64,000 nucleotides of DNA from Isoetes taiwanensis (taxonomy: Eukaryota > Streptophyta > Lycopodiopsida > Isoetales > Isoetaceae): contig JAJEKV010000008.1 in assembly GCA_021234155.1 (NCBI GenBank), forward strand, positions 18,032,042 through 18,096,041, given 5' to 3'. Below, in pieces: positions 1-64,000 of the stretch. Both the position numbers and the translations under genes were made by a program. Below the pieces are notes generated by a model. The model saw nothing but the letters and a program-made list of their open reading frames with translations. It ran no database searches and was not told the DNA's origin. Numbering within the stretch: the first letter of the stretch is position 1; each line of letters starts with the position of its first letter.

Positions 1-99
1 CCGCAATTGAGGTCTCACCGCTGAGGGTTCAAAGAAGGACAATGGTGCCATTTGAAGATGCACAACACCCCAAAGTCCTATAGGAGTACAACCAATTGT

Positions 100-540
100 G
101 GATCGATTTGATTGCAACAGAACCACCACCACCACCCAAGAAGTCGCCCAAGAAGCTATAGAAGAAGTCAGTAAAACACAACACCGGTTGTGGAAAAACA
201 AACAATCCGGATTGTACACTAATGAAGCACCTAAGGAAGTTGAGGGAGTAATTCCATCTGGATGAGGGCAACTTGGCTGAATATTTGCGAAAAGGAAAGG
301 GCGTAAGAACAAAGAGGGGTAAGCTGGAGGATAGCAAAGTAGTTGTTCAGGCTACAAGAAAGAGAACAAGAAGTAGCTATGCAAAAGATGCAGGAAGCAG
401 TCTCAATCATGACACCACACATATCGAAGTGTGTTCTGAAGAAAATGCAGAATCAGGCCCTCAAGGTTCAGTGGAGCCCGATCTTCAACAAGTGATTTCG
501 CCATTAATAACCCCGAAAGGGGGTATGGGCATTGTTGGGC
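100..540 (+). pseudogene. Basic N-terminal coding remnant, probably linked to the HAD remnant downstream
   Basis: I do not recognise a named family. The best frame runs through a proline/lysine stretch (PPPPPKKSPKK), a short cysteine-containing segment (GCGKTNNPDC), a leucine/arginine-rich stretch (LMKHLRKLRE) and a lysine/arginine-rich region (RKGKGVRTKRGK) before an acidic, serine-rich tail. Two in-frame stops interrupt it: TAG at 159-161 and TAA at 249-251. Both positions would read naturally as glutamine codons changed by one C-to-T step. A GGTATG at about 519 could be a 5' splice site. The HAD-phosphatase remnant begins about 230 bp further on in the same orientation, so the two may have been exons of one gene. 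The basic composition suggests a nuclear protein, which is inference only. Confidence 0.35.
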
Positions 541-769
541 AAGTCCACAACTTAGTGTTGATTAAAACATTGAATATTATTGATTTTCTTTTGTTGCATT
601 CACTGTAGGATTACCAGTTCATTCTGTTAGGTCAGAGAATCCTGCTGTTGATACAGAAAGGTTTCCACATTCAACCCATTTTTCATTTTCATCTTCATCT
701 ATTTATTCATGTAGTAATTCTGTTGTGTGTAGGTATTCGGGATGTTCCAACGCGTACTAAATATTGATT

Positions 770-1270
770 TGCCAGCCCAAAGATAAACTCATTGTCTTGG
801 ATTTAAATGGTGTGTTGGTAAAACATTTGGTGCAAATGAACACACACGCTTGGAAGCAGGATTGACAATGACATACACTCAGCGTAAAGAAAGTGATATT
901 CGCACTGCGTGTTCTTCTTGAAGACTTTGTTACGTATGTCGTGTTGGTATATGGTCATCAATGCAACTCTCCAATGTGGAAGATGTGTCAAGTACTATGT
1001 CCGCATTTGAGGGATGATTTGAATTTGTATGGGGACAGGGAAAAATGTGTGCGGAACACCGGTTTTCACCACCCTAACAAACCCGGGTCTGTCGGTCATG
1101 ATGAAGCCACTTGGGAAAATATATGAGTCATACCCAAGATTCTCGGGTAAGACTTTGCTTTGATGATTCATTGTACAAGTCTTACCTTAGCAAAGTCCCC
1201 GGAAATTTTCAAGGGTATTTTGATTCAAGATGGATGTCCATGATGAAGTGCTTCCAAGACTCACCCCAAA
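770..1270 (+). pseudogene. FCP1/NIF-like HAD phosphatase remnant (copy 1)
   Basis: Phosphatases of this superfamily dephosphorylate phosphoproteins, for example the RNA polymerase II C-terminal domain, through an aspartyl-phosphate. Motif I reads DLNGVLV at 800-820, with Asn where classical FCP1-type enzymes have the second Asp. Motif II reads VGIWSSM at 943-963 in another frame. Motif IV reads FDDSLYKSYL at 1159-1188, again after a frame change. At least three frame changes and several stops separate the motifs, so this copy is dead. It matches, motif by motif, a second copy on the minus strand at 41.5-42.1 kb, which also has DLNG and GIWSSM. Domain identity is fairly secure; substrate and subfamily are not. 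Confidence 0.6.
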
Positions 1271-1844
1271 GATAGAAGAAATACCGCAGCCAAGACCGAG
1301 GAAGAAATGAAGTCTTTGGTGAAGAATACACATAGATACAAGCCTTGGCCTAAGACATGATAGAAAGATTATGAAGCTATGCTTGGAAAGACTTTTTCGA
1401 AAAACAGATTGCCCGCAAGTTTGTGAAGAAGGAATTGGAGAAGGTTTATGGTGATGACGCTTTGTCATTCTCCATGATTATTGGCCTTTTTGTCATTTAT
1501 TTAGGCCAAGGAATCCTACACTTTTCATGTACCATCTTTATCTTAATTTAAGAATGTTATTGCTATATTGTTTATGTAGTTCAATGCGGACTTGTCTATA
1601 AGTTTTTGCTATATTGTTTATATATACTTCAATGTTGATCAAAGGGATGCTTAAAACTTATCAAGTGCTTAAAAAAAAAAAAAATTGCCCGTAAGTGCTA
1701 TGGTTTGAGTCTTAATGGCGATATCGCTTTATTGTCTTGGCAAAGGATGATACTTTTATGTAGTTGCTTAATGTCATCATGTGCTTCTTGTCATGCGGTG
1801 TAAGGTGCAAATTGTTTATTGCTGCCATATAACTGCTTAAAGGT

Positions 1845-2255
1845 AGTCGTTTATTGCATAAGTGCTCGTGTGTTCAAAGTGCTTACTCACCGCAATCTGC
1901 TGAAAGTGATTAAAGTGCTTAGTGTTTGAAACTAATGAAAGAGCTAGAAACAAATCGTTACACTCAAGCAGAATCTGAATGGACCGCATGTGAATTGAAC
2001 TTCATAAATTTGATAGATAGACAAAAATAACATTTCATAGATGAAAAACATATATGTTCTCAGATCGCTTGCGCTGTTTACTACGTTATGCTATATAATT
2101 TGTTTACATGATAGTCGTTTTATTGCATGTGTGTTTTGCATTCCCAAAGCTTACTCACTGCTAATCTTTGAAACTAATTAAAGTGCTTCGTGTTTGAGCC
2201 AGATAATCGCTACATTCAAAGGTAATATGGACTGCATAAGAATTCAATGTTTTGC
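1845..2255. repeat. Imperfect direct duplication of about 150 bp
   Basis: The segment at about 1845-1995 recurs at about 2111-2255 in the same orientation. Shared landmarks are TAGTCGTTTTATTGCAT, GCTTACTCAC, AACTAATKAAAG and AGTGCTTMGTGTTTGA. The copies have diverged by small indels. An A15 tract lies at about 1670-1685, and a shorter direct repeat (TGCTATATTGTTTAT) lies at about 1560 and 1608. I see no gene between 1270 and 2400. Confidence 0.6.
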
Positions 2256-2401
2256 CACCGCATGGATAATAGAAGTAAGAACATCAAATGAATTCATTCT
2301 TTACTCAATAGAAAAACAAAATGTGATCTTTAAAAGAAGTAGATGAGACAAGATAGAGAAAATTGTGAGAGAAAAAATTTTTGTATATTAACAAAATTTT
2401 T

Positions 2402-2742
2402 CTAAAAAAGGCCTTGGTAGGTGTCTTCGATTCGAGGGGGTGTCTTTGATCGGGGGTGGTCTTGAGGGGGTGTATTTGAGCGGGGGTGTCTTTGAACAGG
2501 GGTGTCTTCAAGGGGTGTCTTGGGGGGTGTCTTCAAGGGCTTTACTCGCTCACTCCACATTCTCCTCCAATTCCACGCCTCCTCTTGCCTCTTAGTGGGG
2601 CTCTTCATAACGACAAAAAGCATTTGTTTTTCTTCTTCTTCATCCGCCTCTTCCTCTTCCTCTCCATCTTCCTCTTCCTCCTCAGAATTGTCTTCCTCAG
2701 AATTGTCTTCTTCTTCTTCTTCAGATTCCTCTTCTTCTTCCA

Positions 2743-2773
<31 letters not shown>

Positions 2774-3022
2774 CACTTCCTGCCCCACTTCCTGCTCCAC
2801 TTCTGTAAACAAGAATGTTAGAAAAAGAAAAACAAAACAAAAAAAAATGCAAAACAAGATAATACCTTCTTCTTCCTCTCGATCTTCGGTGTCTGTTCTT
2901 GAATCTGGCTGAACCGGCTCGAAGAAGTAGGCCCCCTTGTATTGCGGAGCGACATCCGCATCTTCTGGCACTTGTTTAAGCACATACTCTGGTGCTTGGT
3001 TTCCGCTGCATGCAGAGGCCAT
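2402..3022 (-). CDS. Highly acidic protein with proline-rich tail, two exons
   Basis: No family recognised. The ATG at 3020-3022 opens MASACSGNQAPEYVLKQ, followed by a short ordered-looking region and RTDTEDREEEE. The frame then enters a 63-bp AT-rich segment with GT at its 5' end and TTTACAG at its 3' end (2803-2865), which I read as an intron; its length is a multiple of three, so the frame stays open either way. After it comes about 70 residues of almost pure Glu/Asp/Ser encoded by CTT/CTC microsatellite, a short basic segment (KSPTKRQEEAWNW) and a TP-rich tail built from a degenerate repeat of roughly 16 bp. The stop is TAG at 2402-2404. A second acidic protein with a short intron lies at 54.7-55.1 kb. 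Acidic tracts of this kind occur in histone-binding proteins; that role is only a guess. Confidence 0.45.
2803..2865 (-). other. Predicted short intron in the acidic-protein gene
   Basis: On the minus strand the segment begins GTATTATC and ends TTGTTTACAG. It is T-rich, 63 bp long, and interrupts an otherwise charged reading frame with an implausible run of Phe/Leu/Cys codons. Splicing would restore a continuous acidic sequence. Confidence 0.5.
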
Positions 3023-3143
3023 TGCAAATAAACGGAGCGTGAGGCGAATTGGAAACGGATTCTGCCGGCTTAAGGCGGTAGCGTGAGGGCGTAAGAAGAG
3101 CTGAAATCCTATGATTAGGGGCCTAGTGCTTAAATCCTATGCT

Positions 3144-3181
3144 TAGGCGCGTCAGTATACGAAAAACCTCACACGCGCCAG
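3144..3181. promoter_or_regulatory. Degenerate GGCGCG / CGCGCC half-sites upstream of the acidic gene
   Basis: TAGGCGCGTCAG at 3144-3155 and CACACGCGCCAG at 3169-3181 are oppositely oriented. They resemble halves of the CACGCCWGGCGTG palindrome found upstream of minus-strand units at 42-55 kb. They lie about 120-160 bp upstream of the acidic protein's ATG. A regulatory role is inferred from position only. Confidence 0.25.
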
Positions 3182-3539
3182 AACAATTAATTCGTAACCA
3201 GGCTTAAATAATTCGTACGACCATTGGAATTGACACATGTCACATCGAGGAAATGCCTTTACAATATAATTTTGCCAAGAATGTTGGGATAGTGATGGTA
3301 TCAAAATAAATAATTGAATGTTATTCCAATGTCACAAATGTACATTCTTAAACAACAATTCAATCTTCATTTCAAAGTACGTGTCCATGCACACCACCCT
3401 TGTGCATCCTCACTATTATTAATATATATACAAATGTGTGCTTACGTGCTTAGGTGCTGGAACAACAAATCACTTGAAAAGAATGCCATCAATTTGGTTA
3501 AGTGTCAAAGAATTACATTGTTATTGGGAGATGGCCATA

Positions 3540-6237
3540 ATTTTTTCATTGGTCTCCCGTGGAAATTGCAGTACATGTCCCAGGCCTTCTATTTTTCCAT
3601 ATCAATTTTAGGATATCTTACCACATGGCTGTGTACCCGGAGGCTTCTAAGTTGTTTAGTGAGCAACATATACTTGAAATTACCCATGAATTGATAATAC
3701 AATCCACTTAAGATAACCTCATGCACTCCAAATTTTTGCCCCCATCCATCTTTGTATGAATCTTCAAGTGTGCATTTGGGTTCTGTGCACTTGAGGATGT
3801 AGAAGTCCACACCCTCTGAATTGTCTACCTCAAAGATTCACCCAAAATTGTCACCTACCTCTACCAAATTATCGATCCATTCATTGGCTTGTTCAAGAGT
3901 CTCCTTTTTCTTCTCAACTCCTGGTTTTAAGTGGGTTACCTCCCACTTTCCAAATCTACCTGTATTGATGCAGGAGTCCCAATTATGATCCATGCAAAAC
4001 GAAAGGTAAACATGACGGGGCATCTATGAGCAAGCCTGTTTGGTCTAGTCCTCTTTGTGTCCGACGTTGAATCTTCTTTTGTGCCTTTGAGTGTTTCAAT
4101 TTCATATTCTTCCATGTTTGCCACAACAAAGCCAGTTCAATTTCCCAAAAATATCTTTTGATCTCATCTGTTTCATCGACCGGGTAGATCACTGAAATAT
4201 GTACACGTAAATTTTACAATATCTTTAGCATGCCTCGCTTGCACACCATTGGGTTTGAGTTGTTCCTTACTTAGCGCCTTTTGATAACAAAGACTGCACC
4301 ATCATGTTCACCTTTACCATGAGCAGTGGCAAAGTAGTTCCACACTATTTCCTTGTCATTGATTGTGAAGTACCGCCTAAGAAAAAAAAAAAAGGTTTTT
4401 CCGACTTGAATTGTGATGAGCAGCCATCACTCCAAAACCAATGCTTCTCATACTCTATTTCCTCGTTCCTTAAGCCATGCAACATGCTTCAGAGGCGTTG
4501 TTCCACAAATAATGAGTCATGCACTTTATCATGAAATGTAAAAGTGAGTCTCTTTTATGATCTTCCTACCGTTGTTGAGTCTATTCTGATCCGCTCCAAC
4601 CTTTCGTTTTTTTTCTCTTCTTTGGACGGTCTTCTTACGTGCGCGAGAACGGGAATATCGCACTTTTGTCATGCCTATATGTTATGTGAACAAGTATAGA
4701 AACTTGGTGCGTATGCCGGTGCATTGTTTGGGGCTCATTCGGATCTTGATGCTGTAATTTTCGCAAAGTCAATAACGGATACAATTGTATCTTCCGGAAA
4801 TGATGACACACTTGTTTAAACCGATTGGCACGCCAATGTGCTATGTAATTGTGTGGAACAAAATCTGATATTACCTTCTTCACTTCCTCTTGAAATTCTT
4901 TGGAACTTCTGTCCTTCTGTACTAATCTCAAGACAGGTTTGTACCTCAAAGCCTTTCTTGGATCCCCCGAATTCTCTCGTCTCCGGTCCACGCAGGTTGC
5001 TTTTCAAATGTCTTCCAATTAACTAGTAATTGAACCCGTGCCATCCATTTCTCGTGGACATTTTCTAATTCTATCCAACCCACATTTTTTACACGCCAAC
5101 ATCAAGCGATTATGATCAAACCACTCCTCATCATCACCTTTCTTCGCAGACCACTTGTCTCCATAAATCACTGGTACACTTGATTGTATGCTCCTTGGCT
5201 GCACATTCTGGGCCAGGGCCACAAATCTCACAGTGGCAGTTGCAATTGTCATGAACTCCACCCGATTTTCTCAGGCTGTTCAATCCTTGCATGATGTATT
5301 CAAATTTCAAGTGGTAAATGCAACGGCATGTATGCCTCTCACATCCTCCTTACAAAACTAGGTTTCAACCTCTCAAAAGTCTGCAATGCAATTTTGATAT
5401 GAGGATTCTCCTCTCTAAACACGAGGTAGAATTGCAACTGCAGGGGAAATCGTGTGAATGCCAAATAAATGCTACATATAATGAACACTACAATATAGGA
5501 TGAATACTTACTTGGTGACTTCAAGAAGGTGAATTGGATGTTCCATCTTTATTCATCTCGATACATACTTCCTCACGCTCTTTCTTGTATGGAGAAACTC
5601 TTGTATTTTCTCGTCCGGAACTTGATAATGCTTCTCTATTGTGATCTAACATGCTATCCATCCGCTTCCTCCTCCTCGAACATTGACCAAGGTCCTTCCC
5701 CTTTGTTAGCTTGCACCCTTCTTTGAAAAGCATTTGAAATTGTTTTTCCGGGGATCTTTGAGCAACCGCCACTTCGCTTGATTCAATGGCTTGACACCAT
5801 TTGTACTGCTTCTGCCGCCATTATCAGGGTGGACTTCCTTGCACGAAGCATGTCATAATTCCTCTCAAACTTATGTTCTTGCATTGTTTCCTTCAAATTC
5901 TTCACCATTTGCTCGGCCATAGTAACCTGCTTAGATTTCTTTATAGAAGCAATTGGTAAATCCCTTGCCCTCCAAAGAAGACATCAAGGATCGCCTTTGT
6001 CATTGTCATCAACATTTGTCTTGATTTGGTTGAATACTTCATAAATTTCTCCTGAAATTTCTCTTATTCTCATGGGTCACTCAGTCTCAATTTCTTATTC
6101 GTCTTTGAAGGCGAATCTTTAGAAGGGGAATTCTTCTTCATTGCTACCTTCTTTGCATATAATCTCTGCCTCTGATCTCTCTTCCTTGCTGCATCAATGG
6201 CTCTGTAAATTGAACGGGGAGAGGAATTGGGTTTCAT
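3540..6237 (-). pseudogene. Decayed gene of a widespread SDGC-motif family (probable transposon protein)
   Basis: The reading starts near an ATG at 6235-6237 (MKPNSSPRSIYRAIDA, then basic) and can be followed through many frame changes. Landmarks in order are a basic/serine region (5.5-5.8 kb), CKKCGLDRIRKCP (about 5.07 kb), HNYIAHWRANRFKQV followed by a VSVIDFA segment (4.7-4.85 kb), KHWFWSDGCSSQFKS (about 4.39-4.45 kb), KALSKEQLKPNGVQARHA (about 4.25 kb), and a C-terminal piece from about 4.02 kb to 3.59 kb. I recognise the D..ENY-like and SDGC.SQFK pattern from a family of large uncharacterised eukaryotic proteins in plants and animals, often multicopy. Two conserved acidic motifs make a DDE-type nuclease fold conceivable, but that is inference. 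This copy cannot be translated intact. Confidence 0.5.
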
Positions 6238-8879
6238 CTATCCCGGATTTCTGTGTATTGCTGAATTGTTGAGGGCAAATTGTTGAATTTCGGTTCAGGC
6301 AATTCTTGGAAACAATTAGTCCCTCCATTTTGCTTGAATTCAAGATGGGTTAGCCCGCCATCCAGGAATATGGCGGGCTACAGGCATTCATGTTTCCGGC
6401 ACCAAACATGTTCATGATTCTCTCAGCCTGTCATTTGACGGGCGCGCACCCTACATGTCAATACTTCAATCACGCACGTCGTGTTTAAAACACACCAATT
6501 TTAAGCACTTGTAAGCAGCGTCCGGACGGTGATTTCTGCTACCCAATACCGATTTTGCACCCTAGCGTCCGGTGTGGTATAGGATATGATTAGATTATAC
6601 CAACTTAGCATTCTAAGTTACCACTTCATGCTTTTTGGATATGCACTTATAAGTCCTAGTCTTGCTTTATGAGCTTATGCTTGAGTGTGAGGTAACCCTT
6701 CCCAATGAGTCAATTCCTTCGCTGCCTCCTTAGTATGCAGGGACATGGTATATTTGGTTGACTTCCTGATGTTGCCTATGCTTAGTATAGAATCATCGGC
6801 TTGGTTTTCAAGATAACTGATGTATGGGAATTGGATCGATATCCTAGTTGATTCATGCCTATTTGACGTTTTCTTGTTCAAGTCTATTGGTTTGTTTCGG
6901 TTTGGGTGAGTCCTGAGCTATTTTTTCTGCCTTCTTGCTAAAAGGATCACATGCTAGCTTTATCGGGTTCATATATGATTCCACGCACCACACCAAATGA
7001 GTCGTTGGAGGTCTTGACGTCTTGCATCTTGGAGACAAATTAACCCATTGGATCAATGTGCCCTCTCAGAAGACCTAAAAATTGCCTACTCTGGTGCCCT
7101 TAATAGGGAGCAAGGAGGTCCCAAAGTGAGCCTCTTTTTGTCCCTAATCCTCCATTTGATGCCATAAAATGGGTTCGTGAACAAAAGATGTACATATGAG
7201 TAGCCATTTGAAGCTTATCATGAGACCATCGCGACTTTCCTTTTGCATTAATGTCGATAAGATCACTTATAATATGTCGACAATCTTAAACAGCTGCACT
7301 CCATTAATTTTGGTATCATTCTTTGTAGTTAAATCTGCTAATGGTTAAATCTGGATCGTTTTAGAATGGAGATTATTTGTGGCATTAACAAATGCCAACC
7401 ATCAAATACAGAAACCTAAATCCAGATACCAATTGTACAATAATATTGCCAAAACTAAGAAATTATAAAAATAAATACACAATGGTCAAGCTCAATATTT
7501 GAACTCAGAGGGATTCTCCTTTGGCCAAAGCCTAAGTATTATAAAATGATTATACAATGATCAAGCTCTTTTCTAAGGTTTGAATCTCGGGGAATTCACT
7601 TTTATTACATAAGCATATGCCACCTGCATTCTTAGGGTGATGAGAAACACTTCTATATACGTATGTCAAAGCCGTGGAAAAACACCCCTTTCGTCAAGAA
7701 AATACACTAGAATGTCACTAAGAAGGGGGATTTAAACCCCTAGTATATATATGGAAACGCTGAAAAATAAGGTTTATATGGGTCTTCTATATGAATCCCC
7801 AGGGATTTGAACTTGGACTTACCCTTTTTCATGCGATAGAAAAAATCTAGAAAAACATGGAGGGTACGTTTCTCTGGAGTTGAACCTGAGTTAAATCCAA
7901 TGGACAAAAAATGCTGCTACTTATCTGACAGGTTCTTGGATTGCAAAGATCTCGAGCAGCACGTAATCTAGACCTCGCATAAAACTGTGATAAGATCCTA
8001 AATTGCCATATCTAAGGCCACAGATTCAACATCTCGTTGTAAAAGCCCGGCGGATTCACCTATATGCATATTGGATATGCCATCTGCGAAGATGGGGTCA
8101 GGTAAAAACCCCTACTATTGTTCTAACAGCCCTTTTCATACTCCTATCCATTCCTCTGCATGTATACCCCATAAATTATTTCTACGGAGAAATTAGTAAA
8201 CTTTTATATATATTATCTACCCATAATCAAATTTTTTACATATTGTATACATAATCTATACACCTTAGTGTGTTGTTAAGTCCATACTTGTATATTTTTT
8301 TGGATACATATACATAAGTAAATGCTAATAAAAAACCTCTAAAAGTATTCGCTGATGTTATTTACACATTACACCCCCCTTGTGTGAAAGTGGCTATGCA
8401 TCGCTGTAAAGTTGGGCGGGAAAGCACCCACTACAGCAATGTGCAGTGGTGGGGTAAGGACCAATATGTGTGTGTTGTAATTGTCACATAAGCTACAGCT
8501 TCCCATGGCATTAAAATACCATCTATCTATAAAACAAAAGACAAGAAAAGCACAATATAGGGAAAATTGATTTGATAAAGATGCCCTTTTCAAAATCGCT
8601 CATGGCGATGAACTAGAATGAATATAAGATTTAAATAATAAGATGTTGACACATTGAGGGGTTGCAATTTGAAAGATGGGAAGATATTGGTTTTCTTCAA
8701 ATCAAAAAATCACAATCACTTGTTAATCTGTTGGCTTGTTCATCACGCTCTACTACCCATGATGATGATGACAAATATTAACAAAACCATTGCTACTATA
8801 ACTGCTTTAATTATAGCCTCCTCCTCCTCCTCCTCCTTTCCCTTCCACTTTCTATGTTATATACGTAGAAAATTGTCAC
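6238..8879. other. Gene-free AT-rich tract
   Basis: I see no supported gene. Short open frames here lack domain character. Phrases such as TTTGAACTCAGAGGGATTC (about 7498) and GGTTTGAATCTCGGGGAATTC (about 7579) look like eroded tRNA-related repeat ends. Pairs of inverted tracts are present, but none is long enough to define an element. Confidence 0.4.
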
Positions 8880-9010
8880 ATTTAAGCCTGATCTTAAACT
8901 GCCACACCCGAGGTCACAGGTTCAAACCTGGCCAATACCAATCTAGTAATGGGTACCTTAAAAGTCCATTGCCCCAAGGTCACGGGTTCAAATATAACCA
9001 ATCAGTCCTA
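8880..9010 (+). repeat. SINE-like segment with two B-box-like motifs
   Basis: CACAGGTTCAAACCTGG (about 8917) and CACGGGTTCAAAT (about 8981) resemble the internal RNA polymerase III B box (consensus GGTTCGANTCC). They are about 65 bp apart, in similar context (TTAAACTGCC ... GAGGTCAC / CCTTAAAAGTCC ... AAGGTCAC). This suggests two tandem or nested tRNA-derived SINE fragments. I do not see a complete A box. Confidence 0.3.
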
Positions 9011-10147
9011 TGGTAGAGACCTTAAACCTGCCATATGTACTTGATAATCACATGCAAAGCAGCTTCTAGCATATCGAGCCTAGGTAGCGGATTGACTTCC
9101 ATGTGATATGTAAAATAAAGTGATGTAGAATGCACCCATGGTGTAATGATGAATAGAATGACGTTCTTCAATATAAAAAATATTTAAGCCTGAAAACTTT
9201 AATATGTAGCACAATAACAGGGGTTGTTTTTGTATTTTTATACATTTTTGTCTATGGTTTTCATATGATTCTATGGACGTATTGCATGAGCTCTACTAAT
9301 TAGTATTTCTAGTGCGCCCCGTATTTGATTGCTTAAAACCTATGCTCGTAATGGTTTACCCCCCTCTATTTTTATTTTTCTACATTTTTTCTAGAAAGCC
9401 TGCATGCAAATCTCGGCCCCTTTTGGTTTAGAGTTATCTGCCGAAATGCTTTTCAAATTTTCGATTTCAGGTCTTCTCTGGAGCATGGCATAGCGGCATC
9501 CCTTTCTGTTGCAGCTTCAATCGACACCTACCAGCCATAGGATGCAAAAAAGGAAATGAGGCCGTTCTGTTTGTTTCTCTTTTGTTTTCTGTTTCCGGAT
9601 AGGTGGATCAGCGGGATGCATTTCAAATTCAAAATGCCGAGTCGCTACTGCCTATTTACAAGTAGAATAGGAAGTTAGAAGAGCTATATGAAGATTTTAG
9701 AAGCAATAAAATAAGGCAAAACAACGTTCCATTGCTCCAGTTTACAAGCTAAGTTGTTTTGAGGATTCATGTGGGTGCAGCTTCCTCCAAGAAGTGATAT
9801 TCCTTCTTTGAAATGAAGGCATTAAATGGTATTCATATCTTTCTTTTGTTGCTCATTCAGAGTGCATGGCAAACAGATTTCGTCTTCAGAAATTCATTTC
9901 AGTTTTTGATATTCATTTCAGTTTATGCTGGACTCGCTTTTGGAAGTGGGTTGTTTGTACTTTTGCAAACAATTCTTATAGCCTTCTGTGGGTTACTTAT
10001 TGCACAAAGATTATGCCTAGGAGCATTTTTCTTGCACAAAGATTCTATTTATCCATGCCCAGGAGCATTTTTCCTACACCTATGTCTTTCTACTCCAACA
10101 AAAACAATTCTTACCAGGGTAAGTGCAATAGACATGGGACGTGGACG
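9011..10147. other. No supported gene; hydrophobic open frame near the end
   Basis: From 9813 an ATG-initiated plus-strand frame encodes about 100 hydrophobic residues that could form two or three membrane segments, and runs into the 21-bp repeat. The region contains its own internal duplication (GGAGCATTTTTCTTGCAC / GGAGCATTTTTCCTACAC at about 10021 and 10062). Without recognisable domains or homologous sequence I do not call it a gene. Confidence 0.25.
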
Positions 10148-10250
10148 TCCCTAGAGGGGTTGCATGCATCCCTAGAGGGGTTGCATGCATCCATAGAGGG
10201 GTTGCATGCATCCCTAGAGGGGTTGCATGCATCCATAGAGGGTTTGCTAG
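10148..10250 (+). repeat. 21-bp tandem repeat, about five units
   Basis: The unit is CCCTAGAGGGGTTGCATGCAT with a C/A alternation at the third base of some units; the last unit is degenerate. Because the period is a multiple of three, all frames stay open (for example repeated SLEGLHA). Each unit contains a near-palindromic GCATGC and a CCCTAGAGGGG core. Confidence 0.85.
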
Positions 10251-12960
10251 CTATAAAGAGGCTCGGGGGAGAGCTCATGGGACATTCAGTATCTGTGCTG
10301 AGCTCGTGGTTGGGTGGCGAGTATAGCTAGCACGTCATTTGTGCGTTTCAGTAAGGCTTTCACTAATTTCAGATTTTGTATGTTCATAGGTTTGTGAAGG
10401 TTTCGATTTGCTCCTCCAAATTATCTGGATTCTTTACAGGCTAAAAGAAAAAAATAGTAAGTTGCAATGCCCTGCCATAGCTTAATATTCTGCTGTTACA
10501 TCAATGCCATGTAGTTTACATCTAACAATTAATTTGAGGGTCTTGCATTATGCATTTCAACTCCAGTTTAGGCCAATTGTGCTACATATCCAGTAAGTGG
10601 GGCTTTCATTATTGCTTTGCAACTGAATAGACGATATTAATTGTATTCTTGTTTCTTCTTCTTCTTCTTCTTTTTTTTTGAAAGCAAGAGACGGTTTTAT
10701 CATTAATTATAAAATCTCAAGAACATTGCATATTTGTGCTTTATAGTGAAGCACATGAGAAAACTGATGACCAGCTTAGAGCTTCATATTATAGAAGTAC
10801 TAGAAAAAGTGCCCAGCGTTGCTGGGCTTTTCTTTGGGATTAAATTCCAAAGTTAATAAAGATGTGGTTAAGAGTGTTAATTGCTATATATATGATCGTT
10901 TGTTAAAATGAAAGTTTAAAATTCTCCTTATACAGTAATTGTTTTTTGAGTTTAAGGAATACAACATATGAGGCAAGTCTTCTAATTAAACATATTTCAT
11001 TTGTGCTTTACAGTTGCTATATGTGTAAGCTATAGCACATCGAGGTCTAACCTTCATATGCATGTTACAATCCATAGCAGAGTACAACTTAGTTGTGCCA
11101 AAAATTGTTCTATCAAAATGCCATAAATGCTAGTGTGCAAAATATCTTAAGTCATACCATGCATGTTGCGTCAAAATCAATTGCATAATTGATAAATGCA
11201 ATTGGTAATATAAGTCTTGTAGCATAATAAAGCTTGATTTCTGATACAGGTCTAGAAATAAAGTTTCTTGGTCGAAGGTTGTTGAAGACAACCCAACATA
11301 ACATATGAGTCCAAATCGTAACAGTGTGGAGCTTATAAAAGTGCACATTTGCCTTGAATATTAGAGATGTATTGGAAGAAAATCAATTCTATACATTTAG
11401 ACAAAGTTGGATCCTTAATAGCTACAAAATGGCGAGCCCTCTTATAATCCACATTCCTTTGTCAAGATCACATTTGTGTCAACTTGTCCCGTCAATGAGG
11501 ATAAATAATTTTGTTCATTGCATCAAGAACTTGACATTAGAATTGCCAACTTTTCACTAACAGGTCCACAACTAATCAAACGACTAATAGGCTCAGCCTG
11601 CTACTTATATAAAACAAGAATGCTAGTGTGCAAAATGTCTTAAGAATGAGAGTTTTATCAAAGCAAGAATTTATGAACGAAGTAAATATCGCGCATCGCT
11701 ATTACCAAAGTATATACCTTCCCATTGAAAGCAAAATATCTCGGTCTTGGTTGCAGTCATGAATTGGGTTTTGTTCTGGATCTTTGGAGTGAGCCATTGC
11801 AAGAATAACCTGGTCATTTTTCCTAAAAGATGGCACTTGGCCTTGCTTAAAAAATCAAGGCAAATAAGCCACAATTTTAATCCTCAAAACAGAATACTCT
11901 TTCATTTTCTCTGGACATCCTAGGGTTACCACAAAAATGTACAAGAGAAGATATCCAGCTGAAGAGTCAAAGTCCTCCATTCAAAATGTCACAGATTCAG
12001 AAAGCACTTGGAGGATTTAGGAGATCCATTCCTTATACGAAGCTAATTCCTGCTTACGAAAGGTAGCAATATTTGTAGGAGTTCCACCTCCTCATATGTC
12101 TGGGGCCCTTGCAATCCCATGGATTGTTCTAACATCTTTTCAAGGTGAACTACCACCCTGGGATCCTCCCATAGTGCACATATGTTAAATGTGCTAGATC
12201 TGGATATCAATAAATGCAAACACTGGATAGACTTGCTTTAACACTACACATCATTTCCATGTTTGAGCAGGAGCTATAGCAACTAAGAAATTTGTTAGAA
12301 CATAAGTTATGGCCATGGAATAAAATGCAGCAATGCAAATCTTTCTTTGCATATCCATGTGTGGAAAAAAGAATGTCATTACAACAATAAGATCTGAAAG
12401 TCCAGAACCGCCGAAAGTCCTCGTAATAGATTTAAATAGGACTCCCTTGAAGTTAGCCCCGGATAATATAAACTTTTCATTGTGAGTCCCTGCACAAAAA
12501 AAAAAGCCCAAAATGACAAATGGTTTCACTCTAACTCAAATCATGCATAGAGGTATTTATGTACAAAATAAGCAAAATCATGTCAACGTATCCAAACAAA
12601 GAGATTACCTCCATGTTGTATCCACAATGAGAGATTCTTTGCTCTTGAATGAGACAACTTGTAATGAAGACATGATTGATTCTGCAGAGTTTGCACTTGA
12701 AGTCCTGCCAGAGATGCAGAACAATCATACTTTATAATACACGGAGATCATAGCTCCAACCATATCTAGACATTTATAGTAGCGTACCAAACTTCATACT
12801 TATTCGAAAAAGGAAATCTATAAAGAGTTTGAGTATGCCTTGCATTTGGAAAGAGGAAACAACCAAGCAAAATAGGCCTTCTAGCATCAACTGCATTCCA
12901 TACTCCTCAAATTGGAACTGCAAGACCTGCAACATAATCAAATTTAGCGCCCAACATTTA
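10251..12960. other. Gene-poor tract with possible gene debris
   Basis: Nothing I can name. A minus-strand open frame at 12251-12529 encodes a hydrophobic segment (FGGSGLSDLIVVMTFFF) that could be a membrane-protein exon remnant, but flanking exons are not visible. The phrase GTGCACATATGTTAAATGTGCTAGA at about 12176 recurs, slightly changed, at about 14143, so part of this tract is a diverged duplicate of DNA near 14 kb. Confidence 0.3.
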
Positions 12961-12969
12961 AACAAATTT

Positions 12970-13930
12970 CAAAAATCAACATAATCTAGTAGCTAGCATC
13001 AATCCTACCTTCCTATTTTCTTCTCTCTCGGGATCCTCGCACAAAAATATTTCCATAGCACTTACAAGTAATGACTTTGATTCTAGAGAATGTGTAACAG
13101 TCATTTGGTAAATGAACAAAAGCCTTTCCTTTTTCTGGGGATAACCACAACAAATGCAAGCATATGTTTCCCGACTCTGCACATTAACTGCACACTCATG
13201 ACTGGAAGCTGGTGCTCAAAGCAAACAATAGTCTCATATGCCTTGTTATAAGCTAACTCTATTCATTATAACATCCGCCTGAGCTTTTATTTCATCATGC
13301 ATTGAGCCAATTGTGCCTTCCTCGATATGCTCAACATGTGGTATATCTTTGTCCATCTTATGATATACAGGAACATCATCCCCTTTGCTATCGTTGACAA
13401 TCTTTTCTTGGTCCTCTACTTTATTGTTCACGGCTTTCATTTCCTCCCACTGGCCATATGGGCAGATCTCCCTATGGCTATATCAATTGCTTATCTTGTT
13501 GTGTGTCATTATTTCTGTCTTCACTATCAAGCGCAAATTCATTTGCTTGTTCTCCATCTTTAAATATGTCAATATCAGTTCCTTCCAAATAATGTGGCTT
13601 AAACAAATTACATAGCTTCTCTTTATTATGCTTGATACCATCACCCAATGGTCGAATTCTTTTTCATTTTTGTGAACCTTTCTGCAAAAGAGGAATAGCC
13701 TTTGGAAGTAACAGCGTCATCATAGATTTTGCCAATCCTGTTCCACTTGAGTCAGATTCAGTCTTATCTTCTGATGAAGAAACTGTAAGCTTTAACTCTT
13801 GTTGTGCAAACTCAAGCCTGAAATCCTGTTCTGCAAATCCAAGTCTCGAATCTTGTTGTGCAGACCCACTCTCGTTACTAAGTTGGTGGAAGGGCTGGTC
13901 TGGTTGAAAAGCCAAAGGCACTGGATTGGA
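12970..13930 (-). pseudogene. Unidentified decayed coding remnant, charged and low complexity
   Basis: Minus-strand frames here have protein-like composition: a Gln/Ser/Glu-rich stretch (13.66-13.92 kb, with repeated FAEQDFRLEFAQQ-like units), an acidic part around 13.56 kb, and a Lys/Asp-rich part (13.25-13.44 kb, KVEDQEKIVNDSKGDD). They lie in different frames and are separated by stops. The pieces sit directly downstream of the TRANK1-like remnant on the same strand and could be its tail, but I cannot connect them. Confidence 0.25.
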
Positions 13931-14239
13931 TCATTGCTATTGTAACCAGCGACAATATTACTGTGCTAGTTAGACAATAATGCACCATGCCTTGCTCCTC
14001 TTCTCCATCCTACACAAAAATGACATCACTTCAGGCATTTATACTAATGCAATTGAGGGCCCTTATAATAAAATTACAAAATCTCAAATAAACTGTAAAA
14101 CTCATGCTAAAGAAGTAACCATGCAAAGGGATCCTCCCGTAGTGCACATACCTTAAATGTGCTAGACACTTTTTGTGGAAAAGGTGGTTATACAATCTCA
14201 GTCTGTAGCTCAACAAATATTCTTTAAAATCTACCGTGT

Positions 14240-14955
14240 CAGATGATTGTCTAGAAATTTTCCATTTTCCTAAGATCAGGGCCAAAATAACATCGGATAT
14301 TTCAAGAACTTCAATTTCATTTTGCAAATTTGGCTCACCAAACGGGCATTTAGCCCATTCAAGATCGGCACATCACTACAAGCTCGTAAAGGCCAACCCT
14401 TATTATCATCGCCCCCAAAGCATCTCTAGCCAAACATGCCTTAGGATATTCAAATCCTGCCTTTTCTATCATCTCTGCGACAAGCTTTAAATTCCCCATT
14501 TGTTCTCGACCTCATTTTTGCTTCTCCATAGTATTTCGAACTAATCTCTACTTGCAGAAGTTCATTAATAATCTCTCCTTAAAAATTTTCTTTTCTTAGA
14601 TGTCCACAAACATATGTATATACTTCATCATGGATTTTACCATCTTTCTTCTCGTGGTAGTATAAAGCTGGGTTCTTCAAGTACCCTAATTTTATGCTTT
14701 CGTGGATTCCATCTCCCTGCCTTTGACAGTTTTTGGACCTCATGTGAGACTTGATTATCTGCTGACTACTCTTGCCATAGTTGAATAATTGCACAACCTT
14801 TTTCCCAGAGTTTCCCATGTTCACAAAGGCTCAAATATTTCTGTACATTGCCTGCTTTCCCATATGCCTGTGCTGCTTCAGTCAAGTATTTCGCTTCAAA
14901 AAAGCAATTATCAGCTTCTTCACGTTTCAGAGGGCTTACTGACGACTGCACTCCA
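14240..14955 (-). pseudogene. TRANK1-like (UvrD-helicase/TPR) gene remnant
   Basis: The minus strand carries TPR-like alpha-helical sequence: EAAQAYGKAGNVQKYLSLCE and KGCAIIQLWQ at 14.77-14.95 kb, then, after a frame change, ESIKLGYLKNPALYYHEKKD at 14.60-14.75 kb, then GNLKLVAEMIEKAGFEYPKA and DDNKGWPLRAC near 14.35-14.50 kb. The order and the closing GWPLR motif match the C-terminal TPR region of plant TPR-and-ankyrin (TRANK1)-like proteins, large cytosolic or nuclear proteins with an upstream superfamily-1 helicase domain. That helicase part is not visible here. At least two frameshifts and several stops make it a pseudogene. The family call rests on recalled patterns and should be searched. 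Confidence 0.45.
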
Positions 14956-17207
14956 GGCCATGTTGAAATTTAGTAAGAAAGTTGGAAATGAAGTTCATAA
15001 TATGGCAAATCAGATGACAGAGAATGCACTGTAACTTAAGTGAGAGAGAGCAGAAGATAGGAGCCATTCTTATCATGAGGACATAGCTGTTCTTTTGGTG
15101 TGAAATAACTTGAACTGGACAGGTCTGACTTACATTCTCATAATTTAAGAATCTTTCCTGACTTTACATGCCTTGTGCCTGCTGTTTAACCATCCTTGCA
15201 GTTTTGTCATTTCATACCCTGCAGATTACTGCACCCATTTCCTAGATCTTGGAGGTGTCAACATCAGGAGCATAGGGACTAATTATAAAAAATGCATTTA
15301 CCTTTGTCGGTGGAAATAAATGCTTGAGAACGTATGATATGATATAGCACGTTATTTTGCCTCTATGAGGTTGGCCTATACACAAAGAAAGGAAAGAAAT
15401 GCAATCCACGGAAGAGCAAACAATATAATTATGATATTTAAACTTGCATGTAATATAATGGCATTTCACATCATAGCCAGCAAGGTAAAAGTACTTTTAT
15501 TCTTATTGGCCATATCAGAAGAAGCCATACCTTTAACTGACATAAGAAATTCTGCAAACATTACATGATCTTGATTAATGTTGTCTCAACTTCTCATGAT
15601 CATATAGAACGTATTATGCATCTCCAACGGATGTCTCATCTGTCTGCAACATTAGTATCGCTTATAATTAGGATCTTGTCATATGCCAAGAATATCCCAT
15701 CCTAAGTCCTCCATCATCTTCTTTATGATGCATACTTCACATATCAAACCCTACAATAGCTAAAAGACATGAAAAATGAATGGCAAAATCTGCATCTTTT
15801 ACCTGTGCAGAACTTAATAGTTAATTCAACCTCTTGCCGAAAGCATGAATGTTGAACTCAAACGTGAATACGAAGCCCTTTTATACATATAGCAGGATAG
15901 TCTTTTGGGTGATTTATGTGTAAATGGAAAACATACGGCCCCTAAAGCATCACTCATTAGGGTATCTCAAACAAAATCAAATCTGCGGCCTTGTTCATGG
16001 AATCAATGTGGACCCAAATCAATGCCATTCAGTAGTGGAAATTATATGTTTTATCTAAAAGTCTAAGAGCGATAATGTGAATTGAACAAATTTGATGTTT
16101 ACACAGATACATGATTCACACTGTACTTGCAATAGCTTCAAAATCAGGTTGAGGCAAAGGGATGCAACTACTTACAATAGGACCGCTTCCTGGCAATGAC
16201 TTCACATTTCTTCAGAAATAAATGAGCATGAATTAGTGTAAGCACGCCATTTATCCTTGACTATTACTTGTAAAGCAATCAAACTTGAACCTGAAGACGA
16301 CATTCAGAGTAGATCTTGCACCTAAAGATGACATTCAGAGATGATAAGAAAATTGTAATATACAAAAATATGGAATACAAAGCTAAGATAATACCTTGGG
16401 CATGCTTTGAGCTCCATGCATCTAGTCGAATGCATCCAGTCAAAAAAGAAGACCAGTATTTCTAAGGTCGTTCAAATATACTTTGAATCAAACATGCCAT
16501 ATCGATATAAAGATAAAAACAGCAAACATGGCCTACTTATGAGATTTTGTGAAGATTCTTCATCTCATACCATAAGAATTTCGGCCAGAAGGGATAGAGA
16601 AGTATGAAAAATGGAAGTTGAATGGATTTTTAACAAATTCTATGCCAAGATCTTGAGCAATCGTGACATGCTGCAATGCAGAAAGGGAAAGAAAGGACTT
16701 GCTTTGAATCATCTTTAAACCGATAAAACCGATTGCATGCTTAGAAACCACTTAAGGATACTAAAAATAAATTTTGGAATCGATAATCCACATCCACAAC
16801 AACCAACAAACTCTACGCCAAAATGACTTCATATATATAAAGCCCCTTCTCTTTCATTTGAATACCTTCCATTTCTAGACTAAAAAAAAGGTATTGAATA
16901 GAAGAAAATGAGAGGCACAGAGGGTGAAATGACGGCTCCGGCATGAAAATTTTAGGCATGAAAAAATCAATTTGCACATGCAGGAGCAAGTTATGTATTT
17001 ACCAAGAATGTAGCAAGAATGTAGATTATTGCTTCGTGATCCAAGCTCAAGCTCTGCCTGCAAAGAGGGGTCCGACTCCAGGAGCCGTGAGAGGGGTCAA
17101 ACAGAGAAAAAAAACCGTCTACCGCAGATAGATCGAAGGGATAAAAGTAATTTAAAAAAATTCAACGCGCAAGATTGCGCACAGACTATCATAAAACGCC
17201 ATTATTA
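14956..17207. other. No supported gene
   Basis: AT-rich sequence with short unsupported frames. A local repeat (GAAGACGACATTCAGAG / AAAGATGACATTCAGAG) occurs at about 16292 and 16324. Confidence 0.4.
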
Positions 17208-17240
17208 TATAGATATATAGATATAGATATAGATATAGAT
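17208..17240. repeat. (TATAGA)n microsatellite at the 3' side of the LINE
   Basis: ATATAGATATATAGATATAGATATAGATATAGAT. It lies just beyond the downstream end of the minus-strand L1-like LINE and could be its 3' tail; on the minus strand it reads (TATATC)n. Confidence 0.5.
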
Positions 17241-17465
17241 GAGCTCTAAAACAAACTTAACAATAGATCAGCAACCAATAACAGTATGCCAGTGTCCAAA
17301 ATGATCCAAAATATGAACAGATCGAAGAAGCCTCGTATTGATGAAACTGTAGCTCTGTTTGAACTGTAAGCACCTGCAAAAAGGATAATCTTTCCCGAAA
17401 AATAAACTAGATCAAGACTAAATAAGAGCAGGAGCATATTTAGTAGGGGGCTATGGAAGTGGGGA

Positions 17466-17939
17466 TCATTGATCAGAGAAACCAGAGTTAAAGTAGGCAT
17501 TGAAAGGATCGGTAGATCCGAAGAAGTAGTGATTCGGGCCCCAATTATTAGTGTAGAAAAGCCGAAATTTATCCTTGTCCTCCAGTAATATCAGCAAAGA
17601 ACCATACAGATCAGCTAGAAGTTTGTGGTTACAGTACATGGTTCTGTACCTTGTCAACTGCCTCTCTGTGAGGATGAAATTATAATTGGACAGGAATGCC
17701 CATAGGCAGTGAATCTGAACTACTTCCCTGCAAAAGATAGATGCCCAGAGGTCTTCACTCTCTTTCTGATATCTCATATGCCCTTTCTTCATAAGGAAAG
17801 ATTCCATGGATGTTGCCATGTCATTCTTCATGACAGGATCCTTTGAAGCTTGGCTGAATGGCGAGTTATCATCAAATTTCCTTGCCCCATCTCCACGCAG
17901 GAAATTAAGGTATTCTAGGATCATCAGAAAGAAAAGCAT
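17466..17939 (-). other. Open frame downstream of LINE ORF2
   Basis: A frame of about 157 codons overlaps the end of ORF2 by 35 bp in a different phase. It contains no motif I recognise. It may be an extension of ORF2 after a frameshift, or 3' UTR sequence open by chance. The composition (KFDDNSPFSQASKDPVMKND) looks more like coding than random AT-rich sequence. Confidence 0.3.
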
Positions 17940-20900
17940 TAGAATCCACTACATTTAAATTGGAAGCAAATAAATTATAATAACCCCTATAAGCACCATG
18001 ATTCTCCCAATTCCTGTCATGATTAGTTCCAAATTTATTTTTATGAGCAGTGACAATAGTCTCAAAGTCAAATTGGAAATTCATCTTAATCCAAAAGGTA
18101 GAGGGTCTTTTCTTTCTATACAAAACACGGTTTCTAGCCTTCCAAGTATTCCAAAGAGCAATGAATATTACTGTATTTTTAAAGCTGTCATTGTTTTGGA
18201 TAAAAGAAACAAAATTCCCATCACATAGAATCCCAAATTTATCAGCAATCCAATTCCAAAAACAATTCAACTTGGCACAACAAAATATATGAGCCATATC
18301 TTCAATAGCATTACATCTCAAAGGGCAATTTGGCATAATGTTAGGATATCTTTTAGAAAGAGAATGTAAATTATTTAAGCTGCCATTGGCAAGAAGCCAT
18401 ATAAAATAGAAAATTTTAGGAGGGCAGTAAGAATTCCAAACATTCTGGAAGAGATCTTTGAGCTGAGCATGATTAATACCCCATTTGATCATGGCTTTAT
18501 TGTTATGGGGACCAGAAGTCAGGGCAATATAAACATTATTCACTTTGTATTCAAACTTGCCATTCAAAAACCAGTCTCCTTTTCCAGAGTTAGGAGAAAG
18601 ATTGAACAGGAAAGGCTTGATAAAGAAATAGACCTTTCTATCAGAGGAGGTACCTTTAATAATATTTTTGAGAGCAGTCCAAGAGATTAGTCTACCTCCA
18701 ACAAAAAGATCTCTAATGAAATATAGCCCAGCTTTATGCCATTTCTTACATATCCTTGGATGTTTGATGGCCAGAACTGTAGAATTTTGATCAGCTAAAA
18801 TAGGGTTCCAAAAAATAGGCAGATCACAATGAAGTTTATCTAAAGAGATGAACTGGAAATGAGGGGAAATCGAGTTCCAGGCCTTTACCAAATTGCTCAT
18901 TAAAGGAGAGATATTGGGAGCAGTTTTCAAATGAATGAAGGCAGAATTAGGTAATAAGTGATGAATAGATGGGTGACCAGAAGGACGACTTTGATTTATC
19001 CAGAATCTGATGAATTTGTAGGCAGGAGATTGACTCCCATGACTAGTCTTCCAAACGAATTTACCTGCAAGAGATTGGGCTTGGAGGAAGAGATTTTTAC
19101 AGCCAAGACCACCAGAACTTTTAGGCTTGCATATAGAGTTCCAGTTAACTAGATGACTACATTTCCAAATGAAATTCCTGATAATTTTCTCCAGCTCTAG
19201 ATAAACACATTTAGGAGCAACAAGAGCAGTAGAAAAGTAAACATGTGAGCTTGCAAGGACAGAGTTAGCTATAATAGTTCTGCCAGCTAGAGTCAGATAA
19301 TTCCTGTAATTATTCAGCTTTTTTTTAATTCTTTGAAGAATAGGATCCCAGAGACCTTTTAAGCTATGATCTAATGATAAAGGCATGCCTAAGAGCTTAG
19401 TAGCATGACCAGATGGGAGAACATTAATACCAAGCAACTGTTGATGAGGAATATCACCAATAATGAGACTTTTATTGATATTAAGATAAATACCAGAAGC
19501 AGCTGAGAACTGATTAATGACTTTAAGGAAGCAATCAATATTGGTCAAATCAGCTTCAAGAAGAGAAAGTGTCATCAGCGTATTGAAGCATAGTGAGGTA
19601 CTCATCTGAGTTAGGGAGTTTAAGACCTTTGATTAGGCCATTATCCTGATAATATGAGATGACTTTAGTTAGAAGATCAGCTGCTACCAGGAATAGATAA
19701 GGAGCAAGAGGGCAGCCGTGTCTTACACCACAAGATAGGGAGAAGAAACCAGAGGGCATACCATTTATAAGAACAGCCGATTTAGATCTCAGATTTAGAC
19801 CAAGGATAAGATTAATAAGCTTGGGATGAAAACCAAGTTTGGCCATAGCAAATTCTAAGAAATCCCATCTGACTGAATCAAAGGCCCTTTTGAAGTCCAG
19901 TTTGAGAAGAATGCAATTTTGACTAGAGATTTTATTCCAATGCAAACCCTCCATAGCTGTCACATAATTATCAAGAATGTATCTCTTAGGAAGAAAGGCT
20001 GACTGACTTGGACTAATATTCCTTTGCAAGAAACTGTTGATTCTGAGAGCAATGATTTTGGCACACAGCTTATAAGTAGTATTGGTAAGAGAAATAGGTC
20101 TCCAATCTTGGAATTTATTAGGATGATCAACTTTTGGAATCAGAGATATGAAACCACTAGCAATGGAAGTCTGAAGGTAATCATTGTTCCAGAAGTCATG
20201 AATCATAGAAGTAAGATCTTTTTTGAGAATATCCCAGAACTTGATATAGAACTCAGCTGGCAGACCATCTGGACCAGGAGATTTGCCCTTGCTGAAGGAT
20301 GAAAGAGGAGATAGAATTTCCTGCTGAGAAGGAGGAGCAATCATAGAGTCATTCATCACTTCAGGAGCAGAAGGCATGATATTATTCACTGTATTTTTAA
20401 ATTCATTTGCCTCTGCCATGTCATTAGAAGGAATAGGCTTATTCTGAAAGATGTCCATATATTTGTCTTTGAAAAAGGTGGCAATGTCAGAATGTGTAGA
20501 ATATTTATTACCATTATCATCAACAACTTCAGTTATAGAATTTCTCAACACTCTGCTCTTAGCTACTCTAAAGAAGAATTTAGAATAGAATAGAATAGAA
20601 TAGGTTTTTAGCGTCCACGGAGACCAATTGGCCTATGGGACCCAAACAAAAAAGAGAGCAGCAAGCATATTACTGACAGGATTAAAAAACCCCCGCCCCG
20701 AAGGGTTTTCGAGGGAAAAACCTTAGCGATAATAAGCCTGGCGCACATCGCATACAATTGCATAGGACAGGTTCAATATCGCCCCGTAGGACACAAACGA
20801 GTCCGTGCATCCATAACCTCCTCGGAGGTATGACCCCAACAAACCCACCGGCGCCATAGCCAATAAGCCATGCAACGGCTGGCGGGCACTAGTAATCCGA

Positions 20901-22770
20901 ACATATCGCTCGGATATGGGCAAATCTTTCAAGGTGTCGGAGGGCATGACATTCATCCTCAATCGCTACCGAGGTGGCAACACGGCAAAGCCTTTGCTCC
21001 GTGCTTCACGAGCCCAACGCGTCTGTTTTCAATGCGGAGGCGATGTGCCCCGTCTTGAATGGAAGCTATAAGCCTGCGTTTCTTCATGGGTAGCTGGGTG
21101 TACAAGTACTGGTGTGGGCCTCTTGTGAGCCTAGGATTGACTTGCTGCTGATAGTGTGCCAGCTTAACATGTGTCGAGCCTCGCGATCCCACGACTGCGA
21201 AGGAAAGTAGCATCAAGGTATAGTTTAAGTGCCTCGCGATCTTTCTTTGTCCCGACACGGACACATCCGTTTTGCCCGACACACCCGGCGTGAGAACCCG
21301 AGCACGCTTGTCTTTCCGCCAGATTTGGCGTTAAGGGACCCATTGCGTGGCCAAAGCAAAGGCGGGGCAAGCGTGTATCAGCCATAGCGACCACCTTTTG
21401 GAAGTAAACGATATGGCGTTCCAATGCAGCCCGTTGAAGGGGTAGAAATCCTGTCTCCTGGAGTAGGATCTGGTACGGAACTGTGGACTTCACCCCCAGG
21501 GCCCGTGCCAAGAAGGCCTTCTGCACCTGCTCGAGGTCATTCCAGGTGTTGAGGGATATCACTGGACCCCAAACTTCTGCCCCATACAAAAGGGCCGGCT
21601 CAACCAAGGCCCGAAACAAATGTGACTGGTGACCCCAGGCATACAACTCTGCCTTGTGGCTGTTGTTCTGCATAGCATATAGAGCTACCAGAATCCATCT
21701 GATTAGTATATTTTATCTTACATCTAATAGTAGAACCCTTAGCCTCTATCTCTTCAATGTTTCTAATCTTCCTTTCCAGAATTTCCTCTCCTATCTGCAG
21801 ATTTAAATTTGTAGGATCTTGCTGAAGTAAAGATCTGATATCCTTCATGAACATGAAGAGCTGGTTTTTTTCCTCACTGCAATTGAAGTGCATAGCTTTA
21901 GACCATCTTTTGATCCAGGTCTTTATAGCTTTAATTTTAATGTAGAAATAAATCATCTGATGCATGTTCCTGTTATCAGCAGCCAGATTATCCATTTTCA
22001 CAGAAAGTTCCTCATAGAAGGCAATAAATTGAGAGCAAAAGTTCTCATTATCAAGGAGGGAGGTGTTGAATTTATACGGGGTACTTCCTTGCCTTTGAAT
22101 TTTGGTGACATGAGAAGTATGAAGAAACTGAGGCTGATGATCATAAATAGAAGTTCCTTCATCACTAGAAACATAGTTGTTGTCCTAGAAAGAAGTAGAA
22201 GGATTGGAAACATAGTATCTGTCCAAAGTGCAGTAGACTCTTGCTTTATCTTTTTGTTTATTGGACCAGGTATAAGTAGCAGTAGAAGAGGGAATATAAA
22301 TCAGACCATTATCTGTTAAAAGAGAGTCCCAGGCTTGTTTCTCAGATCTAGTCATGTTGATTTTATTCCCTAACTTCAAATCCCAGGAAGGAGTGTTATT
22401 AAAATCCCCAGCAAGGATTGATCTCATTCCAAACAGGTTCTCTGTCATTTGGAGTGGTTGGAGCATAAATATTAACAATACCAAAGATGGAGTTGGATAT
22501 AGAGAGGATAACAGCCTGCCAAGTTTTGGAGGGACCATTATGAAATGAGATATGGCTAAGTTCTCTCTTCCAAATGATAGCAAGACCACCACTAGCCCCA
22601 GCAGAATCAATCCAAATGGAGGAGGAGTTAGGGTAAATCCATTCACCTAAATTGCTGCATTCAAAGATGTGAAGAATTATGTCAGCATTGTATAATCTGA
22701 TCTGAGCAATGGCTCGTCTCCTTTTAAGAGGACCTTTAATGCCTCTAAGATTCCAGGACAAGATCTTCAT
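17905..22770 (-). pseudogene. LINE ORF2: endonuclease and reverse transcriptase
   Basis: The ATG at 22768-22770 begins MKILSWNLRGIKGP, the first motif of the EEP/APE endonuclease that nicks target DNA. A frameshift follows near 22.43 kb, and the next frame carries LAGDFNNTPSWD. The reverse transcriptase shows GKSPGPDGLPAEFY, LIPKV...WRPISLTN, KLDFKRAFDSVRWDF (palm Asp), GVRHGCPLAPYLF and YADDT (catalytic pair, about 19.57 kb). Immediately after YADD a frameshift moves to a 566-codon frame with the thumb and a zf-RVT-like region (PPKIFYFIWLLANGSL ... CPLRC ... DMAHIFCCAKLNCFWNW). TAG at 22185-22187 interrupts the linker. The nested insertion lies between the linker and the start of the RT; the flanking codons (DSGSS / KFFFRVAK) read through in register if it is removed. 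Confidence 0.85.
20580..21680 (-). mobile_element. Nested 5'-truncated LINE with (TTCTA)n tail
   Basis: This fragment holds only the C-terminal part of a second LINE ORF2 (RALVEPALLYGAEVWGP, WNDLEQVQKAFLARALGVKS, LLQETGFLPLQRAALERH), then a 3' UTR containing CCGTGGACGCTAAAAACC, and a tail of about five TTCTA units on the minus strand next to host ORF2. The protein pattern (LYGAEVWG ... LGVK) is typical of non-L1 clades, so it is unrelated to its L1-like host. The same 3' UTR and tail recur at 26.5 and 29.2 kb. The target-site duplication is not clear because TCTA at the host junction cannot be separated from the tail. Confidence 0.8.
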
Positions 22771-22888
22771 ATCCAGAAAGAGAAATAGGAAAAAGGAAAG
22801 AATTCAAATTCTGGATATTTTGGATTCCTTCTTGCTCCTAGTATTTTGAGCAGGAGTCTTATTCATACCTGATAAGATCTTCCATGTG

Positions 22889-25228
22889 TTATTCCCAGTC
22901 TTTTTTAGAAGATCTTTTGGCTGATTGATCCATTTCAGCCTTAGAAGTTTTAGCAGTATTTTCTATAAGATATTCTTCCTTACCCCAGTTTTCTTTATCA
23001 ATTACATAGTCCTCACTATCACTATAATCAGAACAACCACCAGGATAAAATTGAAACATAGAGTTATTATCAAGAGTATTTAATGGAACAGAATCTGGCA
23101 CTTGCCTGGTAATAGCATTCTCTTGAAGCTCCATTTGTTCTTCTGAAGCTTGTTTATCCTCTGGAGTCTCAGGAACAAAGTCAGAAGTAGCCATCTCCTT
23201 AAGCTCATTGTCCTAGGAGTGAACCTGATCTTCTGTATCATGTACCATTTGAATTTGCAAAGACGCTAGCTGATCTGCAACCTTACTAGATATTATTGGA
23301 GGACTGAAGGGTTCTTCCATTATGGGGGAGTCCAAGTCAATAAGAGATGGGAGTGTAGACTGAATGAGAGGGATGAGTGGAGGTGAGTTATGAAATGTGG
23401 CAGTCTCAGGTGGGTGTGGAGAAGGAATGACATGTGAAGAAGAACATGCTCTGCTCTTATCTAAATCAGAATCTAGATTATTATTTAGGTCAGATAATAC
23501 CTGAAAAGGGTTTTGACAGTCGACATGCAGATTAGCTTGATGCTGAACCAGGTTATCTTGATGCTGTTGATTATCCATAGACATAACTTCAGTGGTTTGA
23601 CTTGTAATTTTAGTCAAGGCCATATCCGAGTGATCATGAGGCACATTAGAAGTTATGTTTTGCTGGGACAGACTTGCTGAGAGAGTGGAAGAAGTCTGTG
23701 AATTCTTTTGAGTAGAATTCATCTTTTGCTTAGCTTTACCTTGAGATTTCATAATTAATGATCCATTCTTGCTCATATTTTTGATGGGATAGTCCATAAG
23801 GCTGTAAGAGCATTGACCCTTGTCTTGGTTTTTAGCATCCTTGATGATGTTGGTCAAGGTCAAGCATAAATCATGAGTGGCATGATTTGTTTTTTCTGGA
23901 ATAAACCCTTTGACCAAAAGTTTAGGTTCTCCAATTGTTATGCCATTGCTTCTCTTATATCTGAAGGAATTGTCTTCATTAGGCTTATCTTTAGCTTTCA
24001 TCTGCTCCCTTGCTGCTTTCTATTTCTGAATCCTTTTATAACTGCCATTTACTTTTGTCCATTTGAAGTTTTCACTTTCTGGTAATTTTTGAAATGCACC
24101 CAGATCCTTAGCATTATTTTCCTGAGTTACATCTTCATTAGATGACTGTTCCCTTGCTTTATCTCCAGAATTATGATGAGAAGGAGCCCCTACTTTCTCA
24201 CCTGCATCCATATTAATTCTACTTTCTTGCTGAAAACCTGTAGAAGATTTACAGTCAGAGTACCAGAAATGTCTTTGGAAACATTTTTGGCATTGGGAAG
24301 GCAATCCAGACTATCTAGGAGCTAAAGATGATTCTACTCCAAAGGCATCTTTGAAAGGAATGGAAAGAGGAATTTCTTTGGATAGGTCTAACTGAACAAA
24401 GGCTCTTGGAGGTCTAGATGGAGAGTATTCAGTAGAGATGTAGGTGCCAATTGAATTAAAGAGAAGCTTGAAACACTTTTCATCCCAATAGATAGGATTA
24501 AGTCCGAAAAGGGAGGTTGAAGCAATGCAGAGATTGTTCAATTGGTCAATATCAAGTTTCGAATGCCATTTTAGGAAGGTCAGCTGAGAGGTCTCATAAG
24601 TCAAAGGACCATAGTTGAGAAAGAAATTTGCTGATCTGGCATTTCCACACTCCAGCATGATGTAAGGAAAGTTGAGCCAGTAAACTGCCTGGATTATGAT
24701 TCCTTTGTTTAGGTTAAGGAGATAAGCCCATAATTTGTCGAGCTTAATACCACATTTTTGGACCTTGACAATGACAACAGACTGTGATAAAGCATCAATT
24801 TTAGAATGAACAATCAGAAGATTGAGAGAAATACCATTATAGAGTCTCATTTTCCTTTCTTGAATATAAGGCGGTCTAGTCCTTTGCAATCTGCCATCTA
24901 ATTCTTCATCCGACCGTAACTCCGGATGTCTTCTCTATACTCCATATGGTCGGGGAACTTGAGTAATTGGGTTGAGGGGATGAACAATACCCCTGTGATC
25001 AGGATCGGCAGAGAGATTATCCCAGAAAGGAACTTCATGCGAAATTGGATCCATAGCAGTGTTAGAAGATAGCAAATTTTTGAAATTCCCGAAGAGGATG
25101 GTATCTTGAGGCTTCTCTTGAAAGGAAATTAAGTTTTGGAGGACAGAGGCTCGCTCTTGAGCGGGAAGTTTGGCGAAGGAATGAAGAAAAGCTAGATTTT
25201 TAGGGTTTTCCGTGAAATTATAGATCAT
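22889..25228 (-). pseudogene. LINE ORF1 with DUF4283-like region and cysteine knuckle
   Basis: A single frame runs from the ATG at 25226-25228 to 22889, interrupted by four stops, all TAG: 24935-24937, 24311-24313, 24020-24022 and 23213-23215. The N-terminal third has the alternating pattern of plant LINE ORF1 DUF4283 (about 24.5-24.85 kb, ending LTFLKWHSKLD). It is followed by a zinc-knuckle-like CQKCFQRHFWYSDC just after the second stop, then a long hydrophilic Ser/Gln-rich region and an acidic end. The protein would bind element RNA. No frameshift is needed over 2.3 kb, so the damage is almost purely nonsense substitution. Confidence 0.75.
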
Positions 25229-25422
25229 TGAAAAAGCTCAGGGTGATACAACAAAAGTACGTGAACAAAAATGAACGACAGAAGGGGGGGAAGTGAGAAA
25301 ACAGGGGAAAGAGACCATTAGAAAGAACCAAATTTAACTAAAAGAAGTCGGATTGCCAATCCAATTGCCATGTCCGTTTGATTCATCGGTTCCGTGAAGA
25401 GAATCATTCAATTCCAATGATC

Positions 25423-25749
25423 TTAAGGGGAAGTTTCACCAATTAGAACTGAAATTTGCTGGGAGTATACTTCCACCGAAATCTTATAGTCAATCCAATC
25501 ACAATGCACTCTGAATGTCCCTGCTGGAGCAACTGAACTCGAACCAATAAATTCTTCCAGCCAGGAATTGGTGATTTCAACCTCAAATTCGACAGTGCTG
25601 GGGACAAAAGAATACTCTGATGTAAATAGATCTTCAGGGAAGAGTTGATGTATAATCAATGAATTCCATAGCTCAGAAGCCGTGCCTCTTAAGAATCCAC
25701 AGGTAATTCTAGATCTGTCCCTTATAATTGTGAAAACATTTGTCTCCAT
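25423..25749 (-). CDS. Small open frame upstream of LINE ORF1
   Basis: ATG-initiated frame of 108 codons (METNVFTIIRDRSRITCGFL ...) ending about 195 bp before ORF1 starts, same strand. No recognised domain; the composition is protein-like, with no low complexity. It may be a short ORF in the LINE 5' region or the N-terminal part of an ORF1 whose link is lost. Function unknown. Confidence 0.3.
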   Translation of the reverse strand: METNVFTIIRDRSRITCGFLRGTASELWNSLIIHQLFPEDLFTSEYSFVPSTVEFEVEITNSWLEEFIGSSSVAPAGTFRVHCDWIDYKISVEVYSQQISVLIGETSP

Positions 25750-25760
25750 AGAAAGATGAA

Positions 25761-26534
25761 ATTTGGGCAGAAATCAGCTTCATAAGTATATCAAATCTGA
25801 GCTTGAAATGTAGCTATTGTGAATGAGAATATTTTTATAGCTACCCTTCTACACGGGCAGCAATCAATCTACAGGAATTTTGCTTCAAATCTATGCGAGA
25901 ATGCTATCTCTCACAGAATTTGGCAAGAAAGTGCATATAACAGCAAATGTGGGAAAAGGACAAAAACTCCAAGAAAATTGGCGCACACCCATTTTTCATC
26001 GGTATCTGCCAGCCCTTTCTTCTTGTTTCTTCTCCGAAGACACGTCTTGTGCCGGAATGAAGGTTCAAACACTCTATTTTGCTGCAATTGTCCAACCTTG
26101 TTATGATATGTAGCACTGTATTCAAGTCATATCATGATGGATGGTTAAGCTCTGGGTTCAAATCCTAGATAAGTTTACTATGGCTATAAGCCATCGCTCC
26201 ACCCAGGAATTTCATGCACATGAATTAGGTGAACAACTATTTCAATAATTGCAGTTTCCCTTCAAAGCTATTGTGTTGAAGAGACAAACTATGGTTTTAT
26301 GCCATTCTCTGATAGTCTCATACACAGGATACAATGTTGTGGTGAAGAATCAAATTCTATATTTATGCCATTCTTTGCATTTGTGTGGTGCCTTAATGTA
26401 TTATTCATATGGACGCAATCAGAGGGACAAGACAACTTCTTGAAAGACATCACATGCAGAGCAATGAAGATATCTATCGTATCTTACATCGCTATGCTCA
26501 TTGAGGCCTTAAATATCTATATGTTCTATTGTAT
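25761..26534. other. No supported gene; one SINE-like motif
   Basis: At about 26145-26165, GCTCTGGGTTCAAATCCTAG resembles an RNA polymerase III B box with a TGGTTAAG phrase just upstream. The rest shows no gene. Hydrophobic frames around 26.3-26.6 kb look like chance. Confidence 0.3.
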
Positions 26535-26595
26535 ATGTTGGTCTCCGTGGACGATAAAATCATATTCTCTTCTATTCTATTCTATTCTATTTCAT
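26535..26595 (+). mobile_element. Very short 3' end of the (TTCTA)n LINE
   Basis: TATGTTGGTCTCCGTGGACG followed by ATAAAATCATATTCTC and about four TTCTA units matches the last bases of the copies at 29.2 kb and 20.6 kb, but on the plus strand. It is an extreme 5' truncation, about 60 bp, as produced by aborted target-primed reverse transcription. Confidence 0.75.
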
Positions 26596-26747
26596 TTGCT
26601 GTTTTTAGTTTTGAAAAAAACATATGAATAAAATGTTTTAAACATGTGTACAACATCATTACAAATATTTTCTACTATGTTTACATGTGTTTACCTATGA
26701 TTCCTTTTGGTAGGGCCCGAAGGGCCCAAAAATTTTCTTAATGTAAC

Positions 26748-27030
26748 TACCAACACATAACTAACATTAATATTATTAACACAAACCATTGCATCCAACG
26801 CGTTTACATATTCACAAGGGGGATACTCCACAAACGAGGATCGCTATGTACGGTCCAGATCAAGGAATAAAGGACAAATATGCCCATCCGACAGCTCTCG
26901 CTGCCCTACATAACCCCCTGTGTGAATATGCACCCAAACCAAAGGGGGTTTCAGGGGGGGGGGGTTTAATTTAAATGCGTTAGATGTAATGGTTTGTGTT
27001 AATAATGTTAATGGTAGTTGTGTGTTGGTA
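26748..27030. mobile_element. MITE with 54-bp terminal inverted repeats (copy 1)
   Basis: The left end (TACCAACACATAACTAACAT...) at 26748-26801 is the inverted complement, with a few mismatches, of 26977-27030 (...GTAGTTGTGTGTTGGTA). Inside are further inverted arms (TATTCACAAGGGGGATAC / TAACCCCCTGTGTGAATATG), so the whole 283 bp folds back. The outermost TA at each end could be a TA target duplication, which would suit a Tc1/mariner- or Harbinger-type transposase supplied elsewhere. No coding capacity. Confidence 0.85.
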
Positions 27031-27599
27031 AACTTTATAGGCCTAAATATTAATTACTAAGAAGCACAATAACATCAAGACAAATAAATTACTTCCATTG
27101 CAAACAACTATGAGTATAGTTTGTGTAATCATTAGGACAAGAACACGTTCTCGGAATTGAACATGTCAAAATCTTGCAACAACTTTGGGTAAGATTTTCC
27201 ACATGAGAAATGATACAAATCTGAAAATGCATATATGAGAACATGATCCAAGCATACATGCTAGATATTAGCTTTACATAACACTATAAGATGGGAATTT
27301 TACCTCTCTTAGTTTCTATGCATGGCACAGTCTTAACTCAGTAAACAACTGTCTTAGCACAATCAAACAACTTCTAATCATACTTAAGTTGAAAACCATT
27401 TAATAAATGGCACTTGCGCCTTTATACTAGGCATCAGCAAAGGTATTTTGAATGGTGAGAAACCAAGAATATATCCTGAAGACGCTAGTAGCCATTCTTA
27501 AGTCTAGATGTTCATAAATTGTGCATCAGGAAGATAATAAGAGCACTGTAAGAAGATAATAAGAGCCTGTTTACGGGACTTAACCCATCATGTCCCTGT
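27031..27599. other. No supported gene
   Basis: AT-rich sequence. A short direct repeat, GAAGATAATAAGAGC, occurs at about 27530 and 27551. Confidence 0.4.
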
Positions 27600-28860
27600 A
27601 CGACTTGTCACTCTCGGAGAATTTAGGGCCATATGTACCTGATAAGAAATGTATATCCAGGTCAATGGCACAGACTGTTGCCGTGTGATCTTCGAAATGA
27701 CAACGACGACTCCAATCAGCTGCAATGTAGTTGTCATATAAGAATGGCAAAGTGAATCAGGGTGACATGATCTGTTGATGACTGCCATACATTACCATCC
27801 AAATTAGCAATACATTATCATCCAAACTTGCAGACCATGGAGAGGGCAAGGAAAACTGTGCCAACAATGGAGCCAATGGCTGAACAACAATAAGAAGCAA
27901 CTGAACGAAAGCACTTCGAATAGAAGAAGATATTTATGATTATCTTTCCCTCTGCTGCAAGAAACGACCCTATTGCAATTTAATCCGGCTTTATAAACAG
28001 TCTTGCACCTAGCAATCGATCTGGCACAAAAGCACTTGAATCTTCATCTAATTCTTCCTACTTATTGAATGCAGTGCTTGATTCATATATTGCTGTTTCA
28101 AAAAGACTTTGAAAGCATTTTTCAACAATCCGAGCTTTAAATTTATCCAAATCGTCTCCAAAAGCAGTTGCTTGACACTTTGCAATTGCCTCCACTAGCA
28201 AGAAACAGCCCTCCATGGAGCAAGTTTAGAAAGGACCAATATACGAAGATACATTTTTTTTCCTTGCAAGTTGGTTGTCTATGTTGTGCATGTTAAATTC
28301 CTGTGTATGTTCAATTCGTTCTTCAATGCTTCTGCAACAACACGCTTTGATGGAGCAAGCAACTAAATTGGCGATTCACCGCAATACCAAATCTTCCAGC
28401 TAGAAAAGTTAGAGCTGTAGTGTAGCCAACATAAAGAAGTTAAGTGGAATGTTTCTAGATTCGATAGCAGATATATTGTGCATTTGTGCACTACTCATGC
28501 AAAATTAGAGAGCCTTGGGAACCTGTTATCTCTTTCCATAGCTCTGCCAACAATCCTTGCCACACCATATTTTATAAAGTCTATTCTGTTCATTCTTGCA
28601 AACCTTTACTTTGTATTCACTCAAGGAGAAGAACAATTTGACGAACTTGGCTATGATGGCAATAATCTCACGACTTCCATCTGTGAGACAAGCCACTGCT
28701 CCCATGAAGTTTACATTTCCCTGAATTTTCCTATTCATCACCTTTTCTAGTATCCTTTGCAGACTTTCGAAATGAATAAGTAGCTCATTGGCTTTCTTCT
28801 GCAGCAGAGTTACGGATTTTAGTACACTATTCGCATCTTGCTCATAAGCCAATTGAAGCC
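27600..28860 (-). pseudogene. Unidentified decayed gene
   Basis: The clearest piece is 28526-28852: helical, coiled-coil-like sequence (LLQKKANELLIHFESLQRIL, then IQGNVNFMGAVACLTDGSRE and IIAIIAKFVKLFFSLSEYKV). A second protein-like piece around 28.05-28.23 kb reads MEGCFLLVEAIAKCQATAFG and KARIVEKCFQSLFETAIY before a TAG and later a TAA. A run of small hydrophobic residues at 27.85 kb could be a membrane segment. The pieces are in order on one strand and may be exons of one gene, but I cannot name the family. Confidence 0.3.
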
Positions 28861-29196
28861 TGGCCTGGAAAGTTCCACAGTCTACATCTACTTTTTGTTT
28901 CGTCTGCTCTATCAGCTTTACCTTACAATCTGCATAACAGGTCTACTTAAGATCCTCGCTTGCCTTTATCATGAAAAGAAATACAAATCTATAGATGGTC
29001 ACATATCTAACATCACGAAACTAAAGTTCTGGACATGCCCGACATGCTGTGTCGCCATAGTTGGAACCTTGCAGAGTTTTGATTTTAGGATTCGATCCAA
29101 TAATTTTTTTTTAAGAATCGGACTATGAATATCTAGCATAAAACCCTAAAATATTTTGAAACCCTAAATGGATAGCTCCATGGCTCCAAAATTTAA

Positions 29197-32100
29197 GAGA
29201 ATAGAATAGAATATGATTTTATCGTCCACGGAGACCAACTGGCCTATGGGACCCAAGTACAAAGAGAGAGCAAAGAAAGTATTACTACCGGGATTAAAAA
29301 CCCTCGCCCTCAAGGGTTTTCGGGAAAAACCTTGGTAGCAATAAGGATGCCGACATACCGCATGATTATATACATAATCACAAGTACAACCAGGTTAATG
29401 TCGGACGGGGGGCATAACCGAGTCCGCGTATCCATTACCTCCCCGGAGGTACGATCCCAACAAGCCTACAGAGGCCGTGCTCGTTAACTCATGCAAGGCC
29501 CGATGGGGCACAACCAACCGAGCATACCGAGGCCGGATATGCTCAGACGCCAGACAGTGCCCGGAGGGCGTGACTTTCATCCTCAATGGCCGTTGACAAA
29601 GATCGATAGACTCTGTCCTCACGCTGCGGCCCCGAATCCATCTCCCTCGTCTCAATGCGGAGGTGGTGTGCACTGTCGCGAATGGAAGCAATCACCCCGC
29701 GCTTTTCATGGGTAGGTAGTGGTGTGGGCCCCTCGTGAGCATGGGATTAACCTTCTGGCCGATAATTTGCCACCTTGACATGTGACAGGCCTCTACATCC
29801 CAAAGCTTGGCCATGAAGCAAGCATCCAAGTATCGCTTCAAGGCAGGCGTTCTTCTGAATGTATGCACCGGTCCACATCTGCGTAGTGCTGCACATTCCA
29901 TAGCGAACCACTGGGCTTGCTTGTCTTTCCAAGAGGCTTTGAGTCGCCAAGGGCCCATCGCCACTTTGCCAAAGCAAGGTTGGGCAGCCGGGCTTCATCT
30001 ATAGCCACCACCTTCGGAAGTAAATAATGTGACGCTCGGCAAGCAACCCCTCAGAATGGAAGGAAGCCCCGTCTCTTGGAGCAAGATCTCGATATGGGAC
30101 GTGGATTTCACTCCCGGTGCGGGCCAAGAAAGCCTTCAGACTGCTCTAGATCGTTCCAAGTGGTGAGGGATATCACCGGCCCCCACACTTCTGCCCCATA
30201 GAGGAGGACCGGGTTCAACCAAGGCCCACGAACAAGTGTGCCTAGTGACCCCATGCATACACGCCTTTTGGATTTGTTGTTTTGCATTGCATATGTGGCT
30301 TTCCACCGCAGGTGACCCGTAACCGATGGATGCATCCCGGTGTGTGGTAGTAGAAAACTCAATGCCCAAATACTTATAAGATCGAGCCACCTCCACTACC
30401 CGCCTCGGGTAAGTGAATGAGGGAAGACGGTGCCGGGATGATGGGACCAAGAAGCACCTTTGTCTTGGCCAAGTTAACTCTCATGTCGCTGAATTGGCGT
30501 AAAGTGGCCAAAGCATCCGTGTGGCGTTGCATGTCCTCCGGGGTATATGAAAGCAGGTCAACATCATCAGCATATATGAGTTGCCGGATTATGTGGTGCA
30601 TCAAGCTGGCCCTGGTGCTCGCCTAGCCATTCTTCTAGCTGGTCAATGTACAAGCCGAAGAGCGTCGGGGATAGAGGGCAGCCCCGGGCGCACCCCAATG
30701 CTACTAACAACGGGCTCCCCGACAAGTGTGAGACTAACGGAGCAAGCCCTCAGATAGTGCGTGATATAGCATTCTCGCAAGTCGTGGGGGTCCCTAGTCG
30801 CTCTCAACCGTCCCACAACTTATCCCGAGGCAGCGTGGTCAAAAGCCTTTGAGAAATCCACAAAACAAAATGCAGATTCTCAAGGCCGATTCCGGCTATC
30901 CTCTATGAGTGTTCGCAGAGTGAAGATATGGTCAATAGTAGAATGTCGGGCGGAAGCCTTTCGCTGGCGTCTTGAGCCCGCGACTTCTTCATCCTCTGCC
31001 CAAAGTGTCAATCGCGGCTCAAGAATCCCGGCAAGCAACTTGGCAAAGACGAAGCCCGACCATAATGCGATACGATAGTTGGGGCCGTGGGGGTCCCCGC
31101 TTTGTATATGGGCACAACTCCCGGTAGTCGGTCGCGGGGGAAGCCTTCTTGCAATGCCCCGTTGAAGAGTGTTGTGAGAACGGCACCATTGGGGCCCGCC
31201 CACTTGAGAAGCTCACGCATACCATCCAAATCTGCTTTGCCTTCGGATTAGCGGCGTTGCAGGCCCATTATGACATCCCCTTCGATAATGACCGGTGCTG
31301 GGCATGCTGCGGAGGTACCGGTGCCCGGCTTCCCATTGGGTCATATAGGGCTGCAAGTATCTCACCCATTGTTCGGGGTAATATTTCACGTGGGTGGGCG
31401 TGGGCTTACTCAAGACCTTTCTCCGAAGGCCCTAGGGTGGCGGTCTAGAAGACCAAACATCTCATTTGGTGCTCGCAAGGTACCGGCTTTTCTTGGTCTT
31501 GAGGAAGGAGCGGTATTGGGACGACTGCTTGGCCCGAATGGTGGGGTCCAAAGACTTGGCGGAGCCATCGTTCAGCCCCCGGACATTCGGCCATCGAACC
31601 CGGTGAGGATTGCGGGGAAGGTGGTTGCAGCCCCCCGTGGATCGTCGAGCGGTCTCTCCCAAAGCATCGTCCCCTACCCTCGAAGGAGGGGTTGGTTCAT
31701 TTGGGCCGTCTGTTGTTGAAGTGTGGGGAGCAAAAGACTCTCCGGCTCATGCTCAAGCATCCTCGCGATAGACCGTCGTGATGATCATAGTCCGGACGCA
31801 ACCGTGGTACATGGGGTGTTGGGGCAATGGGTGCTCGGTTGGCTTCGCCAATCTATCTGCAAAACAGGGCTGATGGTGGAGTCTACTTCCTCGCGTCGGG
31901 CCACTGCCCCGGCTAAGCGCAGTGATCAAGTGTAGGCATTGCTCGCCTGCTAGCACGTAATCCACCACACCGGTGCCGCCCCGGTTCTCCAATGCTACAA
32001 GTGAAGCGGTGGAGGGCGGCCACCGTGCGCCCCATTGCAAATGACAGGTCAAAGATCTTGCCAAAGAAGGAAGTGCCGCCATACCGTGTCACTCGGTACG

Positions 32101-32597
32101 TCATCCGACGCCCTTGGCCAAACCATCTCTGCGGGGTCCATTTGCAATACATCCTCGCCTAGAGGTGCGAATTTTGGGACTGCCGCCTTTGTGCTGCGCA
32201 TTGAAATCTCCAAGCAACATGACCTTGCCCAATTGTTCATCGGGCCGTATGTCATCATATAGATCGACATAGGGCTCCCCGGCCTGCCCACATCCAAGTG
32301 CGTGTGGTAAAGTTGCTCGGCATGTGGGAAGTAGCAAGCCATACAAAGAGAGGGGCCGCCATCGCCGTTTCATTTTTCGTGCATCACGGTATATGTTGTG
32401 CACTTTGCGCCTTACGGGGAGACCGATTGGGCCAAAGGTGTGCGGTAATAACACGCAATTCCTCGCGGTCCTCGTTTCGGTGCACTCATTGAAGGCTGAG
32501 TAGTGTCGGTATCTGGCAAATCGGGTAGCCTTGTGACCAAAGATGTTCCCATGTTTCCATGAGGAAGATAGAGAATAGAATAGAATAGAATAGAGAG
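29197..32597 (-). mobile_element. Non-L1 LINE with (TTCTA)n tail, copy 2, 5'-truncated
   Basis: On the minus strand: endonuclease sequence at 32.05-32.45 kb (VMLLGDFNAQ), RT segments at 30.4-31.7 kb (RELLKWAGPNGAVLTTLFNG, STIDHIFTLRTLIEDSRN, GCPLSPTLFGLYIDQLEEWL, IYADDVDLLSY), the C-terminal LLYGAEVWGPVISL region (30.1-30.36 kb), and a 3' end sharing GTCCACGGAGACCAACTGGC (plus strand) with the nested copy at 20.6 kb, ending in TTCTA units at 29197-29215. Many frameshifts disable it. It is GC-rich and retains many CpG sites, unlike its surroundings. The 5' end is abrupt (CATGAGGAAGAT) and touches another (AGAAT)n tract at 32570-32597. Confidence 0.8.
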
Positions 32598-32739
32598 CAC
32601 AACCATATTGTTCAAAATCAACGGCTCAAAAACAGTGCACTCTAGAAATACTATTTAGTACACCTGCATGAATACAGCAATGAAATCATAGAAAAACCAT
32701 ATGAAAAAACGTGTAAAACTATAAAAGTAACCCCTTGTT

Positions 32740-33098
32740 ATTGTGCTAAGATATTCACAGAGGGGGATACATAGGACAGCGAGAGCCCCAAAAAACTTAC
32801 AATACATGTACAAAATTAACACTATTAAGTACATTTCCTCAAACCTTATAGTATTTTGCAAACCCCAATATACAGTATACAAAAAATTGTACATGCGTAC
32901 CCCACAAAGAGGATTGTTATGTGCGGTCTAAATCAAGGAATAAAGGGCAAATATGCTCATCCGACAGCTCTCGGTGCCTACGTAACCCTCCATGTGAATA
33001 TACAGCCAAATCAAAGGGGGTTTCAGGGGGATTTTAATTTAAATGTGTTGGATGCAATGGTTTTTGTTAATAATATTAATGTTAGTTATGTGTTGGTA
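32740..33098. mobile_element. Foldback MITE, copy 2
   Basis: The right end (33045-33098) matches the right terminal repeat of the element at 26748-27030, ending GTTAGTTATGTGTTGGTA. The core GATCAAGGAATAAAGG-like phrase and CATCCGACAGCTCTCGGTGC are shared. This copy has extra internal sequence, and its inner arms ATATTCACAGAGGGGGATAC (32751) and TAACCCTCCATGTGAATAT (about 32983-33001) pair. I do not see the left outer terminal repeat; it may have been removed when the adjacent LINE arrived. Confidence 0.7.
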
Positions 33099-35269
33099 GT
33101 TTGTGGCTATTGAATCAGCCATAAAATACTAATGGTCCAAAGCCACAAAAGTATTTAGTGGATAACACATTAGATATTTTACCTTTACATTTACTATTAT
33201 AATTTGTAACTATTTTAATAAGTACTACATGTTTGCTGAGTGACATCGTTTTTGAGTTGGCAACATCTTTTTTCGTTTGTTAAAATCCCATGCTATTTTT
33301 TTTTTTCTATTTAACTTGCATTGATCATTGGTTACCTATAAGAGTGATGTTTGCATAGAATCCATGCTTTGTGCATGGCAAGTGCATCAAAGGGGAAAGC
33401 CTAAATGCGCTAATGTTGGAAGGGGTCATGAAATTGACATGGCAGAAAGGTACAAAACAACTTACCAACCGACCTCCAATATCATGAAATGATGCTCCCA
33501 ACCCAACTGAGTGGATTCTTTTTTGTTCACATGGCGCGTGACCAACCTCTTCATGGGAGTGTTTATATCACGTGGCACATAGTGTCTCATAGCCACCTTA
33601 CGCAATCACTATTCTAGAAACTCCATTCCAAGGTACTACAATGAAGGCTCACAAAAAAATGCAATTTCTTCAATTGGGCAGTTTGCATTATGTGTATGAA
33701 GGTCTGAACCTAATAAAGGGGCCAATGCTAAATAGCTTTGAGCATCGGTTTCAGTAACATAGATGATGTCGTTAACATCTGACCTTTTCTCCATAGAAAA
33801 ATTCGATAAATGGTTTTTAAAAAACCTTAATAAAACTACTTCAACCACCTATAGGATCATACAACGCACGTAATATGATTTGTTGCAAGTTGATTGCATG
33901 GAAACTTTATTGTTATAAACTACAAAACAATGCATGACAAATCATTTCGTGGACTATCAGTTATTCTCTTGCATTGTGATCCAACATATAGCATAATCTG
34001 TAGTTTTTCATCGGTGTTAACTACTATAGCAAGAAAATATGAGTGCCATCTAATGGGAGCATACGGATAAGAAAATTCCAACAAGCTTACGAAGATTATT
34101 GCAAGTTATTAACAGTTGAAATCATGATATAAATATGAAAAGAATTAGGACTTGAATGTGTGTGTACCTGTTGGGATCATTGACAAGCCGAAAACAGTGT
34201 TGAAGCATCATGTCAAATAAATGCTCCTAGAAGGTCAATACACAAGGAAATTACCTAAAATATATATCTTGTAACCTATGAAATCTATAATATGCTTCAC
34301 CTTGATGAAGACCTTGTCCTTTGTATATCTTATTAGCATACTGCAATGTTCTACGTGCTCTTAAATCTTTTATGTTGCAGGTAGTTCTCCTTTCCAATCT
34401 ACGCAGAACGATAGCATTCTATGTCAATGGAAACTTCATTTAATACCAGATATGCCTCAATAGGTTGACTGTCAGTATTTTCTCCTACCTTAACAGCACA
34501 CAAATCTTCACAATGCTAACGATGCCTTAATGTTATGTAGATAGGTCCTTCCATAAAAGATTCTCTATACATTTGGCTATCTATTATGCTTTTATGAATC
34601 AACAAATACCTTTAAAGTCTACTAAAGTAGTAGTCATATGATTAAAATAATAGTGACAGGATATGAGAAGGTGTTACAAAACCAAGAGATCCCATAGAAA
34701 AGGAAACCATTACTGGCACTGGTTCCTAAAATAAAGATGTCGCCTGAGAGGCGCAAACACCTTAATTAATCAAGCAATGTTTTGTAAACGTATAATTATC
34801 TTATACATGCTAGTACCACAACAAAAATCGTATACCATTTCTAACTATAGATGGCAACCAACCATTTCTTACAATGTATTAGATACAATCAAGTAGTACC
34901 ATGGAGGTATGAAAGATAATAACGTACAGCAGAGGTGCGAGGGATATATAGTACTACGGAAGTACAAGAATATCCATAATGGTTTCAAGATTCTTGTAGG
35001 ATAATGAAACTTCCAGGTTATCGATGATCACGGGCGATCTATCTTGAGAGGGGAAGGCTTGATATCAAGCGAGCACAGGGAGTGGTCCACATTGAATGGA
35101 AATACAGCAAATATTACGTAGACGTAAATTCCTAATTGTTTCCCAAGAAAAAAAGGCACATAGGATGATATAACACCATTGTCATATTATCCATGACTAT
35201 AAAAGACCATTGATGCTAAGTATATGATAGCCCTTTGAATTAAAACAGGAAACTTTATTGTATTAAAGG
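33099..35269. other. No supported gene
   Basis: AT-rich intergenic DNA. A minus-strand frame at 33636-33848 (70 codons) has protein-like composition but no motif. Nothing else to report. Confidence 0.4.
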
Positions 35270-35622
35270 TTCCTGAATATTAGTGATGGGTCGGGATAGT
35301 AAAAGGGCAAGGCAATGAACCAATGAACCAAAAAGGAGGAGTATTATTACAAGTTCAGCAACACAATAATCAACTATTTAGCAACAGATACAACAAACAG
35401 GGGAATCCGACTATATATTGGATTGTCGATCTATCTTGAGGGTATCGACCAAAAGCCATCTTGAAACCATCAATGGTTAGATGGTTAACTGCGTGCTTCT
35501 ATCAATTTAATGAAATACAATTCTTATTGCTCCTCATTTATTCATATTCTTATCTTAAATTATTAATTTAAGATCCGCATGTGTTGCAAATTCTTTAATT
35601 CATATCAATTGGTATCAAAGCC
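35270..35622 (+). mobile_element. Possible LTR-retrotransposon 5' LTR end and primer-binding site
   Basis: TGGTATCAAAGCC at 35610-35622 matches, with one change, the TGGTATCAGAGC primer-binding site complementary to initiator tRNA-Met that follows the 5' LTR of Copia and many Ty3 elements. It directly follows CATATCA, a plausible LTR end. Upstream are TATATATTGG (about 35412) and T-rich promoter/polyadenylation-like DNA. I cannot fix the left LTR boundary, and no gag-pol frame follows, so this is probably a solo or gutted element. Confidence 0.45.
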
Positions 35623-35989
35623 AGGCTAATCAAACAAGGCGCTGCGCACGAAGGGTTTCCCTCTGGTGTCCTAAAAGGATGTGTGCATAGCCTTTGATGC
35701 ATAGTGCTCCGAGCTAAGAATAAGTTCATGATTGTTTAACTTCGTTGATCTCAACAAAACTAATGTTAAACACAAATGTTACCTCCTCGTAACACACTAG
35801 TCCATCTCAAAAATTAAAACTTTTGCAAGTTTCGGCACAAAAATCCGGCTTAATAAGCTTTGCAAGTTGAAGCTCTGCTAGAAAACATATGCGACAGCAA
35901 GAAGCTTTGCTCAAAAATATTTGTGGCAACAAGAAGCTTTGCAACAGGAAGTTTTGCTAGTTGTGTATATTGGCGACCACGATCTGCTA
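35623..35989. other. No gene; possible leader of the LTR element
   Basis: Sequence after the primer-binding-like site, without an open gag frame. Confidence 0.3.
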
Positions 35990-36075
35990 GGTATGTATCT
36001 CTGCAAGAAGATTCGGAAGCTATGCAAGAAGTTTTGTAGAAAGCTCTGTAAGAAGCTCTGCAAGAAGCTCTGCTG
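35990..36075 (+). repeat. Degenerate 12-bp tandem repeat
   Basis: Units of about GCAAGAAGCTCT / GAAGCTCTGCAA repeat through 35998-36075, with scattered earlier copies (AGAAGCTTTGC at about 35900 and 35931). The frame encodes repeated Lys-Lys-Leu-Cys but is probably not a protein. Confidence 0.7.
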
Positions 36076-38001
36076 CTGTTTACTTACTTGCTGTTTACCT
36101 TAACAAATTTTCAGTTGTTTACCTGATAGGCAAAATGGATGCACCGATTTCCCTTCCGCGTTAATCCGCGTTATTGGCATATGCCACATGGCTACACGAA
36201 AATAAGCGCCAACGGAAATAGATGACCCAACTTCTAAATTGTATGCTAAAAATTGTTAGAATCACATATTTTATAGTTTTTAAAAACCAAACCCAAACCA
36301 AAAAAGGAGATAAGATACATGAGAGGGAATGAGAACACACAAGTGACTATTGGATAACCCATCATTATTAATGCCGCAGACAACAGAAATTTGATAGCAA
36401 ACAGCAGAAACTTGGAGGAAAAACACAATGCCACATACAACAAGTATGATCATATTATGATGATATATTGGAGAGTGAAGGACAGTACAAGGATGATTTA
36501 GCCATTTGATAGTTTCATAAAGAATCAAAACACTTTTGCTCTAAGGCAATGCCCCACAAAATTTCGTCTGAGCTAAATTATAACCCTCTACAATGTTCTT
36601 AAAAAGTCGTGCAAAGAAGGCATTAACCTTCTCTTTTAATTGTTCCAACTCTTCAATTGCACTAACTGAAGACGGTTGTTGTGAGGATTCCTCCTCTGTC
36701 AAGCAGCTTGATTGTTGAGAAAATTCCTGCTCTCTTAAGTTTGGTCTCTTAAATAATGTCAATTTTTAGTAAGGCCTATTTCAAACCATTTCTAATTCTT
36801 TCCACGCACATAATTTATGTTGTTTGATCTGAAAATGCATATCTTGTGGAAAGAAATAAGAGCATGCAACAATCATTAAAATCTGCCCAAAACTTCATAT
36901 CCAGAGCACATTCAATGTTCCAAAATAAACAGAATTAATAAGATTTAATGTTAGAATGGCAGTAAACATAATCAGAAAGAAAACAAAAATTTAAAAGACT
37001 GGCCTAACATGTATTTAATGCCTTTGGAATGTCAGATTGCAACCGTTGTAGCATGCTTTTCTGGTCGTTCTTTTCACTAACAGAATTGGCCTATGGGGTT
37101 AGAAAAAAAAAAGTAACAAATTAACTAGCAAGTTGCAAACTCTTCAGAAGCAAAGAATCATTCGTACCAACTCTTTGGAATCAGCAAATCATTTGTACCA
37201 GTTCGGATAAGATTTTAGCCATCCACTGTGGGTTGACACTTCAGGCATCCACTGCCCCATTGACTGACTGGTAAGCTTCTTGAGAATTGCTATCGCTGAG
37301 CTTGAACATTACTCAACAATCCACTTGTACTCATGTAACTGCTTTGTTCTTTTAAATGCTCTTGACCTGCTAGAATGTTATTAGACATCTCTAGAAGGCT
37401 AATTTATGTGGGCAAAGCAGTAGAGACCACCATACTGATCAATGATAATTTTGCTTCTTCTTGAATTCTTCCAATGCAATTGAACAATCTGCAACCATAT
37501 ACCTTAGTGATGAAAGGGAACATGCATGACTTATGTAACGGTTACAAACCTCAAGAAGGAAGATGCATATCTGCGATCAATATAGAACATGATGCCCATT
37601 ACTAGAAAATGCACCCATTTGAAGATAGAGCGCATCATATAAGGACGTCTCACAAATGTGTAAACGTGCTCTATATGGAATATTGGATGGAATATTCCAA
37701 AAAACAATGGTCCAGATGAAGCAATTATATAAATGAAGGATTATATGTGTTGTCCATTAGAAGACTTATATATCAATTAATACATTCAAAACTATTCAAG
37801 TTCCTTCAAATTAACCAATATCCATATTTTCTGTCATTTCAGCTTCAGCAGTAGCAAATTGGTGTTGAAATCACGCCGAAGAAATCAATCCAGGGCTGCC
37901 TACCATAATTTTTGGTTTCTCAACGTTGCATTAAGCTAGCAATGGCCAAGAGCTTTGCAGGGTCCAGGATTTTTGGGGTGCGCCCAAGAATTATGAGAGG
38001 G
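36076..38001. other. No supported gene
   Basis: A minus-strand frame at 36541-36762 has a helical, Glu/Gln/Ser-rich composition (IEELEQLKEKVNAFFARLFK) and could be a coding remnant, without identification. The rest is AT-rich. Confidence 0.35.
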
Positions 38002-38104
38002 ATAATACCCTGGAACGAGGGTGTTATGCCCTATTATAATATACGAGGGCCGGAGGCCCGAGTTTGTTAAGTTAGGGCATAACATCCAAGTTCCAGGGTG
38101 TTAT
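38002..38104. repeat. Hairpin with 32-bp arms
   Basis: ATAATACCCTGGAACGAGGG... (38002-38033) is inverted at 38073-38104 (TAGGGCATAACATCCAAGTT...) with few mismatches. The loop contains its own palindrome, GAGGGCCGGAGGCCCGAG. Tandem-like copies of CTAGGTGTTTATGG follow at about 38170 and 38202. This looks like a small foldback element. Confidence 0.75.
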
Positions 38105-38585
38105 CCGCCTTAACAACCGAGAGTTTTATAGTGCTTTTGTAGTAGTTTTATGGTGGTTTCCATAATAACCTAGGTGTTTATGGCCATTTGGCATAACAAA
38201 CTAGGTGTTTATGGGCCTTTTAATGTCTTACTGGTGGGTATCACTCTTGCAACCAATGGCTGAGATATGATCTCAGCATTAAAACTTGAGGTCCAGGTTG
38301 TTAAAGCATTTAGGTCATCCGGAGGTGCACCCATAAAAATAGAAAACACTGAAATTCTATTGACTGAGTGTTCTTCCAAAACTTAGCCGAGCGTACAGGT
38401 GTGATTTCACTCTTATGCTTAGGAATTTCCAAAACTTGGCCGGGTGCACAGGTTGCGAGCTTTTAGGAACATGAATGAAGACGGTTGGTTCATTTATGAG
38501 AGAAAAGATCAATATGCCAGTGACAATAGGAGCATTGATCAAAGATTTTACAGGCCTCAATAAACGTTTTGTTCAATTGTGAACA
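38105..38585. other. Possible extension of the PPR pseudogene, with a direct repeat
   Basis: TTCCAAAACTTAGCCGAGCGTACAGG-like sequence is duplicated at about 38374 and 38428. On the minus strand one copy reads PGQVLEIPKHK, faintly like the PPR E-motif (KQPG.SWIEV), so the duplication may affect the eroded C-terminus of the gene. The evidence is weak. Confidence 0.25.
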
Positions 38586-39960
38586 TTATGTTTTTGCATG
38601 AGAATTGACATAGGTATTTGCCATTAGCACATAGGCTGGAGCGTAATCAGGGTCTAGAAGGGTAACCCAATGAAAGCAGTGTCTTGCAAGTTCTACATGG
38701 CCGTAATTGTGACAGGCACTGAGTAAAGATGTCCATCCACTAATATTGGGTTCGGAAGAACATCGAAGAAAATCTTCCGCCTCAGCAAGATAACCTACAT
38801 GACCTAGAAGATCAACCAAACAGGTATAGTGAGTGCTGCTTGGCGTTATGCCATAGTAAGAGTTCATAGATTTAAAATACCAGCATCCCTTATCAACTAG
38901 CCCCACATGATTGCAAGCTACAAGAATATTGGTAAATGACACCTCATCTGGTTCTATGTTCTTCACCTGCATCATTTCAAAGCATTCTATGGCAAGACAA
39001 CTTTTCCCATGCTGTGCATAACCTGGAATCATAGTTCCCCATAACATTATATTTCTCCTTGGCAATCGATTGAATACTATAGCTGCCATCTCAAGGTTTC
39101 CACTTTTGGCATATATGTCGACCAAAGTACTACCTATATCAACATCAAATTGAAGGCTAGTTCTAATAATTTGCTCATAATCAGCTTTCCGTGCACCGTG
39201 GCTCCTATGTTACCATAGGCTTTTAAAGTGCCCAAATATGTATCTAAGTCTGGAAATAGAGCCTCCTTTTCCATCTGTTCAAAAAGTTCAAGTGCATAAA
39301 GGGCTTCTCCGTGTTGAACAAGTCCCATAATCATAGAACCCCATGACACAACATCATGATTTGGGAAGCACTCAAACACTTTGTAAGCCTCTTCCAGGCT
39401 CCCACAACTTATATACATACTAATAAGATTGGTCCCCACAATAATATATGATTTAAGTTCCATCTCTATGATCTAATTATGTATTAACCTGCCTTGATGT
39501 CTGGCATCTAGAGTGGCACATGCTTTGACTATGCTTGAAAATGCAATATCAGTTGAATCTATTCCTTCACTTTGCATTTCTTCGAAGCAATCTAAAGCCT
39601 TTACGCATTCCCCATTTTCCATCAATCAATTTGTCAAAGAGAGAGCGTGCCTCCTCTACCCCCCCACACATTTTGCATACATGTCAAACAGAGTACTTCC
39701 AACGGATGCATCTGATTGAAGTCCACTTTTAATGATCTGACCATGAATTAGCCTACCATAACTTATGGTTCCCATGTTACTACATGCCTTCAAGGCAGCC
39801 AAAAAAGTGATTCCTTCTCCATGTTGCGCATATTCTCCAATCATTATACTCCAGGAACCAAAAACATATGCAATGGCCCAAAACTGCTTCAATATCTTTG
39901 AAAGTCGATACCAGTAGGCTCTGTCCAATGCCATTTATCTTGCTTCGCAGATTGCTTCTT
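38586..39960 (-). pseudogene. PLS-type pentatricopeptide repeat (PPR) gene remnant
   Basis: PPR proteins bind organellar RNA, and PLS members usually direct C-to-U editing. Typical repeats are visible: AALKACSNMGTISYGRLIHG, VGSTLFDMYAKC (39.66-39.85 kb), ALDCFEEMQSEGIDSTDIAF, VGTNLISMYISCGSLEEAYK, VFECFPNHDVVSWGSMI (39.3-39.45 kb), then after a frameshift near 39.17 kb VDIYAKSGNLEMAAIVFNRL and SSTHYTCLVDLLGHVGYLAE (38.6-39.1 kb). In-frame stops are TAG 39656-39658, TGA 39626-39628 and TAG 39473-39475. The C-terminal E and DYW domains are absent or unrecognisable. The repeat style, with KACSN-type linkers and DLLG endings, is what makes me think of ferns. Confidence 0.85.
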
Positions 39961-40379
39961 AGATAACACCGCCTATGCAAGCTAACTAGCAAGAATATGA
40001 TAGGCAAGTTAAATATCTGGGTATCGTGTACTGCTCCCTACAAAATATTTACCAGTAGCCACCTCTGTTTAATTATCATCAAACCCAAATCCTCCACCAC
40101 CAACATGTAGCATTTGCAGGCCCCATTCTAGTGTGGAGCTTATTTGGTGCCAGTAATGTGATGTATTGACCTGTTCAAGCGTGTTGACATCCCAAAGCTT
40201 GCTAAGGAAGCTATGGCGATCTTCTTCTGTTTGCACCTATATGCACCTGAGCTGCTGCACATTCCACCTAGCTAGTCACTGAGCCGTTGACCCTATTGCC
40301 ACGGTGTAAGCCAGGTTTCTGTGACCAAAGTGGTACAATTGCCATGGTGTAAGCCAGGTTTCTGTGACCAAAGTGGTAG
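39961..40379. repeat. Direct 40-bp duplication in otherwise empty DNA
   Basis: GCCACGGTGTAAGCCAGGTT... spans 40296-40335 and is repeated, with one visible base difference, at 40339-40378 (offset 43 bp). The second copy abuts the Ty3 RT fragment. The remaining sequence shows no gene. Confidence 0.6.
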
Positions 40380-40575
40380 ATGATCTTCTGCGTTCTTGGA
40401 ATATGGACCAATTACAAGGAGCCAGGTACTTCTCCAAGATCGACCTTCGATCAGTCAAATACGGATCAAGGAAGAAGATATTCACAAGTCACCTTTCAAG
40501 ACCCGCAATGGGCATTATGAATTCACAGTTATGCCCTTTGGGCTAACCAATACCCCTGCCATGTTTAGGGTACCT
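40380..40575 (+). pseudogene. Fragment of Ty3-type reverse transcriptase
   Basis: Plus-strand frames give [15 protein letters not shown] (RT motif with the first catalytic Asp), [20 protein letters not shown] and [17 protein letters not shown], consecutive motifs of Ty3/mdg4-type RT. A frameshift lies just after DLRS. The homology begins and ends abruptly (about 65 codons), with no integrase or LTR nearby, so this is a captured fragment. Confidence 0.8.
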
Positions 40576-40828
40576 TCGCACCTGCCGTTAAGTTAGGATT
40601 CCGTTAAGATTTTAACTGCATTTGCCTTCACAACAGTACTTAGGTTAGTTTTACATTAGTCTTTTTATTTAACATTACGTTAACCTTTTTAATGTAAAAA
40701 GGGTTAATTCAAACTAGATTCACACTAGTCTACGTTAAGTTAGTAAATAAAACTGAAAATTAATGCAAAATCAAAATTACATTGAAATTTAAAGTGACCT
40801 TTAAAGGTCACTATAACTTTTATAACAG

Positions 40829-41038
40829 ATGGAGTTGTTGTTGGCTGTCGAACAAGCTCTTGAAATGGCAGACAACAAAACCCGAGCTCGAAATGTCGGG
40901 AATGTCGGAGCTCCCATCAGAGGCCGAGGGCGTGTCGGCATAGGTCGTGGTCGGGCGATACCTGGAGATGGTCGCAATAGGTCTATTTCTTCACAAGCTC
41001 TAGCAGAACAAGACGAAAATGAGGATCCCTTGGAGCAG
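40829..41038 (+). CDS. Short RG-rich protein or first exon
   Basis: ATG at 40829, then MELLLAVEQALEMADN and an arginine/glycine-rich stretch (IRGRGRVGIGRGRAIPG), ending in an acidic segment (EQDENEDPLEQ). A candidate 5' splice site (GCAG/GTTAGC) follows at 41039. RG-rich stretches bind nucleic acids, but no domain is recognised. A second open stretch at 41281-41487 could be a further exon, without support. It is divergently placed relative to the HAD pseudogene. Confidence 0.35.
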
Positions 41039-41483
41039 GTTAGCTTGTTAAATCTTAATTTTATGAAATGGGGTGCTTTGAGATTGCATTATAATATCGT
41101 AAGACTGCATTAGAATACTCTGCAAAAAGCATATCAAATAAATAGAAACCATCATCCAATTAAATTGGGATTATGTCAACTCCAAAATCATGCCAACCTG
41201 CTGTTGTCTTCTAGGGGGTTTTTGTTTTTTTTAATCTTTTTTTTTGGACTTGATAAATAACATAAGGTTGCGATTCACGTGTGACGTTTCACATGCAAAT
41301 TGAAATATGCAAAAATGAAGAGCAAGTTGCTAAGATAGATGAGACCAAAATTGAAGAGCATTTAGATGAAAATATTAGGTTTGATAATAACAGATTGCAT
41401 TATTTGCGAGGCAATTGCAGACTCGAAATTATCGATACATGGCACAAATATCATACAAAAATATTATATATTCCAATAAAACA

Positions 41484-42109
41484 TTAAGGGATCAATCCAT
41501 GTTTTTCCACGTATTTAACAAGGTGTGGTTCCATGTCAGCCGTTCTATCCAGTTCTGGGTATGAATCTAACACTTCACCCACCGTCATCCCCATAGCCAA
41601 ATTATTCATAATAGACACAAACTTCACCAGAAAATCATCTGTCGCAAAATTTTTTGGATCGTAAGATGGTGGATTTAGGGCCTGTGTTTGATTGTAGAAG
41701 CATTTGAGAGCATCATCATCCACTATGATTATATCATCCTTATTCTCGATACCAAGCTCGTCCATCATGTTACTCAAGTGTTTGATGAAGATAGGCTTGC
41801 CTGTTGGATCCTTGGAATTAGTGTTTGTTCTGATCCCAAAAGGTCAACCAATGTCTATGCATTTCCCCCGGTGCCTTCAAAGTATCCTTGATGTTCTTTA
41901 GTTCCATGGATGACCAAATACCAACTCGAAATAACCTGAATGCCTCATTTAGCATCTCCTTCAAGTGCGGCCGCGGATAGATCCACTTGGTGTTTGATTC
42001 TATTGGTGTCTGATGAAATTGATCTCTAGCCACTTTATTTTTCAGAAAAGTCTTGCAAAGGACTCCGTTTAGGTCGAACACCACAACCTTCTTAGAAACG
42101 CAATGCAAG
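41484..42109 (-). pseudogene. FCP1/NIF-like HAD phosphatase (copy 2), one frameshift
   Basis: All four HAD motifs can be read: I, VVVFDLNGVLC (about 42.05-42.09 kb); II, RVGIWSSMEL (about 41.90-41.93 kb); III, KPIFIKHLSN (about 41.77-41.80 kb); IV, IIIVDDDALKCF (about 41.70-41.74 kb). As in copy 1, motif I has DxN instead of DxD, a substitution shared by both copies and therefore not a random lesion. A 1-nt frameshift near 41.825 kb separates motifs II and III. Sequence before 42109 reads GATATTTCAG, a plausible 3' splice site, so an upstream exon is likely. The protein would be a phosphoprotein phosphatase or a pseudo-phosphatase. Stop TAA at 41484-41486. Confidence 0.7.
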
Positions 42110-42164
42110 CTGAAATATCAAACATGTATCTGGTCAGCACGATATGATCACACAAACAATACAA

Positions 42165-42301
42165 ACGCGCCAGGCATGATTTGAGTTAGTCAACCAAATC
42201 GCGCTGGGCGTGATTTACTGTGACAACGAAATATAATCAAAGCACGCTTGGCGCGATTTAATTCAAAGCTAATATAAATTAAATCACGCGTGGCGCGATT
42301 T
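42165..42301. promoter_or_regulatory. Cluster of CACGCC/GGCGTG-type palindromes upstream of the HAD gene
   Basis: Four related sites: ACGCGCCAGGCATGAT (42165), TCGCGCTGGGCGTGATTT (42199), GCACGCTTGGCGCGATTT (42242) and ATCACGCGTGGCGCGATTT (42283). Each is a degenerate form of CACGCCWGGCGTG followed by ATTT. They lie 56-190 bp upstream of the first HAD exon seen. Function unknown. Confidence 0.55.
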
Positions 42302-44327
42302 CGTATGCAAGGCCATACCTATCATCTTGAGTTGGCCACTTAATTAGGCGTCATTCTCCCCTTCGCCACCCTTAATCTCCGTGCTCTTTCCATTTGTTAG
42401 AATTGTTATTTTCTATTAGTTCATCTCGTCCTTGAATCGATATTATTTTAATATTGATTTGGCAAACACGTGAATCACTAGAAATGCGGGTTGCCAATGG
42501 CCCCTTCACTTTCAGTTGCCCTATCAATTAGATCCTTGTTAACCTGTGAATCTACTTTATTGTTGCTTGCATCACCAGCAAGGGAGGCAAGGATAGTCCC
42601 TAAGTTCGCCTTCATCACATTACTTTGAGTGAGCGGTTTAGCAGCCATTTGGTCATTGCTTTCCTTATCAGGCTGCGGATTACTAGTTCCCTCACCAGAA
42701 CCATCGTCCACTTTTGAATTGGACAAGTCTACGAGACTTTTGATTGCTGATGATTTCAGGTTGCCATAAGGGCCTTTAGGAGATTTGGCAAGCACATGCA
42801 TGAGGAATGGTTCAAGAAAGTCTTTAGCCTGCTCATCACTCACAAAGCAGTGACATCTTCTAACACCCATAAGAGCCTCTCGAGCAATATAACCTCCAAC
42901 ATGAAGCTCCAAACAGATTGTATCAATTGGAGCAAATGCCTCGACGAGGTAAGCAGCCATAGACGGGGGAAATCCATTTTTATTTAAGGGGCCCTTCTCC
43001 TTAGTTTGTAGCTCGTACTTGATTTCACCACTTAGGAGGGGGTCCCGATCCTCATCCTCTTCTGACTCATCCTGTTCCTGATCCTGATCTTGATCCGTAT
43101 GATAGAATATAGTTCTTAAGTCTGGATCATCTAGAAGAAAACATTCCCATGCACTGCTATTGTCACCCTTGGCCTTAGCAATATCATATTCCTCGTCTGA
43201 CAGCATGGCTATCATAATAAAGATCACATGTGTCATCTTCCGTTCTGTTCACAGCTCATTATCCTTAACATCATATATTAGGCATCCCTCCCTAATAACT
43301 TTGAGGCACTTCAGATCATGAGCAGCGGATAGTGCATGCAGATGTGACTCACCAGAAGGACAACCGATGACAATAGTGAAGGACCTCTTAGTTGTCAATC
43401 CTATACAGCTGGTAAAGAAGCTGTTGTAGTCCTTCTGGTTCATGCCCATATCTCCTCTCCCACCCCTGCTATCCAACACAAAGAGTGATATGTTTTTAAG
43501 GCAAGAAGTTGATTCTGGCAAGAGACCTTTGTATCCAATGGAGACTGAATATTGGACAGTTTCTTCTTCTCCAGTAATCTTCTTCACAAGGGCCACTTTT
43601 CTTCTCAGCTCGGCCAGTACCTTAGTTGGTAGAGTCTCCTTATGTTTTGCATTTTTAGCCTTCCAATTCTTTAGGAAGTCCTTTGACCAGAATACAAACT
43701 TCTTGATGTCATCATTACTGACCTTGTATTTGTCCAGCAATCCAATTTCAGATAATGCCACATCCCCCGATAGCCTTTGTAACTCAGCTCCTACAGCTGA
43801 CTTCATTGTACGTACATCCTTCACATGGCTGCAGCACTCAATGAAGGACATCCTATCCTTAGTGAAAGCACTCTTCTTGTATAAGGCTTCCTTCTTTAAG
43901 CACTGGTCTAAAACCCAAATGGTCTCAGCGTCGTCTAGCCCCTGAGTCTTTCTCATCTCTATCACATTCAAGTCAAAGATGCTTACATCAACAGGAGGCA
44001 CCCTACCCATAGTATCTGGCAGCTTCCTTTGTGCATAAGTGTCCCAAAATTCATTCCACTTTTGCCATACTGCCTCCTTACAAAAGACAATCTTATACGA
44101 GTCTGTTAGACCTGACCTGCTAGATGAGCTTTCAGAAGGATCTGCAATGTCATCACCACCTTTTTTCTTTGATTTTCTTGCAGTTTTCTTCTTCTCCTGT
44201 ATAATTGTCTACGACAGAGTCCACTCCAGCAGCTTGAATGCCTCAGACTTTGACCTGTCTGGTGGGTAATGGGCAGCCATATTCCACCCACTGTTGATGG
44301 GCGTGGCGCAGTTGCTCCACGTATGGA

Positions 44328-44651
44328 CTGCAATAGTACAGACATTGAATCAGTATCATAGAATAGAAACACGCCGGGCGCGATTTGAATAGAAAAGATC
44401 AACAGGAAAATCACGCCTAGCGTGAAATGAATTAAGCTACTAATGCAATTCACGCCAGGCGTGCTTTCAAATCAATTGAATTCACGCCAGACGTGCTTTC
44501 AAATCAAACCAATTCATGCTAGGCGTGCTTTAACAATTCACGCCTGGCGTGAATTGGTTTGATTTGAAAGCTGCGCCGGCGTGAATTCAATTGATGAAAG
44601 CTGCGCTGGCGTGAATAATTAAAATGTTAACATCCTAATGCAGTTAATTAC
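44328..44651 (-). other. Predicted intron of the DGQH gene
   Basis: On the minus strand the boundary CAAAAG/GTAATT at 44652/44651 and CTATTGCAG/TCC at 44328/44327 fit plant GT-AG sites. Joining keeps a plausible frame (AAA AGT CCA TAC, giving KSPYVEQL). The intron is 324 bp, and more than half of it is the palindromic hairpin described separately. Confidence 0.5.
44369..44617. repeat. Palindrome array forming a long hairpin (CACGCCWGGCGTG family)
   Basis: Eight copies of the CACGCC-N-GGCGTG motif lie at 44369, 44411, 44449, 44482, 44513, 44537, 44571 and 44602 (approximate). The block 44446-44531 is the inverted complement of 44535-44617 with few mismatches and a three-base loop. For example, CAAACCAATTCATGCTAGGC on the left pairs with the region CGCCTGGCGTGAATTGGTTTG on the right. 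So individual palindromes sit inside one larger palindrome, able to form an approximately 85-bp stem in RNA. Confidence 0.85.
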
Positions 44652-45838
44652 CTTTTGTATAGAAATGTCTTCCCCATTTCATTCAAAGTTGCACTAATCT
44701 CAGCCAAATCTGCAGGTGAAGTATTGGCATCCAAGAGACGACACCTCCTATACGCATAGTGATTGTAGAACACGCTTTTGCCTGTTTGTTACGCGCCACC
44801 GATGAGGGCCTTTTGTGCCTCAGCGAGAATGTTGCCCGTCGATGATGACGAATTTAATGTTATCATTTAACATTAACTCCTCGAAGTTAATCCCACACAA
44901 GCCGGGCTTGTTCGAGATCATATCCCCAAGGTAACACATCCATTGGCATAGGCATTTGACACGGATTACTAATCATGCTCGAACAATCTCCATGGCATGT
45001 CTTTGGATCATATCTTACGCTAACATAAATGGGGCTTGGTGAGCGGATGAGGGACTTCACATGGATCTGAAAAGTTTCCTTAAGACCCAATGGATAATGG
45101 TCGAGTACTTATTGACTTGTTCATGGCCTCTAGTTGGGCCACCGGTTCATTCATTCTCAAAAGCGAAGCCTCCATGCCTTCGACAAGCTGCAGGGGAAGA
45201 ACATTCTTCCCTAGATTTAGGACCCTCCTAGAAGCTTTCAAGTCAGCTAATTCCCTAGCTTGCTCCAAATAGTGACTTGGTGTCGGTTTATTGAACATGC
45301 CTCTACGCACTGCTGTAACCCCTTGACAAATAGATATTGGCGTAACTGCTACATTGGTGGGCCAGCCATACTTAAAACATGTCTCACCGTTCACATCTGT
45401 CCTCATGAACATATCCTTGTATCACGGTAGCTCTACGGTGGAGTAAGTCCGAAAGCGGATCTTTCTTCGCTTATGTGTAATTTCCAAGAGCAATTTGCAG
45501 TTGGTGTCGTCCTCTTCCTCACAAGAGATTAGGATCCCTTGTTTGGTCATCTCTTTAATGCTTCTTTTTCCTCGAGAAGAGAGTTAAGTCGAGCTTGCCA
45601 TTTGTCTTGGCAAGGTCAGCGTACTCCCTCGGCACCCTCGTCCATTTCCTCTTCGTATGGTGGTCGTTGGTTGCTATAAGAATCGGCCCTTCATCATCTA
45701 AGGTGAGATCATATGGTACTGCATCTGGGTCGTCTACCCTTGGTTTCTTACCAGGAATAGACCCCGAATTATTGGGGGTTTTCTTCCTCTTGGGTTAGAG
45801 GATGAACATTTTTTAGAGTATTTTTCAGAACAAGAGAT

Positions 45839-45892
45839 CATGCTTGGCGTGCATTTAAACCTAAATTAGTATAATTCACGCTTGGCGTGTTC
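45839..45892. promoter_or_regulatory. Two CACGCTTGGCGTG-type palindromes upstream of the DGQH gene
   Basis: CATGCTTGGCGTGCATTT (45839-45856) and ATTCACGCTTGGCGTGTTCG (45873-45892) lie 30-83 bp upstream of the proposed ATG at 45807-45809. The second differs from CACGCCTGGCGTG at one base. Position suggests an operator or core-promoter element, by inference only. Confidence 0.5.
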
Positions 45893-46349
45893 GTAGCTCT
45901 TACTGTGTACCATGCTATGCTTGAATTTGAAGCTAAATTAGTATGCATCCACATTTTAAGCTACGTACCCTTTATGAATCCATATTTCACACTACTTAAC
46001 CTCATTGAACACTGCTATCTCTAACTGTCAAACCTCCAGCTCTACATAGGTATGTACCCCTATGTTAAAAACTAATAAGAACTATATTCTATAAAAACAG
46101 AGCAAAATTATGTTCTAAAAAACAGACAATCAGAGCATTAACTGAAGGTAATAATTTAAATTCATGCAAAGTATAATAACTCAAAAATTCATGCAAAGCA
46201 TATTAACTGAAGGCAAGGAAATAACTCAAATTCATGCAATGCATAATACTCTCCACACACTTTGTATTCTGTGGCAAATTAAATACCTTGAATAGGGGTC
46301 TGATCAACGTCCTCGAAACTCTCATACAACTCAGTATATGGCATTCTCG
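45893..46349. other. No gene; short dispersed duplications
   Basis: TTCATGCAAAGYATAWTAACT recurs at about 46163, 46191 and 46232 (ATTCATGCAATGCATAAT). No open frame of note. Confidence 0.5.
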
Positions 46350-48230
46350 CACGGCAGGGAGCCCCGGTTGATGCGATCTAGCCTACGGCTTTTCGGGGGC
46401 AGTATCAAAAAGCCAGCGAAGTCCCAAAGCGACAATACAAGTCCTGCCGATGATTAGAACGCCTTCAATCGGTGCCCACGGTGTAAAGATATGGTCAATC
46501 GTTGAGTGGCGGGGTCTAAAAACACGCCTATGTGAGGGCTCACACATCTCGCCGCCTCCGCCGGTGGGTCAACTTTCTTTTCGAGAATGCTAGCCAAGAG
46601 TTTGGCAAAATCGGCCCGACCATGATCGTCAGGTGGTGGTAGGGCGGTGTGGGTCGCCTCTACCATGAATGGGAACAACCGCTTGTGGTCCATTGTCGGG
46701 AGAGACCTTCTGCAATGCTCATTGAGCGAGGGGTAGTGAGGACCGGCACAAGTGGCGCCCCGCCCCATTTGAGTAACTTCGGCACGCATACCATCGAGGG
46801 TTTTGCCTTCCCATTAGCCGGCCGTTGCGGGCCCTCCTCAACATCCTCCTCCACGAGAACCAATGGGGGCCATCCGGCGTAGGGGGTATGGGCATCTGGC
46901 GTCCCTGGCGGGTCATAAAGCTGCTTTCAAAATCTCATTCCATTGGCGAGGGTGTGATGTCCCTGTGGCTGGGCTGGCCTTGAAGCACTCTGGCGTAAAA
47001 GGTTCGAGGATGGATGAGTGTCAGCCGGGCGAACATCTCCCACGATGCACGGCAAGGTGCTGCGCCTTTGTCTCCTTCGGATGGGCGATGCGTATATTAA
47101 CTTGGCGGGTGCTGGATCGAGAATGTGCGGAGCTGCGCTTGCGTTCTTTACTACGCATCAAACCATCGATTCTTGGCGGGAATATTTGGCGACCACGGCG
47201 GCGGCGGGGCTGCCAAAGCACATCCCATTTGCATCGTAATAGCGAAGTCGGTGAGGTGCATCTGTTTGCTCTAGTGTGGAGGTCATGGGAATGCGGGAGC
47301 GTCCATGAGCATCTCGGCGTAGTCCTACTGCACGCTCATAATCTAGTCTCAAGCGGGGGCGAGGGGTGGCATAGTGGGGGTACGGCGGCTTGCCAAACCG
47401 GTCAAATAAAGTGGGAGGTGATAAAATCGACCTCCTCATCCCGACTTGTTTGTGCCCACAGGAAGCGGTGATGAGATGCATATCTTGCGCGCCTTCTGAG
47501 CACATAGTCCACCACACTAGACCCTCCTCCCCGATTGTCACATGCATGTGCACTTAGAATCGGACCCCGCGGATGAGCCATTGCAAATTATCAAGTCAAA
47601 AATACCACATAGCGAGGAACAGCATGCATGCAAAGCGAGTGACACATTTGTCATCCGATCCTCGGGGCGAGGTTATGCTTGAGGGCGTAAAATTGCGGGA
47701 CATCGTCGGCCGAGGGGGTCAAGTCGCATGGGCTGCTCTACTCTGTCAGGTGCATTGAAATCTCCAAGAAGGACGACCCTACCCAAGCTGGCTGGGTGCT
47801 GGCTTTGTATGTCATCATATAGATGGACATACGGGTCCATCCTATCCGCATCGGGGTGGCTGCGATAGAAGGTGCTCTCTGCGTGAGGGAAATAACAGGC
47901 GACGAGGAAAAAGAGGGTTGCCCGGTATTATGCACCACGAACCCCACAGTACCGGTTGTGTGCATGCGTCTTACGGAAGGTAACCGAATTTGCCAAGGTT
48001 GTCCGGTGGTAGCAAGCCACTCCACCATGACCCCTCGGTCTGCAATGCATTATTGAAGGCAGAAATGTTGGTAACTGGCGGATCAGGTGCTTTTGTGTCC
48101 GGCATGCTCCCATGTCTCCTCCATGAGGAAGATGAGATCCATATCGCCACGCCCGCGGGTTGAGTCGGGTTTTGAGTTTCCTCGCCACCGCTTCCTCGGC
48201 CCCGTCGCCTCGACCGCCACGGTTTTAGAA
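46350..48230 (-). mobile_element. Non-L1 LINE, copy 3 (endonuclease and start of RT only)
   Basis: Minus-strand endonuclease sequence at 47.74-48.19 kb (HGGVACYHRTTLANSVTF, VVLLGDFNAPDRVEQP) and an RT N-terminal portion at 46.4-46.9 kb (LLKWGGAPLVPVLTTP) match copy 2 position by position. This copy extends further 5' than copy 2 (past CATGAGGAAGATGAGATCCA) but stops at the N-terminal RT region, without the 3' UTR or TTCTA tail, so its 3' part was lost by deletion or recombination. It is GC- and CpG-rich and frameshifted. It sits between the coiled-coil gene and the DGQH gene. Confidence 0.75.
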
Positions 48231-49090
48231 GACATCTCGAGTAAGCCTAGTAACGAGTCGTAAAGGTCGCTTCGGATAAAGCGCTCAGCTGCTCAAAGAA
48301 ATAGCTTTTTCTACCATGCGAGAAATAGTGTTTTCTACACCGCGCGAGAGAAATTTGAATTTCAAGAAAATAAAATATGCGGTTTTGAAATATTCTTGAC
48401 ACATAAAAAAATAATAATGACAAAAGATAAAAAAAAAACTAAAAAAAAGAACCCGGTCCAGCCGACTTCTTTCATTGAGTTTTAAAAACCAATCTACCAT
48501 GTTCTTTCATTGATTACATTTATCCCCCTAAGCGTAGTTAACCTAAGCTTTCTTCTAACTTTCGAATTTTTCCCGACCGTCTGAGTTTCCATAGCGCCTG
48601 TGATTTCGAGAACTCGAATCAGCTTCTCAAGAATGGCTACAGAATTCTGGTACTCATCTCATTCCTATAGCTTGAACATTAATTTCCAATAGTAGACGTC
48701 TGAATAGGCAATTGTCTGCAGTGTCGAAGATGAATGTTTCATGTTAACTACAAATCAGAAAAGGAAAGTAGGATTATGCAAGATCGACTCCATCGATCCG
48801 ACTGCAAACTGTCATGGAATTCGCCGGGGATAAATGCGTCGAGAGTTCTGATGATTAAGCTATTTGCGCTATGGATGAAGCTTTACCTCGTAGACACCCC
48901 GGTGGGGATACGGTTGGAGAAAGTGTTGGAACATTTGTTGCATAGCCGAGAAATCGGTTAAAAAAGATATGTAACATGTATTACATTGTAGAAATATAGA
49001 AGTAGACAAAATTTGTTGTATTAATTGGAAAAAGTTTACAATTATATATAATCTGGATAAATCAGACATACAAAATCCCGCATTGTTTTT
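48231..49090. other. No supported gene
   Basis: An inverted pair CTCAAAGAAATAGCTTTTTCTACC / GAGAAATAGTGTTTTCTACA occurs as a direct repeat at about 48293 and 48320. Otherwise nothing. Confidence 0.4.
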
Positions 49091-49114
49091 CAAGCCACGG
49101 TCCTCTTTGTTTCA

Positions 49115-49708
49115 CCGCCCCAGTCCTCATCGAGTAGCTTGGCTATCGATACTCCCATTTCCATTTCCATTTCTATTTCTATTTCCATTCCCAAGCTACA
49201 GCTCCACCTCCCTCGCCTGCTCCACCTCCACCTCCTGCTCCTCCTCCTGCTCCACCTCTTGGTCATGCTCCATTGGTTGAGGCATTGCATTGTATGCCGC
49301 CTACGGTAGTGGTTCGTGTTGAGGCATCTGGGCATAGAGGCTAGCCACTAAGAAACGAAGCTCCTCATTTTGAATCTCGAGCTGACGGTTGCGAGATTCA
49401 CTCTCGATCAATGCATGTACAGCATGATCGAAGTGTTCAGCTAATACGGCCAGCCTCCGTGTGATTGCAAGGGCCTCAGAGCCCAGATTTAAAATGGCCC
49501 TGCGCTCTGCATTCATCATCATCACTTGATCCATGTACTACAGGGGTTGCAAGATTTGTGCTCCAGCCGGACTGGTGCTCGGATGCGGTTCAATTGGACT
49601 GGAGCTTGGATCCGCAATGGGAGCTGGGCTGTGTGATTGCTGCTCCAAATGGACGTAACCCACTATTGCATCTTCATCACCAACCGGGTGATTAATGTAG
49701 CTTGGCAT
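49115..49708 (-). pseudogene. Coiled-coil, Glu/Gln-rich protein interrupted by three TAG codons
   Basis: The ATG at 49706-49708 opens MPSYINHPVGDEDAIVGYVH, a Ser/Pro-rich linker, then a helical, coiled-coil-like region (NAERRAILNLGSEALAITRR ... ESRNRQLEIQNEELRFLVAS) and a Glu/Gln-rich tail (EVEQEEEQEVEVEQ). The frame is open for about 170 codons except for TAG at 49538-49540, 49301-49303 and 49196-49198. Each would read as Gln in a Gln-rich neighbourhood (for example HEPLP-stop-AAYNAMPQP). A frame change in the GGAAAT microsatellite leads to IAKLLDEDWGGETKR and a TGA near 49095. Helical C-terminal regions of this type occur in plant transposon-encoded and trihelix/Myb-like DNA-binding proteins, but no DNA-binding domain is visible. 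Confidence 0.5.
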
Positions 49709-49738
49709 CTATCAATAGGAAGTTAGAGGAGTATCAGC

Positions 49739-49758
49739 ATTCACGCCTGGCGTGTTAT
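49739..49758. promoter_or_regulatory. Perfect CACGCCTGGCGTG palindrome upstream of the coiled-coil gene
   Basis: ATTCACGCCTGGCGTGTTAT. The 13-bp core is a perfect palindrome around a central T. It is about 30 bp upstream of the ATG at 49708, the same offset as at the DGQH gene. Confidence 0.55.
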
Positions 49759-50050
49759 AAACAAGATTGCATATTAAACGGGAGCAAATCATTGAAACGG
49801 GAGCTAAAGGAATATTCCTCAAAGATTCCCATTTTTTTCCAAAAAAGGAGCTAAAATGAGGTAAAAATTTTATTTTGGTCATAAATTTGCATTTTGACCC
49901 CCCCAAAATCACTCATTTTTTTGTGCAAAGAGAAAATTGACTATGTCAAAGTGACACTTTTCCTAACAGTTAGAATTTACCTGAAGTGTGTTTTTAGAGA
50001 AAACCACTAATTTACGTGTACGTCCTACACAACATTTTGTTAGCTTGGAT

Positions 50051-50660
50051 TGTATTCCAGAAAAGGTACTTTTAGGTTACAATGTGTCCTTTTTTAACAA
50101 TATAATATTTCAAAGTACCAAAATTGTATTCCGGAATACACTTTTGCTATTCGAGGATAACATAATTGTATCCCAAAATACACTTTTGCTTTTCTTAAAA
50201 GTCAAAGTGTATTCCAGAATACACTTTTGGTTTTGCTCGAAATCCGAAGTGTATTCCGGAATACACTTTTGCTGTACAAGTTTCTGAGAATCAACATTGA
50301 TCTTGCAATTTTCGAGGTTTTCCAGGTTTTCAGCATATTCAATGACCTTGTATTTTTTTTTTTTCAATTAATATGAATGACCTTGCGATTTTATTTGTTT
50401 CTTTTATGTGGGGATACAGGAACGTCGTTCTAAATACTGAAGGGATTAGCGAAAGGGAAAAATAAACCAACAACAACTAGATTTTTTTTGGCATTGATGA
50501 CCTTTCATTTTTTTCATTTGTTTTGTGTGGATACAGGGTCATGGGTTTAAGAAATAAAGGGATATTGATATTTTTGTTTTTAAGTCAGGGATACTGGGTT
50601 TTGGTTCAAAACCATAAGTGGGAAATGTATTCCGGAATACACTTTGTATTCCGGAATACG
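50051..50660. repeat. Array of TGTATTCCGGAATACA palindromes
   Basis: The exact 16-bp palindrome occurs at about 50126, 50250 and 50627. Degenerate copies lie at 50051 (TGTATTCCAGAAAAG), 50167 (TGTATCCCAAAATACA), 50208 (TGTATTCCAGAATACA) and 50646 (TGTATTCCGGAATACG). Most are followed by CTTTTG. Two further eroded copies lie at 52534 (TGTATTCTGGAATAGC) and 52567 (CTATTCCGGAATAGC). The spacing is irregular, so this is an array of sites and not a simple tandem repeat. Confidence 0.8.
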
Positions 50661-53194
50661 TTTTGATGTTTTTTTTTCATGCCTTTGCTAAAGGCGATCA
50701 CTCTTTCTAGATCTCGGGCTACCATTTCTCACGGATCTTGGCCTTGGCATTGTTGCTGGCTACAGATTAAGCTATGGCGCAGCCTAAATAGTTTTCAAAG
50801 TTCGTTTTCAGTTTAGGGTTTTGCCGGTTTCGTTCAGTTCATGGATCATGGCTACAGAATGAGAGAGATGGGTTGGCGTGTACAGGGCGATTTTTTGAGA
50901 GCAAGTCACGATCATGAATGCATTGGGTGACCGGATTGAACTTTTCTTTTGTTAGAGGTTATGCAGATGGTCTCAAATGGTTTTGGTTGCATCGATTTAG
51001 AGGTTATGCAGATGGTCTCAAATGGGAGGGATGGTAGCTGGATATAAAATTTCTCAGGTACAATCCTTTGAAAGCACTAGATTAGCAGGCTTTTGGAATT
51101 CTGACATTGGTAGAAAAGTCTTGGAAGAAGAATTTTGTTTATATTCTGCTGTTGTGAACAGGTCATTTTCTTTAAAGAAAAGCTTTTGATTATCAGAGTC
51201 GAAAGCTTATGTTTGTGGTCCGGCTTTTATGATTACCCTCTGACTTTCATGCACTGATACGATTCTATGTGGTTAAGTAGATGTGTCAGATAAGGGTCTA
51301 ACAAGCTCTCACTTTGGCAAGTTAAAACGATGTTTTCTATGTAGACGAAATGCACAAGTTGTTCTTTAAGAGCTGTAACAGTAGATGGTACATGTGAATA
51401 CTTAAAGGCTAAAAAGCATGCATAAAAAATGCAGGAGCCTAGGCAGGCATAAAAGGTGTTGTGCTGCAGGCATGCAAGGTCCTTATTTTGCAGATAAAAG
51501 AGGTAAATATGAGTTTGTTTGAAGTTCAGGCGTGTTGATGTGAACTGAAAATAGGATGTCCTTACACCAGCTTGTGCAAACTGGGCTGCTACAAAGGTGC
51601 ATATAAATTCGTGGATTTGTGTTTCAGGTTCCATTCCAGAGCAAAGATGGAGAGATGCAGACTGAAAGACTAGGTGCCAAATGTTGCAGACCGTGTATTA
51701 CAATGTGCTTTTACATTTCACCAGTTGCAGAGTTAGACTGATAGTTATATGCTATGTTTTTTCATCACATTAAACCATATCAGCACATGAAGTGTTACAT
51801 ATGTCCTCTTGAATTTTACATATGTCCTCTTGAATTTTAAGCAAGTTGGCTGCATAGCTGCACACACTTGGCAAAGGCGTACCAAGTTTTATCTGCTTTA
51901 AGTTTACATCAGATTAAACCATTTCGTTTTATGCATGCATTGCTTATGAGGTGATCTTTACATATTCTGAATTTTAAGCGTGGCCTTGTTTATGTCCTTA
52001 AAGAGTAATGACATAGAGCTGCATGCTGATTGAGAAAGCAACATTTAATGGGAAAACCACTGTGGTGTAGGAAGATGGATTAATGTGGAATATTGCATTG
52101 CTTGGCACTTCGGTGCAAGAACTTAAGGCATTAAGGTATGTAGTTGATTTTGCGTGTATGTTTTGAGGGGTGTGGACCATTGGGCAAGCAATATGAGTGA
52201 TTCAAAAGGAAAAATGTCCAAGGATGCCAATGTTTGCAATTGACATGGGAAAAATTGGGATTGAGACTAAAAGATAATTACCAGACCATAGATGATGGAC
52301 GAATTGTACTAGGTGATATCTTGCATATGTTGATCTAGAAATTTTAAAACAGATATAGGGTATTAACATGAGAACGCAAGTACCATTTAATTCTTCTAGG
52401 CTTGATATGAATGGATAGTACAATGAAGGGATCAACTAAGGTTAACGTATGTCCTAATATGCTTTGTCTTGGTTAGTAAATGCAATATTTCTCCCTTATT
52501 TTGTAATTTTGGAAAAAATGACTACCACACTAATGTATTCTGGAATAGCATAAGAGTGCAAGGTCCTATTCCGGAATAGCGGTTGAGTGTAGCATAGGAA
52601 TTCTGAAAACACTGATTAGGTTTTTTTTAAGACAGATTTCGCATGCTCTGGTGCTTTTACTTCATTTCACACTAGAAAACTTTATTTTTAAAACTTTTTC
52701 GAACCTTGCACTTTTTGTTTGGTGCTCGTAATTTAACTTGCAATCTATTACAAAATCACCTTTTTTTTTGTCTTGTGTTCACAATTCACCAGTGGCAAGA
52801 GAAATAAACGTTGTTAAAGTAGCATATATAAAATCGTAATCACCATCTTTGTTTTTGAGCGTAACCCCTAAAACCGCTATTTCAAGTGGTTGACATGTTG
52901 ACTTATTGGTTTGTTTTTTTTTTTTTTGGGGGTAAAATAGCACACATTAAATTGTAATCACCATGATTTTTGGCCAAAACCCCAAAAGGGGCCATTTCAA
53001 ATAATTAATATGATTTTAGAAGGGAATCTTCAAGCGGGAGTCTTTGCAACCTCCGTTTAATATCTAACCTTGTTTATATTTATTTATTTATAAACTTAGA
53101 AACTAAGAACGCGGCCGCGGTTTAAATTAAAAGTTGAAAGTAAGGATAAAAATTGTTTACTTTCGGTATAAAACCGGGTATATAGGAAAAACTA
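50661..53194. other. No supported gene
   Basis: AT-rich DNA. AGAGGTTATGCAGATGGTCTC is duplicated at about 50956 and 50998, and ACATATGTCCTCTTGAATTTTA is duplicated in tandem near 51796-51840. Minus-strand frames at 51.2-51.6 kb look like chance. Confidence 0.45.
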
Positions 53195-53344
53195 TTCGGC
53201 GTGCATTCGTGCGTGAGAGAGAAAAAAAAAAAAAATGGATAGATAGATAAGTAAATAGACAAAGGCAAGGCAATTATTTACTTTGCGGCTTTTATCTATT
53301 TACTTATCTATCTCTGATCCTTTTTCTACTCGAATGCACGCCGA
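53195..53344. repeat. Foldback element of about 150 bp
   Basis: The outer arms TTCGGCGTGCATTCG (53195-53209) and CGAATGCACGCCGA (53331-53344), and the inner arms AGATAGATAAGTAAATAGA (53241-53259) and TCTATTTACTTATCTATCT (53295-53313), are perfect or near-perfect inverted complements. The outer arms contain the half-site GGCGTG/CACGCC, linking this to the palindrome family. Confidence 0.8.
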
Positions 53345-53385
53345 GCGAGTATATATATTCAAGGCTAAGGTTAGCATGTATTCGG

Positions 53386-53425
53386 AACATGCTTAGCGTG
53401 TATTGGAACACGCTTAGCATGTTTC
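53386..53425. repeat. Inverted pair of CATGCTTAGCGTG palindrome variants
   Basis: ACATGCTTAGCGTGT, a 6-bp spacer, then ACACGCTTAGCATGT: each half is nearly self-palindromic, and the halves are inverted relative to each other with one mismatch. These are variants of CACGCCWGGCGTG. Confidence 0.6.
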
Positions 53426-53854
53426 AAATATTATCTTTGAGATTTTTCTAATGCTTTCTACTATTCATAAAGAAACTTGCATGTACCTTGACATGATTAA
53501 TTCAGGAAGAGAAACTCAAGAATTTACTCGAAACAAAAGAAGCGGATGAAGTTTATAAAAACCTATTACGTTTTCATAAACATCGTGCCTTTCCTCCCTC
53601 GAGCAAATGCATAAGCTTGTCTTCTTGGATTAAACACCGCCATTGACATGCGACTTAAAACTAAAATGAAAACTAACCTTGAATTACGAGGGCTTTTGGA
53701 TTGAAGAGCGGAGCACTTTGCTTTTGGTTTTATTTAGAGGCTTTTAGATTCGAAGGCCCAGGAGTCCTCTGCTTTTGGTTTTAATTCGAGCCTCAGATGT
53801 CCTCTGCTACCAATGTCCTGCCTTTCACCGGATGCTTTCTGAGAACAAAAGCGG

Positions 53855-53880
53855 AATCTATTCTATTCTATTCTATTTTA
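53855..53880. repeat. (TTCTA)n tract, solitary
   Basis: AATCTATTCTATTCTATTCTA at 53855. Same microsatellite as the tail of the non-L1 LINE, but without its 3' UTR. It could be a tail-only insertion or a target site. Confidence 0.5.
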
Positions 53881-54026
53881 GTAAGTTAGGAATTGCCGAA
53901 ATCAAAGAAGCATCTAACATTGCTGAAAAGAAATCTGCTCACCAAGATTTTAGGAGGGCGGATCAAAACACAGCAGAAGCGCAACCGACAAATCATATGA
54001 AGAAAGGAAGAAAATGTAGGAACTTT

Positions 54027-55292
54027 GAAAGCGTGAAATGGATTTATATAGGCATAATTAGAAATAAATGAGCGTGAATAATTGATTACTTGAATTAACA
54101 CGCCTGGCGTACGGTCTTCCTGCCAAACATAACATGTATATGGTATATATGGAGAATATTGCATTTCATGCAATAAATTCTCACGGCATTTTATTCCATT
54201 TATTGCATTCGAAAAAACAGAATTTAGAAATTTTATATAGGCTAAATAAAAAATGATTTTAAAGGCTAAATTATCAAGACTAAAGTAAAAATGATTTGTA
54301 GTGTTGGGGATTTTTTTTAGGTCGTATCGGAAAATTTCCTATGGTTACTTTGATGAATCAGAGATCTCATGTGGTTGATTTATAGTGTTCCCCAGACTTT
54401 ATTGAGACAAATGCAGAGACAAAATTTTATAGATACAAAAATGCTTGGAGAAAATAGTTTGATTTCATTCAAAAAAATTTATGTACAGATGCCCGAAAGG
54501 ATACAAAAATGCTTGGAGAAAACTGTTTGATTTCTTTCAAAAATTGATATATGCACAGATGCCCGAAGTCTTGTAGCGGATGCGAGAAGGCTTTTTCTGA
54601 TTTACAAAAAAATGCGGGAGGCGTGACCGAAACCACAGAAAAAAAAAAAAAAAAAGGGGGCCCAGGATTTGCATCACTCTTCTTCCATGTCTGCAAGAAA
54701 GAAGAAAGAAAGGTGTTAGAAAAGAAAGAAGAAAGAAAGGTGCAAAAAAAAAAAGGCAGACATGCAAACTTGATTCATCTCGCAACCATTCCAAAAATTG
54801 GTTGACTTCTCGACCTTCTTAGAATCTTCTTCTTCCTCCTCCTCCTCCAACTCTTCTTGGGGAGATTTCATTCTGTTTTTGGTCGAGTCAACCCCGGAAG
54901 GCGAGGCGGTCGAATTCTTGTGAATCACGATCGTCCAACTCCTCCTCTTCCTCCTCTTCATCCTCCGAATCGGAATCGAGGAGAATTGCGACAAAAAAAT
55001 CAATTTGGGGGAAGGGGAATTGATGGACTTCTTCAACCCGGCGTCTCTTTGAGGAGACCTCGGGTTCTTCATGAAGGTCATTTGCTGAGGCCGAGCAGCT
55101 TTATGGCGGGCAGAGAAAAAAAATTTGGAAGGAATGGAGGTCTTGAGAGCGTGAACCGGATTTATATTGGGTTAATTAGAAATTAGCGTGAATAAATAAT
55201 TGCCTCAAATAACCGCCTTGCGTCTGAAATTCCCTTGACTATATCATCTAGGGTATATTATTATGGAGAATAAATTCTCACGGCTACCTTAT
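54027..55292 (-). repeat. Pair of homologous 5'-flank segments (54027-54175 and 55147-55292)
   Basis: Both contain, in order, GAGCGTGAA-type sequence, GGATTTATATWGG, TAATTAGAAAT, AGCGTGAATAA, a CACGCCTGGCGT site (54100, good) or CCGCCTTGCGT (55205, eroded), and GGAGAATA followed by AATTCTCACGGC. The second copy lies directly upstream of the acidic gene at 54.66-55.1 kb, so the first is probably the promoter of a decayed sister gene to its left. Confidence 0.65.
54663..55105 (-). CDS. Acidic protein with short intron (second acidic gene), frameshifted
   Basis: From about 55105 the minus strand reads HEEPEVSSKRRRVEEVHQF, FPQIDFFVAILLDSDSEDEE and EEEELDDRDSQEFDRLAF, then a frame change near 54.89 kb into KNRMKSPQEELEEEEEEEDS and KKVEKSTNFWNG. 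The segment 54691-54769 begins GTTTGCAT and ends TTTCTTGCAG with a T-rich middle, a good intron of 79 bp, followed by TWKKSDANPG. Like the gene at 2.4-3.0 kb it combines a Glu/Asp run, a basic patch and a short early intron, but the sequences are not alignable by eye outside these features. No domain recognised. Confidence 0.35.
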
Positions 55293-55547
55293 CAGTTATA
55301 TGTCTTTTCGTATTTTGAAAGCTAAATTTTCGATAATTAAATTTGGATATATTTATATAAATGTCATTTCCTTGTTGTTGCCACGAAAATTCTTGTTTTA
55401 AATGATTTCGTTTATATCCATTGTTATTATTATATTAAACATATTTCCAAGGAATTTCTTGCTTTTTAAAAAATTTGATTTACCTCTATATATTCCATAA
55501 ATGTACGTACTTTTCTTATATTATGGTGTTTTAATATTTCCTACTCA

Positions 55548-58398
55548 TTGACTAAAAAAGGTGCAATTTGCCTAGGTCAATGGTGCCTCTCAAACTCAAG
55601 ATGGTGTCAACATATTGAAAAGAGCAATTTCAATGAAAAAGCACATCCTAGCAAGAATGTTGAAGAAAAACAATTAGTCCTCCATAGTAGGGTGCAATGG
55701 AGGAACAAGAAGGTGAGAATCATGCACAAGTGGAACAAGGAAATAGTAGGCCAAGGAGTCATTGTGCTAGCAGATCCTGATCAAGCTGTTAATGATGAAA
55801 GGCTAGGGGAAGACAATATTGGTATTGCAATTTCTTTGTTGGAAGACAACTGGAAAGCTAAAGGTTTGGGTGACAAGGAATGTTTTGGTTGTGTCAAGCA
55901 ATTGGAGGTTCCTTATATCATGGCATGGCCTATAAGTAGTGTTCAATTTGTGGAGGATTATATTTTTCCAGAGCCTGAGGTTGTTGGGGACAATGATTGT
56001 CTTGATATTGATCCATTGGCAGTTGGAACTCTAAACCTAGGCAAAAGGGGAGAAGTATCAGTTGCCAGACATTATCCTAGCAAAAGAGCCAAGTTGATTC
56101 GTGATACCAAACGTGAGACAATGGTGAAGGTTAGGGGCTCAGATTGTTATTGGAGTGGTTGTATACAATTCTTTACAATAGAACAATTGGTGGAAGCAAG
56201 AGCCACTTTTCAAGAGTATAATGTTGACGAGAGGAGGACCTACATGTACACACTCTTCGAGCATGCACTTCAGGATGAAAGAAACCCAAACAGAAAAAGA
56301 CACCCTTTGCTAGGCAAATGGATATGTAAAAAAGCATGGCAGAATATCCATGCAATTCTAACTTCTTTATGGCATAATTGACAAAAAAAACAGGCAGAGG
56401 GGAACAGTATTGCTTTACATGGAAATAATGGTTTGTTGAGACCAACAACTAGGATCTTGGCTGCTAGGGAGATATTTGAAAAATATATTGATTTCAATGC
56501 AGAGTCTATGCCACACAAAATCAGAAGGGATGAAAAGGGAAGAGCAGTTGGTGAGAAAAGGTTACCATCACATTGTACTCAAAAGAGTATTTTGGAAGAA
56601 GTGAATTCCCCACTTCGAAAATTAGGAATTCTTCCAATATCCCAGCCTAGCTTTAGTAGGCTATGGAAGAAGCATTTCAATCATGTCACCATAGCAACTT
56701 CAAACAACTTTGCAAAGTGCAATTTATGTGCTAAGTTGAAGGAGACTTTTGATAAGACTGTGCAACCTAGTCAAAGGGCTAGGATAAGGGAGCATATGAA
56801 GGACCATATGACTGATCAACTATCATGTAGATCATGTTATTGGATGTGGAGGATTTTATCTGCATTTGAACCTAATAACTATTTATGTATTATACATGAC
56901 AAGATGGACCAGCAAAAGACTTGTCTTCCACAATTCAAGTACATACCAAAGTCATGTGGAAGATCATACCCTTTACAGATATCAATGACTGGGGCAATCC
57001 TGCATGGGCACACTCAAACCTACTATGGCCATTTTAATTTGGAGTTGTGGAGTGATGGTCCAGATTTTCATATTGGGAGTATCATGAGGTGTTTGAGAAA
57101 CTATGAAAATGGATACAATGGTCACCTCCAGGACCCTACACTAGCCAGGCACTACATAGAGCATTGTTAGATGGAAACCCTAACAATATTGAAAAGTTCA
57201 GCAAGGCAAGGTTTAGGAAGCATGGGTCTAGTGAACTTCACGTGCTAGAGCTCAAGATCTACCCAAAAGGTTCCTCTTGCAACTTGATAATTGTGCTGGC
57301 CAAAATAAGAATAGGTGGATGTTTTCTTTCCTATCCTACTTAACAGCTGTGATGCATTATTTGGCAAATATAGTTGTATACTGAAGCAGCAGACAGTGAC
57401 CAACTTTCCTAGGCTAATGGAAATCTTGCATGAATGCACTACTCCAAACCCTATAGCTTCTCTCATAGAAGAAGTGCCCGATTGGAAGAGCTTTGTGGAT
57501 AGTTATACATTGGATCTTGAAGGTCATTCCAGGCCTCTGCCAGTTCACTTTTGGGTGAGAGGTGGGATTCCAATCTTCCAATGGAAGATGAGACCTTGAG
57601 GAGGAGGAGTGGAGAGGAGGGAGGAAATATGGGCGAGAGATGAGAATGGCAAGCCTATGATACCTCCAGGTCAACCAAAAGCTCTAAAACCTACTAAAGA
57701 AGTGAAGCAATTGGGATTGACTAAGGAAGGAATCCAGGACTATATAAAGCATTGGCAAACTAATCCCGATGACACCAACCGTGCCTTGGTGGCTTACTGG
57801 AAGAAGGTGATTAACTTTGTTGGGGGAGATAGACACATCCTCGGATGAATTGAAAGAAGGGTGGTTGCCTAAAACTAGGTGGAAGACCTTAGCGGTCTTT
57901 GAGGATGTTGATGACATCAATTAGTAGCATTAAGTAAAGCAATATGCTCCTCCTCCTTCGACAAACACTATGTTGGTCCTAAGAACAATAGGCCAAAGTT
58001 TCTAGGCATGGATGCTTATGAACCTTCCACCGACTTGGAATGCCACCAATTTGTGGTAGTAAAGCCGCCAGATTTAGATACATATCAGTGGTGGTGGGGT
58101 TCACCATCTCGATATTTGCAAAGAAGAAGGTAATATTAACTTCAACCATGTGGGGTAGAATGGTGGTGTTCCAAGACATCAGTTGACCCCCATTATCCGG
58201 ATAAAGAAAGGTACTCGGATTGTTGGACAAAGAGATGGAGGAGAAATCCAAGTGATCCCGATCTTTGGCTAGACTATGAAAGTGTTTTGTACTCATGGAC
58301 TCCAAACACTATTCCAGCTAGAAATGCGAGAATTACAATACCTCAGGATGTCAGGAAGAAGGCTATGATATCATTAGGGGTGCTTGAAGAAAATTGAA
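55548..58398 (+). pseudogene. DUF7869-like large protein with DNCAGQNKNR motif
   Basis: The plus strand reads through about 540 codons in one phase with one TGA (56379-56381): RIMHKWNKEIVGQGVIVLAD, a WSGCIQFFTIEQLVEARATF segment, TRILAAREIFEKYIDF, a KCNLCAKLKETFDKT cysteine pair and MTGAILHGHTQTYYGHFNLE. After a frame change near 57.15 kb come ALLDGNPNNIEKFSKARFRK, then, after another, LLQLDNCAGQNKNRWMFSFL (about 57.27-57.34 kb). Further pieces are DWKSFVDSYTLDLEGHSRPL and VHFWVRGGIPIFQWKM (57.4-57.6 kb), LTKEGIQDYIKHWQTNPDDT and, last, WLDYESVLYSWTPNTIP ending at 58398. The DN..GQNKNR signature is the hallmark of a multicopy eukaryotic family often annotated DUF7869. A transposase-like RNase H fold is plausible but unproven. 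Confidence 0.6.
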
Positions 58399-60109
58399 TA
58401 ACTATGTAAATTTCTTTCATCATGTTTTTATAATATGGTGCTATATTGTAAAATATTGACTATTTTGTAAATAATATGAGATTACATTTTCATACTTTTG
58501 AGGTGGTTTGTGTGAATTTGAATATGCTATAAAAAATATACAATATGAAATTTGTCCCAAAATTGAGTGATGGTTTAGATGGCCTATAGTTTTATTGCCA
58601 TTGTTTGACAGCTTCCAATGCTTGGCAAAATGCCGAAATAAAAATCGTGGAATATAAAAGCTTTACCTATACTCTATCTTCGTGCATTTCAAAGAGAGAC
58701 CTTAGATTGTTTCATTGAATAACTTTCTTAAATTAGAATTTTGGAGTTATCGACATTTATGCTTCTACAAAACCCAGTGAAAGAAAGCAACATTGAAAAG
58801 ACATGACAATATAGCTCCAGAACCAAATGACAGACAATTGATTAGCCCTGGAGACTTCAAAAACACCCCCTTGTGGGATCAAAATTGCAGCTCTTGAAAT
58901 AGCACTAGGATGCTTAGAAATCTTTCAAGCTTCAATACTTGAATAATCCAGCATTTTCTGCCCTGGTATTTGGTAAATCACACAAGCTTCAGTACTTGTA
59001 TGGCTATTCAAGCATTGCAGTTTTTGAAATAGCACCAGGATGCTTAGAATTCTCTTCAAGCTTCAGTACTTGAATAATCCAGCACCTTCTGCCCTGCCAT
59101 ACAACCTGTTATACCCTTCATTCAAACCACCAATGTTTCCAAATTATTTAAAACGGACTTCTGTCAAACATTATATGGAAATTTCTGATCATTCAATTGT
59201 GAATCTGGACCTTTCTTACTAGTAAGAAAGAGCGGGAGGAAGGAGATATGGGACGGAAATGGCAAACAATTCTCAGATACAGTATAAATACAAGAACTGC
59301 AAGATTTAACGAGGCTAAAAAACTGCTTTATTCAAGATCTCACCGTAATCTGCGAGATCAAGAACCGCCTTGACGATGCTTCCAACACTGTAAATCGTGA
59401 TGAATGATGCAGATCCAAGAATCGTTAACCTACCCCTGCTAGCCGCTGACCCGATTCAAACAAATTTAGATGCTGCTACAGTGCCAGGAGGGCAAGGATG
59501 AGGGCGGCCTCTCCCTGCCACCGCCGCCGTAGTCGCAGGCACGATGAAACGGGCCCCGCTTCATTTTTTTTTCCACTAATGACCTCCAAAAGTACGATAT
59601 TCCTATCTTGGTTGCTGGAATTTCAATAGTGGATTAACTCGATGATACAATTATTGTCTAGTCAGTGGCTTCGCCTGCCCCTTAAACAGATTTGAAGCAT
59701 CTTTTTTATCAGATGATTTCTCTTGCAATAATCAACTAAATCTAGCATGCCGAAAAAGAGGAAAAAAATGGACGAAAGAAAAAATGGATGGAAGCGCTTC
59801 TTAGTATATATAGAACAATGTAGAATATTGGATAATCAGTCTATATGAGCCAAACGTGGCTTGTACACACATATAGATAAGTACCTACAAAAGGACATGT
59901 CTCTATACTAGAGGACATGTCTCTTCACATGACTAGGATTGCCACCTAGGCGTGGTCACATGGCACTTGCCATGTCATTACGTGAGCTTCAATCTGCCCT
60001 GCTTAACAGTTTCTAGAGCTTCTTCTGCCGCTCCACATGACGATGGCATTGAATCTACTTGCATGCTTAACTTCGATCGATACTTCGGGGTGCTTCCTTT
60101 GGTGCTTCC
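58399..60109. repeat. Intergenic, with an approximately 80-bp direct repeat
   Basis: The unit GAAATAGCACYAGGATGCTTAG ... TTCARTACTTGAATAATCCAGCA ... TTCTGCCCTG occurs at about 58895-58967 and 59026-59098. A related middle phrase (AGCTTCAGTACTTG) lies between them. No gene is supported in this tract. Confidence 0.6.
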
Positions 60110-63100
60110 CTTTACGGACTCCGGGCCGAGGGGATCGGGCGGGGGGTTTTGACGAGGCGGGGAGGCCGGACGGGGAGCGGGACGGGGAGCCGGACGATCG
60201 GGCGGACCCAGCTATATATCCAGCTAAGTGCATATCTCCCATCTCTCCTGATTCTTACACATTAGCTTCTCAAAATAGTCAGAAATATACTATGTTCATA
60301 CCGTTTATGAAATAAATTATAAACTTTGTAGTATTCAAATGTATGATTGATCTGGACGAAAGAGAAACAGATAGAAATCGGTGCATGAGCATGACACAAC
60401 ACTATTAGACTAGGACAGATCGTTGCTATAAATTGGAATTCAAGGTAGATAAAGGAATGGTAACGAACGCACAAACAGGCACAACTGTAGAATACAGGAG
60501 GACACCGGGAAGAGGAGCTCGAAGGTTCGACGACAGATGATTCAAAATCTCGGAGCCGTTGAGAAACAAGAATATTCATAGAATAAAATAAATCAAAAAT
60601 GAGGAAATTAATTAATGAATTTAGAAACAACGAGGGCGAAACGTGGCAAAGCGGAGGAATAACATCGGGAGACGGCCGAACGGCAAAGAATAGGGCACGT
60701 GGCAGTAGGAAATATGAGTAAGAATAGGGCACGTGGCACTCGGAGAGGAGGGTAAGAAACCAAGCGAGCGGGGTAGAAATGATCATGACAGCTACGATAG
60801 CCATAATAATGAGTAGTATAGAGAGAATAGGAAGGTACACATGTCGTATAGGGCCAAGGATGTCTTGGCGGAGATTATGAGGGCGAAAATCTTGGGACCG
60901 GGATAGGACAAGACCGGCATTTAAGAGGCGGCCGGAATTCGGAGAGGGGGGGAAATCAGACATAATTTCGTAAACCCTAAATATCCTAAAACCCTATATA
61001 TAACGGTGATAACGAGGAGAAGAGTGATAGTGAAGGCCCCTTTTAGAATTTAGAAATTAGTCTCGGTCCGCTTTGAGCCTAATCTCGGTGGCTACCGGAA
61101 ACGGGCCGGCAAAGAAGCCAACAAGTCCCAGCAATCGCCACGCATCGGAAGCAAATATGGATAAGGGGAAAAAGGTTCGTGAAGGTAGATGGGGAGCAGA
61201 AAATTGGCAAAAGCGTCCCAACCCGCAGGCACCGTGAAACTTGACGGTGCCATTCAATCCGAGTGGAGGAGCTCAACCCGTGGTGTATCTGCCCGGCGGT
61301 TGTATGTGCTGGCGGGGGCTTGCCTTCATGCATCAGGCTGCGGAAGTAATGCTATGCATCTTGTGGCGTAATTCATCATGCTCAGTCCATGCGGGATAGC
61401 CAGTATACTCTAGGGTTGCTTGAAGTACTCGGAGTTTTAGGCGACAAAAACGATTCGGTGAGGCGCCAAGACATAGATCGCACAATGCAATGCTTCAATA
61501 GACTGCAGGTTCACGCCGCCATACAAAGGTCGTCGAGCTACCAGCACAATCTTCTGGTGTGTGATTTCGGCAAGGTCTGTATTTACTGCTGTGAGAAGAA
61601 TCCCGTCGATTTCTTATGTCGGGTATATGGGGAGGAATCTCAAAAAGTTAAAAAGATCGGGGAACCATCGAGGAGGAAAAGAAGCTAAAGCATTAGTTAT
61701 GGGCAGGGAAGAAATCGGATAAGTATGAAGCCAAGGGAGGTCCGAGCAATGGCAAGCCATGCTCTCCTTTTGTGCCACTTTCTTTCCTTCTTTCTTACTT
61801 TTTCTCTTTTATCTTCCTCGGCGCTTTATCCTTTTATCTTCTATACTGTTTACCCTCTTCAACTTCGATTTTTTCGCTTCATTTTTCGTTTTTCTATTGT
61901 CTGTTCAAAACAGCCCTTTGTTCAAAACGACTCAGGTTCAGGTTCAGGAACGACATCGACTTTTAGATGATACAGAAGGGAAACAAATGATTGTTTGTAT
62001 GTCTGCATGAAAAATTTTGTGTAAGAATGGCTGAAAAGACAAACAATGGTCGCGGAGAGAAGAACTCGCCTTAATGTAGACTTTTTCGGTAAATATAAAA
62101 TCGGATGATACCCATAGTAACTTTGCGTCCTGTTATCGGTTATTCTTTCCCTAAAGCAAAAGAGACGCACAACATAACTGTATTTCGTGAACTAATATGA
62201 GGTAGTTAAACTAGCGAGATAACAAATGTAAACGAGAATGCCCGCATACAGCTTGAGGGACACGAAGAACATATTGGATGATACCCAACAATTTAGCTAA
62301 ACCGTCATGAAGAAGCATATAAGCGGGTTGGCGTAAAAACACGATTGAAGACAAAGGAGGACATGTGAGTAAGGTGGTGCGACCCCCGGACCCCGGACAT
62401 GGGCCCACACAGGAGGCACGGTGAACTATAGAAATATAATAATAATAGAAGTATAGTAATATAATAAGGGGTATGGAAGGTCGAATGTAAAGTATGTAAA
62501 AGTATAATATATAGATGACGTCAAGGATGCATCGAGGTTGTAAGATATCAAGGAAAGATATTAAGAAGAAGGATGACGAAAACACTCAAAAGTAAGGGGA
62601 AATACAAAATAATGGGGTGACGTAAGTGACGGATAGAAAGGGAACAAGAATAATTTGGATGAGATAATAAGCCCCGTAAGAGATGCAAAGCAGAGGGAGA
62701 CCGATGAAAGGACACGCGGCAAATACGCAAAGAACAAAATGATTTGAGTAAAAGGCTGACGGGCAAGATATCGACGGAGAGGCTATGCCTCCGGCCACCA
62801 CTGAGGATAGCGAGGGCTAGACCCACCAACCGGTAACCCGGACCACCATAAACTCATCAACCGGAGAGCCGCATATGACTTGTACAAATGGGGTATGAAG
62901 AATACCTCAACTACGGAATTACCGATGTATGGCAACACAGCAGTAAAAGGTGGACGGGAACAAGATACGGAGAAGTGAGGTTAAGCCTCCGCCAGACACC
63001 GTGATAGCGAGGGCAAGACCCACCAACTGGTAACCCGGACCACTAAAAAACTCAATATAACTAACGGTACAATATATGTATGAAGAATACCCCAGAGGAT

Positions 63101-64000
63101 GAAACTGCCGACACCAGGGATCGGGAAAAGTATGGACAAGGGGGGGTTTACCACCCACCACGACTAAGGAGCACGAAAGCACAAAGACAAACGTAACCAT
63201 ACATGCACGTAAAATGAACGAACGCAGAACCACAAAAAAAAATACTAGCAATCAATACGGACAAGCATCTACCCAACCACCGTGACTTGAAAACCGAGAG
63301 GATCAACCTTGGGCAAACGGACTAAAAAAAGAACCGAAAGTGACAATAAAAGGGACGGACGAAACTAATTAGGGCCTTTGAATTTTGAATTTTAAAATTT
63401 GAAATTCAAATCGAACGGTAATCGCCAATAAAAATACCGATTTTAGAAGCAAAGAAATATATATAGTCTTAGGGGAAACGACGGGTTACTCCACAAGCAA
63501 GAGTCTAGCACTAACGCGACCGCTTTTAGAGTCTTTTCGCACGTGATTCTCTTGCAAACGAGGGCGATGGCCGATAGCATCAACGCAGCCAGCCAGAGGA
63601 GATTGAGGCGTAAGAGTTCTCGCGGAGCCAACAAGACCTTAGGGACTTTTGGCACAAATGGATAAGCTGCTAGAGGCAAAGATCCCGAACCTGATGCACT
63701 CAACGATTGGTCGGAGACTTGTAACAAAGAACAAAGCAGCCATCACTAGCATGGACGGAGAGTAGGAGGGTGGAGAAGATGAACGAGGAAAATGCAGAAT
63801 GGACGAGACTCAAGAGGAGAAAGCAAAGATCCCGCAAAGGTTGGTTGAATTAGAGAAATCAAATGTTGAGTGGATGCATGGGATTCATATGATAGGATAA
63901 AACCACATTTATTGGAATATGAGGAGCGTAATAAGATTAAACATGATGTTAGGCTAATTGGGATAGCGAGAGGCCTAATGAGGATATATATCGAAGTTGC
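60110..64000. other. Purine-rich, CpG-retaining tract of unknown nature
   Basis: Base composition changes at about 60.1 kb: a GC-rich block (GGACGGGGAGCGGGACGGGG, 60.17 kb) is followed by about 3.7 kb whose plus strand is visibly rich in A and G and has far more CpG than the DNA to its left. A minus-strand frame of 233 codons (60262-60963) and others are rich in Leu/Ser/Phe/Ile, as expected from purine skew alone. GAATAGGGCACGTGGCA is duplicated at about 60689 and 60722. I recognise no protein. Confidence 0.4.
62754..63110. repeat. Imperfect tandem duplication, about 190-bp period
   Basis: AGCGAGGGCWAGACCCACCAACYGGTAACCCGGACCAC occurs at about 62808 and 63009. The flanks AAGATAT/ACGGAGA, GCCTCCG and TATGAAGAATACC also recur at the same offset. 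The copies differ by many substitutions and small indels. Confidence 0.75.

Follow-up and report, generated by a model that had tools for sequence, protein, structure and literature searches.

The window analysed here, a 64-kb stretch of Isoetes taiwanensis DNA, contains one DNA transposon (41147-58575) that holds the palindrome-bearing genes considered below. Like other cut-and-paste DNA transposons it ends in inverted repeats, here of ~30 bp, and is flanked by a target duplication, here of 4 bp. The left repeat (AACCATCATCCAATTAAATTGGGATTATGT, 41147..41176, plus strand), defined by shared copy starts and genome-wide end matches, is preceded by TAGA (41143..41146), and the same four bases follow the remnant of the right repeat (TGATGGTT, 58568..58575, minus strand); longer right repeats are present in L022-L024. 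Among the copies, duplications of TGAG, ATGA and TATA were also found, with AATT in L057, although TATA and AATT are self-complementary and therefore less telling. A 4-bp duplication is a trait of the Sola superfamily, if not an exclusive one, and is reported for Sola2 in the sections of the source drawn on here (PMC3627910). The left end is sharp: all 39 other scored copies begin at 41134-41147, 35 of them at 41146-41147. Allowing up to two mismatches, the element ends have ~3,200 matches genome-wide (1591 on the plus and 1606 on the minus strand), with none for the controls.

The element carries a DUF7869 transposase-like gene (55479..58396, plus strand), broken in the window and delimited by alignments to copies, and accessory genes on the opposite strand. 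When the transposase-like ORFs were scanned against Pfam, they matched DUF7869 (PF25273) alone, with E values of 0.0042 in the window, 4.9e-5 in copy C96 and 3.6e-13 in C67, a copy of a sister family; the curated cut-off of 26 bits is passed by the C67 ORF (50) and by L057 (173.5), while the window ORF and C96 fall below it. Our searches found no literature on this domain. The first accessory gene is a NIF/HAD phosphatase-like coding region (41487..42109, minus strand; PF03031, E 2.9e-7 in the window and 5.9e-9 in the sister copy), its frame broken in the window. Next to it lies the DGQH gene, with a C-terminal exon at 42478..44327 (minus strand), disrupted in the window by a stop codon (43249-43251) and, near 44208, by a break of the frame, and an N-terminal exon at 44652..45809 (minus strand), which in copies reads PMPADVLPWDM...FVIIDGQHSVEAQKAL. 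The window-family copies that span the first DGQH piece in full, apart from the window's own, contain stops or frame changes. A coiled-coil ORF (ATG near 49708) and an acidic ORF complete the set discussed here, and a deletion derivative of another DUF7869 transposon, with terminal repeats beginning AACAAG and TATA flanks, is nested at 49760..53074.

Within these 64 kb, the 13-bp palindrome CACGCCWGGCGTG occurs 14 times with up to two mismatches, against an expected 0.29 (the mean over 100 shuffles, of which the largest count was 2), so that the repeated motif noticed in a preliminary description of this DNA is real. As an RNA hairpin, the 13-bp sequence would form a stem of only 5 bp with a loop of 3 bases. 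Two groups of sites, both described there as preceding exons, are intronic according to the GT donors and AG acceptors read from the sequence, and so do not lie upstream of whole genes. The first (42166, 42243 and 42285) belongs to a set of degenerate or hybrid palindromes at 42166..42297 (plus strand; 10-sequence alignment) in the NIF-gene intron (42110-42322). The second (44370, 44412, 44451, 44483, 44515 and 44539) recurs every 32 bp in an inverted array at 44370..44616 (plus strand), filling the DGQH intron (44328-44651). An upstream position does hold for the pair at 45839 and 45877 (45839..45889, plus strand), which precedes the DGQH start and has counterparts for both members in copies C80 and C96, and for the site at 49742 (49742..49754, plus strand), which precedes the coiled-coil ORF and has an exact counterpart in C80. 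The latter site, 44451 and 44539 match without mismatch. The remaining two matches are a stray at 21280 and a 1-mismatch palindrome at 54099 (54099..54111, plus strand), which has a C80 counterpart; a TATA-like box (54042-54050, read on the minus strand) is ~50 bp away.

Further related sites had been suggested at 3144-3181, 53.2-53.4 kb and 55205, where we found no match with up to two mismatches. Comparison with other copies nonetheless supports decayed palindromes close to the last two: those at 53337 and 53388 (53337..53400, plus strand), beside a TATATATA stretch, correspond to 2-mismatch sites in C96 (7078 and 7123), and one near the start of the acidic ORF (55213..55224, plus strand) corresponds to sites in C80 (9037, one mismatch) and C96 (8974, two mismatches). 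The region 3144-3181 lies outside the element and gained no such support.

Genome-wide, there are 1771 exact CACGCCWGGCGTG sites, against 1 for the reversed-sequence control. Of 12 exact sites sampled, 7 show an alignment to the element that extends past the array, 4 align through array-like pieces only and 1 not at all. In the two copies for which matching places were mapped, C80 and C96, the window sites correspond site by site, partially so for 42166-42297 in C96. The array is itself an inverted repeat, and in two loci (L002 and L003) alignment ends inside it, as a scattered MITE might produce. However, the alignment runs on at both sides of the array in 9 of the 11 other loci compared, and the element's own ends lie elsewhere. 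Since the palindromes in introns and upstream of genes occupy matching places in other copies, they are not inserted MITEs: insertion into the introns is ruled out by the flanks, and scattering of a MITE without regard to genes has a negligible probability. The palindromes are integral to this large DNA transposon, which is present in many copies. The earlier view of a signal shared within one multi-gene element is thus borne out, with the qualification that the unrelated genes near these sites have in common not just the site, but also the transposon of which they are parts. The number of units differs between copies (a 331-bp query matches stretches of ~200-400 bp), as neutral expansion of a functionless tandem repeat would allow. 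We consider such expansion highly improbable, as the units remain palindromic, one element repeats a single version at several distinct sites, and a half-site at the left end changes together with it.

This covariation emerges from a sister family that has the NIF, DGQH and DUF7869 genes in the same order and carries CGCGCCWGGCGCG, which differs from CACGCCWGGCGTG by one base per arm and has 1639 sites genome-wide (control, 1). The accessory proteins of the two families are ~23-58% identical, and their non-coding DNA is mostly unalignable by blastn. Among core sites, the A..T pairing is seen in 98 of 125 for the window family, and G..C in 9 of 12 for the sister family. A half-site just inside the left end (41184..41194, plus strand; usual family form AAAATCACGCC, window copy AAAATCATGCC) shows the same base difference between families as the palindrome. 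Its base agrees with the family of the flank at 96 of the 100 left ends listed, from 1230 in all (p 3.8e-23). Where a listed left end bearing a half-site lies within 15 kb, it is of type A for 9/9 CACG clusters and of type G for 18/19 CGCG clusters, the remaining CGCG cluster pairing with a type-A end; 15/24 CACG and 12/31 CGCG clusters are without such an end. A 6-kb reading of five further sister-type copies gave 0-4 ATCGCGCC half-sites in each, with none in two of them, and no further recurrent perfect palindrome stood out.

The left-end half-site could instead mean a role in transposition. Subterminal repeats serve the assembly of the transposition complex in CACTA elements, and a family-matched half-site ~8 bp inward of the left inverted repeat is what one might expect if the palindromes were assembly sites for the transposase or a TNPA-like helper. 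We regard this as rather unlikely, given that the arrays are found 1-9 kb in from the end, within introns or between genes, that the last 130 bp of the right end hold no half-site in the copies inspected, and that the inverted repeats of the two families are a single base apart (at the left end), whereas the palindromes differ on both arms. The TATA-like box near 54099 would suit ordinary promoter or enhancer sites read by a host transcription factor. Sister families in a single genome nevertheless have different versions of the site, and the palindrome of a third family is unrelated to either, leaving a host factor improbable.

This third DUF7869 family is the one nested in the window at 49760-53074, where TGTATTCCGGAATACA arrays occupy 50125-50660; its palindrome, with the own-site form AAGTGTATTCCGGAATACACTT, is another than CACGCCWGGCGTG or CGCGCCWGGCGCG. 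In this family, L056 and L057 combine long open DUF7869 ORFs with arrays, of 42/43-bp period, of the third palindrome. Related third-family loci hold a DNA-methyltransferase domain: the accessory gene of L058 matches N6_N4_Mtase (PF01555) at 2.1e-17 (64.2 bits against a cut-off of 26.7), with the motifs FSGSGTT (SAM motif) and DLPYG. We also read a ParB-like motif in the third-family accessory protein. Among the matches listed, 24 of 150 scored PF01555 hits lie within 15 kb of DUF7869, 22 of these divergently, compared with 3 coincidences in 5 shifted controls.

A methyltransferase domain above cut-off in a related family, and the published proposal that certain transposons modify themselves (PMC12477816, in the portion drawn on here), raise the possibility that the palindromes are targets at which an N4-cytosine or N6-adenine methyltransferase encoded by the element marks element DNA. 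At the corresponding places, however, we read AFAPID... and LDSRGG... in the window family, so that catalysis looks lost, and PF01555 was absent from the window's DGQH pieces in the Pfam scan. Part of the DGQH C-terminal exon does resemble a methyltransferase motif I region (z 3.9, with 1 of 300 shuffles as high), a weak similarity; hhalign gave no significant link between accessory proteins of different families. The motif IV part did not rise above shuffles in piece D1 (z -0.6), and three controls gave z of 0.7, 0.3 and -1.1. Marking by methylation is accordingly an unlikely role for the sites.

Similarity of another kind is found at the N-terminus. The N-terminal exon of copy A matches DndB (PF14072) at E 7.1e-4, below the cut-off (19.2 against 29.1 bits), and its motif is common to the window and sister families. 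The N-terminal piece compared with a ParB-like part gave z 1.9 (17 of 300 shuffles as high), and D1 gave 0.3. Genome-wide searches with PF14072 (E <= 0.01) and PF02195 (E <= 0.1) returned no match, sequence searches of the PDB no credible one (best E 0.025, KIAA1496), and a single-sequence AlphaFold model of the DGQH exon at 43252-44208 was unusable (pLDDT 37.8).

The enrichment of the palindrome, its matched places in two copies, a sister-family version altered on both arms, and its replacement in the third family are together best explained by a binding factor encoded by the element, as the preliminary description had supposed in proposing an operator; that factor is putative. We propose that a sequence-specific DNA-binding protein of this large multi-gene transposon binds the palindrome arrays. 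The binder would be a protein of the element acting as a dimer; the likeliest candidate is the accessory DGQH protein, which is weakly DndB/ParB-like and has a degenerate methyltransferase-like part. Binding may keep the non-coding DNA of the element active or unsilenced and regulate its genes, and protein and site would co-evolve such that each family controls itself only, as for VANC and VANDAL. The palindrome is probably the docking site of a protein by which the transposon controls or protects its own DNA, and we give this reading as a whole, with its VANC-like self-control by a regulator co-evolving with its site, somewhat better than even chances. Counting against it are the disrupted first DGQH piece in the other copies that span it, the sub-cut-off ParB/DndB match, the lack of an hhalign link between accessory proteins of the families, the clusters with no listed half-site-bearing end within 15 kb, the sampled sites that align through array-like pieces only or not at all, and the sister-type copies with few or no half-sites.

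VANDALs are Mutator-like elements of Arabidopsis. In the sections of the VANC literature used here, the tandem motifs that VANC binds are placed within VANB and VANC introns and upstream of VANA, with one-base differences between subfamilies (PMC5735166). The present element likewise has intronic and upstream motif arrays with family-specific versions. Shared with VANDAL/VANC are the arrays of short motifs in accessory-gene introns and upstream of another gene, the subfamily base changes, the variable array size and the diverging accessory proteins (PMC5735166, PMC10398659). Unlike there, where the arrayed motifs are described in one orientation (PMC5735166, PMC10398659), the sites here are palindromic; the genes are those for DUF7869, a NIF phosphatase and DGQH, and anti-silencing would be a function assigned by analogy.

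Bacterial ParB-parS systems and DndB regulators have palindromic sites in clusters. Our element resembles them in its clustered palindromes and in a DGQH/GNH-type N-terminal motif. It differs in being a eukaryotic transposon with Pfam scores below cut-off, and any CTPase, clamp or partition function would be hypothetical. Another parallel is the Ectocarpus element Sola1-1 (Sola1-1_Ec32), also a giant DNA transposon, in which an accessory gene with ParB-like and DNA-methyltransferase parts lies opposite the transposase; in the part of that report used here, it is proposed that such transposon-borne proteins bind the element that encodes them and modify it, with no site named (PMC12477816). The third family has its methyltransferase domain in the same position, together with the ParB-like motif of our own reading, whereas in the window family the methyltransferase part looks degenerate. 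Searches for ParB with DGQHR and transposons found nothing on topic, and narrow literature searches met no report of such palindrome arrays.

More tentatively, and with less than even probability, it may be that a large group of plant DNA transposons took over a ParB-methyltransferase of prokaryotic type, that a family-specific protein and parS-like arrays mark or unsilence each family's own copies, and that some of these proteins have decayed to pure binders. If that were true, self-recognition of the VANC kind would have been invented independently a second time. More generally, the arrangement would extend the VANC principle to transposons of another kind. Three palindromes from three related families in one genome supply candidate sites, and as two of them differ by one base per arm, swaps of protein and site offer a direct test of specificity and co-evolution.

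The palindrome that had been noticed upstream of unrelated minus-strand coding units is real and lies far above chance. Allowing up to two mismatches it has 14 matches in the window against 0.29 expected, and the exact sequence (the CACG type) occurs at 1771 sites genome-wide, compared with one for the reversed pattern. The match scan recovered the four main site groups of the preliminary description together with a site at 54099. Two further placements, at 53.2-53.4 kb and 55205, exceed two mismatches in the window itself but match sites with one or two mismatches in other copies; a third, at 3144-3181, is unsupported and falls beyond the element. At 44370-44616 the sites are arranged as an inverted array with a 32-bp unit, and clusters with 32-bp spacing recur among the 50 genome sites listed (100 rows, both strands). 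The first two site groups are intronic, with GT and AG borders visible in the sequence; others precede the DGQH and coiled-coil starts or stand some 50 bp from a TATA-like box.

The unit bearing these palindromes is a DNA transposon, ~12.3 kb long in copy C80, as its sharp ends, inverted repeats, 4-bp duplications and genome-wide end matches establish. The array region recurs across the genome: scoring 40 of 728 candidates yielded 157 matches. Of 11 loci examined (L002-L012), nine align to the window on both array flanks at ~84-95%; in the other two, L002 and L003, the alignment ends inside the array. Four copies, taken over longer stretches, jointly extend the alignment to 41147-57694, interrupted by window insertions near 46320-48162 and at 49760-53074. 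All 39 other scored copies begin at 41134-41147, 35 of them at 41146-41147; on the right, 38 of 40 other matches end at 58567, one ends three bases earlier and one is an internal fragment. Inverted repeats AACCATCATYCAATTAAATTGGGATTATGT mark both ends (the right one truncated in the window), with 4-bp duplications adjoining them: the window has TAGA, C80 has TGAG, and C67 and C112, two copies of a sister family, have ATGA and TATA respectively. Genome-wide the end pattern has 1591 matches on one strand and 1606 on the opposite strand, against none for the control; these counts pool both families. By visual reading, GC-rich stretches with LINE-like fragments lie at ~46320-48162, an insertion within the element, and at 30-32 kb.

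The sites belong to this transposon. Alignment mapping places counterparts of window sites 42166, 42243, 42285, 44539, 45839, 45877, 49742, 54099 and 55213 in C80, and of 42243, 44412-44571, 45839, 45877, 53337, 53388 and 55213 in a further copy, C96; of 11 C80 sites, one lacks an equivalent at the corresponding window place. As counter-evidence, among 12 sampled exact CACG sites seven match element sequence beyond the array, four match by array-like pieces only and one not at all. The original core idea, a shared signal of one multi-gene element, survives in a better-defined form.

The plus strand carries a broken DUF7869 gene at 55.5-58.4 kb (E 0.0042 in the window; 3.6e-13, over the cut-off, in a sister copy), which we infer to be the transposase, given its position within the transposon and such motifs as LLLQLDN and GHTHEDVD. 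An imperfect inverted repeat with TATCTATTTACTTATCTATC arms at 53196-53353, with the stretch TATATATA and a decayed palindrome, GCACGCCGAGCG, beside it, is possibly the transposase promoter. The minus strand has a NIF/HAD phosphatase (E 2.9e-7), the DGQH gene (44652-45809, 42478-44327) and a coiled-coil ORF. The N-terminal part of DGQH holds the DGQH motif and a DndB match below that domain's cut-off (E 7.1e-4). Window-family copies covering the whole first DGQH piece, bar the window's own, have stops or frame changes; some partial loci are open. The phosphatase C-terminal part (41487-41843, minus) has a weak DUF433 match below cut-off (E 2.7e-4) and a conserved stretch, EVLDSYPELDRT, to which a sister-family stretch corresponds. 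PPR-like ORFs, seen by eye at 38586-39934 (minus), fit a plant genome.

C67 and C112 share the NIF, DGQH and DUF7869 gene order, their accessory proteins being ~23-58% identical to those of the window family; that comparison showed no counterpart of the coiled-coil ORF. Their transposase end aligns at ~80% DNA identity, and the rest gives no blastn alignment except one 175-bp match. The sister palindrome is CGCGCCWGGCGCG (the CGCG type; 1639 exact genomic sites, control 1). At the second pair from outside, window-family core sites read A..T in 98 of 125 and G..C in none, the set including 12 loci picked for having an exact site; sister core sites read G..C in 9 of 12 and A..T in none. A half-site just within the left end differs between the families by the same base. 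Among 100 listed left ends of 1230, 41 combine a window-type flank with A and 55 a sister-type flank with G, four being discordant. Among clusters built from the 50 sites listed first for each palindrome, a half-site-bearing left end lies within 15 kb of 9/24 CACG clusters (9/9 type A) and 19/31 CGCG clusters (18 type G, one type A), the remaining clusters having none among those listed. Counting against the pairing pattern, five further sister-type copies (6 kb each) hold 0, 0, 2, 4 and 2 ATCGCGCC half-sites. At element ~1.6-1.8 kb, both C67 and C112 (L031, L033) have 42-bp palindrome repeats that form an open frame with KIAPGAISI repeats.

A second window palindrome, TGTATTCCGGAATACA at 50125-50660, is part of the nested element at 49760-53074, which TATA flanks on both sides and which derives by deletion from another DUF7869 transposon, of a third family. 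One of its ends matches those of L056 and L057 at ~81% over 230-256 bp. These loci, selected for open-frame length among 150 scored of 9910 candidates, have long open DUF7869 ORFs (987 and 857 aa) and TGTATTCCGGAATACA arrays of period 42 or 43 bp. The related locus L058 has one TATTCCGGAATA core copy and encodes an N6_N4_Mtase domain (E 2.1e-17); we read its YVLGGNHSFKAR motif as ParB-like, and Pfam gives no confirming match for that part. Of 1444 PF01555 candidates genome-wide, the 150 that were scored all passed the cut-off; 24 of them lie within 15 kb of one of 150 listed DUF7869 matches, and 22 of the 24 are divergent, while five shifted controls gave three coincidences. The genome shows a massive expansion of DUF7869 (9910 candidates at first look; the 150 scored all passed the cut-off), and N6_N4 methyltransferase domains are plentiful in it.

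The palindromes fit a dimeric, element-encoded DNA-binding protein that would co-evolve with its putative sites: the arrays sit in non-coding DNA, one version recurs at several places in the element, both arms differ together, a matched half-site lies at one end, and the third family has a different palindrome. In its architecture this kind of element resembles a published one; narrow literature searches brought up no family-specific palindrome arrays as candidate sites. Published VANC proteins bind short tandem-array motifs, which lie in the VANB and VANC introns and upstream of VANA and differ by single-subfamily base changes; in their own element these proteins cause DNA methylation loss (PMC5735166, PMC10398659). 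Ectocarpus Sola1-1 is reported to have, opposite the transposase, an accessory gene for a protein with ParB-like and methyltransferase parts, and this protein was proposed to bind its own transposon and modify it (PMC12477816). Combining the two cases, the accessory protein would be the binder and the palindromes its candidate sites. The window family's DGQH protein shows similarity to the methyltransferase in the motif I part (z 3.9) and none in the motif IV part, the hhalign comparison not being significant. To us its methyltransferase portion looks catalytically dead, which would favour binding and anti-silencing over methylation.
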